From the IMG/VR virus record IMGVR_UViG_3300046507_000086, positions 1-42,636 of that record: a stretch of 42,636 nt of DNA. One strand, written 5' to 3'. Source of the DNA: a virus. Shown in pieces: positions 1 through 42,636 of this stretch; the stretch's first letter is position 1, and each line of letters opens with the position of its first letter. The position numbers were made by a program, and so were the translations under genes. The notes below the pieces were generated by a model. The model was given only the letters and a program-made list of their open reading frames with translations. It made no database searches and was not told where the DNA came from.

Positions 1-152
1 GGGTCCTTCTGAGTGTCCTTCATGACTTGCATGGAGCCTTCAGCACCGCTTGTCGGGTTGACAATGGACGCCGAGTCTGAAGCACCGTTGGACTCGTTCT
101 GATGGATTCCCTGAGTGTTGGAATACAATGCCTTCAGGTCATCATCGGACAT
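1..152 (-). CDS. Virion lytic transglycosylase / internal virion protein, 5' end only
   Basis: The first 50 codons of a gene that runs off the left end of the window. Residues 20-21 (Glu-Ser), followed by NPTSGAEGSMQVM at 32-44, match the start of the SLT/lysozyme-like transglycosylase fold, with Glu20 as the probable catalytic acid. In T7-like podoviruses this domain sits at the N-terminus of a very large ejection protein (gp16 type) that is injected and opens the peptidoglycan for DNA entry. The gene starts 17 bases after the upstream virion gene ends, in the same late operon. The C-terminal part is probably the open frame at 42246-42636, with the middle missing. Confidence 0.8.
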   Translation of the reverse strand, partial: MSDDDLKALYSNTQGIHQNESNGASDSASIVNPTSGAEGSMQVMKDTQKD

Positions 153-169
153 CTGCGAGAGGTCTAAGC

Positions 170-1231
170 TCACTTGAGTAATCCTCGCCTACGCATCTCC
201 GCAGCTACAGCAGAGTTATCTTGAACCCCACCTTGAGCGGGGGCTTGTGGGGAAGCCGCAGGAGTAGCCGAAGCAGCACCTGGGGTGTAACCTTGGAGGG
301 TCCCGTGCTTTGCCATGTAGGCTTGGGCACCGGCCTTGTCGGCTTGCATTGCGTCCATGTTGTCTGCAAGAGCGCGTAGACGACGAGCATTCTCAGCAGG
401 CTGTTGGTGCGGGTCGAACGAACGGGCGAGCAGTGCCTTACCTTCGTTCTCGGTGTACTGAGCGCCGAGGGTTGCGCGAAGGTTGTTCTGAATGACGGCA
501 TACGCACGGTCCTGCAAGGCTGCATTCTCAGGAGAGATGACAGCACGCACCGCTTGCGGTACTGCTCCGACGATGCCACCTGAGGCGGGGACCCAATCCT
601 TCTGACTCTTCTCAACGTCGTCAGCAACGGTGCGGAGTTCCTTGGCATTTGCAGCGCTCGCAACTGCGTCTCCGGCGTTACCGAGGGCAGCCTTCTCAGC
701 TTCCTTCTTGTTCGCAGCCGCAGCGTTGGCATCAGCCGTGAAGAGGATCGTGTCCCGCTTGTTGATCGCATCCTGCTTCTTAATACCGGCAAGGTGATCA
801 GCAACTTCGGAATTCCTGACGACCTTCTGGGTACCGTTGGGGTACGCGAGGAGCGTGAAGGCACCATCAGCCATCGGGATTACCTTGGGCTGGTTCAGTT
901 CACGGTCCTTGTCTACCGAAGCGTCATAAGCACCGTTGAAGCCCTCGACCGCCTGACCCAAGCTCTTGTTGAAGTTCGTGCCACCTAGGAGAGCAGCACC
1001 AGCGGCACCCATACCGTTCCAGAGACCATTCTTATTGGCGTTGTCGTACCAAGACCTTTGTTGCTGCGCTTGCTGAATCTGCGGCACATACATCTGGGGT
1101 GCCTGAGGGTTGAAGTCTTGTTGCGGGGCCTGCGGGTCGTCGTCTCCAGCATTAATTGGAGCCACGCCCGGTGCCGTGCCACCCATCGCCATAGCGAGCG
1201 GGGTGTTGTAATCCTGCGGGTTATAGGGCAT
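170..1231 (-). CDS. Internal virion / DNA ejection protein (353 aa)
   Basis: This late gene sits between another ejection-type protein and the transglycosylase. Its N-terminal 60 residues are rich in Pro and Gln and look disordered. A short Gly/Ala hydrophobic stretch follows (about 70-85), then an Ala/Lys/Glu-rich helical middle and a segment around 255-290 (TLGAQYTENEGKALLARSFD) of a type often seen in phage internal proteins. The C-terminus is again Ala/Pro-rich. Composition and position suggest a protein ejected with the DNA, comparable to T7 gp14/gp15. This assignment comes from context and composition; no enzyme motif is visible. Confidence 0.65.
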   Translation of the reverse strand: MPYNPQDYNTPLAMAMGGTAPGVAPINAGDDDPQAPQQDFNPQAPQMYVPQIQQAQQQRSWYDNANKNGLWNGMGAAGAALLGGTNFNKSLGQAVEGFNGAYDASVDKDRELNQPKVIPMADGAFTLLAYPNGTQKVVRNSEVADHLAGIKKQDAINKRDTILFTADANAAAANKKEAEKAALGNAGDAVASAANAKELRTVADDVEKSQKDWVPASGGIVGAVPQAVRAVISPENAALQDRAYAVIQNNLRATLGAQYTENEGKALLARSFDPHQQPAENARRLRALADNMDAMQADKAGAQAYMAKHGTLQGYTPGAASATPAASPQAPAQGGVQDNSAVAAEMRRRGLLK

Positions 1232-1239
1232 GGGTTTCC

Positions 1240-2355
1240 TTAGCCGTAGTTGTCGGGGTTGTCGAAGCCCGAATAGCTCGACTGGTAGGCGGGGTTGAAC
1301 CCGCTCGAAGAAGCGTTAGAACTGCCGAGCTTGCCTACGATGCTTGCAGCACCCAGAGCACCACCAAGGGCACCCTGAATCGGGTTCTGAGCAGCAACAG
1401 GCTGGACAGCTTGCGAGTTACCGTAGGAGCCCTTGAGCATGTTCATGTACTTCGTGAGTAAGTCGAGGTTGTTGTTCTGACCTTCGCTGAAGGCTTGGCG
1501 ATCCGCGTCGAGACCCTGTTGCTGGTTCTGTTGGAACACCGTGCCTGCAGCTTGCGATGCATCGAAGTTCTTCGCGTTGGCGTCTTGAGCACCCTGGAGG
1601 GCACCTTGACCAGTCTGGAAGTAATTCCCGATCTGACCGTTCGCGCTTTGCTTCGCGGCTTGCTGCGTGTTGTACTGGCTCTGAGCTTGCGACAGCCCTT
1701 GCGAGAAGAACTGGCTGCGAATGTTGCTCGAGATGTCCGCAAGCTTGTCTGCGGCACCGCGTTGAGCGATACCTTCAGCTACGCCTGTGCGGGTTGAATT
1801 CGTGTTTCCACTTCCGGCTGCACCGAGGTACAGAGATGGCAGTTGGTTTTCGTTGAGGTTGCGGGTAACGTCACGCGAGTTGGCGTCAATGATCCCATCA
1901 ACGTAGGGGTTGTTTGCGTACTGAGATGCGCTTTTCAGAAAGTTCTGCGTCTGATCTTGACCGGCTTGGTCGTACATCTGTTGAGCGTTGCCCGCGTATT
2001 GCGAGCCGTACTTCAGTGCATCAGAACCTGCGCCATACAGTTGACCAGCAATGTCGGCACCTTGACCAGAAGCGAAGTTGCCTGCTTGGGTGGCACCGTT
2101 GGTCTGGTAGGGATTGAGACCAGCTACGCGGGGGCCACTATACGTGCCCATGCCCATAGCAGAATCGAGGGCACTTTGGCCTGCGTCATACGTGTCGGTG
2201 AGGTGTTGCTGCACACCATCCCAGGGCTTACCTGAGTTATCGACGGCATACTTCTGCGCGTCAGCAGCACTATTAGCCGACATAATGGAGCCAGCAGCCC
2301 CAATGCCTGCCCCTGCGATACCCGCAACAGCGGTGGCAGAGAGTCCAAAGCTCAT
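1240..2355 (-). CDS. Internal virion / DNA ejection protein (371 aa)
   Basis: Residues 8-30 form a Gly/Ala-rich hydrophobic helix, and the rest is rich in Gln, Asn, Ala and Ser with long helical stretches. This composition is typical of the podoviral proteins that form the trans-envelope ejection channel (T7 gp14/15 or P22 gp7/16/20 role). A segment near 75-85 (YSGPRVAGLNPYQ) recurs in phage tail-associated proteins. The start overlaps the end of the preceding cupin-like gene by 4 bases, so the two are probably translationally coupled. No catalytic motif is visible. Confidence 0.65.
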   Translation of the reverse strand: MSFGLSATAVAGIAGAGIGAAGSIMSANSAADAQKYAVDNSGKPWDGVQQHLTDTYDAGQSALDSAMGMGTYSGPRVAGLNPYQTNGATQAGNFASGQGADIAGQLYGAGSDALKYGSQYAGNAQQMYDQAGQDQTQNFLKSASQYANNPYVDGIIDANSRDVTRNLNENQLPSLYLGAAGSGNTNSTRTGVAEGIAQRGAADKLADISSNIRSQFFSQGLSQAQSQYNTQQAAKQSANGQIGNYFQTGQGALQGAQDANAKNFDASQAAGTVFQQNQQQGLDADRQAFSEGQNNNLDLLTKYMNMLKGSYGNSQAVQPVAAQNPIQGALGGALGAASIVGKLGSSNASSSGFNPAYQSSYSGFDNPDNYG

Positions 2356-2813
2356 TTAGGTGGCTCCAGTAGATTGTTTGAGAGGAGTTGTCTGTTCTCA
2401 GGAGACCCGAGCAACTCTTGATTGGTGGATGTGGTCAATTCCTCGACCAGTCTGTCCAGGTCCGTTTCATCGGTGGCGTGAACAGTCGTCCAGTACGTGT
2501 CTTCGTGAGTGAAGCCAGCGCGTTTAGCACCAGGCTTCGAAGACAAGATGGCGTGGGCATCAGTGATGCGCTTCATGCCGTCATCCGTCGAGACGCTGAT
2601 GTCCCCGGAGATGATGCAAAGGTGTTCAGTCTTGTGGACTGCACCTGTCAGCACCGTTCCCTTGGGGATCAGCATTTTTCTGGCGTACAGACCCGGCGCG
2701 AAGTGATGCCACACCGGACACATGACTTGAGGAAGTGCTTCAATTTCCTTCTCGAGCCTGTAGACCTTCTCAAGCTCGGTGGCGGGGGTTTCAATTCGCG
2801 CTAGGTTACTCAT
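2352..2813 (-). CDS. Cupin-like small protein (153 aa)
   Basis: A 153-residue protein read from the ATG at 2813. The longer upstream reading of this frame crosses two other genes and is not used. The middle part (about 45-110) has the alternating hydrophobic strands, turns and single histidines of a small beta-barrel (cupin-like) fold, for example around IPKGTVLTGAVHKTEHLCIISG. It lies between tail and ejection genes, so a structural or assembly role is possible. The exact function is unknown and a metal site is not proven. Confidence 0.6.
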   Translation of the reverse strand: MSNLARIETPATELEKVYRLEKEIEALPQVMCPVWHHFAPGLYARKMLIPKGTVLTGAVHKTEHLCIISGDISVSTDDGMKRITDAHAILSSKPGAKRAGFTHEDTYWTTVHATDETDLDRLVEELTTSTNQELLGSPENRQLLSNNLLEPPK

Positions 2814-2830
2814 ACTCTCTGGAAAGTTAT

Positions 2831-2995
2831 TCAGGGGACTCGTGGCGCAAGCTGATCTAACGCAGCTTTGTAGGTCGCCAGCGTCTGCTCCAACTTCCGA
2901 AACTCTTCCATCAGGTATCTGACCTGGGAATCGGGAAGCGGGGGCACGCTGGAACGCACGTAGTTCACCAAGGGGGTTGTGTAGATTACGGCCAT
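2831..2995 (-). CDS. Small coiled-coil protein in the tail operon (54 aa)
   Basis: A short gene that fits exactly between two larger genes: its ATG is 2 bases beyond the stop of the 569-aa tail protein and it ends 17 bases before the cupin-like gene. The N-terminus is Pro-rich, and residues 20-50 form a charged amphipathic helix (around MEEFRKLEQTLATYKAALDQL). Similar small helical proteins often lie beside podovirus tail and ejection genes. The function is unknown. Confidence 0.6.
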   Translation of the reverse strand: MAVIYTTPLVNYVRSSVPPLPDSQVRYLMEEFRKLEQTLATYKAALDQLAPRVP

Positions 2996-2997
2996 AG

Positions 2998-4707
2998 TTA
3001 CCGCCGAGACGTTGTTTTGACATCCATATCGAAACCGCTGATCTGGAAGCTCGAGATCGATGCCGTGCTGATTTTGTACGCGAGGTACCGACCTGCAACC
3101 TGCATGTCGATCTTGTAGTCAGTCGAAGGATTGAACGGGCACGAAGCTCGATACGTTGGGGATTGCTTCGGGAGGTCCGAGGACCCGATGTCGAACATAA
3201 AGACACCGTTACTGTCCTCAAAGGAACACTGAGGGACGATGCTCTGGATCAGCTTGTAGCCCCGAAGAGTCGAGATACCGAAGTCATCCATGTCTGCACC
3301 CACGCGTTCAACGTAGGCTGGCTTGAGAACCTCAGGTAACGCAGGGAGATTCACGAGGCCCGCAGTCGGGAGATCGATGGCGAAGACTCGAGTGTCAGTG
3401 ATACCGTTCGCTTGGTCTGCCACGGAGAGCATCAGGGAGACCTTGGGGGTCCCACCGGCAAACGTCATGTACGGGGTGTTGAACAGTTCGTACGAGTCGT
3501 TGGCATCCGGGAATAGGTTCTTCAGAAGGGAAGCATCAGTCATCGCACCGCCGACCACATTCGGCAAGTCCATGAAGGACCATGTATCCGAGCGGTAGTT
3601 GTAGATGGCCGCTTGGTTACAGAAGACTGTCTTCGAGAACGAAGCTTCATCCTGCAGCGTGGCGTAGCAGAAGTGGACGAGGTTCGCCACTGCGTCATGA
3701 ACCACGAAGCACGAGTTCTGCCTGGAGCGGTCCAAGGCGTTGAAGATACGCCGACGAACACGACCATCAGCGAGGGACTTCTTGCTCATCCCATCATGCA
3801 TGTAGATGTCGTTGTCACCGAACACCATGTGCTTGCCATCGACTTCGACAACGCAGTTGGTATTGATGATTCCACCTTCATAGGGGAGACGACGGAACCC
3901 GAAGACCGCTTGGTCCCCACGGTAGTCCACGTTCCAAATCTGAGACTGGTTGTATATGATGAACGAGTTGCCGAGCACCAGACCATCTCGGATCGGGCTA
4001 CGCATCTCACTCAAGGTATTCTCGCCAGCAACGAAGGCAGGGTTCGCAGGGTCCCAATTGATAGCCGAGGTGGCCTGACCGAACTGGATCGGATTGCACC
4101 ACTTGACCATCGTCGGATACGGGACACTGTTCTTCGTCACATTCAACATCAATGCGAAGTCCAGGAACGGACGGACGACTGCTGCAGTATCCGTAGCGAC
4201 CCAGTCCCCACCAATGCCGCTGTAGAGGGTATCCGTGGAGAGGTTGCGGACATAGGGCTTCATCCCTGCTCGCGTGAGGAAGGAGATGCCGCCCACCTGA
4301 GCGTGGGACCAAGGGTTATCGTTGGTGATCGTTCCGGCTGTCGGAGTTTGGAACGTGAGGGTACCCCCAGGGTACGCACGGACTGTTCCGTCAGCGTCTA
4401 CTACGAAGGGCACCTCGCCAGCCGTGGCTGTTGCATAGGACCCAAGGAAGCGAGCGTTATTAGAACTACCACCCTGCGCCGAGTCGTAGACATTGGGGTT
4501 TGTATCGTAGTCCCCTGTGGCTGCGTCATACGTCAGTGCCGAGCGGATCGGGTTGAACATCATCTTGAAGACCGGAGCCCGGGAGATTCGGTTCTCATCA
4601 AAGATGACGTTATTGGCACCCGAGAAGGCGTTAGGCGGGAGGTCGTAGGGATTTGCGTCCGTGATTACCCCCACGCCCCCAAGCTCGCGGAGCGGGAGGG
4701 TAGGCAT
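2998..4707 (-). CDS. Large tail protein, tail tube/nozzle type (569 aa)
   Basis: A beta-rich protein of 569 residues without long helices. It has repeated strand-turn units and aromatic pairs such as FVVHDAVANLVHFCYAT and YNYRSDTWSFMDLP around 330-390, as in beta-propeller tail-tube or nozzle proteins of podoviruses (T7 gp12 or P22 gp10 role). It lies 4 bases after the collar gene and belongs to the same late operon. The general class is likely; whether it matches T7 gp12 in detail cannot be settled by reading alone. Confidence 0.65.
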   Translation of the reverse strand: MPTLPLRELGGVGVITDANPYDLPPNAFSGANNVIFDENRISRAPVFKMMFNPIRSALTYDAATGDYDTNPNVYDSAQGGSSNNARFLGSYATATAGEVPFVVDADGTVRAYPGGTLTFQTPTAGTITNDNPWSHAQVGGISFLTRAGMKPYVRNLSTDTLYSGIGGDWVATDTAAVVRPFLDFALMLNVTKNSVPYPTMVKWCNPIQFGQATSAINWDPANPAFVAGENTLSEMRSPIRDGLVLGNSFIIYNQSQIWNVDYRGDQAVFGFRRLPYEGGIINTNCVVEVDGKHMVFGDNDIYMHDGMSKKSLADGRVRRRIFNALDRSRQNSCFVVHDAVANLVHFCYATLQDEASFSKTVFCNQAAIYNYRSDTWSFMDLPNVVGGAMTDASLLKNLFPDANDSYELFNTPYMTFAGGTPKVSLMLSVADQANGITDTRVFAIDLPTAGLVNLPALPEVLKPAYVERVGADMDDFGISTLRGYKLIQSIVPQCSFEDSNGVFMFDIGSSDLPKQSPTYRASCPFNPSTDYKIDMQVAGRYLAYKISTASISSFQISGFDMDVKTTSRR

Positions 4708-4711
4708 AGGC

Positions 4712-5257
4712 TTAGAGCTTCATGATGTACGCCAGTGCCAGATACGGAGGCAGCGACGAATGTTGGTGATCACCGATCAAGTTCGCGGTGTGCGTATGGG
4801 CTACCGCAGTAACGCCAGTGACAACCGTGGCCCCTGTGCCAGCCTGTACGGGACCTGTGGTCACCGTGGGGTTAGCCGTGGTGTTATTGAGGGTATGGGT
4901 GTGCGAACCTGCCATACCCGTACTGGCCGACCCACCTGTGTCATTGACCGCATAGGCGGAACCTGCACCGACCACGAACTTGCTGCGGAGGTCAGGGGTC
5001 CCTTGGGTACCATCACAGAGAGCCCAGCCAGCCGGGACAGCCGCAATGGCTCCCGACCAGAATCCGATGAACCCTTGAGGTACCGGGAAGTTCAACTGAG
5101 CGGGCGTAGCGGTGACCGGGCTATCCAGGTTCGGGAAGGTGTTCTTCAGGGCAAGCTTGATGAGCCGGAGGTGATCGTCGGACTGGGATACGGAGTCGGT
5201 AGAAGACGGATTGGTCGCGACCAGTTGATTGAGATATGTTGCTGATTCGAGAGCCAT
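4712..5257 (-). CDS. Tail collar domain protein, copy 2 (181 aa)
   Basis: The N-terminal 50 residues (MALESATYLNQLVATNPSS...DDHLRLIKLALKNTFPN) are nearly shared with the next upstream gene and probably anchor the protein to the tail. Residues about 60-100 carry the phage tail collar signature, with GFIGFWSGAIAAVPAGWALCDG and TPDLRSKFVVGAG. The C-terminal part has spaced HTH and HQH motifs, as in metal-stabilised fibre tips. It ends in a hydrophobic ALAYIMKL. It is a shorter paralogue of the gene at 5261-5992, four bases away. Confidence 0.85.
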   Translation of the reverse strand: MALESATYLNQLVATNPSSTDSVSQSDDHLRLIKLALKNTFPNLDSPVTATPAQLNFPVPQGFIGFWSGAIAAVPAGWALCDGTQGTPDLRSKFVVGAGSAYAVNDTGGSASTGMAGSHTHTLNNTTANPTVTTGPVQAGTGATVVTGVTAVAHTHTANLIGDHQHSSLPPYLALAYIMKL

Positions 5258-5260
5258 GCC

Positions 5261-5992
5261 TTATACCTTCATGATGAAGTAGAGACCGAAGAACGGAGGA
5301 CGGTTGTCAATAGCCTGACCCGAGCCAACCGAGGAGGTCGTGAAGTTGTGAGCATGGTTACCCGCAGCCCACGTATCCACTTCGAAGTAATGGCCGTGGT
5401 CCCCTACAGGGTCCGTGGGGGCCATAAGGCGCCCCGAGCCATAACCTGTGTTGACAGGAACGTTGGCACCACCATTGTCTGAACCAGCCTGGACTGAGCC
5501 GAGGTTAGGCAGGGTATGGCTGTGACCCCCAGCCCCTGCGGTATTACCCGTTACGTGGTGCGTGTGGTTACCTTGGGCATCCGTGGTTCCCGTATGGGCA
5601 TGCGAGGGAAGCTGGGCGGTGCTCAGGTTGTAGAGGGCAGCGCCACCTACGGATGTCACAGGGTATGAACCACCGGCACAGACCGCAAAGCGATCCCGAA
5701 GATCAGGCGTGATGATATTCCCACTACCGTCCGACTTCGCCACTGTCTGTCCATTACACAAGACCCAGCCCGAAGGGAGCGAGGCTTGGTGCCACATGAT
5801 GATTGCACCAATGGGTGCTGCAGCATTCAATTGGGCCTGATTCAGAGTGACCGGCCCTGTGATATTCGGAAAGGTTGTCTTAAGAGTTGATTTAATCAGA
5901 CGGATGTGATCATCAGCCTGGGCAATAGGATCAGCCCCAATCGGATTAGCTGGGACGAGACCAGAAATATAGGTAGCAGTTTCGAGAGCCAT
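5261..5992 (-). CDS. Tail collar domain protein, copy 1 (243 aa)
   Basis: First gene of the leftward late operon. Residues 1-55 match the attachment region of its neighbour at 4712-5257. A collar domain follows (IGAIIMWHQASLPSGWVLCNGQ and TPDLRDRFAVCAGG), then a long His/Gly-rich C-terminus with many HxH pairs (HAHTG, HTHHV, HSHTL, HGHY, HAHNF) like those that bind iron in T4-type fibre tips. The end LYFIMKV matches the neighbour's end. The protein is likely displayed at the tail tip for receptor contact. The two copies may make alternative or mixed tips. Confidence 0.87.
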   Translation of the reverse strand: MALETATYISGLVPANPIGADPIAQADDHIRLIKSTLKTTFPNITGPVTLNQAQLNAAAPIGAIIMWHQASLPSGWVLCNGQTVAKSDGSGNIITPDLRDRFAVCAGGSYPVTSVGGAALYNLSTAQLPSHAHTGTTDAQGNHTHHVTGNTAGAGGHSHTLPNLGSVQAGSDNGGANVPVNTGYGSGRLMAPTDPVGDHGHYFEVDTWAAGNHAHNFTTSSVGSGQAIDNRPPFFGLYFIMKV

Positions 5993-6110
5993 TTATATAG
6001 CCTTGGTTATTCCTTGGGGGAGCCAAGGGGTTAATGGGTGTTCTAAAGGGAGACCAAAGTTCTTATCAATAATCGTAATCAACATTGATAATAACTCTGG
6101 TTAATCTGTA

Positions 6111-6265
6111 GGGTACTTAGGTTTAAACCAAAGTTCTTTATAAGATATTAATGAAGATAATCCCGTAGCTCAAACCAGAGATACCCAGAGAATATCCAGA
6201 GATACCTTTGGTCTGTCTTTGGTTTAAACCTAAGGTACCCCCCCTCCCCCTAGGTCATCTTGTGC
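6111..6265. promoter_or_regulatory. Inverted-repeat control element, copy 1
   Basis: Left arm 6111-6133 and right arm 6217-6240 are near-perfect inverted repeats (23-24 bases, one inserted base), each containing GGTTTAAACC. They are separated by an A/T-rich stretch. Read outward on either side, each arm gives CTTTGGTTTAAACCTAAG followed by GTACCC or TACCC. A C-rich run and TTGTGC follow on the right. A diverged copy of the whole element lies at 12243-12370 before the RNA polymerase gene. Possible roles are a pair of outward-facing phage promoters or a repressor/activator site. Confidence 0.65.
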
Positions 6266-6661
6266 AAAAGGGTCAGGGTACTTTGGGGAAACTAGGGGGT
6301 CCCCCACCCGGGGGTACATGTGGTGAAAAAGAGACACTTGAGGGGCCTGGGTTTCCCGAGGTTTTCCTGGGAATTGCCCCACTTCACGCGAAGGTCGAAC
6401 AACAAAAACAACCAACACCTTTAGCGGTCTTTTTGAAGCCCCTTTTAAGGCACCCCATGGGGGTACATGGCTAGGCCTGGAGGCGAGCGAGGAGGCAGAG
6501 TCGAGAGGGAGGCGTGGCTAAGTCCTTGATTCTACAGCGAACACACCAGATACAATATCAAGTGTAGTAATCCAGGGCAGCACGGGAAGGCATTAGGCAT
6601 GCACTGGTACGCGTGGTGTGACTGAGGGTAGCCAAGGCATGTGCGCAATACAGACGCTAGC

Positions 6662-6689
6662 TTGTATCCAAAGGTAAACAAAATATAGA
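6662..6689 (+). promoter_or_regulatory. Candidate sigma70 promoter (weaker)
   Basis: TTGTAT, a 16-base spacer and TATAGA, followed by an A/T-rich stretch. It lies about 170 bases before the first early gene and points into it. Confidence 0.4.
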
Positions 6690-6790
6690 ATGTTCTGTCT
6701 CACTTTGTTGTTAAGCGGCTCACGAACCTAACATCAGGTACACCCAGGAAACCCCAGGCAAACTATCGCTAACTTTCTGCACAAAGATGC

Positions 6791-6819
6791 TTGACACATG
6801 GTTGCACACTAGGCACAAT
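6791..6819 (+). promoter_or_regulatory. Early sigma70 promoter
   Basis: A perfect TTGACA -35 box, a 17-base spacer and CACAAT as -10, 42 bases before the first early gene. This is the strongest host-type promoter near the start of the early region. It would let the host polymerase transcribe the small early genes directly after DNA entry. Confidence 0.75.
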
Positions 6820-6861
6820 GAAGTCCTGCAGTAACGCAACGAAACAACCAGGGGAAACAAA

Positions 6862-7065
6862 ATGAACGCTTGGGAAAAATTGGTAGCACAGGTAGAGAAA
6901 GACCATGGAACCCGTGGCTCAGTCTGGGCTGCAGTAATGAGCGCAGAGAGTAACGCACCTTATGGTGACCATACTGCAGCGTATGAATCCCTTTGCTATA
7001 CCACAGCGTTCGAAGAGAGTGCAGAAGTTCGTGCTTACTTTGAATCGATTGGCTACACCTACTAA
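6862..7065 (+). CDS. Early small protein (67 aa), unknown
   Basis: First gene behind the early promoter, with GGGGAAACAAA before its ATG; the same leader precedes the ArdA-like gene at 7209. It encodes a soluble, slightly acidic 67-residue protein rich in Ala, Glu and Tyr, with no cysteine pair motif or membrane segment. Position and size suggest a host take-over or defence-evasion factor, but the family is not recognised. Confidence 0.7.
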   Translation: MNAWEKLVAQVEKDHGTRGSVWAAVMSAESNAPYGDHTAAYESLCYTTAFEESAEVRAYFESIGYTY

Positions 7066-7079
7066 CCAGAGATAACATC

Positions 7080-7181
7080 ATGTGCAAGCTCGCGATTATC
7101 ACAATGTACGCTGGGTTATTAGTAAGTGTCGTTGGTTTCATCGGCACGTTTGCTACACTCATGTTCACTACGTTCTATTGA
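7080..7181 (+). CDS. Small membrane peptide (33 aa)
   Basis: A 33-residue frame between two early genes with its own ATG. Almost all of it is one hydrophobic segment (about residues 4-30, around YAGLLVSVVGFIGTFATLMF), so it would sit in the inner membrane. Function unknown. It could be an early membrane effector. Confidence 0.5.
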   Translation: MCKLAIITMYAGLLVSVVGFIGTFATLMFTTFY

Positions 7182-7208
7182 TACCAACAGATAACCAGGG
7201 GAAACAAA

Positions 7209-7718
7209 ATGACCATCGCTCAATACTTCGCAAACCCGTACGACACTGATGCAACTGGTTTCTACTTCAACTCCTACGAGGAATACACCTCGAAGGCTGC
7301 AGCGTTATTAAATCGCTCTGGCGCACCTGTTGAAGAGTTCATGATTGACTACATTGACGGCGATGATGCGCAACTGTTTGAAGCCTGCAAGGTTGATCAA
7401 TCGAATCTGGAGTTCTGGTTTGACGCAGTAGAGATGCTTGAGGACTACCAGAAGGCAGCACTGTTCTACCTAGTCTCGATCAACGGTCAGAACGTACGGG
7501 AAGCTTTGGATAACCTGGAGGACGTGTGCCTGAGCCAGTGTGACCTCCTGGAGGCAGCGTCGGAATTGTTTGATGAATGCTACTTGGGCGGTGTACCTGA
7601 AGCTGTTCAGGCTTACATCGATTACGATAAGTTCGCCAATGATTGCCGCTTGAGTGGTGATATGTACGAGTTCACGTTCAACGGTGAAACCTACACTTGC
7701 ACGAACGCCAACAGCTAA
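7209..7718 (+). CDS. ardA: ArdA-like antirestriction protein (169 aa)
   Basis: A very acidic 169-residue protein. Its C-terminal block (YIDYDKFANDCRLSGDMYEF and nearby) matches the conserved end of the ArdA family, where YIDYexfAxDLxLsGD is typical. The early part has the expected acidic central region (EEFMIDYIDGDDAQLFEAC). ArdA proteins mimic B-form DNA and block type I restriction-modification enzymes. It is the first large early gene, the place where T7 has its unrelated DNA mimic Ocr, which fits a role in protecting incoming DNA. It is followed directly by the hammerhead-like RNA. Confidence 0.78.
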   Translation: MTIAQYFANPYDTDATGFYFNSYEEYTSKAAALLNRSGAPVEEFMIDYIDGDDAQLFEACKVDQSNLEFWFDAVEMLEDYQKAALFYLVSINGQNVREALDNLEDVCLSQCDLLEAASELFDECYLGGVPEAVQAYIDYDKFANDCRLSGDMYEFTFNGETYTCTNANS

Positions 7719-7720
7719 CA

Positions 7721-7776
7721 GGTCGAAACCCTGGGGATACCTAGGGTATGCGGTTCAATACCGTACTGATGAGACC
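7721..7776 (+). ncRNA. Type II hammerhead ribozyme candidate
   Basis: All invariant core parts occur in the right order for a circular permutation open at stem II. GGTC (7721-7724) pairs with GACC (7773-7776) as stem II. GAAA is at 7725-7728. Stem III pairs 7728-7735 with 7740-7747 (8 pairs, one G-U) around a GATA loop. The cleavage triplet GTA is at 7746-7748. Stem I pairs 7749-7754 with 7760-7765 around a 5-base loop, and CTGATGA is at 7766-7772. Predicted self-cleavage falls between 7748 and 7749, in the leader between the ardA-like gene and the next early gene. Confidence 0.8.
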
Positions 7777-7799
7777 ACTAACCACACCTGAGGCACACC

Positions 7800-8066
7800 A
7801 TGAGCACAACCATTGCAGGTCTGAAGGCATCGTTAAAGAGACAATGGACTGTAGATGCACGGCGTATTCTTACCCTTCTTGGAACGCCATACAAACTTGC
7901 GGTTCCTTACAGCACTAGCGAGTTTCAGATTGGAAAGGTACGCTTCGTGGTTATGTACGACAGGAATAAAACCTTTGTTAAGGCTTTGGACCCTATCCCT
8001 ACTTCGTGGTTCGTGGACCTATCCATGGATATCGAACAAGAAGAACCTGCGCTTGACTTCGCGTAG
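7800..8066 (+). CDS. Early small protein (88 aa), unknown
   Basis: Starts 24 bases after the ribozyme candidate, so cleavage would leave a short 5' leader. The first 30 residues are basic and helical, the middle is beta-rich (KVRFVVMYDRNKTFVKAL), and the tail is acidic. No family recognised. Confidence 0.65.
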   Translation: MSTTIAGLKASLKRQWTVDARRILTLLGTPYKLAVPYSTSEFQIGKVRFVVMYDRNKTFVKALDPIPTSWFVDLSMDIEQEEPALDFA

Positions 8067-8102
8067 TCTAACTGCACAATCCACTGTTACATAGGACAAA
8101 CC

Positions 8103-8285
8103 ATGGTCCGTCTTACCGCAATGGTCATTCTTACCGTAATTGATTTCCTGATGTTTGTCTCATACACCCTATCGAACCCCTATGAACCCGCTGTAGGGCG
8201 TGTGGGTCATGTGCTAGGCGTGCTTATCCAATTGGCTTTGGTCTATTGGCTTATCGGTTTCATTCAGCGCAAATGGAGCAAGTAA
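8103..8285 (+). CDS. Small inner-membrane protein (60 aa)
   Basis: Two hydrophobic segments (about 5-23 and 36-55) joined by a short polar loop, with a basic C-terminus (RKWSK), so both ends probably face the cytoplasm. The stop overlaps the next ATG (TAATG), which points to coupled translation. Function unknown. Confidence 0.65.
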   Translation: MVRLTAMVILTVIDFLMFVSYTLSNPYEPAVGRVGHVLGVLIQLALVYWLIGFIQRKWSK

Positions 8286-8407
8286 TGTTCTATCTCAAAC
8301 ACGCACTAACCCATAAGGTTTTACTGCCCTTCTCAACACTGGAGGAGGCATTACGTGCACTCCAGGACGCAGCTATTCCTACTCTTTTCTACGTATCGAA
8401 CAAATGA
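8285..8407 (+). CDS. Tiny early protein (40 aa), unknown
   Basis: Overlaps its neighbours at both ends (TAATG before, ATGA after), as expected in a compact translated operon. It encodes 40 residues with a beta-like start and an amphipathic helix (STLEEALRALQDAA). No family recognised. Confidence 0.5.
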   Translation: MFYLKHALTHKVLLPFSTLEEALRALQDAAIPTLFYVSNK

Positions 8408-8523
8408 CCGTCAACGAACAGATCGAATGGGCCCGCGAGCATAAGCGGGTATGGCCTAAGGGTTCATTCCAGAGGCGCTATTGGAAACTCGTTATCCGCC
8501 GTCTGAAGCTTGCCAAGGGATAG
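8404..8523 (+). CDS. Tiny basic early protein (39 aa)
   Basis: Starts inside the end of the previous gene (ATGA overlap). Strongly basic C-terminal half (FQRRYWKLVIRRLKLAKG), which could bind nucleic acid. Function unknown. Confidence 0.5.
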   Translation: MTVNEQIEWAREHKRVWPKGSFQRRYWKLVIRRLKLAKG

Positions 8524-8524
8524 C

Positions 8525-8704
8525 ATGAGACCCAGCAAGGCAACCAAAGCCCTTGAGGCATACTCTCGCGCCCTCAATCCAACCCCTACACTGATCCACG
8601 AACTAACCCAGGCAATCGCCGAAGAACTAGCACGAACCCTCAGGGGCCCCGTAGAAATTCGTCTTCCGGGTAACATCCGGGTAATCAGGGAGCCACAGCA
8701 ATGA
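8525..8704 (+). CDS. Small early protein (59 aa), unknown
   Basis: The ATG at 8525 lies one base after the upstream stop; a TTG further upstream is possible but would overlap more. Mostly helical (ALEAYSRALN, HELTQAIAEELARTL), then a short beta-like tail. The end overlaps the next ATG. No family recognised. Confidence 0.5.
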   Translation: MRPSKATKALEAYSRALNPTPTLIHELTQAIAEELARTLRGPVEIRLPGNIRVIREPQQ

Positions 8705-8811
8705 AAATGAGAAAGCGCCGTATCCATTACGCTATCTGTCTTATGCGGTTTCCCGCACCTATCGGACTGTGGTTTGCCGGTATCAATTGGAGACATCATA
8801 GAAAAGCGTGA
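8701..8811 (+). CDS. Tiny basic protein (36 aa)
   Basis: The last gene of the early run, overlapping the previous stop and ending 1 base before a terminator. 36 residues, with a basic start (KMRKRRIHY), a short hydrophobic middle and a His/Arg-rich end. It may be membrane-associated. Function unknown. Confidence 0.45.
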   Translation: MKMRKRRIHYAICLMRFPAPIGLWFAGINWRHHRKA

Positions 8812-8812
8812 T

Positions 8813-8844
8813 AACCCCTAGGTAACCCTGGGGGTTTTCCTTTT
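8813..8844 (+). terminator. Rho-independent terminator of the early run
   Basis: A 10-pair stem (8813-8822 with 8827-8836, including one T-G pair) around TAAC, followed by TTTTCCTTTT. It closes the first block of early genes. Confidence 0.75.
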
Positions 8845-9024
8845 GTGCCTATCGTTTACTGTCTACTACCGTGGATAGTCAACCATGGGCGCTTTGTGCG
8901 TTCCTTCAGATTCCCTTTTGGGTACCTGGGGGTATCTGTGCTCGCCTATCGTGTGCCTGTGTGGTTTGCAGGTCTCTGTACGGTGCTAGGAACCGCTCGC
9001 GTACCTATGGCGCTACCCATGTAG
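8845..9024 (+). CDS. Possible small membrane protein (59 aa), weak
   Basis: An open frame from GTG at 8845 with hydrophobic stretches (VPIVYCLLPWIV, VSVLAYRVPVWFAGLC). Against it: it starts inside the terminator tail, uses GTG and has no clear ribosome site. Confidence 0.25.
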   Translation: MPIVYCLLPWIVNHGRFVRSFRFPFGYLGVSVLAYRVPVWFAGLCTVLGTARVPMALPM

Positions 9025-9070
9025 CCTGAGGGTAACCAGAGGCTTGTAGGCGTTCCTAGAGGGGTTGATC

Positions 9071-9268
9071 ATGAGACTGGATTACAGGCTGCTGGAGGGG
9101 TTCCTGAGGGACTGGCTAGGGTACCCAAGGGTATCCGCTAGAAACCCCATGGCGTGGCTGTATTCAAGCCTGAGAGGCATTGCCGGCCTAGCTAGGTGTA
9201 ATCCCCTAGGCGTGATCCGTCCCCTACACACTGAAAACAGGGATATCGAGGGAACCTCAGGCACCTAG
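9071..9268 (+). CDS. Possible small protein (65 aa), weak
   Basis: ATG preceded by AGAGGGG at suitable spacing. Encodes 65 mostly basic residues without a recognised motif. The region is G/C-rich and frames are also open on the other strand, so it may be chance. Confidence 0.35.
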   Translation: MRLDYRLLEGFLRDWLGYPRVSARNPMAWLYSSLRGIAGLARCNPLGVIRPLHTENRDIEGTSGT

Positions 9269-9642
9269 AGATTATCTAGTGCGCCAAAGACCACCCGAAG
9301 GTGGCATGGTGTAGCTAAGGGGACCTAGAGTTAATAGGGGTGCCCTATCGAAATTGATCTATTTTTTTCAAATCCTCCAGGCATTCCAAAAGGGGCGCTG
9401 AGGGAATCGAGAGTTTTACTGTGGGTGATCTTTCAAGGCCCCTCAAGTTGAGAGAGAGGGAGAAACCCAAGGGGTTCCAAGAAAGACCACTCACGGTAGA
9501 ACTCATGAGGTACTGCCGTGACCGATTCATTGCGATTCGGATTTCGGGTAGAAAGCCCTAGTCATTAGGGCTGTACTGCATGCAGAGGCATCCCACCTCG
9601 CAAGCCGGGTTTTCTTCGCGCTACTGAGGGCGAGTCACCGGA
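9269..9642. other. Gene-poor stretch with one hairpin
   Basis: No convincing gene on either strand. A perfect hairpin (AGCCCTA, loop GTCAT, TAGGGCT) lies at about 9553-9571. On the minus strand it is followed by TTTCT, so it could weakly terminate the leftward reductase-HNH transcript. Confidence 0.45.
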
Positions 9643-10098
9643 TTAGCCATGATTCGCAAAGGAACCATGGAGTTCTTCACGCAGACGACAAGCGTCCGCA
9701 TATGCTTCTTCTGCTGTGTTGCGCATAGTCCCGTAGTGGCGTTTAGCACCAGCACGTACTTGAGCGCGGTACTTCCCAAGAAGGAACGCAACACCTTTAA
9801 GAGTGCCTCGGTTCCTAGTGTTCCAAGCATTCTCGGCATTGGATGCCTCTCGGAGGTTGACCCAGGCGTTGAACTTCTTGTCGAGGTTCACATGGTCAAC
9901 GTATTTTGAAAACGTCCCTGTTACCCACAGGAATGCAAGGCGATGAGAATAGTGTCGTACTCCATCCACAGAGATGCGCGAATAGATGCCACTATCACCA
10001 CCGGCCCTCAGACCTGTAGCCTTCCAATAAAACCTACCAGACACAACCGAGTAGTCGAGAAGGCCCCGAAGGGCCTCTGCGGTTAGCGGATGGGACAT
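9643..10098 (-). CDS. HNH endonuclease with AP2-type DNA-binding domain
   Basis: The middle carries the HNH core (YVDHVNLDKKFNAWVNLREASNAEN, written here in parts: DH, then N, then LREAS.AEN) seen in free-standing phage homing endonucleases. The C-terminal 45 residues (around KGVAFLLGKYRAQVRAG) look like an AP2 domain that would grip DNA. It lies directly downstream of the ribonucleotide reductase gene, a common homing target, and overlaps its end by 16 bases. The ATG at 10098 was chosen because AGGTGG precedes it; an upstream GTG at 10113 is possible. Confidence 0.85.
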   Translation of the reverse strand: MSHPLTAEALRGLLDYSVVSGRFYWKATGLRAGGDSGIYSRISVDGVRHYSHRLAFLWVTGTFSKYVDHVNLDKKFNAWVNLREASNAENAWNTRNRGTLKGVAFLLGKYRAQVRAGAKRHYGTMRNTAEEAYADACRLREELHGSFANHG

Positions 10099-12065
10099 GC
10101 GCCACCTGCACACTCGTCTTCAATCACAGCGTCCAACATATCGGTTCCTTGACTTAGGTCGATAGGCTGGAGGTTTGCGACGTAGGCGTCATAGACATCC
10201 TTGGTCACCACTGATTGAGGCAAGTACAGGTATCCGAGGTCTTCAGCAGTCTTAGTAGGATCAGCACGGAATAAGAAACTGACGCCCACATAGGTGTCCC
10301 AGTTCTCGAGCAACCAATCAACAATTGCAGGCACTTCGTCAACGCTGTAGCTAATCGTTGCGCTCACATTTTGCTGACACCAGTTCAGCATAAGCATTTT
10401 GTATCGCTCCAGTTGCTCAATAGCAGTCTCAAGATTGACTTCCATCTCGATCCCATTCTTGACAACCTTGGAGAACGGCACGGTGTCCCATTTGACGGGC
10501 AAGGTGATAAGCACAGCATCTGGATCACTCGGGTTAGGGATGACCTTGTAGCCCGCAGAACGACAGAGCGGAACCAGTGGATCGAACTTACCGAAGTTGA
10601 CCTGATTGAAAATGTATCGACCCAGAGGAGCGTGAAGACCCTCTGTACAATCCATCACCTTGCTAAGGGTCCCAGAGGGCTTAACAGTCGTGACGTTTTT
10701 CGGGCGAGGTGTTCCAAGCTCATCGGCCATACCATATGCGGCAGACGTTGCGGTACGTTGAAGTTCCGCGAAGTCATAAGGCTTCAGATCGGGACGCATT
10801 ACGATGCCCGTCAGTCCGACCCCACAGAGTCGGAGGTGGTCGTTATTGCGGTGCCAGGATTCCTGAAGGATTCCATCATTAAGGTCCACGCAAGTCTGCC
10901 GATAGTTCGCGCGAGCAGCCAACTCAATAGCCCTGCGGAGACCAGAAGAATCACCAGCAAATTTTCCAACGTCCACCTCTGTGAGGTTGCAGAACGACTT
11001 GTTACCAAGAAGGATTTCCGCACACGGGTTCACTCCTTTAAACCAAGGGGCCCGTTTGATAGCTGCTTGGCCGTTAATGAACCCAGGCTCACTACCTCCC
11101 GCCTCGACCATAAGATCGAAGATGCCTTGTAGTTCGGCCTTGGATGGCTTCTGTTTGAACAGGAGCGAGTTGTTCGACTGGGCACGCTGGACGTTGTTCA
11201 CCCACCAGTCGCGCTTCGCCACGGCAAATTCTTGCCACTCGTCCTGACCGTATTCGAACAGTGCTATCTCCGCGCTGCGACGGCTCGATAGAATAGTTCC
11301 GAGCCAGTTAAGCACGTCGAGGATGTCGATACGTGTGAGGAGCGAGCCTGCACGACGGTTAAGGATGTGGAAGATTGCTTCGATTGCTTTGACGAGTGCT
11401 GCGTCACCTGAGCTAACCCATCCGTACCCAGAGAGACGAGAGCCTGCGGGACGAATCTCTTGGGTGCAGACCACAAGTTTATTGGCGGCAGCATGAGGAT
11501 GGGCCACCAGTTTGCCGAGGGCCTTGCACCACGCTTCTGCGCTGTCGCCAACGCTGATCGTCCAGACTCCATTCTCGAGGGTCTCCACGTTATGTTCGCG
11601 GCCACCTTTCTCGGTACGGGTCGAACGTTTGAATTCAATACTAGGGATACGCTTCTGGAAACCTGTGAGTTGTCCGACGATAGGACTGAAGCCTACGCCA
11701 CAGCCTTGCATAAGCAGCCAAAGGCAATCGACCACATCACGCACAGTTTCTACCTGCGTGAACGAACAATTAAATTGGCTACTTTCGCGCTTCTTTGCGA
11801 CCTTGGTACCACCTAGCCACAGCGTACGGCCTGACATCAGAACCTTTCGGTCGATCATCAGTTCACGAAGCTCATTCAACTCGAGCAACTCTTCTTGACC
11901 GATGCCACCCATGGGAGCCGCAGCGCGATCCCACAGCCACATCTGATGACCAATTACTCGGTCAACCATTTCTTCCCAGGTCTCGAAGACAGTGCCTTCA
12001 GGGTTCAAGGGGCGTTGATACGTTCGGCGGGCGACTAGCTGTGCTCGCAATGATTGGACTGACAT
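10083..12065 (-). CDS. nrdJ: Class II (B12-dependent) ribonucleotide reductase
   Basis: A 660-residue enzyme that reduces ribonucleotides to deoxyribonucleotides with adenosylcobalamin as radical source. Visible signatures are the N-terminal Cys in SSQFNCSF, QGCGVGFSP, the finger-loop NPCAEILLGNKSFCNLTEV region holding the radical Cys and a second redox Cys, KPSGTLSK, and a C-terminal CAGGACPIR whose Cys pair passes electrons. The lack of a separate small subunit gene fits the monomeric triphosphate reductase type; related enzymes are somewhat longer. It works with ThyX and MazG-like genes to supply dNTPs. It lies on the strand opposite to the surrounding genes, divergent from the RNA polymerase. 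Confidence 0.9.
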   Translation of the reverse strand: MSVQSLRAQLVARRTYQRPLNPEGTVFETWEEMVDRVIGHQMWLWDRAAAPMGGIGQEELLELNELRELMIDRKVLMSGRTLWLGGTKVAKKRESSQFNCSFTQVETVRDVVDCLWLLMQGCGVGFSPIVGQLTGFQKRIPSIEFKRSTRTEKGGREHNVETLENGVWTISVGDSAEAWCKALGKLVAHPHAAANKLVVCTQEIRPAGSRLSGYGWVSSGDAALVKAIEAIFHILNRRAGSLLTRIDILDVLNWLGTILSSRRSAEIALFEYGQDEWQEFAVAKRDWWVNNVQRAQSNNSLLFKQKPSKAELQGIFDLMVEAGGSEPGFINGQAAIKRAPWFKGVNPCAEILLGNKSFCNLTEVDVGKFAGDSSGLRRAIELAARANYRQTCVDLNDGILQESWHRNNDHLRLCGVGLTGIVMRPDLKPYDFAELQRTATSAAYGMADELGTPRPKNVTTVKPSGTLSKVMDCTEGLHAPLGRYIFNQVNFGKFDPLVPLCRSAGYKVIPNPSDPDAVLITLPVKWDTVPFSKVVKNGIEMEVNLETAIEQLERYKMLMLNWCQQNVSATISYSVDEVPAIVDWLLENWDTYVGVSFLFRADPTKTAEDLGYLYLPQSVVTKDVYDAYVANLQPIDLSQGTDMLDAVIEDECAGGACPIR

Positions 12066-12242
12066 TCACTCTCTCTAAAAGTGTTTGGTGGTGTGCTGTG
12101 TTGCACAAGAAAAAAATCACACAGAGGTCCGTAGGCATGGATGCATGTATGCCAAGACCGAATCAGTGCCTCTAAGAAAATGCCTACTGTGGCGCGAGGA
12201 TGAGACGGTGCTTCGTAGGTGAGCCTACGGACGTCTGTGTAA

Positions 12243-12370
12243 TCTTTGGTCTACCTTAGGTTTACCCTAGGTAAATCTTTCAATATTAAACAATGAAGAA
12301 TAAAACTAAGGTCTATCTTAGGGTATACCTTAGGTAACCCCCACCCCTTAGTTGCACAACCTTGTGCGGT
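12243..12370. promoter_or_regulatory. Control element, copy 2
   Basis: A diverged copy of the element at 6111-6265. Shared parts in the same order are an outward leftward arm (around ACCTTAGGTTTA), an A/T-rich centre with ATATTA and ATGAAGA, a rightward arm GGTCTRTCTTWGG then ACC and TWAGGTA, a run of C, and TTGTGC. The repeat of the same arrangement in the two divergent gaps argues for a shared promoter or operator role. Confidence 0.6.
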
Positions 12371-12380
12371 CTCTCTTCTA

Positions 12381-12402
12381 TGGTAGGTAAATTACCGATG
12401 TC
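12381..12402. promoter_or_regulatory. Palindromic operator-like site, left
   Basis: Contains the perfect palindrome GGTAAATTACC (12384-12394). The whole 22 bases match the reverse complement of 12516-12537 at 19 positions. Confidence 0.5.
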
Positions 12403-12515
12403 ATTGATTTTAAAGGACTTCTTGTTTTCGCCCTTTGGTCACTATATAGAACCCGCGCGAGGGTGTCCGAGGGCCTCCTCTAGAAAACATCTAGCAATTC
12501 TTGTTTAAATTCAAG

Positions 12516-12537
12516 CACATCGGCAATTTGCCTACCA
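12516..12537. promoter_or_regulatory. Palindromic operator-like site, right
   Basis: Contains the perfect palindrome GGCAATTTGCC, in inverted orientation to the left site. It ends 48 bases before the -35 box of the polymerase promoter. Changes in the two half-sites are compensatory, as expected for a protein-binding dyad. Confidence 0.5.
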
Positions 12538-12585
12538 TTGCAGAGAAGGCGTCATGCTTTCTCGAAATTTTTGTGCAACGTTGAG

Positions 12586-12615
12586 TTGTGCTGCGGTGTG
12601 GTCTTCTGGTATGAT
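12586..12615 (+). promoter_or_regulatory. Host promoter of the RNA polymerase gene
   Basis: TTGTGC, an 18-base spacer and TATGAT, 35 bases before the polymerase ATG. A host-read promoter is expected here because the phage polymerase cannot transcribe its own gene first. Confidence 0.6.
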
Positions 12616-12650
12616 CTATCCACTGACTCAACGAACCCACGGAGCAAGAC

Positions 12651-15152
12651 ATGACTGAAATCGCACTGAACTACGAAGCCCAAGCTGCCTTAGAAGATCG
12701 CATGCTGGCTAAGGGTGCCGAGCGTTACGAAGGTAATGCTGAGTTTGCCCATAGCATGGGTGACCTGAGCAAGGCTGAGGAACGGCTGTTTGAAACGGCC
12801 CTGCCGAAGATGGTCGAGGCGCTTCGTCTTGCACACTTTGCGGAGTTGGAGAAGTCTCACCGTGGTGCTCACTTCAAGGCCATGGACAATCTGGATCACA
12901 CACTGCTGGCAGGTATCACGCTCAAGAACGCCTTCAACACGGCGACGAGTGAGGAGAGCCTGACATCGATGTATGAGGCAGTCGGCTATGAAGTCCGTGT
13001 GGCAATTGCGGCTGAACGCTTGAAGAACGCTGATGCAAAGGCACACAAGAAGCTTATGGACCCCCGGATGAATCGGTCGGCCCGTGCGAAGCTTGAAGCT
13101 GCTGAAGCACTGCTCGATCAGTTCCCGGAACCAGGCGTTGATGCGGATGCGATGGTCGGTATCGGTGCTGGATTGTTCTTCCTGGCGCAACAATCGACCA
13201 ACCTCTTCGAACACTTCGAGAAGACCGACGAAGACTCAGGTGAGATTCAGATGCGCCTGGGGTTCACCGAAGAAGGCCACGAGGCTCTCCAAAAGGTGAA
13301 GGATCGCCAACAGTGGACCACGCCTGTCTATCAGGCAATGCTCACGGTGCCGAATCCTTGGGTCGCTTTTGACACTGGTGCATACAATGATGTTCGTGTT
13401 GCGAAGACGGTGAAGATGGCGAACACGTTCAACCCGATGACCAAGAAGCTGATCGCTGCAGCAATCGAGGGTAACGCTCCGTTCGTTGGCGCTCTGAACG
13501 GTATCCAAGAGGTTCCCCTGCGGATTAACCGCACGGTCCTCGAGGCCCTGACGTTCTGCCACGATATGCGCATCCCTGTGGGCAAGCTCCCTGGTCCCCG
13601 CAAGGCAATCCCGAAGGACGCTGATGACAAGGCGAAGTGGGGCATCCGCAAGGACAACAAGATCGCCAACGCGAAGCATGCGGTGGTCTCTCGGGACCTT
13701 GAGGAAGCCAAGCTCCTCGCTGATGTCGAACGGTTCTTCCAGCCCCACGTTTTGGATTGGCGTTCGCGGGTGTATGCAAAACCTGGGTTTAACCACCAAC
13801 GTGCAGATTACTGCAAGGGTCTGTTCGAATTCGCTGATGGTGAAGTGCTGAACGAGACTGGCGTGAAGTGGTTGAAGTGGAACGTTGCCACGACTTATGC
13901 TCAGAAGGTGAATGGCCGTGCTCTCGATAAATCACCGTTCAATGTTCGTGTTCAGTGGACCGAAGACAACATCGAGTTGATCCAGGCTGTCGCAAAGGAC
14001 CCCATCAATTCTATGAGCGTCTGGAAGACTGCGGACTCCCCCTTCTGCTTCTTGGCTGCTTGCGTCGCCTTGGCGAATCATATGGAAGCCCCGGATACCT
14101 ATGTTTGTCGCCTTCCTATCGCTATCGATGGATCGTGCTCCGGTATTCAGCACTTCTCGGCAATCATGCGGGATGCGAATGGCGGTGCTCTGGTGAACCT
14201 GATGCCCTCGGAACTCCCGCAGGATGTCTATGCGGCTGTTGCTGCCATCTCTGGTCCCTTGGTCGAAGCTGACCTGAACCACGAAGATGAAAAGATTCGC
14301 GGCTTTGCGCAACTGTGGTCCTCCTACGGTATCGACCGTAAAGTGACCAAGCGCAACGTGATGACCTACGGCTACGGGTCGGAAGTCTCTGGCTTTGCTG
14401 ACCAGATTTACGAAGACATCATGGCTATCGATGATGAAAGCCGTGCTCACTTCGGGGTCACCAAGGATAACTGGCTCGAGATGATGGAGGTAGCTCGCTA
14501 TCTGGCAAACCACAACATGACTGGCATTAAGCAGACCGTGAAGGGTGCGCCGCTGGTGATGGAACTCCTGAAGAGTATTGCAGGCATCCTGGCGAAGGCC
14601 AACCTCCCGGTTCGCTGGACGACTCCCATGGGGTTCCCGGTACTGAACGCGTACTACAAGCCGACCTTCCAGCAGATCAAGACGCTGCTCTGGAACAAGG
14701 CCCTGAACGCCCCTACGGCATACAAGCCCAAGGTCCAGACAGGTTTCTCCAAGGAGTTGAACGCCCACAAGCAACGTAGTTCTGTAAGTCCGAACTTCAT
14801 TCACTCTTTTGATGCGGCACACCTCCAACTCGTAGTGGAAAATTCTAAGAACGACGGTATTCACAGTTTCTTATTGATCCACGACTCGTTCGCTGCGTTG
14901 CCGAATCAGATGGACAAGTTCTCGATGATCGTGCGTAAAAGCTTGGTCGAGATGTACGAGGACCGTGACCCCTTGGAAGACATTTTGAACACAGCCCGTG
15001 CTGACCTGATCGTGACCGGAGAGGCCACCCAGGATGAAGAAGGCGCGAAGAAGATCACCAAGCTCATTAAGGAGTTAGACAAGCTGATGGTTCCCCCGCG
15101 TGGCACTTTGGACCTCAATAACATCCTCGAGTCCCAATACGCTTTCGCCTGA
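12651..15152 (+). CDS. T7-like single-subunit DNA-directed RNA polymerase
   Basis: An 833-residue polymerase (T7: 883) that reads phage-specific promoters. Motif A is AIDGSCSGIQHFSAIMRD with the first catalytic Asp. Motif B is DRKVTKRNVMTYGYGSE with the Lys and Tyr that bind and select the rNTP. Motif C is LLIHDSFAALP with the second catalytic Asp. It ends in YAFA, close to the FAFA foot of the T7 enzyme needed for catalysis. It is followed by a terminator and the DNA replication genes. Host-type promoter and operator-like sites lie upstream, so its expression is the likely switch between quiescence and lysis. Confidence 0.97.
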   Translation: MTEIALNYEAQAALEDRMLAKGAERYEGNAEFAHSMGDLSKAEERLFETALPKMVEALRLAHFAELEKSHRGAHFKAMDNLDHTLLAGITLKNAFNTATSEESLTSMYEAVGYEVRVAIAAERLKNADAKAHKKLMDPRMNRSARAKLEAAEALLDQFPEPGVDADAMVGIGAGLFFLAQQSTNLFEHFEKTDEDSGEIQMRLGFTEEGHEALQKVKDRQQWTTPVYQAMLTVPNPWVAFDTGAYNDVRVAKTVKMANTFNPMTKKLIAAAIEGNAPFVGALNGIQEVPLRINRTVLEALTFCHDMRIPVGKLPGPRKAIPKDADDKAKWGIRKDNKIANAKHAVVSRDLEEAKLLADVERFFQPHVLDWRSRVYAKPGFNHQRADYCKGLFEFADGEVLNETGVKWLKWNVATTYAQKVNGRALDKSPFNVRVQWTEDNIELIQAVAKDPINSMSVWKTADSPFCFLAACVALANHMEAPDTYVCRLPIAIDGSCSGIQHFSAIMRDANGGALVNLMPSELPQDVYAAVAAISGPLVEADLNHEDEKIRGFAQLWSSYGIDRKVTKRNVMTYGYGSEVSGFADQIYEDIMAIDDESRAHFGVTKDNWLEMMEVARYLANHNMTGIKQTVKGAPLVMELLKSIAGILAKANLPVRWTTPMGFPVLNAYYKPTFQQIKTLLWNKALNAPTAYKPKVQTGFSKELNAHKQRSSVSPNFIHSFDAAHLQLVVENSKNDGIHSFLLIHDSFAALPNQMDKFSMIVRKSLVEMYEDRDPLEDILNTARADLIVTGEATQDEEGAKKITKLIKELDKLMVPPRGTLDLNNILESQYAFA

Positions 15153-15187
15153 TTTTTCTTGCACAACACACTGTTACACACCATAGG

Positions 15188-15205
15188 GGCCCTTCGGGGC
15201 CTTTT
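15188..15205 (+). terminator. Terminator after the RNA polymerase gene
   Basis: GGCCC, a TTCG tetraloop and GGGCC, followed by TTTT. A compact stable hairpin 35 bases after the stop codon. Confidence 0.75.
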
Positions 15206-15248
15206 CCCATTTCTAGGAGCGCAACTGCGTTCCGCAAGGTCCCCGAAG

Positions 15249-15404
15249 ATGCTTTACGAAGAACGCCTCGACGCCATCGCGTCACAACAGATCAACAGCG
15301 GTGGACTCGTTCCGCTGGATGCAGCAGTCGCCCTTATGGGTCACGGCTTCTACATCGAAGAGATCGAGTTCGATATCGACAATTTCCACCCTGAATACAA
15401 CTAA
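15249..15404 (+). CDS. Small acidic protein (51 aa), unknown
   Basis: A short frame between the terminator and the single-strand binding protein gene. Strongly acidic, especially the end (IEEIEFDIDNFHPEYN). It occupies the position of small host-targeting genes between RNA polymerase and gp2.5 in T7-like phages, but no family is recognised. Confidence 0.55.
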   Translation: MLYEERLDAIASQQINSGGLVPLDAAVALMGHGFYIEEIEFDIDNFHPEYN

Positions 15405-15412
15405 GGACCCGC

Positions 15413-15979
15413 ATGAAGAAGTTCACATCCCCCAAAGGCATCTCCGGTTATACGTGGCTCTCCCGACCGGACACCAAGTTCGATGCCGATGGTGTCTACA
15501 AGACTGACCTGCACGTCTCCGCTGCTGAAGGCGAAAAGGTCATCGCAATGATGCGCGAAGAGGCCGAAGAGGAACTCGGCAAGAAGGTGGCTGACAAGAT
15601 CGACTACCCGGAAGAAAACGAAGACGGCACGATCACGCTGAAGTTCAAGACCAAGGCGAAGGATCAGAAGGGCAACGACAAGGCCCTGCGTTTCTTCGAC
15701 GGTGCTGGTAACCGTATCGATGGTGAAGACCTCAACATCGGCAATGGCTCGAAGCTGAAGATCAAGTCAACGATGAAGGCATACAAGAACGGTTCGAACG
15801 TAGGCGTCACGCTCTACATCGACAGCGTTCAGATCATCGACCTCGTTGAGTTCGGTGGCAGCGGTTTCGAGGCTGACGAAGAAGCTACGTATGTGGCTAA
15901 GGCCGATAAGGCATCTTCGAAGAAGTCGAAGCAAGCTGAACCGGAAGACGAGGAAGAAGACGAAGACGTCAACTTCTGA
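15413..15979 (+). CDS. Single-stranded DNA-binding protein, T7 gp2.5 type
   Basis: 188 residues. The N-terminal two thirds are the beta-rich OB-fold region (opening FTSPKGISGYTWLSRPDTKF, with LHVSAAEGEKV after it). The C-terminus is a long acidic tail of Glu/Asp ending in a terminal Phe (DEDVNF), the hallmark of gp2.5 that contacts the DNA polymerase and primase-helicase. It coats single strands and coordinates the replisome. The next gene starts within its stop codon (TGATG), so translation is probably coupled. Confidence 0.9.
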   Translation: MKKFTSPKGISGYTWLSRPDTKFDADGVYKTDLHVSAAEGEKVIAMMREEAEEELGKKVADKIDYPEENEDGTITLKFKTKAKDQKGNDKALRFFDGAGNRIDGEDLNIGNGSKLKIKSTMKAYKNGSNVGVTLYIDSVQIIDLVEFGGSGFEADEEATYVAKADKASSKKSKQAEPEDEEEDEDVNF

Positions 15980-16395
15980 TGGCTGCGCGTCGCTCTTGGG
16001 CGGCGAAGAAGAATCACGTCATCAAGGTGAAGGCAAAGCTGCGTAGTGGTCTGGAGGACAAGATCGCTGCACAGCTAGATGAAGCAGGTGTCGAGTACGA
16101 CTACGAGAAGGTGAAGCTGGACTACAGCATCCCGCACAAGTACACACCTGACTTCATCCTTGCCAACGGAATCATCGTTGAAGGTAAGGGCCTGTTCGAT
16201 TCAGCAGACCGCACTAAGCATCTGGCAGTAAAGAAGCAGCACCCTCACTTAGACATTCGATTCGTCTTTTCCCGCAGCGCCTCCCCCCTCTACAAAGGCA
16301 GCAAGTCTACTTACGCCACATGGTGTGAGCGGAACGGCTTCGCCTATGCAGACAAATTGATCCCTGAAGCTTGGTTATCCGAAGAGAAAAAGTAA
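15979..16395 (+). CDS. Endonuclease I (Holliday junction resolvase, T7 gp3 type)
   Basis: 138 residues. The nuclease core is visible as Glu26 (SGLEDKIA), Asp58 in YTPDFIL, and Glu68-x-Lys70 in VEGKG, with the ten-residue Asp to Glu spacing of the T7 enzyme. In T7 this enzyme resolves branched replication intermediates and helps degrade host DNA. It sits directly after gp2.5 as in T7. The basic N-terminus and a C-terminal lysine run fit DNA binding. Confidence 0.92.
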   Translation: MAARRSWAAKKNHVIKVKAKLRSGLEDKIAAQLDEAGVEYDYEKVKLDYSIPHKYTPDFILANGIIVEGKGLFDSADRTKHLAVKKQHPHLDIRFVFSRSASPLYKGSKSTYATWCERNGFAYADKLIPEAWLSEEKK

Positions 16396-16583
16396 TGCCA
16401 ACATTCCTCATCATTGCACTCAGTCTCATCTACGTCTTCTGGTCGTTCGTGGAAGTCACAGGCTTCATTGCTCTCGTACAACGTCCGTACCTCCGCTACA
16501 GCGCTACCGCACGAAATGTGACGTACCTGTGGTTCGTGTCTCTGGTTGTGCTCGTGTGCTACCTCGTATCACTCCTGTTCTAA
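16395..16583 (+). CDS. Small membrane protein (62 aa)
   Basis: The ATG overlaps the upstream stop (TAATG). Two hydrophobic segments (about 3-25 and 44-62) flank a polar loop with several Arg and Tyr. Function unknown. The position between replication genes suggests an accessory rather than a virion role. Confidence 0.65.
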   Translation: MPTFLIIALSLIYVFWSFVEVTGFIALVQRPYLRYSATARNVTYLWFVSLVVLVCYLVSLLF

Positions 16584-16603
16584 ACCTTCTCAAAGAGAGA
16601 GAA

Positions 16604-16828
16604 ATGAAAACCCAAGTCCAGAAACTTATTGACCACCTGTACAACACAGGCTCGATCACGCAACGCGAAGCCCTGATGGACTACTCCATCCAATCGCTCA
16701 CACGTCGCATCGTTGACATCCGCAACAAAGGCTACAACGTCAAGAGCGAGCAGCGCCATCACCCGGTCACCGGACAGCGCTACGTCCGCTACACCTTGGG
16801 CTCCCCTGCCCGACTGTTCGTCCGCTAA
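16604..16828 (+). CDS. Small winged-helix DNA-binding protein (74 aa)
   Basis: Opens with a helix (VQKLIDHLYNTG), then a helix-turn-helix (SITQREALMDYSIQSLTRRIVDIRNKG) and a short wing, a common layout in small phage regulators. GAGAGAG lies before the ATG. It is a candidate transcription regulator, but its site and role are unknown. Confidence 0.7.
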   Translation: MKTQVQKLIDHLYNTGSITQREALMDYSIQSLTRRIVDIRNKGYNVKSEQRHHPVTGQRYVRYTLGSPARLFVR

Positions 16829-16850
16829 TCAAACACCTAAGGTCACCCCC

Positions 16851-17498
16851 ATGCAAACTGCACCACAATCCGTAGAACTCCTTGACTTCATGGGCTCTGA
16901 CCTGACGGTCGCTAACGTAGCCCGAGTGTCCTTCGACAAGCAGCACGCTCAGTTTGAAGAAGGTGACGCGAAGCTGATCAAGTACCTCGCCAAGCATGGT
17001 CACTGGTCACCCTTCGCTCACTGCTTTGCTCAAGTCCGTATCAAGGCTCCCCTCTTCGTTGCTCGCCAACTGGTGAAGCATCAGGTGGGCCTCTCGTGGA
17101 ATGAAGTCAGTCGTCGGTATGTCGATAGTGACCCTGAGTTCTACATCCCGTTTCAAATCCGTGGTCGTGCTGAGAACGTCAAGCAAGGCTCCGCAGACAC
17201 GCTGCCGTTGCACATCCAAGAGCGTGAGATTCAGTTCATCCGAAGTGTTTCTGAAGATGCCCTTTGGAATTACCAACAGGCCCTCCGCGCTGGCGTTGCC
17301 CCTGAGCAGGCCCGCATGGTTCTCCCGCTGAACACCATGACTGAATGGGTGTGGTCGGGATCGGTGATGGCCTTCGCTCGTGTGTGCCAGCAACGTCTCG
17401 ATGCACACGCTCAAGTTGAATGTCGGGAGGTTGCCGAAATGATCTACGCCCTTCTCGTTCAACACTTCCCCCAATCAATGGACGCCCTTCTGGCTTAA
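16851..17498 (+). CDS. thyX: Flavin-dependent thymidylate synthase ThyX
   Basis: 215 residues. Makes dTMP from dUMP with methylenetetrahydrofolate, FAD and NADPH. The signature segment around residues 71-90 reads ARQLVKHQ...WNEVSRRY, a variant of the usual RHR...NExSxRY with Lys and Gln at the two Arg places and one extra residue. HWSPFAH before it and the C-terminal part RMVLPLNTMTEWVWSGS fit the family's fold and dUMP site. The upstream long reading of the frame was rejected because it crosses the HTH gene. Belongs with the reductase and MazG-like genes in dNTP supply. Confidence 0.93.
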   Translation: MQTAPQSVELLDFMGSDLTVANVARVSFDKQHAQFEEGDAKLIKYLAKHGHWSPFAHCFAQVRIKAPLFVARQLVKHQVGLSWNEVSRRYVDSDPEFYIPFQIRGRAENVKQGSADTLPLHIQEREIQFIRSVSEDALWNYQQALRAGVAPEQARMVLPLNTMTEWVWSGSVMAFARVCQQRLDAHAQVECREVAEMIYALLVQHFPQSMDALLA

Positions 17499-17503
17499 CT
17501 GAC

Positions 17504-17716
17504 ATGAAGACCTGCCAAGGCTGCAAGCACGCCAAGTGGAACACCACGGCAACGGGTCGTCTGTCCCCTACGGGGGATGGCCGCTGTCAGTACGTGGTCA
17601 AGCTTCCAACCCTCCCGAAGTCGATGTACTTCCTCGGTAGCCCTAGCCCCGTTGGCGGACACATCAATCGCAAGCGGACATACGACGAACACTGCCCCAC
17701 TTACACGAGGGACTAA
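17504..17716 (+). CDS. Small zinc-ribbon-like protein (70 aa)
   Basis: Begins with CQGC at residues 4-7, and later single Cys residues (GRCQY, HCPTY) could complete a metal site. Basic overall. Its stop overlaps the ATG of the primase-helicase, so it is probably co-translated with it. No known function. Confidence 0.6.
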   Translation: MKTCQGCKHAKWNTTATGRLSPTGDGRCQYVVKLPTLPKSMYFLGSPSPVGGHINRKRTYDEHCPTYTRD

Positions 17717-19326
17717 TGGAATACGAAGAGTCCCACCTAATCCGCAAGGGTCCTTGTGACGAGTGCGGGAGCAGTGATGCAAACGCCCTGTACTCGGACG
17801 GACATAGCAAGTGTTTTAGCTGTGGGCACTTCGACCGGGGCGATGGAGAGGCACCAACATACAAAAGGAAAACAGTGGCAGCAGATTTGGATTTCTACGT
17901 CGAAGCGGACGTACAAGGGCTACCCGCTCGCGGCATTAGTGAGAAAGTCTGTCGCTTCTTTGGTGTCCGTGTAGGAAAGCTGGGCGGCAAGACCGTCCAC
18001 ATGTATCCGTATCACAAGGATGGTCAGGTAGTAGCAGTGAAGACCCGAGGTGCCGACAAGGATTTCAAGTTCCTTGGGGACGCCAAGCACCCCCCGATGT
18101 TCGGTCAGAACCTCTTCAACGGTGGCAAGAAGATTGTCGTCTGCGAAGGCGAGGTGGACGCCATGACCCTGGCGACGCTTCAGGATTGCAAGTGGCCCGT
18201 GGTAAGCGTCCCGAATGGGGCTCAGGGTGCCAAGAAGGATATGTCTCGCCAGATGGAGTTCTTTGACCAGTTCGAAGAAGTTGTCCTGATGTTTGACATG
18301 GACGACCCTGGTCAGAAGGCCGCTCGAGAGTGCGCTGAGATGTTTCCCCCAGGCAAGGCGAAGATCGCCACGCTACCACTCAAGGACCCTAATGATTGCC
18401 TGAAGGCTGGCAAGGGTGCCGAGGTTCTCCAGGCTATCTGGAATGCCAAGGCATATAGACCCGATGGGATCGTAGGTATCTCCGACCTGTACGACAACCT
18501 AGATCGAGAGATCGAGCAAGGACTCCCATGGTTTCTGGAAGCATTGACGAAGCATACCTATGGCCGAAGGTACGGGGAACTGTATGCCTTCGGTGCGGGT
18601 ACTGGGATCGGAAAGACCGATTTCCTTACGCAGCAGATTGCATTCGATGTGGATGTCTTAAAGGCGAAAGTTGGACTCGTGTTTTTGGAGCAGCAACCGA
18701 CCGAGACAGCAGCACGGATCGCAGGGAAGCTGAAGGGGAAGAGGTTCCACGTCCCTGATGGCTCTTGGACCCGTGAGGAACGCCTAGAAGCCGTCCGTGA
18801 GCTTGAGGGCAAGGTCTACCTATACGACTCCTTCGGGGAAACCTCATGGGACGTGGTAGCAGCCAAGATTCGATACATGGCTCACGCCGAAGACATCCGC
18901 ATTTTCTATGTGGATCACTTGACGGCCATGGCTGACACAAGCGATGAGCGTGGAAGCCTTGAGCAGATCATGAAAGAGATGGCTGGTCTAGCCAATGAGT
19001 TGAAGGTCATGATCCATTTCGTGAGTCACCTTGCGACCCCTGAGGGTAAGTCGCACGAAGAAGGTGGTCACGTCTCCATCAAGCACTTCAAGGGAGCCCG
19101 AGCTATCGGCTTCTGGTCCTTCTTCATGTTTGGCCTCGAGCGTAATCAGCAGTCCGAGGATGAAGAGGAGCGCTCCACGACAACCTTTCGCTGCCTGAAG
19201 GACCGCTACACAGGGCAAGCCACCGGCAAGCTCATCCCCCTTGGGTACGACAAGGCTACTGGCCGACTGTACGACAAGAACACGGACTTCGCTCCTGAAC
19301 CGGACGAGGACGCCTACACATTTTGA
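17716..19326 (+). CDS. Bifunctional DNA primase-helicase, T7 gp4 type
   Basis: 536 residues. N-terminal zinc motif Cys14-x2-Cys17-x15-Cys33-x2-Cys36, the same spacing as T7 gp4. TOPRIM primase follows (VVCEGEVDAMTLA and LMFDMDDPG). The hexameric helicase carries Walker A GAGTGIGKTDF near residue 295, Walker B (IFYVDHLTAM) and a SHLATP block. The C-terminus is acidic and ends in Phe (PDEDAYTF), like the gp4 tail that docks on the polymerase. It unwinds the fork and makes primers. Neighbours are the expected replication genes. Confidence 0.95.
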   Translation: MEYEESHLIRKGPCDECGSSDANALYSDGHSKCFSCGHFDRGDGEAPTYKRKTVAADLDFYVEADVQGLPARGISEKVCRFFGVRVGKLGGKTVHMYPYHKDGQVVAVKTRGADKDFKFLGDAKHPPMFGQNLFNGGKKIVVCEGEVDAMTLATLQDCKWPVVSVPNGAQGAKKDMSRQMEFFDQFEEVVLMFDMDDPGQKAARECAEMFPPGKAKIATLPLKDPNDCLKAGKGAEVLQAIWNAKAYRPDGIVGISDLYDNLDREIEQGLPWFLEALTKHTYGRRYGELYAFGAGTGIGKTDFLTQQIAFDVDVLKAKVGLVFLEQQPTETAARIAGKLKGKRFHVPDGSWTREERLEAVRELEGKVYLYDSFGETSWDVVAAKIRYMAHAEDIRIFYVDHLTAMADTSDERGSLEQIMKEMAGLANELKVMIHFVSHLATPEGKSHEEGGHVSIKHFKGARAIGFWSFFMFGLERNQQSEDEEERSTTTFRCLKDRYTGQATGKLIPLGYDKATGRLYDKNTDFAPEPDEDAYTF

Positions 19327-19336
19327 GAGAGAAGAA

Positions 19337-19558
19337 ATGACAACCGTATATGTAATCCGCCGTACCGATAAAGAAGACCCCACAGACACCGCGTTGGTCT
19401 TCGGGGCCCCTGGAGATATGGGTAGTGGATACCCGTCCGCCAGTACGTTCATCACCAGTGACTTCCGGGTTGCCGAGGAATATCAGCACGAGTTCACGTC
19501 CGTGTCGCTTTTCCGGGACAACGTCTACACCATCGAAGAACGTGAGGTCCAAGTCTGA
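19337..19558 (+). CDS. Small acidic protein (73 aa), unknown
   Basis: The ATG follows GAGAGAAGA, 10 bases after the primase-helicase stop. Beta-rich start (TTVYVIRRTDKE) and acidic end. Stop overlaps the next ATG (TGATG). No family recognised. Confidence 0.6.
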   Translation: MTTVYVIRRTDKEDPTDTALVFGAPGDMGSGYPSASTFITSDFRVAEEYQHEFTSVSLFRDNVYTIEEREVQV

Positions 19559-19704
19559 TGCTAGTCACCGCCCTGGTCCTCCTGGGCATGGTGATCATCG
19601 CAGTCGCTGGGATCGCCCTCTGCCTCAAAGCAAGCGAGAAGGTCTTCGATACGGCCTTCGATACCGATGAATACATGTGGGAAACCAAAGATGAACTTCG
19701 CTGA
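19558..19704 (+). CDS. Single-span membrane protein (48 aa)
   Basis: Residues 2-24 form one hydrophobic segment (LVTALVLLGMVIIAVAGIAL), followed by a charged cytoplasmic tail. Overlaps the stop before it and the start after it. Function unknown. Confidence 0.55.
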   Translation: MLVTALVLLGMVIIAVAGIALCLKASEKVFDTAFDTDEYMWETKDELR

Positions 19705-19882
19705 TCAAGAACGCCTGCAAGAAGCCCTCGTACTCGCAACCACCTTCGAAGCAACGGATGTAATCAGCCCTGCAGCTATGACTGTCCGAGTGCTTGCCAA
19801 GGAGTACCTGAAGGTGTGCCAAGAGTACGCATCAATTGAAGACCAACTGCAGGAGTACCTGCTGACCTCAGACCCATACTAG
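19691..19882 (+). CDS. Small helical acidic protein (63 aa)
   Basis: Starts inside the end of the previous gene. Almost wholly helical, with Gln/Glu/Leu repeats that could form a coiled coil (EYLKVCQEYASIEDQLQEYLL). No family recognised. Confidence 0.55.
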   Translation: MNFADQERLQEALVLATTFEATDVISPAAMTVRVLAKEYLKVCQEYASIEDQLQEYLLTSDPY

Positions 19883-19888
19883 GACCTA

Positions 19889-20329
19889 ATGAAAATCTGC
19901 ACTACCTGCGGAGAGACTAAAGCTGTTGAAGAGTTTAGCCGCAGGAGTGATACAGGTTCGTATCGGTCTTCGTGTAGGGCTTGCGTCAACGCTTCAAACC
20001 TCCTCCGTTATCACACCCGTCCAGACACAAAACACGCTCACCGCAAGGCTGCTCGTAAGTTTTCGTTAAAGAGGTACGGCCTAACTGTATCCGACTTCGA
20101 AAACATGTACGAGACCCAGGGCGGTCGCTGCGCTATCTGCTCCTCAGAGGTAGGCCACATCAACGACGAAGGTAAGTCAGCCTTCGTTGACCACTGCCAC
20201 ACCACGCTAAAGGTGCGGGCGCTCCTGTGCCAAGCATGCAATACAGGTCTCGGCCAATTCTCAGACAACCCCGCACGGCTCCGCGCTGCTGCTAACTACG
20301 TGGAACAACATGCGACAAGTACTCTTTGA
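19889..20329 (+). CDS. Endonuclease VII-family HNH nuclease, copy 1 (146 aa)
   Basis: N-terminal CTTCGETK and CRAC form one zinc-like pair set. The C-terminal half is the endonuclease VII core: CAICSSE, then FVDHCHTT with the catalytic Asp-His, then VRALLCQACNTGLGQFSDNP. T4 endonuclease VII resolves DNA junctions, but single genes of this family between phage genes often act as homing endonucleases. It lies between primase-helicase and DNA polymerase and overlaps the polymerase start by 20 bases. A paralogue is at 41119-41574. Confidence 0.88.
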   Translation: MKICTTCGETKAVEEFSRRSDTGSYRSSCRACVNASNLLRYHTRPDTKHAHRKAARKFSLKRYGLTVSDFENMYETQGGRCAICSSEVGHINDEGKSAFVDHCHTTLKVRALLCQACNTGLGQFSDNPARLRAAANYVEQHATSTL

Positions 20330-22208
20330 TTTGGAGACCGATGGTCTTCTGCAGGATGTCACCAAAATTCATTGCATCTCTGTGATGGATGTAGAGGATG
20401 AAAAGGTTCTTCGGTTCACCCCGGAGAACATCAAGGAAGGTGTTGCGTACCTTCAACAAGCTGCAGATGAGGGGATGCTCATAGGTCACAATATTATTTC
20501 ATACGACCTAGCGGTTATCGCCAAGCTGTACCCAGGGTTCACCGTGGATCGAACCAAGGTCCGCGACACCATCGTTGAGTCCCGCCTCTACTTTCCTGAC
20601 TTGCTGGTCCGTGATGGCTCCTACATCAAGGCTGGAGTGTTACCGACGAAGCGCGTAGGGTCCCATGCTCTCGAAGCCTGGGGCTACCGCCTCGGTCAGA
20701 TGAAGGGCGAATACTCAGGTGACTTTAAACAGAAGTGGATTGACGAACACAGCGAGTATCCATGGCTTGAGTATCTGGAGACCCTGACGCCAAAGATGGC
20801 CGCAAAGGCTATCGAGGATAAGGACAAGTGGATCGCTGCATGGGGCAAGGAGAACTACCCCTCAGGTCTCGAGTGGCAGACCTATACGGAAGCCATGGGT
20901 GACTACTGCGATCAAGACGTGATCGTTACTCGTGCTGTGATGCTCCACTTCAATTCGCTTACCTATGACCCTAGAGCACTCAAGCTAGAGCATCAGGTCC
21001 GCTGGTTCTGCTCGATGATGGAGCGCTCTGGTTTCCCGTTTGATGTTCAGGCTGCAGGGGCGCTCTACGCAACCCTAGCGGCGAAGCGTGAAGCTATCCG
21101 CGTCGAGATGATGGAGACGTTCCCTCCCTTGGTAATCGAGCGTGTCTCCGAGAAGACAGGTAAGCGCCTGAAAGACAAGGTCATTGAATTTAACCCAGGA
21201 AGCCGCGATCAGATCGCACAGCGGCTTACTACAAAGTACGGATGGGTGCCCAAGGTATTCACAGATGGTGGTAAGCCTCAGATCGATGAAACGATCCTGT
21301 CTAAGCTTGACTACCCTGAGGCGAAGCTCCTGTCTGAGTACTTCCTTTTGGAGAAACGTTGTGGGCAGCTTGGAGAAGGAAATCAGGCATGGCTCAAAGT
21401 TGAGCGGAACGGTCGTATCCACGGCTCAATCAATACCAATGGCGCTGTTACAGGTCGTTGCACCCATAGTTCCCCTAACCTCGGACAAGTGCCTAACGTG
21501 TCCTCTGAGTATGGACCGGAGTGTAGAGCCTTGTTTCATGCTGGTAGGGGATTCAAGCAAGTCGGGGCCGATTTGTCAGGCCTTGAACTACGCTGCCTTG
21601 CCCACTACATGGCACGTTGGGATGGAGGGGAGTACGGAGATGTTGTCCTAAATGGCGATGTTCATACGAAGAACCAAGAAGCTGCGGGCCTCCCTACTCG
21701 CAATGACGCGAAGACGTTCATTTACGCGTTTTTGTATGGCGCCGGAGACGAGAAGATTGGCTCCATCGTTGGCAAGGGCCGCGTTCAGGGTAAGAAGCTC
21801 AAGGAGAGGTTCCTCGAAGGTCTCCCTGCTTTGGGAAAACTCAAGAGCGCTGTTGAAAAGGCAGCGGACCGGGGACACCTGATTGGTCTTGACGGTCGTA
21901 AGGTCCCCATCCGTTCGAAGCACGCTGCTCTTAATACCCTCCTACAGGGCGCTGGTGCCCTTATCTCGAAGCGTTGGGTAGTTGAGGTCTTCGAAGAGGC
22001 GGAACGGCGAGGTTACGTCTATGGGCGCGACTGGTATCTGATGGCATATGTGCACGATGAAGTTCAGATGGCCGCTAAACCAGAGATCGCTGAAGGCTTC
22101 GGAAAGATGGCCGTTGAGTGTGCTCGGAAGGCGGGAGAGTTCTTTGACTTCAAGTGTCCTATCGATGCTGAATATAAGGTAGGAGATTCATGGCGTGACT
22201 GTCACTGA
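20310..22208 (+). CDS. Family A DNA polymerase with 3'-5' exonuclease, T7 gp5 type
   Basis: 632 residues (T7: 704). The exonuclease domain opens with LFDLETDGLL (catalytic Asp-x-Glu) and continues with NIISYDLAVI and YCDQDVIVTR. Polymerase motif A is GADLSGLELR. Motif B is around TRNDAKTFIYAFLYGAGDEK with the finger-helix Lys and Tyr. Motif C is AYVHDEVQM with the second catalytic Asp. In T7 this enzyme uses host thioredoxin for processivity; whether the binding loop is kept here was not judged. Confidence 0.96.
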   Translation: MRQVLFDLETDGLLQDVTKIHCISVMDVEDEKVLRFTPENIKEGVAYLQQAADEGMLIGHNIISYDLAVIAKLYPGFTVDRTKVRDTIVESRLYFPDLLVRDGSYIKAGVLPTKRVGSHALEAWGYRLGQMKGEYSGDFKQKWIDEHSEYPWLEYLETLTPKMAAKAIEDKDKWIAAWGKENYPSGLEWQTYTEAMGDYCDQDVIVTRAVMLHFNSLTYDPRALKLEHQVRWFCSMMERSGFPFDVQAAGALYATLAAKREAIRVEMMETFPPLVIERVSEKTGKRLKDKVIEFNPGSRDQIAQRLTTKYGWVPKVFTDGGKPQIDETILSKLDYPEAKLLSEYFLLEKRCGQLGEGNQAWLKVERNGRIHGSINTNGAVTGRCTHSSPNLGQVPNVSSEYGPECRALFHAGRGFKQVGADLSGLELRCLAHYMARWDGGEYGDVVLNGDVHTKNQEAAGLPTRNDAKTFIYAFLYGAGDEKIGSIVGKGRVQGKKLKERFLEGLPALGKLKSAVEKAADRGHLIGLDGRKVPIRSKHAALNTLLQGAGALISKRWVVEVFEEAERRGYVYGRDWYLMAYVHDEVQMAAKPEIAEGFGKMAVECARKAGEFFDFKCPIDAEYKVGDSWRDCH

Positions 22209-22458
22209 AATCCTTCAACGTGCCTGGACTTCCCCGTTCAGCGTCAAGAGCAACTTAGCTCGCGAGAGGGCCTCCGAGGTTGCCATGCTGGCTTCCTTGG
22301 GGCTCATTACAACACGGTTAGACGACGACACCTTCGGGGGCGTTTGGCTGATCACACAGAGAGGCTTGGATCAAATCCATGACCCAACCGAAAGTCGAGG
22401 TCGTCCCGTTTCTACTGGGAAACCTCTTGCACATCGCAGTAACCGTAGACGGAGTTGA
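22195..22458 (+). CDS. Possible winged-helix protein (87 aa)
   Basis: GTG start inside the last codons of the polymerase gene. Residues 15-60 look like a winged helix (SNLARERASEVAMLASLGLI, then GGVWLITQRGLDQI). The last 27 residues overlap the next gene in another frame and are basic. An early stop is absent, so both genes would share about 80 bases, which lowers confidence. Confidence 0.5.
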   Translation: MTVTEILQRAWTSPFSVKSNLARERASEVAMLASLGLITTRLDDDTFGGVWLITQRGLDQIHDPTESRGRPVSTGKPLAHRSNRRRS

Positions 22459-22633
22459 GTTCAACTTCGAGTCACATCTTCCGACAATCTTCAAGATCAC
22501 CGCTGAGTGTCTTGACCCGTACAACCAAGAGCACGAGAACGAAGGCTATTCCCTCATCTACGCGATGGAGGAAGGCATCCGTGCAATCAATGACCGCCTC
22601 GGTGCGGATGAACAGGAGTTTGCAAATGAGTAA
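22379..22633 (+). CDS. Small acidic protein (84 aa), unknown
   Basis: Beta-rich first half (VEVVPFLLGNLLHIAVTVDGVEFNF in alternating pattern) and a helical acidic second half. Its end overlaps the next start by 8 bases. No family recognised. Confidence 0.6.
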   Translation: MTQPKVEVVPFLLGNLLHIAVTVDGVEFNFESHLPTIFKITAECLDPYNQEHENEGYSLIYAMEEGIRAINDRLGADEQEFANE

Positions 22634-22991
22634 GTTTCAAGTTGGTGATCGTGTTGAGTTTGTCGAGATGTACCACGACCACCCTGTGGGTACCCAAGGG
22701 ACCATCTCTTACGTGGCTTCTGAACGAGACACAGAGGACGATTGGCTGGTTTCCGTGTCCCTCGATAGCGGCGATGAGTGTGGTGTCTACGACAAGCGCC
22801 TGAAGCTTGAGAAGACCTCGGAATTCCGCTTCCGCAACGAAGAAGGCTCATACAGCGCCGACAGATACCAGTCGTTCGAAGACGCCCTCGCAGGCTTCAA
22901 GGAACACTCGCGTGGCGAGAACGAAGCAGAGATCGTAGAGATCATCACCCATGGGAAGTATAAAGCTGTCCTGAAGATCGAGGCTGTCTAA
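22626..22991 (+). CDS. SH3-like small protein (121 aa), unknown
   Basis: The ATG is at 22626; a longer upstream frame crosses the preceding gene and is not used. Residues 1-60 resemble a small SH3/KOW-like barrel (FQVGDRVEFVEM, GTQGTISYV, DDWLVSVSLDSG). The second half is acidic and mixed. Its stop overlaps the exonuclease ATG. Function unknown. Confidence 0.6.
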   Translation: MSKFQVGDRVEFVEMYHDHPVGTQGTISYVASERDTEDDWLVSVSLDSGDECGVYDKRLKLEKTSEFRFRNEEGSYSADRYQSFEDALAGFKEHSRGENEAEIVEIITHGKYKAVLKIEAV

Positions 22992-23719
22992 TGCTCCTCC
23001 TGATTGACGCAGACATCCCTTGCTACCGTGCGGCATCCGCTTGCGAAACCGAGGTTGACTGGGGCGATGACGTCTGGTCGATCTATACGGACGTAGCGAA
23101 AGCCAAGGAACTCTTCGTAGGCTACATCGACAAGTTCATCGAGGACACCAAGTGCAGCGAGTTGAAGCTCTGCTACACCGCTCGAGACAACTTCCGCAAC
23201 GAGGTCTACCCGGCATACAAGGGTAACCGTAAGTCACGCAAGCCGGTTGGCTACGGGGCCCTGAAGGAATGGTCCAAGACCCTCTATCCGTTCTTCGAGA
23301 AGCCTACGCTGGAAGCTGACGACTGCATGGGCATCCTTGCCACGAAGTTCAAGGGCAAGACGATGATCGTGACGATGGACAAAGACCTCAAGACGATCCC
23401 AGGGACCCTTTGGCATCTCGACCAGAAACTCAACGGCAAGAAGCTTCAGGTATCCGAGAAGGACGCCTGGGCGTGGTTCTTGACCCAAGCTCTGACTGGT
23501 GATGTGACCGATGGGTTCCCTGGGTGTCCTGGGGTTGGCCCAGTGTCCGCGAAGAAACTCTTGGATTCCAAGGGGTACGTGTGGGAGACGGTCAAGCAAG
23601 CCTACATCAAAGCGGGCCTCACTGAAGAGGACGCACTAACCCAAGCTCGATGTGCCCGAATCCTCCATGAGAGTGACTGGGACTTCGAGAATAACCAAGT
23701 GAAACTATGGAACCCGTAG
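22991..23719 (+). CDS. 5'-3' exonuclease, T7 gp6 type
   Basis: 242 residues of the 5'-nuclease (FEN) superfamily. N-terminal LLLIDADIPCYRAA carries the first metal-binding Asp. YPAYKGNRKSRK matches the conserved basic helix that threads the 5' end, LEADDCMGILA the acidic pair, and TMDKDLKTIPG the next acidic cluster. A helix-hairpin-helix follows (DGFPGCPGVGPVSAKKLL). It removes primers and digests host DNA in T7. Directly downstream of the polymerase group, as in T7. Confidence 0.93.
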   Translation: MLLLIDADIPCYRAASACETEVDWGDDVWSIYTDVAKAKELFVGYIDKFIEDTKCSELKLCYTARDNFRNEVYPAYKGNRKSRKPVGYGALKEWSKTLYPFFEKPTLEADDCMGILATKFKGKTMIVTMDKDLKTIPGTLWHLDQKLNGKKLQVSEKDAWAWFLTQALTGDVTDGFPGCPGVGPVSAKKLLDSKGYVWETVKQAYIKAGLTEEDALTQARCARILHESDWDFENNQVKLWNP

Positions 23720-24198
23720 AACGTCCGTATTCAGGCCCTGCAATGGGTCACCCGCTACCCGCCCTGCGTCCCCCGTTCCCAATGTATCCCGGCTTCATCA
23801 ACCCTGAGGGAGACGCGAAGAGTCTTAAGGACATCACGTTCTCCCCGCAGCCTACGTCGCTAAACCAGAACCCGCAGTTGTGCGCGAGTCTTTCTGAAGG
23901 AACCAAGCACGACTCTGGCAAAGCCCGCATGTCCCTCTTGGACTCTTCGTGGCTCCTCGGGGTCGCTGAGGTCCTTGGGTTCGGTGAGAAGAAGTATGCA
24001 GCCCACAACTGGCGCAAGGGCCTCTCTGTGTCACGCCTGATGGATGCTGCAGCACGTCACCAAGCAGCCTTCAATGACGGTGAGGACCTGGACCCTGAGT
24101 CGGGCAAGAGTCACCTGTACCACGCTTCGTGCTGCCTCATGTTCGCAAGCTGGATGATCAAGAACCGTCCTGACCTCGATGACCGATTCAAGGGCTAG
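23707..24198 (+). CDS. dATP/dGTP diphosphohydrolase-like protein (DUF5664 type)
   Basis: 163 residues. A Pro-rich, poorly conserved N-terminus (about 1-70) precedes a compact helical domain: KHDSGKARMSLLDSSWL, GFGEKKYAAHNWRKGLSVSRL, ARHQAAFNDGEDLDPESG and LYHASCCLMFASWM. This matches the phage family annotated as dATP/dGTP diphosphohydrolase N-terminal domain. Such proteins probably adjust dNTP pools, and the related MazG-like gene lies 0.3 kb downstream. It overlaps the exonuclease end by 13 bases. Activity on a particular nucleotide is inferred from the family. Confidence 0.75.
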   Translation: MEPVERPYSGPAMGHPLPALRPPFPMYPGFINPEGDAKSLKDITFSPQPTSLNQNPQLCASLSEGTKHDSGKARMSLLDSSWLLGVAEVLGFGEKKYAAHNWRKGLSVSRLMDAAARHQAAFNDGEDLDPESGKSHLYHASCCLMFASWMIKNRPDLDDRFKG

Positions 24199-24291
24199 AA
24201 CCTATCGATGCTGGTGGTGTTCCCGGGTGATTCCCCTCGGGACCCAATGCTGTAACCCCAAAGACAAACACTTTGTAAAGAGAGAAGAGGA

Positions 24292-24510
24292 ATGAACGCA
24301 ACGAAAATCAAACTGAAGGCTGTGATCCTTACATCCTTCATGGAACAAATGGCAGCGCAAGGTGGTGATCTTACTGCCAACGAACAAGCGATGATCGACG
24401 CCTTCGCTGTGGAACTCCAAGCTGCTGAGGACGCTGGTCTGATCGGTGAAGAGAACCTGCAGGATGCCATCAAGGACATGATCACTTTCGTGGACGGGCT
24501 CCCGGAATGA
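24292..24510 (+). CDS. Small acidic helical protein (72 aa), unknown
   Basis: Strong ribosome site (GAGAGAAGAGGA) before the ATG. Acidic and fully helical, rich in Ala, Glu and Met. The end overlaps the MazG-like start by 4 bases. The 93-base gap upstream holds a G/C hairpin without a T run. No family recognised. Confidence 0.6.
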   Translation: MNATKIKLKAVILTSFMEQMAAQGGDLTANEQAMIDAFAVELQAAEDAGLIGEENLQDAIKDMITFVDGLPE

Positions 24511-24818
24511 GCGACCTGAACGAGTACCAACGTGAAGCCCTGAGCTTCCGCCTTCCCACGGCTGACCCCTCGTATGCGCGGGAAGGTCTCGCTGGAGAAG
24601 TCGGGGAGTTGCTTGGGTATTTCGCAAAGTGTCGCCGAGATGGGGTGCCGTACGCTGTGTCCCACATCAAGAAAGAGCTTGGGGACATCCTCTGGTTCGT
24701 GGCTGCGGTTGCCGAAGATAACTGCCTGAGTCTCGCCTCGGTCGCTGAAGGGAACATCGAGAAGCTGTCTGGGCGCAAGGACCGAGGGACTCTTCAGGGT
24801 TCTGGAGACAACCGCTAA
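24507..24818 (+). CDS. MazG-like nucleotide pyrophosphohydrolase (103 aa)
   Basis: Carries the all-helical MazG pattern of metal-binding acids: LAGEVGELLGYF, then KKELGDILWFVAAVA, then SLASVAEGNIEKLSGRK. These enzymes cut (d)NTPs to monophosphate and pyrophosphate. The first EExxE-like set is in the short form Glu-x2-Glu, typical of small phage members. With the reductase, ThyX and the DUF5664 gene it forms a dNTP-pool set. Coupled to both neighbours by overlaps. Confidence 0.85.
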   Translation: MSDLNEYQREALSFRLPTADPSYAREGLAGEVGELLGYFAKCRRDGVPYAVSHIKKELGDILWFVAAVAEDNCLSLASVAEGNIEKLSGRKDRGTLQGSGDNR

Positions 24819-24907
24819 TGGCTGGCGACCTGATCCGTACTATCGACGCATGGGCGGACTTCTGGGTCGCCTACATCCAATGGCTTGACGAGGTAACAAC
24901 GAAATGA
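24818..24907 (+). CDS. Tiny protein (29 aa), unknown
   Basis: A 29-residue frame that exactly bridges two genes by stop/start overlaps (TAATG and ATGA). Trp-rich and amphipathic (AWADFWVAYIQWLDE). The tight coupling supports translation. Confidence 0.45.
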   Translation: MAGDLIRTIDAWADFWVAYIQWLDEVTTK

Positions 24908-25116
24908 ACGCTAGTGAATGTAACCAACTTGAGGAAGACCTCGCGAAGATCGAGAGGGATCGGAACGACTACCTGAGGTTCCTAGCGGACTGCCGGGATG
25001 CCCTGCCGGTCCCTGAGATCGACACGGTTCTCGAAGGTTACTGGCTGCAGGCCATGGGGGACCCTGGCTGCATCCCTGCCTACATCCAACAATACGTCAA
25101 GGAACGAAATGAATAA
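24904..25116 (+). CDS. Small helical protein (70 aa), unknown
   Basis: Starts in the upstream stop and ends overlapping the next ATG by 8 bases. Coiled-coil-like start (CNQLEEDLAKIERDRNDYLRF). No family recognised. Confidence 0.55.
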   Translation: MNASECNQLEEDLAKIERDRNDYLRFLADCRDALPVPEIDTVLEGYWLQAMGDPGCIPAYIQQYVKERNE

Positions 25117-25273
25117 GACCCACGTACTGGTCGAAGTAGAGACCCTCGAGGAGTTCAAAGAGAACGCACTGTTCCTTGAGGCCCTTCGCGCTGCTGGTGT
25201 GGACAACTGGGATGGCTATGACTACGCCGTGACCATCTATCAAGAACTTCAGGAGATGGACGTATGGCATTGA
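25109..25273 (+). CDS. Small acidic protein (54 aa), unknown
   Basis: Part of the run of overlapping small genes. Beta start (THVLVEVET) then acidic helices. No family recognised. Confidence 0.5.
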   Translation: MNKTHVLVEVETLEEFKENALFLEALRAAGVDNWDGYDYAVTIYQELQEMDVWH

Positions 25274-25446
25274 ACACCACCAGCCTCAGCATCCGTACCA
25301 CCAACAATAGCTCGTTCCGCTTCACCGATATGGACCACACCTGGGTCTTCGGAGACACGGTGCTGTGGGTCAGCGCAGTCGATGGTACGGCTCGTCAGAT
25401 GTTCCCCATCAGCAGCATCGAGTACGTGAAGGTGGAACACAAATGA
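25264..25446 (+). CDS. Small beta-rich protein (60 aa), unknown
   Basis: Overlaps both neighbours. Rich in Ser, Thr and aromatic residues with a strand pattern (SLSIRTTNNSSFRFTD, TWVFGDTVLWVSAV). No family recognised. Confidence 0.5.
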   Translation: MALNTTSLSIRTTNNSSFRFTDMDHTWVFGDTVLWVSAVDGTARQMFPISSIEYVKVEHK

Positions 25447-25649
25447 TCCTCCGAGGCGACCACAACCAGTGTCCCACCTGTAACGAATACTTCAACTCCA
25501 CCGCAGCCTTCGAGAAACATCGAACAGGCGAATTCGGTAATCCCCATGATCCCCGTAGATGCCTGAAGGTCACCGAAATGATGACCAAGGGCATGGCAAA
25601 GAACGCCGATGGGTACTGGGTAACTCAACTTAATACACGGACTTTCTGA
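25443..25649 (+). CDS. Small zinc-finger-like protein (68 aa)
   Basis: CPTCNEYFNSTAAFEKHRTG at about 10-29 has a Cys-x2-Cys and a later His, followed by a second His and a Cys (NPHDPRRCL). This is a C2H2-like pattern found in phage small zinc-binding proteins. The longer frame upstream was not used. It may bind nucleic acid or protein. Overlaps the next start. Confidence 0.6.
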   Translation: MILRGDHNQCPTCNEYFNSTAAFEKHRTGEFGNPHDPRRCLKVTEMMTKGMAKNADGYWVTQLNTRTF

Positions 25650-25912
25650 TGGCCCGCATCTCAGCAGCAACCGCAGCAGCAATGAAAGTGAAGGAAGCCG
25701 AAGACCAAGTCGCGGCCCTCACGAAGAAACTGGAAACAGCAGAGAACTTCAAGAAGTGGGCCGAGAGTTCCCGTGACGAAGCCAACAAGGAACTCGAAGG
25801 TGTCCACGCAATCCTCGACGTGATGCAAGGGACGCTCCCTCGGGATAAGCCGGACGGCTATTCGAAGCACCCCGCTGGTGTCCGCCTCGCCTCTTATCTC
25901 GCATCCAAATAA
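25649..25912 (+). CDS. Small coiled-coil protein (87 aa)
   Basis: Residues 10-55 form a heptad-like charged helix (KEAEDQVAALTKKLETAENF and on). The C-terminus is short and mixed. No enzyme motif. Function unknown. Confidence 0.55.
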   Translation: MARISAATAAAMKVKEAEDQVAALTKKLETAENFKKWAESSRDEANKELEGVHAILDVMQGTLPRDKPDGYSKHPAGVRLASYLASK

Positions 25913-25928
25913 CACAAGGACTTTCTAA

Positions 25929-26111
25929 ATGCCTATCGTAGCTCTCTTCATCATCCTTCTGGCAATCGTCAACGTCGCAGGCTGGATCACGAACGTTGTC
26001 TATGCCTTCAACCACTTCAGCGCTGCGCTGTCGGTCGAAGTGGTCGTGTCAGTCGTGGGCATCCTCGCGGCACCCCTCGGTGTCCTCCACGGAATCTACC
26101 TCTGGTTCTGA
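25929..26111 (+). CDS. Small membrane protein (60 aa)
   Basis: Two long hydrophobic segments (about 2-25 and 33-57) separated by a short polar loop. AAGGACTTTCTAA precedes the ATG. Function unknown; an inner-membrane location is likely. Confidence 0.6.
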   Translation: MPIVALFIILLAIVNVAGWITNVVYAFNHFSAALSVEVVVSVVGILAAPLGVLHGIYLWF

Positions 26112-26114
26112 ACG

Positions 26115-26369
26115 ATGACCACCAATAACATCACAGGGGACGCCATTCGTACCCGTGGCCCCTCTGAGCAGTTCGATGAGGGCTACGACCGTATCTTCGG
26201 TGGACATCGCCAGATGAAGCGTCGCTACAAAGCCTACAAGGATACCTTGGTGGCCCCGGGCACGAACCTCTGGCAGGCCCTTGAAGACGGTGATACCGTG
26301 AAGGCGGAAGCTCTCTACCAAGAGTGTGAGCGGAACTACCGAAAGGAACAAGGATCGGCTCTGTGCTGA
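26115..26369 (+). CDS. Small charged protein (84 aa), unknown
   Basis: Soluble, with many charged residues and Tyr (RQMKRRYKAYKDTL) and an acidic helix after it (ALEDGDTVKAEALYQECER). No family recognised. Confidence 0.55.
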   Translation: MTTNNITGDAIRTRGPSEQFDEGYDRIFGGHRQMKRRYKAYKDTLVAPGTNLWQALEDGDTVKAEALYQECERNYRKEQGSALC

Positions 26370-26385
26370 TCGCAAGGAGCGAGAT

Positions 26386-26781
26386 ATGACACGAGAACAA
26401 TGGCCGGACGAACTAATGCGAATCCTCACGGAATATGAGGGCGCACTGCAGGAAGATGACGAAGAAGTTATTGCTCCAGCAAGAGAGGCTCTCTTATCGT
26501 TTCTCAGGCCAATACTCGCGCAGATGAAGGAGTCCGCCCCTACGCCTGAGCGTGCGCAGGACATTCAGCAAGAGTATTACAAAAAAGGATTTAATGAAGG
26601 ACGTGCAATTGGACGAACTGAGCGTGCGGACGCCGAAAAGGATGCGGCGCTGACGGATGAATGGGCGCTGTTTAACGCATGGTTAAGGGAAGACATTTGC
26701 AGACTGCACATGAGTGCGTTGGATGCTCAATTCTCTGCATGGCAAGCCCGCGCAATCCTAGCCGCTAAGGAGAAGAAATGA
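26386..26781 (+). CDS. Helical acidic protein (131 aa), accessory region
   Basis: AAGGAGCGAG precedes the ATG. Long charged helices (about 10-60 and 65-130), ending ILAAKEKK. No family recognised. Codon use is less tidy and more A/T-rich than in the replication genes, so this and the next two genes may be a later acquisition. Confidence 0.55.
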   Translation: MTREQWPDELMRILTEYEGALQEDDEEVIAPAREALLSFLRPILAQMKESAPTPERAQDIQQEYYKKGFNEGRAIGRTERADAEKDAALTDEWALFNAWLREDICRLHMSALDAQFSAWQARAILAAKEKK

Positions 26782-26897
26782 GTATAGAAACTTTTATCGG
26801 CGCTCTGGCGTTCTTGTCTGCGTGGACGCTTGCTACCGGTTGGCTATTTTATAGGGCGGGTCATAGCGACGGTGCCGCTAAGGAGAAGAAATCGTGA
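26778..26897 (+). CDS. Small membrane protein (39 aa)
   Basis: Start overlaps the upstream stop. One hydrophobic segment (about 4-25) and a basic tail GAAKEKKS that repeats the end of the previous protein. The 19-base repeat behind this also supplies the AAGGAG ribosome site for the next gene. Confidence 0.5.
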   Translation: MSIETFIGALAFLSAWTLATGWLFYRAGHSDGAAKEKKS

Positions 26898-27169
26898 CGC
26901 CAGAAGAATTCAAAGAAATGCGGCAAATCCTTTGGCAATTCGTGCCAATCGAAAATTATGGGGAGGCACTAGCCGAACTGGAGAAAATAGCACGCCGCAC
27001 TGTGAGCGGGCAGGAGGCGCAGCCGGTTTGCGCTCATTGCAACGGAACCGATGTCGAACTGCTGCGCCTATGTCACAACCCATCGTGCAGCGCCTACGCC
27101 CGCGAGGAATCGTTCTACAAAGGCTGGGAGGATAACGCCGCCCCCATTCCCGCAACGGATCAGAAGTAA
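26894..27169 (+). CDS. Small zinc-binding-like protein (91 aa)
   Basis: GTG start, placed by the AAGGAG site 10 bases upstream and the overlap with the preceding stop. Cys pairs CAHC (about 46-49) and CHNPSC (about 59-64) suggest a zinc ribbon. Helical N-terminal half. It is the last gene before a terminator. Function unknown. Confidence 0.6.
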   Translation: MTPEEFKEMRQILWQFVPIENYGEALAELEKIARRTVSGQEAQPVCAHCNGTDVELLRLCHNPSCSAYAREESFYKGWEDNAAPIPATDQK

Positions 27170-27174
27170 GTATT

Positions 27175-27204
27175 ACCCCTACCCTCCAAGGTGGGGGTTT
27201 TTTT
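27175..27204 (+). terminator. Terminator closing the replication arm
   Basis: A 9-pair stem (27175-27183 with 27190-27198, one T-G pair) around CTCCAA, followed by seven T. It separates the preceding operon from the recombinase promoter. Confidence 0.85.
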
Positions 27205-27215
27205 CATACATAAGC

Positions 27216-27244
27216 TTGCACAGCACTACACACTGCGTTATAGT
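27216..27244 (+). promoter_or_regulatory. sigma70 promoter of the recombinase gene
   Basis: TTGCAC, a 17-base spacer and TATAGT, 38 bases before the ATG and right after a terminator. The recombinase can therefore be expressed by the host independently of the phage RNA polymerase. Confidence 0.7.
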
Positions 27245-27282
27245 CCTACCTACACCAACACGGAACACCGAGGAGACCCCAA

Positions 27283-28083
27283 ATGAAAGCACGGAAGACA
27301 CCGAAGACGCTCAAGGAACTCCTCGAGGTATCCAAGCGTCCCCTGTGGGCCGGTAAGGCTTACTGCACGACCGCAATCACGAACGTTGAGCACTTCATCA
27401 ACGCGGTGGGTGACGTAGAGTTGACCGCGATCCGCACGACCACTTTGGATGACTTCGTGGACGATATGCAGGCCAAGGGTCTCTCTGACGCGACGATCAA
27501 CAGAAAGCTGACGAACGTTCACTCGATGCTGAAGTACGCAGTGGATCGGGAGTGGATGGTGAAGATGCCGAAGTTCTCGTGGAAGCGCGAGGAGAACCAA
27601 AGGGTGCGCTGGGTTTCCGAGAAGGAAGAGGACCAGATGTTTGCCCTGCTGGACCAGTGGGGTGAGACCGAAGTGAAGCGCTTCCTGACTGTACTGATGG
27701 ACACGGGTATGCGCCGTGGGGAGTTGCTGAAGCTGGAAGCCAAGGACATCCAGGGTGACTGGGTGCGCCTCTGGGTCACGAAGACGAAGCAGGCCCGCTC
27801 GGTTCCCCTGTCGGAGAGAGCCAAGGGGGCCCTGGGGGATAAACCCTTTGATCTGACGATTGGTCAACTCCGTATCGTGTGGGCGAAGCTGAAGAAAGAG
27901 ATGGGTCTGGAGGCCGACGATGACTTCGTTCTGCACACTCTTCGGCACACTGCAGCGACACGGACGCTCGCCAAAACTGGCAACATCGCCATCGTTCAGA
28001 AGCTGTTGGGACACCGGAATATCCAGACGACCATGCGGTATGCCCATTTGTCTGATGAAGAACTTCTTGCCGCTGTTAAATAA
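27283..28083 (+). CDS. Tyrosine recombinase (integrase/resolvase, 266 aa)
   Basis: The N-terminal SAM-like core-binding domain covers about 1-100, and the catalytic domain follows. All active-site residues are visible: Arg144 in TGMRRGELL, a beta-turn Lys near 167-169, His218-x2-Arg221 (HTLRHT), His244 (LLGHRNI) and the nucleophile Tyr253 (MRYAHL). Such enzymes integrate phage genomes or resolve plasmid dimers. At 266 residues, with no added arm-binding domain, it is short, nearer to XerC/D-like resolvases in size. No attachment site could be identified. Its proximity to the par-rep block makes dimer resolution a real alternative to integration. Confidence 0.93.
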   Translation: MKARKTPKTLKELLEVSKRPLWAGKAYCTTAITNVEHFINAVGDVELTAIRTTTLDDFVDDMQAKGLSDATINRKLTNVHSMLKYAVDREWMVKMPKFSWKREENQRVRWVSEKEEDQMFALLDQWGETEVKRFLTVLMDTGMRRGELLKLEAKDIQGDWVRLWVTKTKQARSVPLSERAKGALGDKPFDLTIGQLRIVWAKLKKEMGLEADDDFVLHTLRHTAATRTLAKTGNIAIVQKLLGHRNIQTTMRYAHLSDEELLAAVK

Positions 28084-28189
28084 ACGATACATTGGCATCT
28101 TTTACTACACACAACAGTGAACAAAGGTCTTACAATCACTCTCGTTGTGTAAGGAAGTAACAACCTGTAACTGGAATTGACCAAATAAA

Positions 28190-28378
28190 ATGAACCTCGT
28201 CGCCACCCTCTCCAACGGCACCACCCTCCACCTTCGCGCAAACCAGGGGAAGTTTCTCCTGACGCAGGACAGCACCGTCAACTTCATTTACTTATCCCTC
28301 GAAGATGCTCTGGAAGACTTCAACGCCTTTGTGGCTGGTGGGGAACAAAGTTATGCCGAAGGGGTTGCAGTTTATTAA
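28190..28378 (+). CDS. Small protein (62 aa), unknown
   Basis: Beta-rich start (LVATLSNGTTLHLRANQGKF) and an acidic helix after it. Upstream lies a short inverted repeat (ACACAAC near 28105, GTTGTGT near 28145) that could be a regulatory site. No family recognised. Confidence 0.55.
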   Translation: MNLVATLSNGTTLHLRANQGKFLLTQDSTVNFIYLSLEDALEDFNAFVAGGEQSYAEGVAVY

Positions 28379-28393
28379 ACAATTCTGTACAGT
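28365..28393 (+). promoter_or_regulatory. sigma70 promoter before the RHH-like gene
   Basis: TTGCAG, a 17-base spacer and TACAGT, partly inside the end of the previous gene and 36 bases before the next ATG. Confidence 0.6.
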
Positions 28394-28429
28394 AGCTCCA
28401 TACACAACACATATAAGAGGGGGTTTGAG

Positions 28430-28717
28430 ATGTCGAACACGGAACAGAAGCTTGCCGAAGCTCTTGCAATGATCGAGCGGCTTCAAGAGGAAAAGCGGTT
28501 GGAAGCCATCAAGGCCGCTAAGTACCCGTGGCAGAACCCAGAGACCGTGGCGAGTCAAAACCGAATGAGCTACAACCTGAAGGTAGAGCCAGAGCTTTAC
28601 CTGAAGATACAGTGGCTCATGGAGAACAAAGGTGGCATCAAGTCAATCCAGAAGTTCTTCGAGAAGGCGGGCAACATGCTGGCCGATGTGTACCTAGAGG
28701 AACTGGACGCCAAGTGA
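28430..28717 (+). CDS. Ribbon-helix-helix-like DNA-binding protein (95 aa)
   Basis: Residues 1-30 form a charged coiled-coil helix. From about 45 a strand (MSYNLKVEP) and two helices (ELYLKIQWLMENKG, IKSIQKFFEKAGNMLADVYL) match the ribbon-helix-helix layout of plasmid and phage repressors. It has its own host-type promoter beside the recombinase and par-rep genes. That makes it a candidate regulator of copy number, partition or quiescence. The target site is unknown. Confidence 0.6.
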   Translation: MSNTEQKLAEALAMIERLQEEKRLEAIKAAKYPWQNPETVASQNRMSYNLKVEPELYLKIQWLMENKGGIKSIQKFFEKAGNMLADVYLEELDAK

Positions 28718-28787
28718 GTGGGGCTTTCCTCGAAAACCAGCATTAAGTGCAACGCTGATAATAGGGATTAGCAGGTAAGGACAAAAC

Positions 28788-29036
28788 ATGGAAAAGCAAC
28801 TTACCCGGACATGGAATATTGAACTACAGGACCGCGACGGGGACGGTTTCATCAAGTTCTCTGGGGCCCCTGAAGAGTTCTCAGGCTGCTCGATCACCCT
28901 GCGCGACCATATGGACAGAGAGGTGGTCGCTGATATGGACAACAGTCAGCTTCTAACTTGGTGCGAACGGGTTTCTGCCTACTTGCGCGGCGAGGGTGTT
29001 GTAGGGAGTTCCGAGGGCATCGCGCAGCACCGGTAA
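28788..29036 (+). CDS. Small acidic protein (82 aa), unknown
   Basis: Begins just before the partition repeats. Acidic, with a strand-rich centre (RTWNIELQDRDGDGFIKFSG) and no recognised family. Its stop lies 7 bases before the first parS-like palindrome. Confidence 0.55.
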   Translation: MEKQLTRTWNIELQDRDGDGFIKFSGAPEEFSGCSITLRDHMDREVVADMDNSQLLTWCERVSAYLRGEGVVGSSEGIAQHR

Positions 29037-29041
29037 AGATT

Positions 29042-29146
29042 TACCAAGAAATCTTGGTTTCTCTCTTGGTTTCTCTCTTGTTTTCTTTCTTGATTACTTT
29101 ATTCTTTCCAAGAAACCAAACAAACAACCAAGAAATCTTGGAGGAA
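29042..29146. repeat. parS-like centromere/operator repeats before parA
   Basis: Two identical 14-base dyads CCAAGAAATCTTGG at 29044-29057 and 29128-29141, with several half-sites of CCAAGAAA or TCTTGG between them in both directions. The second dyad touches the GGAGG ribosome site of parA. This layout fits a partition site that also represses the par operon. More half-sites lie inside the following gene (29867-29920). Confidence 0.78.
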
Positions 29147-29148
29147 CC

Positions 29149-29793
29149 ATGAGAACAATAGTCTTCTCCTGTCTCAAAGGCGGGAGCGGCAAGACCACCC
29201 ACTCGGCACACTTCGCGGTAGCTTTGGAGGCCATGGGGAAAGGACCAGTGGTGACCATGGATTTGGACCCTCAGGGGTCTTTTTCCGCTTGGTGGAACGA
29301 CCGTAAGGAACTGACGCCCGCCTTCGCACCCGTAGTGGCTGCAGAACATCTCACGAAGAAGCATGAAGAGATGAAGGCCCTGGGGTACCTCTGGTGCATC
29401 ATCGATACTCCCCCGATGGACCATGAGATCAATCGGATGGCGATCAAGCTGGCCGATCTGGTCGTGATTCCAGCCAAGCACTCTCCGCACGACATCCGAG
29501 CAGCAGCCACCACCGTCGCCCTGTGTGAGGAGGAGCACAAGAAGTTCTTCTTCCTACTCAATGAGACCAACGGGAAAGCTGTGTCTCTCACGGCCACCAG
29601 AAGGCTCGCTGCAATGGGCCCTGTGATTCCCCACGCCGTTCCCAAGCTCAATGGGTACTGGGAGAGCATGATCGATGGCCGGACCTTCCAGGAAATCAAC
29701 AGAGGGACTGGGGCGATCATTATTGATGACGTGGCGATCTTCCTAGTCGGTCAATTCGAGAAGCCTATTCGTCAGGAGAAAGCTCATGCCTAA
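29149..29793 (+). CDS. parA: ParA-type partition ATPase (214 aa)
   Basis: Deviant Walker A motif KGGSGKTT at residues 10-17 with the signature first Lys, then VVTMDLDPQGSFSAWW (Walker A') and WCIIDTPPMD (Walker B). The length and lack of an N-terminal helix-turn-helix place it with the small type Ib ParA/ParF/Soj group. These ATPases move plasmid copies along the nucleoid. Coupled by an 8-base overlap to the next gene, a likely ParG/ParB partner, and preceded by parS-like dyads. A plasmid-type gene in a T7-like phage. Confidence 0.94.
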   Translation: MRTIVFSCLKGGSGKTTHSAHFAVALEAMGKGPVVTMDLDPQGSFSAWWNDRKELTPAFAPVVAAEHLTKKHEEMKALGYLWCIIDTPPMDHEINRMAIKLADLVVIPAKHSPHDIRAAATTVALCEEEHKKFFFLLNETNGKAVSLTATRRLAAMGPVIPHAVPKLNGYWESMIDGRTFQEINRGTGAIIIDDVAIFLVGQFEKPIRQEKAHA

Positions 29794-30094
29794 GGGTTCC
29801 CTGGATATGCTCGCGCTCCCCAAGGGTGTCGCTGCCAAGGGGGAAGCAAATCCTGCAAGTTTGGAATCAAGAAACCAAGAAACAAAACAAGAAAATAACC
29901 AAGAAAGAAAGAAACCTTGGGACGGCCATGACACCTGGATCAAGGTGAACTACGAGGTCCCTGAGAGGGTCCAGATGAAGCTACAGCACCTCAAGGCGTC
30001 CCGGAGGATCAGGAACTTCAGAGAGTTCGTTCCAGCGGCTCTGGAGGCTGCTCTGGACGCTGCGATAGCCCAGGCCGAGCAGGAGGGCTACTGA
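29786..30094 (+). CDS. ParG/ParB-like centromere-binding protein (102 aa)
   Basis: The N-terminal 45 residues are flexible and rich in Gln, Glu, Asn and Lys. The C-terminal part (strand WIKVNYEVP, helix ERVQMKLQHLKASRR, helix FREFVPAALEAALDAA) has the ribbon-helix-helix form of ParG-type partners. In these systems the flexible N-terminus stimulates the ParA ATPase and the C-terminus binds parS. The flexible part is encoded by DNA that itself repeats the CCAAGAAA half-site. Its stop overlaps the ATG of the replication gene (TGATG). Assignment rests on context and fold pattern. Confidence 0.75.
   Translation: MPKGSLDMLALPKGVAAKGEANPASLESRNQETKQENNQERKKPWDGHDTWIKVNYEVPERVQMKLQHLKASRRIRNFREFVPAALEAALDAAIAQAEQEGY
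29867..29920. repeat. parS-like half-sites inside the partner gene
   Basis: Four CAAGAAA units (29868, 29876, 29888 and 29900, counting from the CAAG) and an inverted CCTTGG at the end, coding for the Gln/Glu/Lys-rich linker. The same word makes up the dyads before parA. Confidence 0.6.
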
Positions 30095-30666
30095 TGGGAG
30101 ACGACATTCGACAGATCGATCTGTTCCAGGCTGAGACCACTTGGTTCCATATCTTCAGTTCAATGGTCAACAGCGGGGACGCAGGGAAGCTGGGGGGCAA
30201 CGCCTTCCTGATCTACTGCATCATCAAGGGGCACACGAACTTCAAGACCGGCAGAGCATTTCCGTCCATTGATGCAATCGTAGAGAAGGCACGCCTGTCT
30301 AAGTCCCAGGTGCTACGCGAGCTAGATACCCTCGAGGACGCGGGCTATATCACCCGAACCAAGGAAGGGAGGAAGAACGTCTACACCCTCCGTGAGAAGG
30401 TAGGGATCACCGACGAGAAGGGACGGCCTGTTGCAGACGCAACGTGGGACTATGTGCCAGATGGTGTGAAAGGGGCCGTGGCTGACATCAGGAACGTGGT
30501 TATGTCCGGAGACTTCGACGGTGCCAAGATCATCAAGATCGAGAATCTGACCGTGAACTACTTCAGAGACCACTCCTCCCAATGGAACATGCAGTCCCTC
30601 CTGGAGAACATGGACAAGCTGACGCCGGAGATGAAAGCAATGCTCTTGAAGAACCTGAAACTATAG
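30094..30666 (+). CDS. Plasmid-type replication initiator (190 aa)
   Basis: Residues about 35-105 form a winged helix (GKLGGNAFLIYCIIKGH, then FPSIDAIVEKARLSKSQVLRELDTLEDAGYI in parts, then a basic wing RTKEGRKNVYTL), as in plasmid Rep and RepL-like initiators. The C-terminal half is helical and less conserved. It is coupled to the partition partner gene. Its stop codon lies within the first of a row of direct repeats (iterons), followed by an A/T-rich tract and a DnaA box. Gene order and repeats together make an initiator the best reading; a plain transcription regulator is the alternative. Confidence 0.8.
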   Translation: MGDDIRQIDLFQAETTWFHIFSSMVNSGDAGKLGGNAFLIYCIIKGHTNFKTGRAFPSIDAIVEKARLSKSQVLRELDTLEDAGYITRTKEGRKNVYTLREKVGITDEKGRPVADATWDYVPDGVKGAVADIRNVVMSGDFDGAKIIKIENLTVNYFRDHSSQWNMQSLLENMDKLTPEMKAMLLKNLKL

Positions 30667-30766
30667 GTGTCACCTGCGATACGTGTCACCCGTGCGACTT
30701 GTCCCTGTTTAATAGGTGTCAGGCATGGAACCTATTCGGGGGGTATAGGTGTCACCCAAGACACCC
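30663..30766. repeat. Iterons of a plasmid-type origin
   Basis: Direct repeats of ATAGGTGTCACC: 30663-30674 (exact), 30679-30690 (one change), 30712-30723 (two changes) and 30745-30756 (exact). A degenerate copy lies near 30695 and an inverted core GACACC at 30760-30765. Starts are 16 or about 33 bases apart, near multiples of one to one and a half helix turns. Such repeats bind the initiator encoded directly upstream. Confidence 0.85.
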
Positions 30767-30825
30767 TAACGATATAGATTAAACCTTAACGATAGAAGTC
30801 CCGTAGAGTCTCACCCTGTGGATAA
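30767..30825. other. Candidate replication origin: A/T-rich tract and DnaA box
   Basis: An A/T-rich tract (30767-30797) contains the direct repeat TAACGATA twice and could be the unwinding region. TGTGGATAA at 30817-30825 is the exact complement of the consensus DnaA box TTATCCACA. The combination with iterons is the classic layout of theta plasmid origins. Confidence 0.8.
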
Positions 30826-30838
30826 CTAGAGGACCACC

Positions 30839-30955
30839 ATGCACACCTGTCGATTCTCCGTACGAATCTCTGAATACCAAGGTTCCCCTCTGTACGAGTG
30901 CGTGCTCTGTGGTGTGATGAGATGGCGTGAAAAACTGTACGAACCGTTGCATTAA
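30839..30955 (+). CDS. Tiny Cys-containing protein (38 aa)
   Basis: AGAGGA precedes the ATG, and the stop lies in the start of a terminator. YECVLCGVM gives one Cys-x2-Cys pair, and another Cys lies at residue 4, so a small metal site is possible. Function unknown. Confidence 0.5.
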   Translation: MHTCRFSVRISEYQGSPLYECVLCGVMRWREKLYEPLH

Positions 30956-31005
30956 AAAAGACCCCTCAGGGAACCCATAACGGGAACCTTGAGGGGTCTT
31001 TTTGT
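30956..31005. terminator. Two-way terminator between the converging arms
   Basis: Long inverted arms (AAAGACCCCTCA near 30957-30968, TGAGGGGTCTTT at 30990-31001) with further inner pairing, flanked by A on the left and T on the right. It stops the rightward par-rep transcript and the leftward late transcript. Confidence 0.92.
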
Positions 31006-31011
31006 TTCGTC

Positions 31012-31335
31012 TTACAGATAACTAACAGCCAGAACTTGGCCCGTACCGGGGACGATGACCAGTCCATTGGCGAAGGGGAAGTTCAGGGGCACCGAGGCAC
31101 CCAAGGTATTCGGTACGGCAGCAATCTGGTTCCCAATGGCAGCAGCACCCGTGGTGGCAGCATCGTTCACTGTGCCCACCGTGGTACCCGCTACGATCGT
31201 GGTGAGGGTCCCAACACGGCCCGGGCCCACCTTGATCAGCTTGGCACCGCTGGTGAGGTTGAATGCAGCAGACTCACCTGTGACCGGGATGACCTTCTCG
31301 ATGTTGGCACCAGCAGCCGTCAATATCTTAGCCAT
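31012..31335 (-). CDS. Small Gly/Ala/Val-rich protein (107 aa)
   Basis: Last gene of the late operon, directly before the two-way terminator. Beta-rich, with many Gly, Thr and Val (GPGRVGTLTTIVAGTTVGTV), like small capsid decoration or fibre-associated proteins. Placed next to lysis genes. Function unknown; a virion surface protein is a guess. Confidence 0.6.
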   Translation of the reverse strand: MAKILTAAGANIEKVIPVTGESAAFNLTSGAKLIKVGPGRVGTLTTIVAGTTVGTVNDAATTGAAAIGNQIAAVPNTLGASVPLNFPFANGLVIVPGTGQVLAVSYL

Positions 31336-31343
31336 GGGGTCCC

Positions 31344-31520
31344 TTACGAGGCCGACTGTTCAGCACGGATCACCGCAGCAACAGCAGCCGCAGCAGCACC
31401 GATTTGGGTCACTGCACCACTCACGTCACCATGGAGACCCAGTTGGGGGGCCAGGATTTGTGCGAGGACAGCGATACCGGCCCAGGTCGAGGGCTCTTTG
31501 AAACGGTTCAGAAATTCCAT
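31344..31520 (-). CDS. Small hydrophobic protein, possible holin (58 aa)
   Basis: Read from the ATG at 31520. Two hydrophobic stretches (AGIAVLAQILAPQLGL, and an Ala/Val-rich helix after GAVTQIG) with a basic start and a mixed end. It lies 13 bases downstream of the endolysin gene. Holins form membrane holes that release the lysin. The assignment rests on size, hydrophobicity and position. Confidence 0.5.
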   Translation of the reverse strand: MEFLNRFKEPSTWAGIAVLAQILAPQLGLHGDVSGAVTQIGAAAAAVAAVIRAEQSAS

Positions 31521-31533
31521 TATTTGATTCCTA

Positions 31534-32064
31534 TTATGAAAGAAGTGTGGCCTTGGATACCTTGAGGCGAGCTTGACGATCCTCGAGACCGTTGGTTCCG
31601 CCATTGATACGCTTGGTGAGACCGAGGACATCGTCGGCCAGTGCTAGGGCCCCGCAGCGGTTGTCTTGCCAGAACTGACACGCACTGAGAGCAGCGTTGC
31701 CGGGTTCTTCCAACAGTTCGGGGTGGTTCACACAGTCAATGCCGAGCTTGCCCGCAGCCCTGACGTAGTTGGCCCTTCCGGTCGTCTGGAGGAGCCCACG
31801 GCCCATGTAGCGCTTCCCATCGCCAGCTACGGTGTTCCCGAGGTCCTTGCGCCCCTCATAGCGTGCCTGGGTGGGCGTAGGGCCCCAGAGTTCCTTGGTG
31901 TAGACGAAGCCACCTGATTCGTGGCCTACCTGTGCTAACCAGTGAGCCACCTCAAGGGGTGCTGAGATGCCATAGAGAGCCAATGCGGCACTAACCGGAT
32001 CAGCCCATTTCTGTGCTCTTGAGAGTGGAACACCAGTCGCCTTTGCGAAAACTTCTGGTGTCAT
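31534..32064 (-). CDS. GH19-type endolysin (176 aa)
   Basis: Glycoside hydrolase family 19 fold, as in chitinases and many lysins of phages of Gram-negatives. HWLAQVGHESGGF holds the catalytic Glu49, and Glu58 nine residues on is the second acid. GRGLLQTTGRANY is the conserved substrate-cleft motif, with further family marks in NHPELLEEPGNAALSACQFW. It degrades peptidoglycan at the end of infection. No signal peptide, so export needs a holin; candidates lie on both sides. Confidence 0.93.
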   Translation of the reverse strand: MTPEVFAKATGVPLSRAQKWADPVSAALALYGISAPLEVAHWLAQVGHESGGFVYTKELWGPTPTQARYEGRKDLGNTVAGDGKRYMGRGLLQTTGRANYVRAAGKLGIDCVNHPELLEEPGNAALSACQFWQDNRCGALALADDVLGLTKRINGGTNGLEDRQARLKVSKATLLS

Positions 32065-32297
32065 TAGAGTCCCGCGAGCTTCTTGACGATCTCACCGATC
32101 CCGAAGGTCTGTGCAGCCATTACTAAGGCTCCACCATAGACGGCGTACTTGATCTGAAGAAGGTTCTTTTCGATTGCAGATACAACACTGGCTGTGTTCT
32201 TCTGTTCTACTTTGATATCCTTCACATCAGTCTCAGTAGCGTCCTGACGAAATTCAAGCGCGGTGACCCGATGCTCGAGTGAGTTGAGAGGAGACAT
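32064..32297 (-). CDS. Coiled-coil membrane protein, XhlA/holin-like (77 aa)
   Basis: An N-terminal charged coiled coil (about 5-45) is followed by one hydrophobic segment (about 50-67) and a short basic tail. This is the layout of XhlA-type lysis proteins and of some small holins. Its stop overlaps the endolysin start, so the two are made together. It is probably part of the lysis cassette. Confidence 0.6.
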   Translation of the reverse strand: MSPLNSLEHRVTALEFRQDATETDVKDIKVEQKNTASVVSAIEKNLLQIKYAVYGGALVMAAQTFGIGEIVKKLAGL

Positions 32298-32300
32298 CGA

Positions 32301-32456
32301 TTACATCACAGCCGGGAGGCCAGGGAGTTCGTTGCCTTCCTGGAGCCAGCGAAGGAAGGTTTGGAAGTCGGTGTTGCGGAAGTCCGGGGGGATCGAAGCG
32401 TTGTCCGAGGTGCGGAGGAGGATGGGGCCGAAGAAGCCTTCTTGAAGTTCGTACAT
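32301..32456 (-). CDS. Small protein between fibre and lysis genes (51 aa)
   Basis: A 51-residue frame filling the gap between two late genes, with a strong coding look (YELQEGFFGPILLRTSDN, then FLRWLQEGNELPG). Small proteins of this kind often follow fibre genes in phages. Function unknown. Confidence 0.6.
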   Translation of the reverse strand: MYELQEGFFGPILLRTSDNASIPPDFRNTDFQTFLRWLQEGNELPGLPAVM

Positions 32457-32471
32457 GAGTGTCCTTGAGGT

Positions 32472-34178
32472 TTAAAGTTCAGCGTTGAACATGAAATCGA
32501 CAGCGCCTGCGTTTGTGAAGTAGGCCGCGCCTCCTGTGGTACCGCCTGTGCCTGCGAGGTTCAGGCTCCATGCTGTGGGGCTGTTGGCAGCAATCAAACC
32601 GCCTGTGTTCCAAGTACCTGCCCCTGCATAGGTGATGCCCGCACTCAACGAGCAAGCTGGCGTCGCACGCATAGGTGTTTCAAAGGTGCTCATCATGTAG
32701 GCTGTCGTTGCACTTGCAGCAAAGCCCGAGAGCGAGAAGCCCGCACCGAAGCTGATCTTTCGCCAGTAGCGCTTGCAGAGGTCCAACTCCTGGCCGACAG
32801 GGCGGCGAAGGAAAGGAGTAGCAACCGATCCTGCCTCCAACTGCAGTTCAGAAACCGCAATGAAGTTGTTGATCGTGGATGCCCAGTTGGTATTCCCCGA
32901 TGCCGTGATCCTGTTCGATGCTTGCCATGCATTGAGCGTGGCTGCTTGGTACGTGGCTGTGTTGAGAGCGCCAATCGAGAGGTAGAGTCCAGCGCTGGAG
33001 TTGTTCGCAACAGAGAGACCCGTACCCAGCGAAGACACTGGGATGACTACGGCCTTCGGTGTATTGGCGACAGCGTTGAATGTCGAGACGAATGAGTTGT
33101 TATTCGCGCCATCACGAAGGGCAACCGAGAACTGACCCGTAACGTTCGAATTGAACAGGAACGAGATGGTTGCAGGACCACCGAGGAGGTCATAGACGTT
33201 CGCACCTTCGTAGACCTGGGTAATCCCAAGCCACCCGTTGGTGGTGCCCGCAGTCGTCAGAACCGTGTTGACCGTCTGAACCACTGCAGGACGCGAGATA
33301 CCGCCATAGGTCATAGTCCCTGCGGACTGCGTGAACTGTCCACCAGGGGACCCGAAGATCATTGCCCAGAACCGATCGACTCCACCGTAGCCTGAAGGTG
33401 TCCCTGAGTTGATAACGATTGACGCCTTCTGTTGAATACGGCAACATCCATTGATCGTTCGATTACGACCAGCAAGGTAAGCAGTCTGGTTCGTGGTCAG
33501 GAGTGCCGAAGCAGCCGCAGCGTTCTGGCTTGCGAGGGCAGCAGCAGCACTAGTGGACGCATTACCAGCCTGCGTGGTGGCGGTGCCTGCCTGAGTCGTT
33601 GCAATGCCAGCTTGGGTCGTTGCGGTTCCTGCTTGGGTCGTCGCAATGCCAGCCTGAGTGGTAGCCGTGGATGCCGAGGTACCCGCATTGGCCTCTGAGG
33701 TCCCTGCGGCATTCTTTGAAGCTAGCGCGGCTGCAGCTTGGGTAGTCGCAATGCCAGCCTGGGTCGTGGCAATGCCCGCTTGCGTGGTTGCCGTGGTTGC
33801 CGAAGCTGCCACTGCGGATTCACTAGCACTTGCATTGGATGCCGAAGTGTTCGCAGATGTTGCCGCCGAGGATGCTTCTGCTGCCTTGGTTGTAGCTGTA
33901 GAAGCCGCAGCGGTTGCGGTAGAAGCTGCAGTGTTCGCGACACTGATTGCGGTGTTGGCCTGAGCCAGCGTATCGTTAGCCTGCTGTGCGAGGATAGCGA
34001 CGTTTGCTTCGGAGATCGCAGCGTTGGATGCCGCAGCAGTGGATTGAATGGCAGCAGCAGTAGCCTCGGAAGCCGAAGCGGTAACTGTGGCAACCTGAGC
34101 GGTAAGCTCGTCAATCAGTTCATCCGTGCTGTTGATCTCCGGGGGAACTACAGTCCCGTTGAAGAAAGACGTGGTCAA
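32472..34178 (-). CDS. Tail fibre / receptor-binding protein (568 aa)
   Basis: Residues 1-150 are rich in Ala, Ser and Thr and helical. About 125-225 is low-complexity, with many copies of the unit TTQAGIA or TTQAGTA, likely a thin trimeric shaft. The C-terminal 330 residues are a beta-rich globular domain (RNRTINGCCRIQQKAS, YGGVDRFWAM, QLEAGSVATPF, CKRYWRK) of a type frequent in phage fibre tips. It starts one base from the adaptor gene. Likely recognises the host surface. Confidence 0.85.
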   Translation of the reverse strand: MTTSFFNGTVVPPEINSTDELIDELTAQVATVTASASEATAAAIQSTAAASNAAISEANVAILAQQANDTLAQANTAISVANTAASTATAAASTATTKAAEASSAATSANTSASNASASESAVAASATTATTQAGIATTQAGIATTQAAAALASKNAAGTSEANAGTSASTATTQAGIATTQAGTATTQAGIATTQAGTATTQAGNASTSAAAALASQNAAAASALLTTNQTAYLAGRNRTINGCCRIQQKASIVINSGTPSGYGGVDRFWAMIFGSPGGQFTQSAGTMTYGGISRPAVVQTVNTVLTTAGTTNGWLGITQVYEGANVYDLLGGPATISFLFNSNVTGQFSVALRDGANNNSFVSTFNAVANTPKAVVIPVSSLGTGLSVANNSSAGLYLSIGALNTATYQAATLNAWQASNRITASGNTNWASTINNFIAVSELQLEAGSVATPFLRRPVGQELDLCKRYWRKISFGAGFSLSGFAASATTAYMMSTFETPMRATPACSLSAGITYAGAGTWNTGGLIAANSPTAWSLNLAGTGGTTGGAAYFTNAGAVDFMFNAEL

Positions 34179-34790
34179 TTAATACTCCGTGTCGTATGCA
34201 GGTTCAATAGCCATCGTTCCTTGATCCATGTCCGTCATCCGGCCCTGCTCCTCGATCTCATCCTTCAGGGATGCGTAGCGCTTCTCGAAGAAATCAATGC
34301 GGTCATCCACGAAGTAATCCGCAGCGAAGCAAAGGGCACCGTAGATAAGGAGGTCTGAACAGATGAGGCTGAAGACGTTTGAGTCGGTGTCAGCGAGGAG
34401 AGCAGGCTGCGTGGCGTAGTACCACATGTAGACAAGCTCACCTTCAGCCAACGTGGGCTTCAATAGGTACGAACTGCCGACACGCGTATAGACCGTGGAA
34501 CTCCCTGTCTGGGGAATCGGAAGGAACGTGTTGAGGTCCTTGTAGACCAAGGGACCCTTGAGGGTGTACAGCGATTTGAGACTCAGGAAGTCCGTGGGGA
34601 TGACTATGGATTCCGTGGGTACGTCAGGAGCGTTGCCTGTTACTGTTCCGATCTTTTCCATCCCCGGAATGCGGAGGACGCGTTCAATACGGGACTGGGC
34701 GAGATCGATGAAGTCGTTCGCAATATCATCCGTACAGTCGTTTCGATTGAGCAGCTTGAGGACCTTCGTGCGGACTTGTGCGCGATTCAT
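34179..34790 (-). CDS. Head-tail adaptor, tail tubular protein A type (203 aa)
   Basis: 203 residues, the usual size of T7 gp11. A helical start (RAQVRTKVLKLLNR, ANDFIDLAQSRIERVLRIPGME) and later VYMWYYATQPALL and YGALCFAADYFVDDRIDFFEKRY match podoviral adaptor proteins that join portal and tail. Its start overlaps the upstream gene by one base. Fold and context agree; no catalytic role expected. Confidence 0.8.
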   Translation of the reverse strand: MNRAQVRTKVLKLLNRNDCTDDIANDFIDLAQSRIERVLRIPGMEKIGTVTGNAPDVPTESIVIPTDFLSLKSLYTLKGPLVYKDLNTFLPIPQTGSSTVYTRVGSSYLLKPTLAEGELVYMWYYATQPALLADTDSNVFSLICSDLLIYGALCFAADYFVDDRIDFFEKRYASLKDEIEEQGRMTDMDQGTMAIEPAYDTEY

Positions 34791-35083
34791 TAGAGAGCCT
34801 TGGAGGTCGTGACGAAGTAGTCCATGCCTTCAGCTTTGAGCTTGGCAACGATGCGTTTGGCCGACTCGTTATAAAAGTCGAAGCCTTCTTTCATCCATTT
34901 TTCAATGAGGACTACGGGGATTGATGCGACTCGCATGTATTCGCCTTCACGGCCTTCCATGGAGGCCCCTCGTTCCGCCTTGAGGCGATCAACGAAGGAC
35001 GTGGGGATATGCTGAACACGCTCGATGATGTGCCCATCAGTGTTGGACGTAAGCGTGTTGTGGGTATCGAGAATGTTTTGCAT
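34790..35083 (-). CDS. Late protein of unknown role (97 aa)
   Basis: Lies between the capsid terminator and the adaptor gene. Mixed helical protein, with a basic middle (VDRLKAERGASMEGREGEYMRV) and an amphipathic end. It may be a head completion factor. No family recognised. Confidence 0.55.
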   Translation of the reverse strand: MQNILDTHNTLTSNTDGHIIERVQHIPTSFVDRLKAERGASMEGREGEYMRVASIPVVLIEKWMKEGFDFYNESAKRIVAKLKAEGMDYFVTTSKAL

Positions 35084-35089
35084 GGACGT

Positions 35090-35127
35090 AAAAAAGCCCC
35101 ACTGGCGGAGAGTGTCACCAGCAGGGC
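35090..35127 (-). terminator. Terminator downstream of the major capsid gene
   Basis: On the minus strand GCCC and CTGG pair with CCAG and GGGC across a small internal loop, followed by six T. It would limit read-through from the highly expressed capsid gene, as the terminator after gene 10 does in T7. Confidence 0.75.
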
Positions 35128-35218
35128 GAAAAGGAATGAGGAGGAGCCCCGAAGGGCCCCAAGAGGGGGTGCTGGCACTAAGCGGGGATTCCTCCCCAAG
35201 TTCACCAGCGGTTGATGC

Positions 35219-36154
35219 TTACGGCAAGGTGGGGTTAGCGCCCGTCAGGCCGATGATTGCGCCCGATGCGCCGTAGTTGGCGTGCTTGAAGCCGAACTCA
35301 CCAACGATCTGACGGCGGCTCGAGTCACCCGTAACGGCCAGGACCGTCGAGGTGAACGGACGCAGCGTAGCCAGCTTCCAATTCTTCGGGTCGAACACGA
35401 GGGCCGAGTCAGCCTTCATGAAGCGGTTGATCACGACCTTCTGCTCACCGAACGGCGAGACGTAGAGATCGACCACGTTGACGATGGCCTTCTCAGCACC
35501 GAAGTCACGCATACGGCCAGCAGCAGCCGAGAAGCCAGCCACGATGAGCGAGTCAGCGGGCTTGATCATGATGATCGTAGCTTCACCGCCATTCTCATAC
35601 AGCTTCTGGTTTACCGACAGAACGTCAGCTTCAGCCAGAGCAGCCGGGGTGGCCGTCTTGTCGATGGTCACGTTCGCGTTGATCAGCTTCACCGAGTTGG
35701 TGTCAGCGCCCCACACGTTACCGAACTTACGGGCAACAGCTTCGCCACCGAGGGCCGCGTTCTGTGCGATACCGACGAGGTGGTATTCGACTTCGCGCTT
35801 CAGTTCAGCCGACTTCTTCGACATCTGGTATGCCGTTTCTTTGGCGCGACCGTACGTGCTGATTGCGTCAGCCGTGTTCGAAACCTTCACAGTCTTCTGG
35901 AAGATTTGGGTCGTGTTGGCACGCATCACGGTCGGGCTCAACGTGCTATCTACTGCGTCTGCACCTTCAACCACAGCGTTCGTTGCGACTGCAGCGAGGC
36001 TGTCTTCTTGCCATTGGTACAGCGTGTTGCTGACTTTGTCGCCCTTGATCAGCGTCTGAAACGGGGTCAACGTAGGCGTCAGGTTGCTGATGACATCGCT
36101 GACATCTTCCTTCTTGCCAACTTGGTCGTACGTCTTGAATGCGGTTGCGCTCAT
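35219..36154 (-). CDS. Major capsid protein, SU10/DUF5309 type (311 aa)
   Basis: Opening TYDQVGKKEDVSDVISNLTPTLTPFQTLI and later NTLYQWQEDSLAAVATNAVVEG (given in parts) match the SU10-type HK97-fold capsid family rather than T7 gp10. RANTTQIFQKTVKVSNTADA, MSKKSAELKREVEYHL and DLYVSPFGEQKVVINRFM are further family segments. It follows the scaffold gene and precedes a terminator, as expected for the main shell protein. Confidence 0.9.
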   Translation of the reverse strand: MSATAFKTYDQVGKKEDVSDVISNLTPTLTPFQTLIKGDKVSNTLYQWQEDSLAAVATNAVVEGADAVDSTLSPTVMRANTTQIFQKTVKVSNTADAISTYGRAKETAYQMSKKSAELKREVEYHLVGIAQNAALGGEAVARKFGNVWGADTNSVKLINANVTIDKTATPAALAEADVLSVNQKLYENGGEATIIMIKPADSLIVAGFSAAAGRMRDFGAEKAIVNVVDLYVSPFGEQKVVINRFMKADSALVFDPKNWKLATLRPFTSTVLAVTGDSSRRQIVGEFGFKHANYGASGAIIGLTGANPTLP

Positions 36155-36241
36155 GGTATTGCTTTCCTTGATGGAGTGAATGTGAGATTAGGGCCTGAGG
36201 GTGCCAAGGGTGGCGGTAGGTGGCCCTAGGGATACTGCGGA

Positions 36242-37279
36242 TTACTCGCTATCTGCCCAACGGGACAGGAAGAGGTCTGCTGCGTCATCGGTGGAGCCCG
36301 AGGACTTCAACTTCGTCATTGCCTTCTGATTCTTTTCAACCTTCACGTCGCGGCTTGTGACCTGCTTGGTGGTCTTGAGAACCTTCGAGGCGGTAACGAC
36401 CTTCTTCTTGGTGGTCACAACCTTCTTCGCCTTGTCGAACTGCATCGCCTTATGGATCATCTGGATCGCATTCGGGTCAACAAGGGAGTTGATCGCTTCT
36501 GCAGGCATGCCCTTTTCGATTGCGTACGTACGCAGTTCGTTATAGACAGTCTGGTTCCACCCGGGGATAGCTTCTTTCAGGACCTTGACTGCTTCCTTCG
36601 CCTGGGCATCAATCTGTGCCTTACGCGTGGCGTTCGCTTCCTTCACGAACGTGTCAACTTCCTGGGTGACGAATTGGAAGTCCTCATAGGCTGCTGCGGC
36701 TTCAGCACGGAGAGCGGTGAACTCTTCGGTGCTCAGTTCCTTGCTTGCCAACAGCATGTCAACCTTCGAGTACGGTTCCCAACGGGTCTTCACCTTGTCA
36801 TAGATGCGTTCCAGTTGTGCAGCCGCTTTCTCGTTGGCAGCGTCGAGACGTTTCTGATCGTCTGCGACCTTCTGTGATTTCTTCGTGAGTGAAGCCTCTT
36901 GTCCAAAGAGGCGCTTCAAGTCTTTAACGGATACCTCGTGCTCCTCGTCACCGACCTTAACCTTGACCTTCGCGTCATCCTTCAGGGAACCCTTAGGCTC
37001 CTCTTCGGTTGACTCTTCTTCGTCATCGGTTTCATCTTCGGCTTCGTCGTCGCCCGTTTCTTCAGGGTCCGTATCGTCCTCGTCGCTCGACTCTTCTTCA
37101 TCGTCGGCTTCGTCTTCGGTGGATTCCGACTCGTCATCGGTTTCTACCTCTTCTTCCTCAGGTGCCTCGGATACCTTCTCAGGGTCCTCATCACTCCATC
37201 GGTTGAGAAATTCGTTTGCTGCGTCATCTTCGGTATGGAGGATGGCGCTATCGACGCCCTCTTGGGTGGTCGTGGTCAT
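36242..37279 (-). CDS. Scaffolding protein (345 aa)
   Basis: The first 110 residues are extremely acidic (runs of Asp, Glu and Ser), the middle is a long charged helix (about 130-250), and the end is basic (KKVVTTKKKVVTASKVLK). This is the usual pattern of phage scaffolds, which hold the capsid protein during assembly and then leave. Directly upstream of the capsid gene and downstream of the portal group. Confidence 0.85.
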   Translation of the reverse strand: MTTTTQEGVDSAILHTEDDAANEFLNRWSDEDPEKVSEAPEEEEVETDDESESTEDEADDEEESSDEDDTDPEETGDDEAEDETDDEEESTEEEPKGSLKDDAKVKVKVGDEEHEVSVKDLKRLFGQEASLTKKSQKVADDQKRLDAANEKAAAQLERIYDKVKTRWEPYSKVDMLLASKELSTEEFTALRAEAAAAYEDFQFVTQEVDTFVKEANATRKAQIDAQAKEAVKVLKEAIPGWNQTVYNELRTYAIEKGMPAEAINSLVDPNAIQMIHKAMQFDKAKKVVTTKKKVVTASKVLKTTKQVTSRDVKVEKNQKAMTKLKSSGSTDDAADLFLSRWADSE

Positions 37280-37287
37280 GTGTTTGT

Positions 37288-37533
37288 TTACTCTTCAGTT
37301 GGTGTAAGAAGCTGGGTCTTTGCGTTGATCCAGCTTTGGAGTTCTGCGGCGATGTCCTGGAGTGCTCGGATTTGGTAGAAGCGCTGCTCGCGTTTCACTG
37401 TGTCTCCTAGGGCACTGCCGGTGATCTCCGTCGTGTATTGGTTGAATAGCTCGTTCACGGCGACTGTGAAGGCTTCCGTTGCCAGAAGCTCCTCAGCAGC
37501 CAGTCCGCGTTTGAGCGTGAGTTCTTCGCTCAT
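37288..37533 (-). CDS. Small helical late protein (81 aa)
   Basis: Fits between portal and scaffold with gaps of 6 and 8 bases. Helical and acidic (RGLAAEELLATEAFTVAVNELFNQ, QIRALQDIAAELQSWI). Small proteins at this place in podovirus head operons are common; role unknown. Confidence 0.65.
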   Translation of the reverse strand: MSEELTLKRGLAAEELLATEAFTVAVNELFNQYTTEITGSALGDTVKREQRFYQIRALQDIAAELQSWINAKTQLLTPTEE

Positions 37534-37539
37534 GGGGGT

Positions 37540-39588
37540 TTAGTTAGGGGATACGATGGCTCGGCCCGAGGCAGGATCAGCAGCTACCATTTCCTTTGCT
37601 TGTTCCATCTCTTGCACAGCGATTGCAGCCTTAGACGTGGAATCGAATTCCTTAATATCCAGTTCACGAGTCTTGCGCATGTTCTCGAGTTGAAGCGACA
37701 GCTTGTCGAGAGATGTCTTGACTTGTTCGATCTGGATGTGGCCTTCGACCTTCTCTTTGGAGTTGGCAGCGACAGCCTCTTGTACGGCGACCTTGCGCTC
37801 CTCGATCTCGAGCATCTTCATCTTGATCGGATCAGGCTGCGGAGCAGGAATCTTCTTCGGATCAGTAATGAGGAGCCCTGCGTCCTTGAAGCCGGACTTC
37901 TGGAGGAACTGAGTGGCTGCGTAATACTTGTTGTCGTCCGTCATCATGCGAGCGATAGCCGGGTCTTGACCAAGCATGCCCAGTGCAGCAAGGACCTTCT
38001 GTGCCTCACGGCCTTGATCAGCGTATCCAAGGTGCAGTTCGACGGTACAGGTAACCTCTTCGTCCCATTCCTGCGGATCGATGCGAACGAAGTCACCAGC
38101 AACACGGACAACCTTCTCCTTCTTCTCATTAGCGAGAACCAGTCTGTACACCTCAAGATAGAGGGGACGAATAAACTGGTTAGCGAAGTTACGAGCCATG
38201 ATCTTCTCGCGTTGCTGCGAGAGAGTGACGAGGTTCTCCACCATGCCTGCAGAGTTCTGCTTGCTGATGGCGTCCTTGTTGAGACCTTGGGACAGCTTGG
38301 AGACCCCTGTGACTTCTTCCTTATCGTCATCCAACATCTGAATCGTCTGGAACACGAAGGGATTGAGCCCAGGCTGCGGCAACGGGAAGATGCCATCAGG
38401 ACGCGTGATGTTGACCAGACCACCCACACGGTTCTCGAGGAGTTCCTTGGGGTTCGTCAGGGCACCCTTCACAACCGCCATACGGGGATTGTTGGTGGTG
38501 ACAGTGTGGTCGAGAATGCCGCGCACGAGGACCGTACGAGCGTTCTGCGTGGGGATCACACGGGCTGCGTAGTTGCTACCGTAGAATGCGTGAGGAGTCG
38601 GGATCGGGGTGTAGTGCAGGAACGGCTTGCGATCTACTTGTTCCTTGTCGAGGATCGTCTCGTTGGCGAAGATGACCTTCCACAGCTTGGCGACACCTGA
38701 GCCATCCATGTCGATCCGAAGGTACGCTTCGTACACTAGGATTCCCGAGGTTTGCTCTTGAAGGGAATCATCATTGCCGATTGTCGAGGCACCAATGTCT
38801 AGGAACCGAGCCTGCTTCTCACCGTTCAGTTCCAGTTCGTTGCCTGAGTCTGTGGGGAGACCCTTGACCAGCTTCTCGTCGTAACCCTCTTCGATCAGTT
38901 CGGACTTCGTCTTGCGGGTCCGATGGGCTACCAAAGGAGCAGCGTCAATCGTTGCCGAGGTCGAGGTGATCAGGAACTCTTCAGGGGGGACGTTGATGTA
39001 CCGTACTTGCCCCTTGTCAACCATGCGGGTCAGTTCGCCTTCCACCAGACCTGTATCTTCGTCCTGTTCGATGCGGACTTCCTTCACGTCATCCATCGAC
39101 GCGAGCATCTGCACTTCGTCCATCGAGAGGTTGCTGAACTCCTCAACCTGCTCCTCAATGCACTCTTCCCACCAAATCTTGACGATACCGCTGCGAGCGA
39201 TAAGGCCATCGTGGATCAGTTGCGAGAAGATGTCATAGGAGTCGTTCTGACGGTGGACAACGTAGTCCGCGTACTCTGTAGCGATACGCATGTTCTCAAC
39301 GTCATCTGCAGTCTGCGGATCAAACGAGACGATACGATTACCGGCACTGAAGGTTTCCAGGAGGACGGCCTTCAGGGATTCCACGGCGTCAAAGACATCC
39401 ATGGAGACATACTTCGAGTTGCCGCTGTGGGCAGGCTTCGGTTTTACTCCTTGGTAGTACTCTAAAACGTTTTGCCGTTCCGAAGAAAGCTCCGAATCAT
39501 AGTAAAGCGCTGCGCTATTGATCGCTTGGCTTACCAAACTCTTCAGTTCATCTTCTGTGACGGGCTTGAACTTGTCTGTCTTAGCCAT
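37540..39588 (-). CDS. Portal protein (682 aa)
   Basis: Large protein directly after the terminase gene (one-base overlap). The opening region SQAINSAALYYDSELSSERQ, YYQGVKPKPAHSGNSKYVSMDV and ESLKAVLLETFSAGNRIVSF fit portals of podoviruses outside the strict T7 group. The centre has the mixed alpha/beta portal core, and the C-terminal 120 residues are a long charged helix (MKMLEIEERKVAVQEAV), the likely barrel. It forms the dodecameric DNA gate. Confidence 0.88.
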   Translation of the reverse strand: MAKTDKFKPVTEDELKSLVSQAINSAALYYDSELSSERQNVLEYYQGVKPKPAHSGNSKYVSMDVFDAVESLKAVLLETFSAGNRIVSFDPQTADDVENMRIATEYADYVVHRQNDSYDIFSQLIHDGLIARSGIVKIWWEECIEEQVEEFSNLSMDEVQMLASMDDVKEVRIEQDEDTGLVEGELTRMVDKGQVRYINVPPEEFLITSTSATIDAAPLVAHRTRKTKSELIEEGYDEKLVKGLPTDSGNELELNGEKQARFLDIGASTIGNDDSLQEQTSGILVYEAYLRIDMDGSGVAKLWKVIFANETILDKEQVDRKPFLHYTPIPTPHAFYGSNYAARVIPTQNARTVLVRGILDHTVTTNNPRMAVVKGALTNPKELLENRVGGLVNITRPDGIFPLPQPGLNPFVFQTIQMLDDDKEEVTGVSKLSQGLNKDAISKQNSAGMVENLVTLSQQREKIMARNFANQFIRPLYLEVYRLVLANEKKEKVVRVAGDFVRIDPQEWDEEVTCTVELHLGYADQGREAQKVLAALGMLGQDPAIARMMTDDNKYYAATQFLQKSGFKDAGLLITDPKKIPAPQPDPIKMKMLEIEERKVAVQEAVAANSKEKVEGHIQIEQVKTSLDKLSLQLENMRKTRELDIKEFDSTSKAAIAVQEMEQAKEMVAADPASGRAIVSPN

Positions 39589-41156
39589 TAGATCATATCG
39601 AGGTAGTATTCGTCGGTGCTCTCCACAGGAGTGAAGCGACCTTCGTGAATGAAGTTACAAATCGCCAGAGACATCACCGTGTCGTCATGGCATCCTGATT
39701 CAGCTTCAAGCTTTCCGTCATCCTTAACCACGTACGATAGACACTCGCGAAGAGTTGTCTTGTCGTTTATTTCAATCTCCTTCTCTCTGAAGGATGCGCG
39801 GAGCTTATCGATGATTAAAGGCTTGGTTTTAACCGTAGTGCGGAAGCCGAAGACAACGGTCTCATCTTCGGTTTGCTTGTCTACGTGTGTTTCAAAGTAG
39901 AGCGCAGGGTATGCGAGGTCTTTGCCTAATCGGGTTACGGTTAATATTCCGTGGTTGTTAGACTCAACGCCTAACATCGCCGTGTTGTACATGTAGCCAA
40001 GACTGGCTAGCACGTTGGCAAAGTAGTCCGGGTGGACTTGCGACCGATACATAGCGACCTGTCTCTTCTTAGAGTCAAGCACCTGTGCGACAGACCAGTC
40101 TCCACCGCGCATCCCGAAAGATACGTCCGCGCCAATGTAGTAAGTCTCACCAGGGTCGTGATCCCGATAAACGATGAGGTCCCCACGCGTGCTCTTTTCC
40201 CAATCCTCGTTGACTAGATTGAGACGCTCTTTAATGTCAGGAGCCTTCTCAAGAAGACCTTGGATTTGCTGAAGGTTGAATACCGGACGACCGGAGGTAA
40301 GGAAGGCTTCGTCGGCGTAGCACGGGTATTCCTGCTGAAAGAGTTCAAGGCCGTTAAGCGCAATCTTCTTCCGGCGAAACATTAGCTGTTCATTATCGAG
40401 ACCGTATTCTTTGACCAGTTTGTTTTCTTCTGGAGTTCGCTCGAAGTCCTTAGGCACCGGCATGCGGTACTCGGTTTGTACGAACCACGGTATGAACACC
40501 GCAGCAAACTCGTTCTCACCGGAGACGGCCTTACTCCAAATATCGTAGAAAGGGTTCCCGATACCATTCGCAGTAGACTCAACGAAGATGAACGTCCCCT
40601 TTGCGTTAGGGATCGCCTGGAAGAGTCCATTGATATTGTCACGGGCTGTAGCAGCGGGGTAGAAAGCCGCTTCAGAAAGGTGGGCAAGCTGTAGAGTCTC
40701 ACCTCGTCCCACACCGTCACCACCAGCGGTAGCAACCATGTAAGACGAATCCAACACGTCGAAAGATAGCTCTTTACGGGAACTGTACTTGGTGTGGGGC
40801 TTTAAAACCTCAGGGCAGTTCTCGTGGAACCGCTTGGTCATTTCAAAGAGAGCTTTCGTACTCTCTGACAAATGTGTCATGACCAGGGCTTTAGTTGCCC
40901 TGTGTTGAGAAGTCCACCAGTACAGAATCCCCTCAATAATAGTGGAAAGTCCTTGCTGACGCCCCTTAAGGACTACCACGCGGACCTTTCCTGTCGTCTG
41001 AAGCTGGTCAATGACCGTCTTCATAAAAATCTTTTGGGCCTCGTTGAGGACTAGCGGAACAATGGTCCCCTCTTTAGTCCGAATCTTCAGGCATTTTGCT
41101 GCGTAAAACTCGAAATTCTCATAGAGCTTCTTGCGCACCTCTTTCTGCTTGTCCAT
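39588..41156 (-). CDS. Large terminase subunit (522 aa)
   Basis: ATPase Walker A variant KGRQQGLST near residue 64, a Walker B-like strand with AHLSEAAFY, and a coupling motif FIFVESTANG. The nuclease domain starts around residue 340 with YYIGADVSFGMRGGDW, holding the first metal-binding Asp, followed by GVESNNHG and a C-terminal GCHDDTVMSLAI with the last acids. It cuts and pumps DNA into the head. The ATG overlaps the upstream HNH gene by 38 bases. Confidence 0.93.
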   Translation of the reverse strand: MDKQKEVRKKLYENFEFYAAKCLKIRTKEGTIVPLVLNEAQKIFMKTVIDQLQTTGKVRVVVLKGRQQGLSTIIEGILYWWTSQHRATKALVMTHLSESTKALFEMTKRFHENCPEVLKPHTKYSSRKELSFDVLDSSYMVATAGGDGVGRGETLQLAHLSEAAFYPAATARDNINGLFQAIPNAKGTFIFVESTANGIGNPFYDIWSKAVSGENEFAAVFIPWFVQTEYRMPVPKDFERTPEENKLVKEYGLDNEQLMFRRKKIALNGLELFQQEYPCYADEAFLTSGRPVFNLQQIQGLLEKAPDIKERLNLVNEDWEKSTRGDLIVYRDHDPGETYYIGADVSFGMRGGDWSVAQVLDSKKRQVAMYRSQVHPDYFANVLASLGYMYNTAMLGVESNNHGILTVTRLGKDLAYPALYFETHVDKQTEDETVVFGFRTTVKTKPLIIDKLRASFREKEIEINDKTTLRECLSYVVKDDGKLEAESGCHDDTVMSLAICNFIHEGRFTPVESTDEYYLDMI

Positions 41157-41574
41157 AGTGTCCTTGGGTCTTGAGGTAATCTGTTGCCGCCTCTAAGACA
41201 GAAGGCGAATCTTTGAACAGGCCGAGGCCGTGGTTACAAGGCTTGCAGAGAATTCCCCGCACTTTCCCTGTTAGGTGGTTGTGGTCAGTGGCGAACCCGC
41301 CTTTGGCACACAGTGAGAGGTGATCTCCGCAAATCTTGCAGCGCCCTTTCTGTGACTCCCACATAGACATGAAGGAGCTTTCACTAAGTCCGTACAACCT
41401 CTTTATCTGCTTCCATCTTCGGGAGTGCGGGTCCTTCGCCTTCGCAACACGGTCAATCTCGCGAATGCAGTCGATGCAGTACGACGTAAGACCGTTCAGC
41501 TTCCTGGGTTCTGCTCTGTAGTCCTCACGAGGCTTGGCGGCTTTACACCGTACGCATACGACTGATTCACTCAC
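41119..41574 (-). CDS. Endonuclease VII-family HNH nuclease, copy 2 (151 aa)
   Basis: N-terminal CVRCKAAK and CIDC make a metal-binding set. The core is YGLSESSFMSMWESQKGRC, CKICGDHL, then ATDHNHLTGKVRGILCKPCNHGLGLFKD, with the catalytic Asp-His. It shares layout and many residues with the copy at 19889-20329. Inserted between the terminase genes, overlapping both, it is probably a homing-type nuclease, though a role in packaging-linked cutting is possible. Confidence 0.88.
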   Translation of the reverse strand: MSESVVCVRCKAAKPREDYRAEPRKLNGLTSYCIDCIREIDRVAKAKDPHSRRWKQIKRLYGLSESSFMSMWESQKGRCKICGDHLSLCAKGGFATDHNHLTGKVRGILCKPCNHGLGLFKDSPSVLEAATDYLKTQGHYGQAERGAQEAL

Positions 41575-42107
41575 TTATCGAGGTCCTTGGCGATCTCGTC
41601 TAGGAAGTCCTCGGGACGCTTGACGTTCGCGTTGATGGTTTGTGCAGGCTTCGCCAACGTGTACTCAAGAATCTTGCTAGCAGCAGCCAGCTTGTCCTTG
41701 GGCAAATCGTCGCGTCGCATGAGGGTTGCTACCGTTTCGATAGCTTCACGAGCTAGCGTCCCATCCGGGGGCAGCGTGAAGCCTTCTTTTTCAAGTTCCA
41801 TAAGAAACTCCTTCGCTAGTTCGTTCGCTTTCGCGATCATCTTGTTTCGAGTGTGGGCCGAGTGTCCGGTAGTAGCGCCACGAGGACGACCAGACTTGCC
41901 ACGACCCAGTGCTCGCCACTCAGCTAACTGCGCCCTACCTTCAGGCGTCTTTGCTAGCTCCCCGAAGATGTTTCGCTTTTTCTGATTTGGGTGCGAGTGC
42001 TTTTGCCGTGGGGGCCGGGCTTGTGCGTGTTTCTTCGCTTCCACTTGGGGCCTCCAGGTCAGCGATGGTTGCAGCAATGATGCGTTTGCACGCTTCAATG
42101 GTTGCAT
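41571..42107 (-). CDS. Small terminase subunit-like protein (start uncertain)
   Basis: The supported part runs from about residue 48 onward: NIFGELAKTPEGRAQLAEWRAL, then an AT-hook-like GRGKSGRPRGATTGH, then helices KMIAKANELAKEFLMELEKEG and AREAIETVATLMRRDDLPKD and a C-terminal acidic tail. This fits DNA-recognition subunits of terminases, and the place directly upstream of the large subunit agrees. The first 45 residues overlap another frame (41941-42249) and lack a clear ribosome site. The real start, or a frameshift joining the two frames, is open. Confidence 0.65.
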   Translation of the reverse strand: MQPLKRANASLLQPSLTWRPQVEAKKHAQARPPRQKHSHPNQKKRNIFGELAKTPEGRAQLAEWRALGRGKSGRPRGATTGHSAHTRNKMIAKANELAKEFLMELEKEGFTLPPDGTLAREAIETVATLMRRDDLPKDKLAAASKILEYTLAKPAQTINANVKRPEDFLDEIAKDLDK

Positions 42108-42249
42108 CCGAGTTGGGGAATAAGGCTGCGTTGGGATACAGAGCGAGAAGCTCCTTACCTACTTCAGCCTTTTCTTTTGATGTGAATTCTGAGACCGTGC
42201 CAACCCCTCGAAAGAGGTTGAACACGTTCAGAGCGTCAATTGCTTTCAA
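41941..42249 (-). CDS. Small protein upstream of the terminase genes (102 aa)
   Basis: TTG start overlapping the stop of the preceding virion gene (TTGA). Helical start (AIDALNVFNLFRG), a clear soluble domain (TSKEKAEVGKELLALYPNAA, CKRIIAATIADLEAP), then a Pro/Ala/Lys-rich tail. It overlaps the small-terminase frame by 167 bases in another frame. It may be an N-terminal part of the terminase subunit reached by frameshift, or a separate protein. Confidence 0.5.
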   Translation of the reverse strand: MKAIDALNVFNLFRGVGTVSEFTSKEKAEVGKELLALYPNAALFPNSDATIEACKRIIAATIADLEAPSGSEETRTSPAPTAKALAPKSEKAKHLRGASKDA

Positions 42250-42636
42250 TGCTCATTACCGTAGTGGATCATGTGCTCCACCTTGTCATCCATGAACTTC
42301 TTTTCGGATTCCGAGGCTTTCGCATAGACCTTGTTGTAGAGGGACATCCGCTTGTCTGCGTCTCCCATGGTCGAGAGCTTATGGACCAGTTCCTTCACGG
42401 GACCCTCAGGGGCTGCAGAGTGAGTCTTTCGGGCATACTGTTGGCGGTTCTCGATACCTGCAGCGTAGGCAGCATCATTCTCGATGTTGGCCTTTGACAG
42501 GACACCACTAGAGCTAGAGGTCTCTGAAGGCTTCTCAGGGACACGCTTGCCGTGGACTTCCTGCAGCTTCTGCTGAAGGTTGTAGTACGGCTTACCGGCA
42601 GGAGCTTTCTCGCCAGTCCCAAAGAGTCTGGAGATA
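42246..42636 (-). CDS. 3' end of a large virion gene, open at the window edge
   Basis: The frame stays open from the right edge to a TGA at 42246 (130 codons with stop). Charged helical C-terminal region, ending DDKVEHMIHYGNEH, rich in Lys, Ala and Ser, as at the ends of giant ejection proteins. Joined across the ends it would stay in frame with the transglycosylase start at 1-152, which supports one gene with a missing middle. Confidence 0.7.
   Translation of the reverse strand, partial: ISRLFGTGEKAPAGKPYYNLQQKLQEVHGKRVPEKPSETSSSSGVLSKANIENDAAYAAGIENRQQYARKTHSAAPEGPVKELVHKLSTMGDADKRMSLYNKVYAKASESEKKFMDDKVEHMIHYGNEH

Follow-up and report, generated by a model that had tools for sequence, protein, structure and literature searches.

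How does a phage that transcribes and copies its DNA with T7-type enzymes come to carry a block of plasmid genes, and what would such genes do for it? We addressed this question in a linear stretch of 42,636 nt without end repeats (IMG/VR record IMGVR_UViG_3300046507_000086, positions 1-42,636; hereafter the window), and our analyses suggest that the phage is very probably a plasmid prophage. The plus strand of the window encodes a T7-type single-subunit RNA polymerase (12651..15152; PHROG 414, E=2e-182) and the T7-type replisome genes for SSB (gp2.5), endonuclease I, primase-helicase, DNA polymerase and exonuclease, together with thymidylate synthase (15413..24198), while the minus strand carries the endolysin, tail fibre, capsid, scaffold, portal and terminase genes (31534..42107). 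The replicon block is positioned between the DNA-copying and the virion genes, and thus shares one molecule with phage virion, packaging and lysis functions, an arrangement that is the same in the relative G002. With respect to the Autographiviridae, the window has the single-subunit RNA polymerase and the T7-type replisome and lacks T7-type virion genes: its portal (PHROG 1216) and capsid (PHROG 1328) find their matches in LUZ24/phiEco32-type and related podophages. An earlier note on this DNA had described a T7-like phage with a T7-type polymerase and replisome, a description that holds for the transcription and replication genes but not for portal and capsid. An Rfam search returned no match, and the repeated 20-mers, which were mainly coding repeats, par repeats and some palindromes, yielded no phage-promoter consensus.

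First, the block contains a partition system. The genes for parA, a partner protein and a replication initiator form an operon (29149-30666) that is translationally coupled, because its reading frames overlap (29786 < 29793, and a TGATG at 30094). parA (29149..29793, plus strand) encodes a ParF-type Walker ATPase of 214 aa with the motif KGGSGKTT (PHROG 164, E=7e-29; AAA_31/MipZ, with AAA_31 at E=4e-13), whose closest matches among solved structures are ParA 5u1g and ParF 4dzz, the latter a plasmid protein. As in type Ib systems, the protein is short, begins at the Walker A region and lacks an N-terminal DNA-binding domain. The partner gene (29786..30094, plus strand) encodes a protein of 102 aa which, according to its AlphaFold model and alignment, would be ParG-like, with a disordered N-terminus (residues 1-38) and a strand-helix-helix of ribbon-helix-helix (RHH) type over residues 51-99; the mean pLDDT of this model is only 62, with values of 70-87 over the C-terminal half. 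The partner by itself matched no Pfam family and its model no structure in the PDB, and its equivalent in the related locus L067 matches HicB/RHH. We treat the partner as a candidate RHH-type, ParG-like protein on the basis of a low-confidence model and the match of the L067 equivalent. Upstream of parA lies an array of CCAAGAAA / TCTTGGTTTCTC repeats (29041..29141, plus strand), a candidate centromere and operator, and a second cluster of the same repeat is found inside the coding sequence for the partner's disordered linker (29865..29916, plus strand). At each locus the intragenic motif is of the same type as that of the upstream array, namely CCAAGAAA in the window, C(C/T)TAGAAA in L002 and CCAAGGAA in L003, and the repeats near the par operon may represent the centromere that is bound by the partner. 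With parA, a partner of probable RHH type and repeat arrays, the block has the partition system expected of a phage-plasmid. Similar to parFGH of TP228 (type Ib), a short ParF-like ParA (4dzz) is followed by a small protein of probable RHH type and preceded by repeats; unlike TP228, the window has an initiator coupled to the operon and a further repeat cluster within the partner's reading frame.

Second, the block contains an initiator together with what appears to be its origin. The third gene of the operon (30094..30666, plus strand) encodes a winged-helix replication initiator of 190 aa, identified by HTH_36 (E=2e-11), several replication-initiation PHROGs and its structure model, which among solved structures matched only generic winged-helix proteins. 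Four plus-strand copies of the iteron TATAGGTGTCACC follow (30662..30756, with starts at 30662, 30678, 30711 and 30744 and spacings of 16, 33 and 33); the best 8-mer occurs three times, a count reached in none of 200 shuffles. Across relatives the iteron sequence changes with the type of initiator, as expected of the directly repeated sites of an iteron replicon. Behind the iterons lies a DnaA box on the minus strand (TGTGGATAA / TTATCCACA, 30817..30825), the sole perfect one in the window. Each of the 12 tested virus loci that carry the block (the window included) has one or two perfect boxes in the 300 bp behind rep, and none is present in the integrase-type relatives G016 and G020. By sequence criteria, the initiator, the iterons, the single DnaA box and the homologous initiators on the plasmids pA29BJ2 and pRBH2-3 provide the initiator with origin that defines a phage-plasmid. 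The earlier note had read parA with its KGGSGKTT motif, the winged-helix initiator, the iterons with an exact DnaA box and the single coupled operon from the letters alone, and each of these readings was confirmed here; its ribbon-helix-helix partner stands as a gene with a modelled strand-helix-helix and the HicB/RHH match in L067, and lacks a family or PDB match of its own.

Third, the same position is occupied in relatives either by such a block or by an integrase. G002, a circular permutation of the window with ~90% DNA identity that also contains ~2.2 kb missing from the window, carries the block at the same place, as does G001, and L067 and L069 have it there with another parA; all four come from other metagenomes. 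In the close relatives G016 and G020 the block is missing, and exactly that locus holds a DUF6538-type integrase; an integrase likewise lies between the same flanking genes in L074, L075 and L078. One source metagenome, 3300047315, contains the replicon-type G002 and L067 as well as the integrase-type L078. The right boundary of the exchanged module is a bidirectional terminator (30954..31004, with a minus-strand match), which is conserved just downstream of the integrase in G016 and G020. The integrase-type relatives share a 24-base site, GTTGGACGCATCTCCTGGGCACCA, and no tRNA was found overlapping their candidate attP. The exchange between replicon and integrase has probably happened more than once, because the RNA polymerase tree places the replicon-type G001 beside the integrase-type G020 with a support of 0.998. 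Within the block, the initiator is 99% identical to that of G002 and the partner only 48%, whereas parA is 92% identical to that of G001 and the initiator 27%; the initiator (with its iterons) and the partition genes reassort independently. Of all the evidence that the block maintains a prophage, we regard the replicon/integrase exchange as the strongest. Because the DUF6538-type integrase replaces the whole segment in close relatives, the locus is in all likelihood the lysogeny-maintenance slot of this lineage, whose phages seem able to exchange their mode of persistence in the host.

The region to the left of the block is shared by both types of relatives. An intrinsic terminator with a 9-pair stem followed by a T run (27175..27205, plus strand) closes the upstream early region and keeps its position in G002, G016, G001, G020 and L067. 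It is followed by a consensus match to a sigma-70-like promoter (27217..27244, plus strand) with both hexamers inside blocks conserved across six family members; a promoter scan of the block gave no more matches than expected by chance, so the scan alone does not support this promoter. The promoter precedes the gene for a small tyrosine recombinase of 266 aa (27283..28083, plus strand; Phage_integrase PF00589, E=4e-25), in agreement with the tyrosine recombinase that had been noticed next to the block. We weighed whether this enzyme is the lysogeny integrase and discarded this as the main reading, because relatives whose slot holds a further, larger integrase retain the small one too: it is found in G002, G001, G016, G020, L067, L074 and L075, that is, in replicon-type and integrase-type relatives alike. 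Three small plus-strand reading frames follow. The first encodes a 62-aa protein of conserved position (28190..28378; 100% identical in G002, with a positional homologue in G016). The second encodes a 95-aa RHH-like protein (28430..28717), a candidate regulator that has homologues in both replicon-type and integrase-type relatives (G002, G001, G016, G020 and L067) and is 32% identical to the partner of pA29BJ2. The third, an 82-aa ORF (28788..29036), has no homologue among relatives and lies within a stretch that is absent from G002 (alignment gap 28786-29065).

Homologous cassettes occur well outside this lineage. Searching parA, partner and rep against phage and plasmid databases, as had been proposed, recovered the cassette from N4-like phages, a further type of podophage and the conventional Polaromonas plasmid pA29BJ2, where the three genes have their own repeats and DnaA boxes. 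The Polaromonas cassette makes Burkholderiales conceivable as hosts of the phage, though no more than as a guess. In A. baumannii, the 75-kb circular plasmid pRBH2-3 consists of an entire N4-like phage that shares 99% identity across 13 kb with the free phage vB_IME_Ab2712, and its parA-partner-initiator cassette is homologous to that of the window (parA 32%, initiator 37%). This podophage is on record as a free phage and also as a circular plasmid. Unlike the window, it belongs to the Schitoviridae, with an N4-gp56 capsid, a 10.9-kb CDS of virion-RNA-polymerase size and Acinetobacter as host, and the region behind its rep contains no perfect DnaA box, no significant repeat and no clear iterons. 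The circular plasmid pVPan1 of Vibrio panuliri (strain JCM 19500) resembles the window in its T7-type RNA polymerase, replisome and capsid genes and in a tyrosine recombinase 32% identical to that of the window; it differs in its virion genes, in encoding ParM where the window has ParA, and in lacking a perfect DnaA box.

Could the phage be strictly lytic, with the block as plasmid-derived cargo that, for example, disturbs resident plasmids through initiator or centromere competition, or as a passing insertion? The remaining genome does resemble that of a lytic podophage, no repressor was recognised, and T7-like cyanophages, which like the window combine a T7-type phage with a site-specific recombinase, integrate transiently without stable lysogeny, such a replicon block not being described in the accessible part of that report (PMC8776855). 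We nevertheless consider this explanation unlikely, since the block, its reading frames intact, occupies a single locus in several lineages, is swapped there with an integrase and not with unrelated cargo, and retains an initiator with matching iterons and DnaA boxes, and since a homologous cassette belongs to an entire N4-like phage that is on record as a plasmid. It is more improbable still that the block works during the lytic cycle, as an additional origin with DNA-handling functions that would draw on host factors to increase genome copying; the phage's own replisome lies directly beside it, but the replacement by an integrase, the partition genes and the presence of the cassette on the conventional plasmid pA29BJ2 would be left unexplained. 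A phage/plasmid chimera, which a linear contig without end repeats might suggest and which the earlier note would have recognised by an assembly joint confined to this contig, is practically ruled out by the block's identical place in the permuted G002, in G001 and in L067/L069.

The idea of the earlier note that this phage persists as a low-copy plasmid is thus supported in part, by the phage-borne block, its full replicon anatomy, the integrase exchange and the plasmid homologues, while its further proposal, that the lytic cycle would begin when the phage turns on its own RNA polymerase, is a conjecture. Scans of the GTDB set with two short peptide patterns each found no host genome carrying the window's RNA polymerase or parA. 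We believe that segment 29041-30955 is, with high probability, a self-contained low-copy plasmid replicon that keeps the podophage as a circular extrachromosomal prophage. The initiator would bind the iterons behind its own gene and, together with host DnaA at the adjacent box, would start replication in step with the host cycle. Segregation of the copies would fall to ParA and its partner of probable RHH type, acting on the repeats before parA and inside the partner gene, and the small recombinase upstream would probably resolve multimers or circularise the genome. We infer this function of the block, the low copy number and the role of the recombinase.

Cluster A mycobacteriophages, which are temperate siphophages of Actinobacteria and are not known to have a T7-type RNA polymerase, offer a parallel by analogy to the replicon/integrase exchange. 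In a minority of them (RedRock, Miko and others), parABS replaces the integration cassette, so that, as in the window, a partition/replication module is co-linear with the integrase of relatives, and some have a RepA initiator (PMC7157519). Their ParA/ParB are of another type, and in those with RepA the repA gene is transcribed opposite to parABS, whereas in the window the initiator gene is part of the same coupled operon as parA and the partner. Similar to the classical phage-plasmids (P1, N15, SSU5 and the AB groups), the window joins plasmid genes for replication and partition to a phage genome; unlike the well-defined groups, which are sipho- or myophages (table in PMC11652158), it is a podophage with a T7-type RNA polymerase and replisome.

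Finally, we see an even chance that one plasmid-replicon cassette circulates among podophages usually thought to be lytic, namely those with T7-type RNA polymerase, N4-like phages and a third type, and that in the T7-type lineage it sits at the integrase slot. Initiator with iterons would then be exchanged independently of ParA with partner and centromere, a pattern expected where plasmid incompatibility drives their divergence, and the centromere would lie within the coding frame of the protein that binds it, the DNA motif dictating the disordered linker of this protein. Whether phages with T7-type RNA polymerases form stable lysogens is unsettled, the T7-like cyanophages integrating without stable lysogeny (PMC8776855). 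That one podophage lineage carries either an integrase or a plasmid replicon at a single slot makes this question directly testable and represents a natural experiment on partition replacing integration. Podophages would also join the groups through which plasmid genes move, among which the well-defined phage-plasmids are sipho- and myophages (PMC11652158).

All the parts of the plasmid maintenance block that the earlier note had proposed, namely parA, an RHH-type partner gene, a winged-helix initiator gene, iterons, a perfect DnaA box and a neighbouring tyrosine recombinase, were located. Behind a terminator whose position is kept across the family (27175-27205), the genes encode a 266-aa tyrosine recombinase, a 62-aa ORF, a 95-aa RHH-like protein, an 82-aa ORF that is missing in the nearest relative, and then ParA, partner and initiator, whose reading frames overlap. 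ParA is of the ParF type, the partner's structural model, of modest confidence, shows disorder in the N-terminal half and a strand-helix-helix arrangement in the C-terminal one, and the winged-helix initiator matches replication-initiation families. Four iterons (30662-30756) lie behind the initiator gene, and the DnaA box at 30817 is the sole perfect one in the window.

The 42,636-base IMG/VR virus record encodes a T7-type RNA polymerase (12651-15152) and replisome (15413-24198); the minus strand carries the virion genes, at 0.2-6 kb and at 31.5-42.1 kb. Since the portal and the capsid find their matches in LUZ24/phiEco32-type and related podophages, the earlier label "T7-like" is apt for the transcription and replication genes and not for the virion. 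Between the window's two ends (42636 / 1), ~2.2 kb of its relative G002 is absent, so the complete genome is probably ~45 kb. Two neighbouring minus-strand tail-fibre genes (4712-5992), both matching PHROG 5795, are likely a tandem duplication, and 7209-7718 encodes an ArdA-type antirestriction protein (PF07275), a gene typical of plasmids. G002 has a minus-strand tRNA-Tyr gene (contig L020, 2384-2470) that the window lacks.

An assembly joint confining the block to one contig was rejected: G002, a 45.6-kb, ~90% identical circular permutation of the window from another metagenome, carries the block at the same place, and G001 agrees in placement at lower identity. Within the block, components appear in different combinations. 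Compared with G002, initiator, parA and partner are 99%, 82% and 48% identical; compared with G001, parA and partner reach 92% and 75%, and the initiator only 27%. Two further relatives, L067 and L069, whose DNA polymerase and capsid are 64% and 71% identical to the window's, also speak against an artefact; they share the window's initiator type (81%) and have a different ParA (25%) and a partner matching HicB/RHH. Iteron sequence tracks initiator type, with AGGTGTC-type iterons in the window, G002, G012, L067 and L070, AGCGTTAC in G001 and G008, and CCAGCGGC in G007.

Repeats ahead of parA vary from locus to locus, and most loci echo their own motif within the partner gene. Five of six copies of CCAAGAAA in the window's 42.6 kb, and all four of C(C/T)TAGAAA in L002, fall in these two places; CCAAGGAA serves L003, L004, L006 and L008, and L009 and L013 fit the pattern more poorly. 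Partner linker residues (NQE, NLE, TKE) vary along with the motif, and the repeats may thus form a centromere array that passes through the partner's coding sequence.

In G016 (RNA polymerase 92% identical to the window's) and the circular assembly G020 (82%), the flanks are shared, parA and initiator are absent, and a DUF6538-type integrase (430-462 aa) is encoded with the 95-aa gene on one side and the shared terminator on the other, an arrangement repeated in three further contigs. A 24-base sequence ahead of the integrase, identical in two otherwise divergent spacers, is a candidate attP. Every block-bearing virus locus tested has one or two perfect DnaA boxes within 300 bp behind rep, including L006 and L072, where the repeat test behind rep was not significant by itself; neither G016 nor G020 has one. 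One of the three further integrase-type contigs, L078, with an endolysin 93% identical to the window's, shares its source metagenome with the replicon-type G002 and L067. Because replicon-type G001 and integrase-type G020 group together in the RNA polymerase tree (support 0.998), the exchange between replicon and integrase was probably not a single old event. The same pattern is known from cluster A mycobacteriophages, in which parABS replaces the integration cassette at a co-linear position (PMC7157519).

No repressor was recognised in the window, and no host genome with its RNA polymerase or parA was found among GTDB genomes using two short peptide patterns each. Leads on a repressor or lytic switch are the 95-aa RHH-like protein, kept in replicon-type and integrase-type members alike, and a palindrome cluster (ACCTTAGGT, ACCCTAGGT, GGGTATACCTTAGGTAACC; 12250-12340) upstream of the RNA polymerase gene, partially conserved in the family, whose members are candidate operators. 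Similar palindromes lie near 6222, 7734 and 8809.

The general kind is already known, since metagenomic phage-plasmids with ParA/ParB and integrase were reported earlier (PMC4490671); no description of T7-type or N4-like phage-plasmids was found in the literature searched, whose partial coverage makes this weak evidence of absence. Two circular PLSDB plasmids are possibly unrecognised phage-plasmids: pVPan1 (Vibrio panuliri), encoding a T7-type RNA polymerase, replisome, capsid genes and ParM, and pCFD-1-5 (Sphingobium), with a T7-type RNA polymerase, phage structural genes and no annotated partition gene. Database comparison of the block proteins found related cassettes more widely. ParA proteins 72-82% identical to the window's occur in the N4-like phages G003 (so classed by a 3616-aa ORF and 39 shared genes) and G012 (virion RNA polymerase match, E=0) and in the third-type podophages G007 and G008. 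Directly behind the G007 replicon lies an O-acetyltransferase gene (contig L030, 10526-11605), a possible lysogenic conversion gene. More distant complete cassettes are carried by the conventional Polaromonas plasmid pA29BJ2 and by pRBH2-3, an A. baumannii plasmid that amounts to a whole N4-like phage and matches the free phage vB_IME_Ab2712 at 99% identity over 13 kb. The records of pRBH2-3 and vB_IME_Ab2712 together give the best outside evidence for a podophage being kept as a plasmid by this class of cassette.

Follow-up and report, generated by a model that had tools for sequence, protein, structure and literature searches.

In Bacillus subtilis, parS lies inside spo0J. Among replication systems, the lambda origin is located in gene O, the gene of its binding protein (PMC5043065), and the Rep boxes of pSK41 lie inside rep, where the origin DNA encodes a linker that is dispensable for replication (PMC5703833). 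In the TP228 partition system, ParG has a ribbon-helix-helix domain and N-terminal tails that are flexible; it both coats parH, a series of degenerate tetramer boxes, and acts as a repressor at an operator located upstream of parFG (PMC7308502). In the delta/omega system of pSM19035, a ribbon-helix-helix ParB occupies contiguous short repeats overlapping promoters, and at least four repeats are required for full ParA activation (PMC9499535). The extrachromosomal prophage RedRock is described as having two parS loci (parS-L and parS-R) with eight 8-bp direct repeats (PMC7157519). In replication, it is already known that a site can lie within the gene of the protein that binds it, and short partition repeats around parA are known as well.

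The locus described here lies in a 42,636-nucleotide stretch of phage DNA that was analysed as a whole and is called the window below. We consider it likely, with good confidence, that this temperate phage carries a ParF-type (type Ib) partition cassette whose small partner protein would bind two arrays of a 4-bp-phased word, one over the parA promoter and ribosome site and the other within the disordered linker of the partner's own gene. The cassette resembles TP228 ParF-ParG-parH in that ParF is among the best structure matches of the window's ParA and a small partner, with a flexible N-terminal tail, is specified by the gene that follows just downstream. In contrast to TP228, the second array is within the partner coding sequence, where it would dictate the linker, and the sequence of the partner domain is not recognisably that of ParG. 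The window shares with lambda O and pSK41 Rep the presence of sites within the gene of their own DNA-binding protein; however, those are origins and initiators, whereas the gene here encodes a candidate partition protein, and its word changes in step with that of another array, which is non-coding. The heptad parS of pSM19035 has a 7-bp unit and promoter sites only, whereas the window has steps in multiples of 4 bp and one of its arrays within coding sequence. The periodicity of 8 bp in RedRock recurs in the window's cousins, but the accessible part of the RedRock and actinobacteriophage parABS account does not describe an overlap with a coding linker, and the ParA there is ~30% identical to that of the window. 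In the open-access literature, we found neither a direct precedent for partition sites inside parA or parB coding sequence nor an earlier report of a partition array within a partner linker that covaries with an operator, an absence that is weak evidence.

Table. Features of the partition cassette and its surroundings, in window positions.
Feature	Position	Strand	Remarks
Integrase gene	27283-28083		upstream of parA
Upstream dyad 1, CCAAGAAATCTTGG	29044-29057		6-bp arms, central AA; exact copy
Tandem 12-bp units, TCTTGGTTTCTC	29052-29092	-	CTTG cores at 29053, 29065, 29077 and 29089, exact 12-bp steps
Putative parA promoter	29078-29105	+	TTGTTT, 16 nt, TATTCT; read by eye
CAAG half-site between dyads	29109-29112	+	within CCAAGAAACC
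Upstream dyad 2, CCAAGAAATCTTGG	29128-29141		exact copy, running into the parA Shine-Dalgarno
parA	29149-29793	+	214-aa ParF-type Walker ATPase; KGGSGKTT at N-terminus
Partner gene	29786-30094	+	candidate centromere-binding protein, 102 aa; overlaps parA end
Partner N-terminal motif	29786-29866	+	SLDxLVxxKGxAAPA; probable ParA contact
Embedded array	29836-29920	+	CAAG at 29836, 29856, 29868, 29876, 29888 and 29900 (the last four as CAAGAAA); CTTG at 29916
Partner C-terminal domain	29918-30091	+	W45-Y102; putative ribbon-helix-helix
Replication-initiator-like gene	30094-30666	+	HTH_36; directly 3' of partner gene

The ParA of the window matched Pfam AAA_31 (3.6e-13) and phrog_164 ParA (7e-29), and its best solved-structure matches in the PDB were TP228 ParA/ParF (5u1g and 4dzz, E 5e-18 to 2e-17). 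It has the properties of a ParF-type ATPase, being a short Walker ATPase with a deviant Walker A and without an N-terminal HTH. The sequence-only reading had called the dyads before parA parS-like, which is correct if the term covers any centromere, but not in the narrow sense. Canonical parS TGTTTCACGTGAAACA had no match in the window with up to 3 mismatches allowed, the 102-aa partner had zero ParB Pfam matches and is not a ParB with HTH and CTPase domains, and ParA is nearest to ParF; a chromosomal-type ParABS system was therefore rejected. The partner was also rejected as a replication initiator, since it has no replication domain and the initiator-like gene is a separate one that follows it. 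The gene order parA-partner-rep is found in several plasmid cousins as well. Just past the initiator-like gene, four iteron-like repeats, TATAGGTGTCACC (30662-30756), form a candidate plasmid-type origin that would adjoin the partition cassette in a phage-plasmid-like arrangement. The integrase gene and the partition/replication cassette (29149-30666) occur in the same podovirus-like genome, the remainder of which includes RNA polymerase (a single-subunit enzyme, gene at 12651-15152), primase/helicase, DNA polymerase, portal and scaffold genes. A small ORF upstream of parA (28430-28717) ends in a sequence that resembles the end of the upstream ORF in L031-L035 (WLMENKGGIKSIQKFFEKA / WIVENVGGMKSMQVFLDRA); it had a weak CcdA-like match and is possibly a second small DNA-binding protein.

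Upstream of parA, both dyads and the half-sites between them were as the sequence-only reading had described, with the second dyad running into GGAGG, the parA Shine-Dalgarno (29140-29144). The CTTG cores of the tandem units share one 4-bp phase with the dyads, and all eight promoter cores in the window fall in one phase modulo 4. CAAGAAA occurs in this cluster at 29045, 29086 (minus strand), 29109 and 29129; the whole 42.6 kb has 12 occurrences, where 6.2 would be expected, and the upstream and linker clusters account for 8 of them. Thus, the repeat unit of the window is a 4-bp-phased array of CAAG/CTTG cores rather than a single dyad, and short phased repeats of the kind that mark a centromere or operator near parA are present both upstream and in the partner gene. 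The core CTTGGAG of the second dyad, which abuts the Shine-Dalgarno, is kept in L002, L003, L031, L037 and L051, and reads CTAGGAG in L001. The upstream array overlays the putative parA promoter, whose TTTATTCT-like box is also found in L005, L027, L031 and L051; a consensus promoter scan did not list this promoter. In L003, L028 and L036, TTTACCGTATACGGTTGAACCAACC with a perfect CCGTATACGG dyad is present upstream of parA; L028 and L036 have few CAAG cores before parA, and TTTACCGTATACGGTTGAACCAACC/CCGTATACGG is possibly another operator.

The partner consists of a conserved N-terminal motif, a variable repeat-encoded linker and a two-helix C-terminal domain. The N-terminal motif is common to the ribbon-helix-helix partners of plasmid cousins (hhalign E 5e-5, 19 columns), most of which match RHH_10. 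The C-terminal domain had no Pfam family match, and searching the PDB with the partner, by sequence and by fold, returned nothing usable. The structure model (mean pLDDT 65) contains helices at 49-71 and 78-99, with the ribbon not resolved; given the lack of a Pfam match and of a modelled ribbon, we treat the ribbon-helix-helix assignment as putative. Asn55 is in the putative DNA-binding strand IKVNYEV and aligns with Gly in L001 only; it may help set binding specificity, and the model is too weak to place it on a strand. An additional small ORF separates parA from the partner gene in L028 alone (3638-3806). The linker peptide is of low complexity, variable in length and poorly conserved. Its DNA contains the four CAAGAAA words that the sequence-only reading had located there, all within 29868-29906, which encodes SRNQETKQENNQERK; the coding array reaches slightly beyond these words in either direction, starting with CAAG at 29836 and ending with CCTTGG at 29915-29920. 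All of its cores, including 6 of 6 linker CAAG, share one 4-bp phase. Synonymous recoding of the window linker with uniform codons gave a mean of 0.64 CAAGAAA versus the 4 observed (p=2.5e-4), and recoding with the phage's own codon use gave a mean of 0.10 (p=5e-5). A third phased CAAG cluster (21486-21582, within the DNA polymerase ORF) was without a common longer word and was judged to be a chance occurrence.

We compared the two arrays across relatives, as the sequence-only reading had proposed. Viral contig scans gave 15 cassettes, window included, with both regions readable; a contig scan of genomes with a ParA alignment gave zero relatives, and a DNA-level search among isolated phages gave no match. 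The word varies by phage: the window and L051 have CAAGAAA, L001 has CTAGAAA and nearly all others have CAAGGAA. Upstream and linker counts were 4 + 4 CAAGAAA in the window, 3 + 3 CTAGAAA in L001 and 2 + 2 CAAGAAA in L051. Sharing of 7-mers between the upstream region and its own linker was 0.193, compared to 0.122 with other linkers (permutation p=1e-4 for 11 distinct cassettes), and there was no signal in the control regions (C-terminal domain, p=0.46; parA body, p=0.28). Across relatives, the word in the linker tracks the one upstream of parA, with a few minor mismatches: in L028 and in L037, a single upstream CAAGAAA accompanies a CAAGGAA linker, and in L027 one CAAGAAA occurs in the linker only. 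The window groups with L001 in the ParA tree (99/98) and L051 is elsewhere; were CAAGGAA the ancestral word, CAAGAAA would have had at least two origins and both arrays would have switched jointly at least three times. The closely related set contains only ~3 word switches, which limits statistical independence. L001 is the closest relative, with 92% identity in ParA, yet both of its arrays carry CTAGAAA. Two aligned linker Gln codons have become Leu codons (CAA to TTA and CTA), so that Gln-Glu in the window linker corresponds to Leu-Glu in that of L001. Outside the two arrays, the 26.7-kb L001 contig contains no CTAGAAA pairs.

More distant cassettes also have a second array, at varying positions. 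In plasmid cousins, with ParA about 41-45% identical, an 8-bp-stepped ACGAAAGC-like word before parA is found again in the last parA codons and the gap to the partner, where it encodes a basic, Lys/Arg-rich ParA tail. This parA-end region matched its own upstream word better than the words of other plasmids (p=7e-4; controls null). Recurrence of upstream ACGAAAGC/GTGCTTTT-like words at the parA 3' end was seen in L066-L070 and L076-L081, which are plasmids of Xanthomonas, Methylomagnum, Methylococcus, Acidiphilium, E. coli and others. Distant phages vary in where the second cognate array lies: L141 and L143 have it at the parA 3' end, L144 in the partner linker, L065 in the gap preceding the partner gene and L136 beyond that gene. 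The repeats in L141 and L143 (about 3100-3165) match the parA upstream word and overlap the last parA codons, implying that the ParA tail is repeat-encoded. In L144, an unrelated ACGTGACA-type word is repeated in 8-bp steps before parA and inside the partner linker (3192-3366), apparently an independent case of an embedded array. Over 18 distant cassettes, the second region matched its own upstream region with p=5e-5 (parA body, p=0.06); L135, L142 and L145 showed zero excess. The positions in the cousins imply that the rule is two cognate arrays flanking parA; in the window's group, the second sits inside the partner linker.

Three other explanations of the embedded array were weighed against these data. 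Selection might act on the peptide, with a charged Gln/Glu/Lys linker needed, for example, for ParA stimulation and the words a by-product of codon choice; in keeping with this, the flexible N-terminal tails of ParG modulate DNA binding and stimulate ParF (PMC7308502). However, the register of the array is that of the DNA word and not of the codons. Spacings between like words in the linkers are all multiples of 4 (8, 12, 16, 20, 24, 28, 32, 44 and 60), and among the close cassettes a single modulo-4 phase per array accounts for 61 of the 65 cores upstream and 54 of the 56 in linkers, a count based on CAAG/CTTG cores (CTAG for L001) that none of 100,000 random draws came near. In the autocorrelation of the linkers, the maxima are at lags 4, 8, 12 and 16 and there is a deficit at lag 6, which is a periodicity of 4 rather than 3; for the adjoining C-terminal domain, the maxima are at lags 6, 9 and 12, the pattern of ordinary coding DNA. 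The CAAGGAA clades read the word in all three frames, as Thr-Lys-Glu, Pro-Arg-Lys and Asn-Gln-Gly, and the L001 word is used in two frames only; the third would give a TAG stop. The words exceed the synonymous expectation (p < 0.05) in 13 of 15 loci, failing in L002 (p 0.09-0.14) and, with its own codon use, L028 (p 0.06). Glu codons are GAA:GAG = 54:12 in the linkers versus 16:69 in the adjacent C-terminal domain. The 4-bp register, use of all frames and Glu codon bias together imply that the DNA word is kept and the peptide follows. Moreover, the Gln-to-Leu changes in L001 preserve the DNA word, and the upstream array has the same word and register without being coding. We therefore give almost no credence to selection on the peptide. 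These observations instead bear out the earlier suggestion that one sequence may be both DNA site and linker code.

Homogenisation, by which tetranucleotide slippage and ectopic conversion would spread the promoter repeats to a tolerant linker and let both arrays drift together, with the promoter array alone at work, would fit the 4-bp unit and the low-complexity, length-variable, poorly conserved linker. Yet the longest tracts common to an upstream region and its own linker are ~9-16 nt and often in opposite orientation, which excludes block copying. The array is also kept in every related cassette with the linker read, and distant cousins with unrelated words have rebuilt a second cognate array. 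The array is missing from the cassette-less homologue L095 (from 2387), where a homologue of the partner C-terminal domain lies downstream of an unrelated ParA/RHH pair and has an N-terminus without the array, a natural case of loss. We consider homogenisation improbable. Finally, the word might be read by a host nucleoid protein, by the downstream replication initiator or, as purine-rich AAGGAA words in mRNA, in translation. A replication-initiator-like gene with its own repeats does lie just downstream, but those repeats are of a different sequence, the word differs among close relatives and tracks the parA operator, and the words of L144, L141 and L143 are unlike AAGGAA, making another reader very unlikely.

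We thus favour binding of both arrays by the partner. On the promoter array, the partner would autorepress parA, and this array is probably part of the centromere too; on both arrays, it would form the partition complex moved by ParA, a scheme that parallels the two roles of ParG in TP228. The embedded array may work as a centromere, an operator or both, while its DNA would also encode the disordered Gln/Glu/Lys linker joining the ParA-contacting motif and the DNA-binding domain. Since this linker tolerates almost any hydrophilic peptide, the DNA word would dictate its amino acids, and a change in binding specificity would be accompanied by change of both arrays together.

In this cassette, one DNA would be used twice, as binding site and as linker code, and natural variants change both uses together. 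The window and L001, with ParA 92% identical and different words, amount to a natural specificity-swap experiment, and the cassette lends itself to testing how the specificity of partition, and with it incompatibility, could be switched through a few strand residues and two arrays. More broadly, ParF-type cassettes may routinely write a second centromere array into coding DNA, as partner linker or ParA tail, in a 4- or 8-bp register, such that their own site dictates protein sequence and a switch of the two arrays, together with one or two residues of the strand, would create a new incompatibility specificity; we regard this generalisation as evenly poised between right and wrong. The cassette is also a warning that fast-evolving, low-complexity linkers may be shaped by selection at the level of DNA and not of protein.
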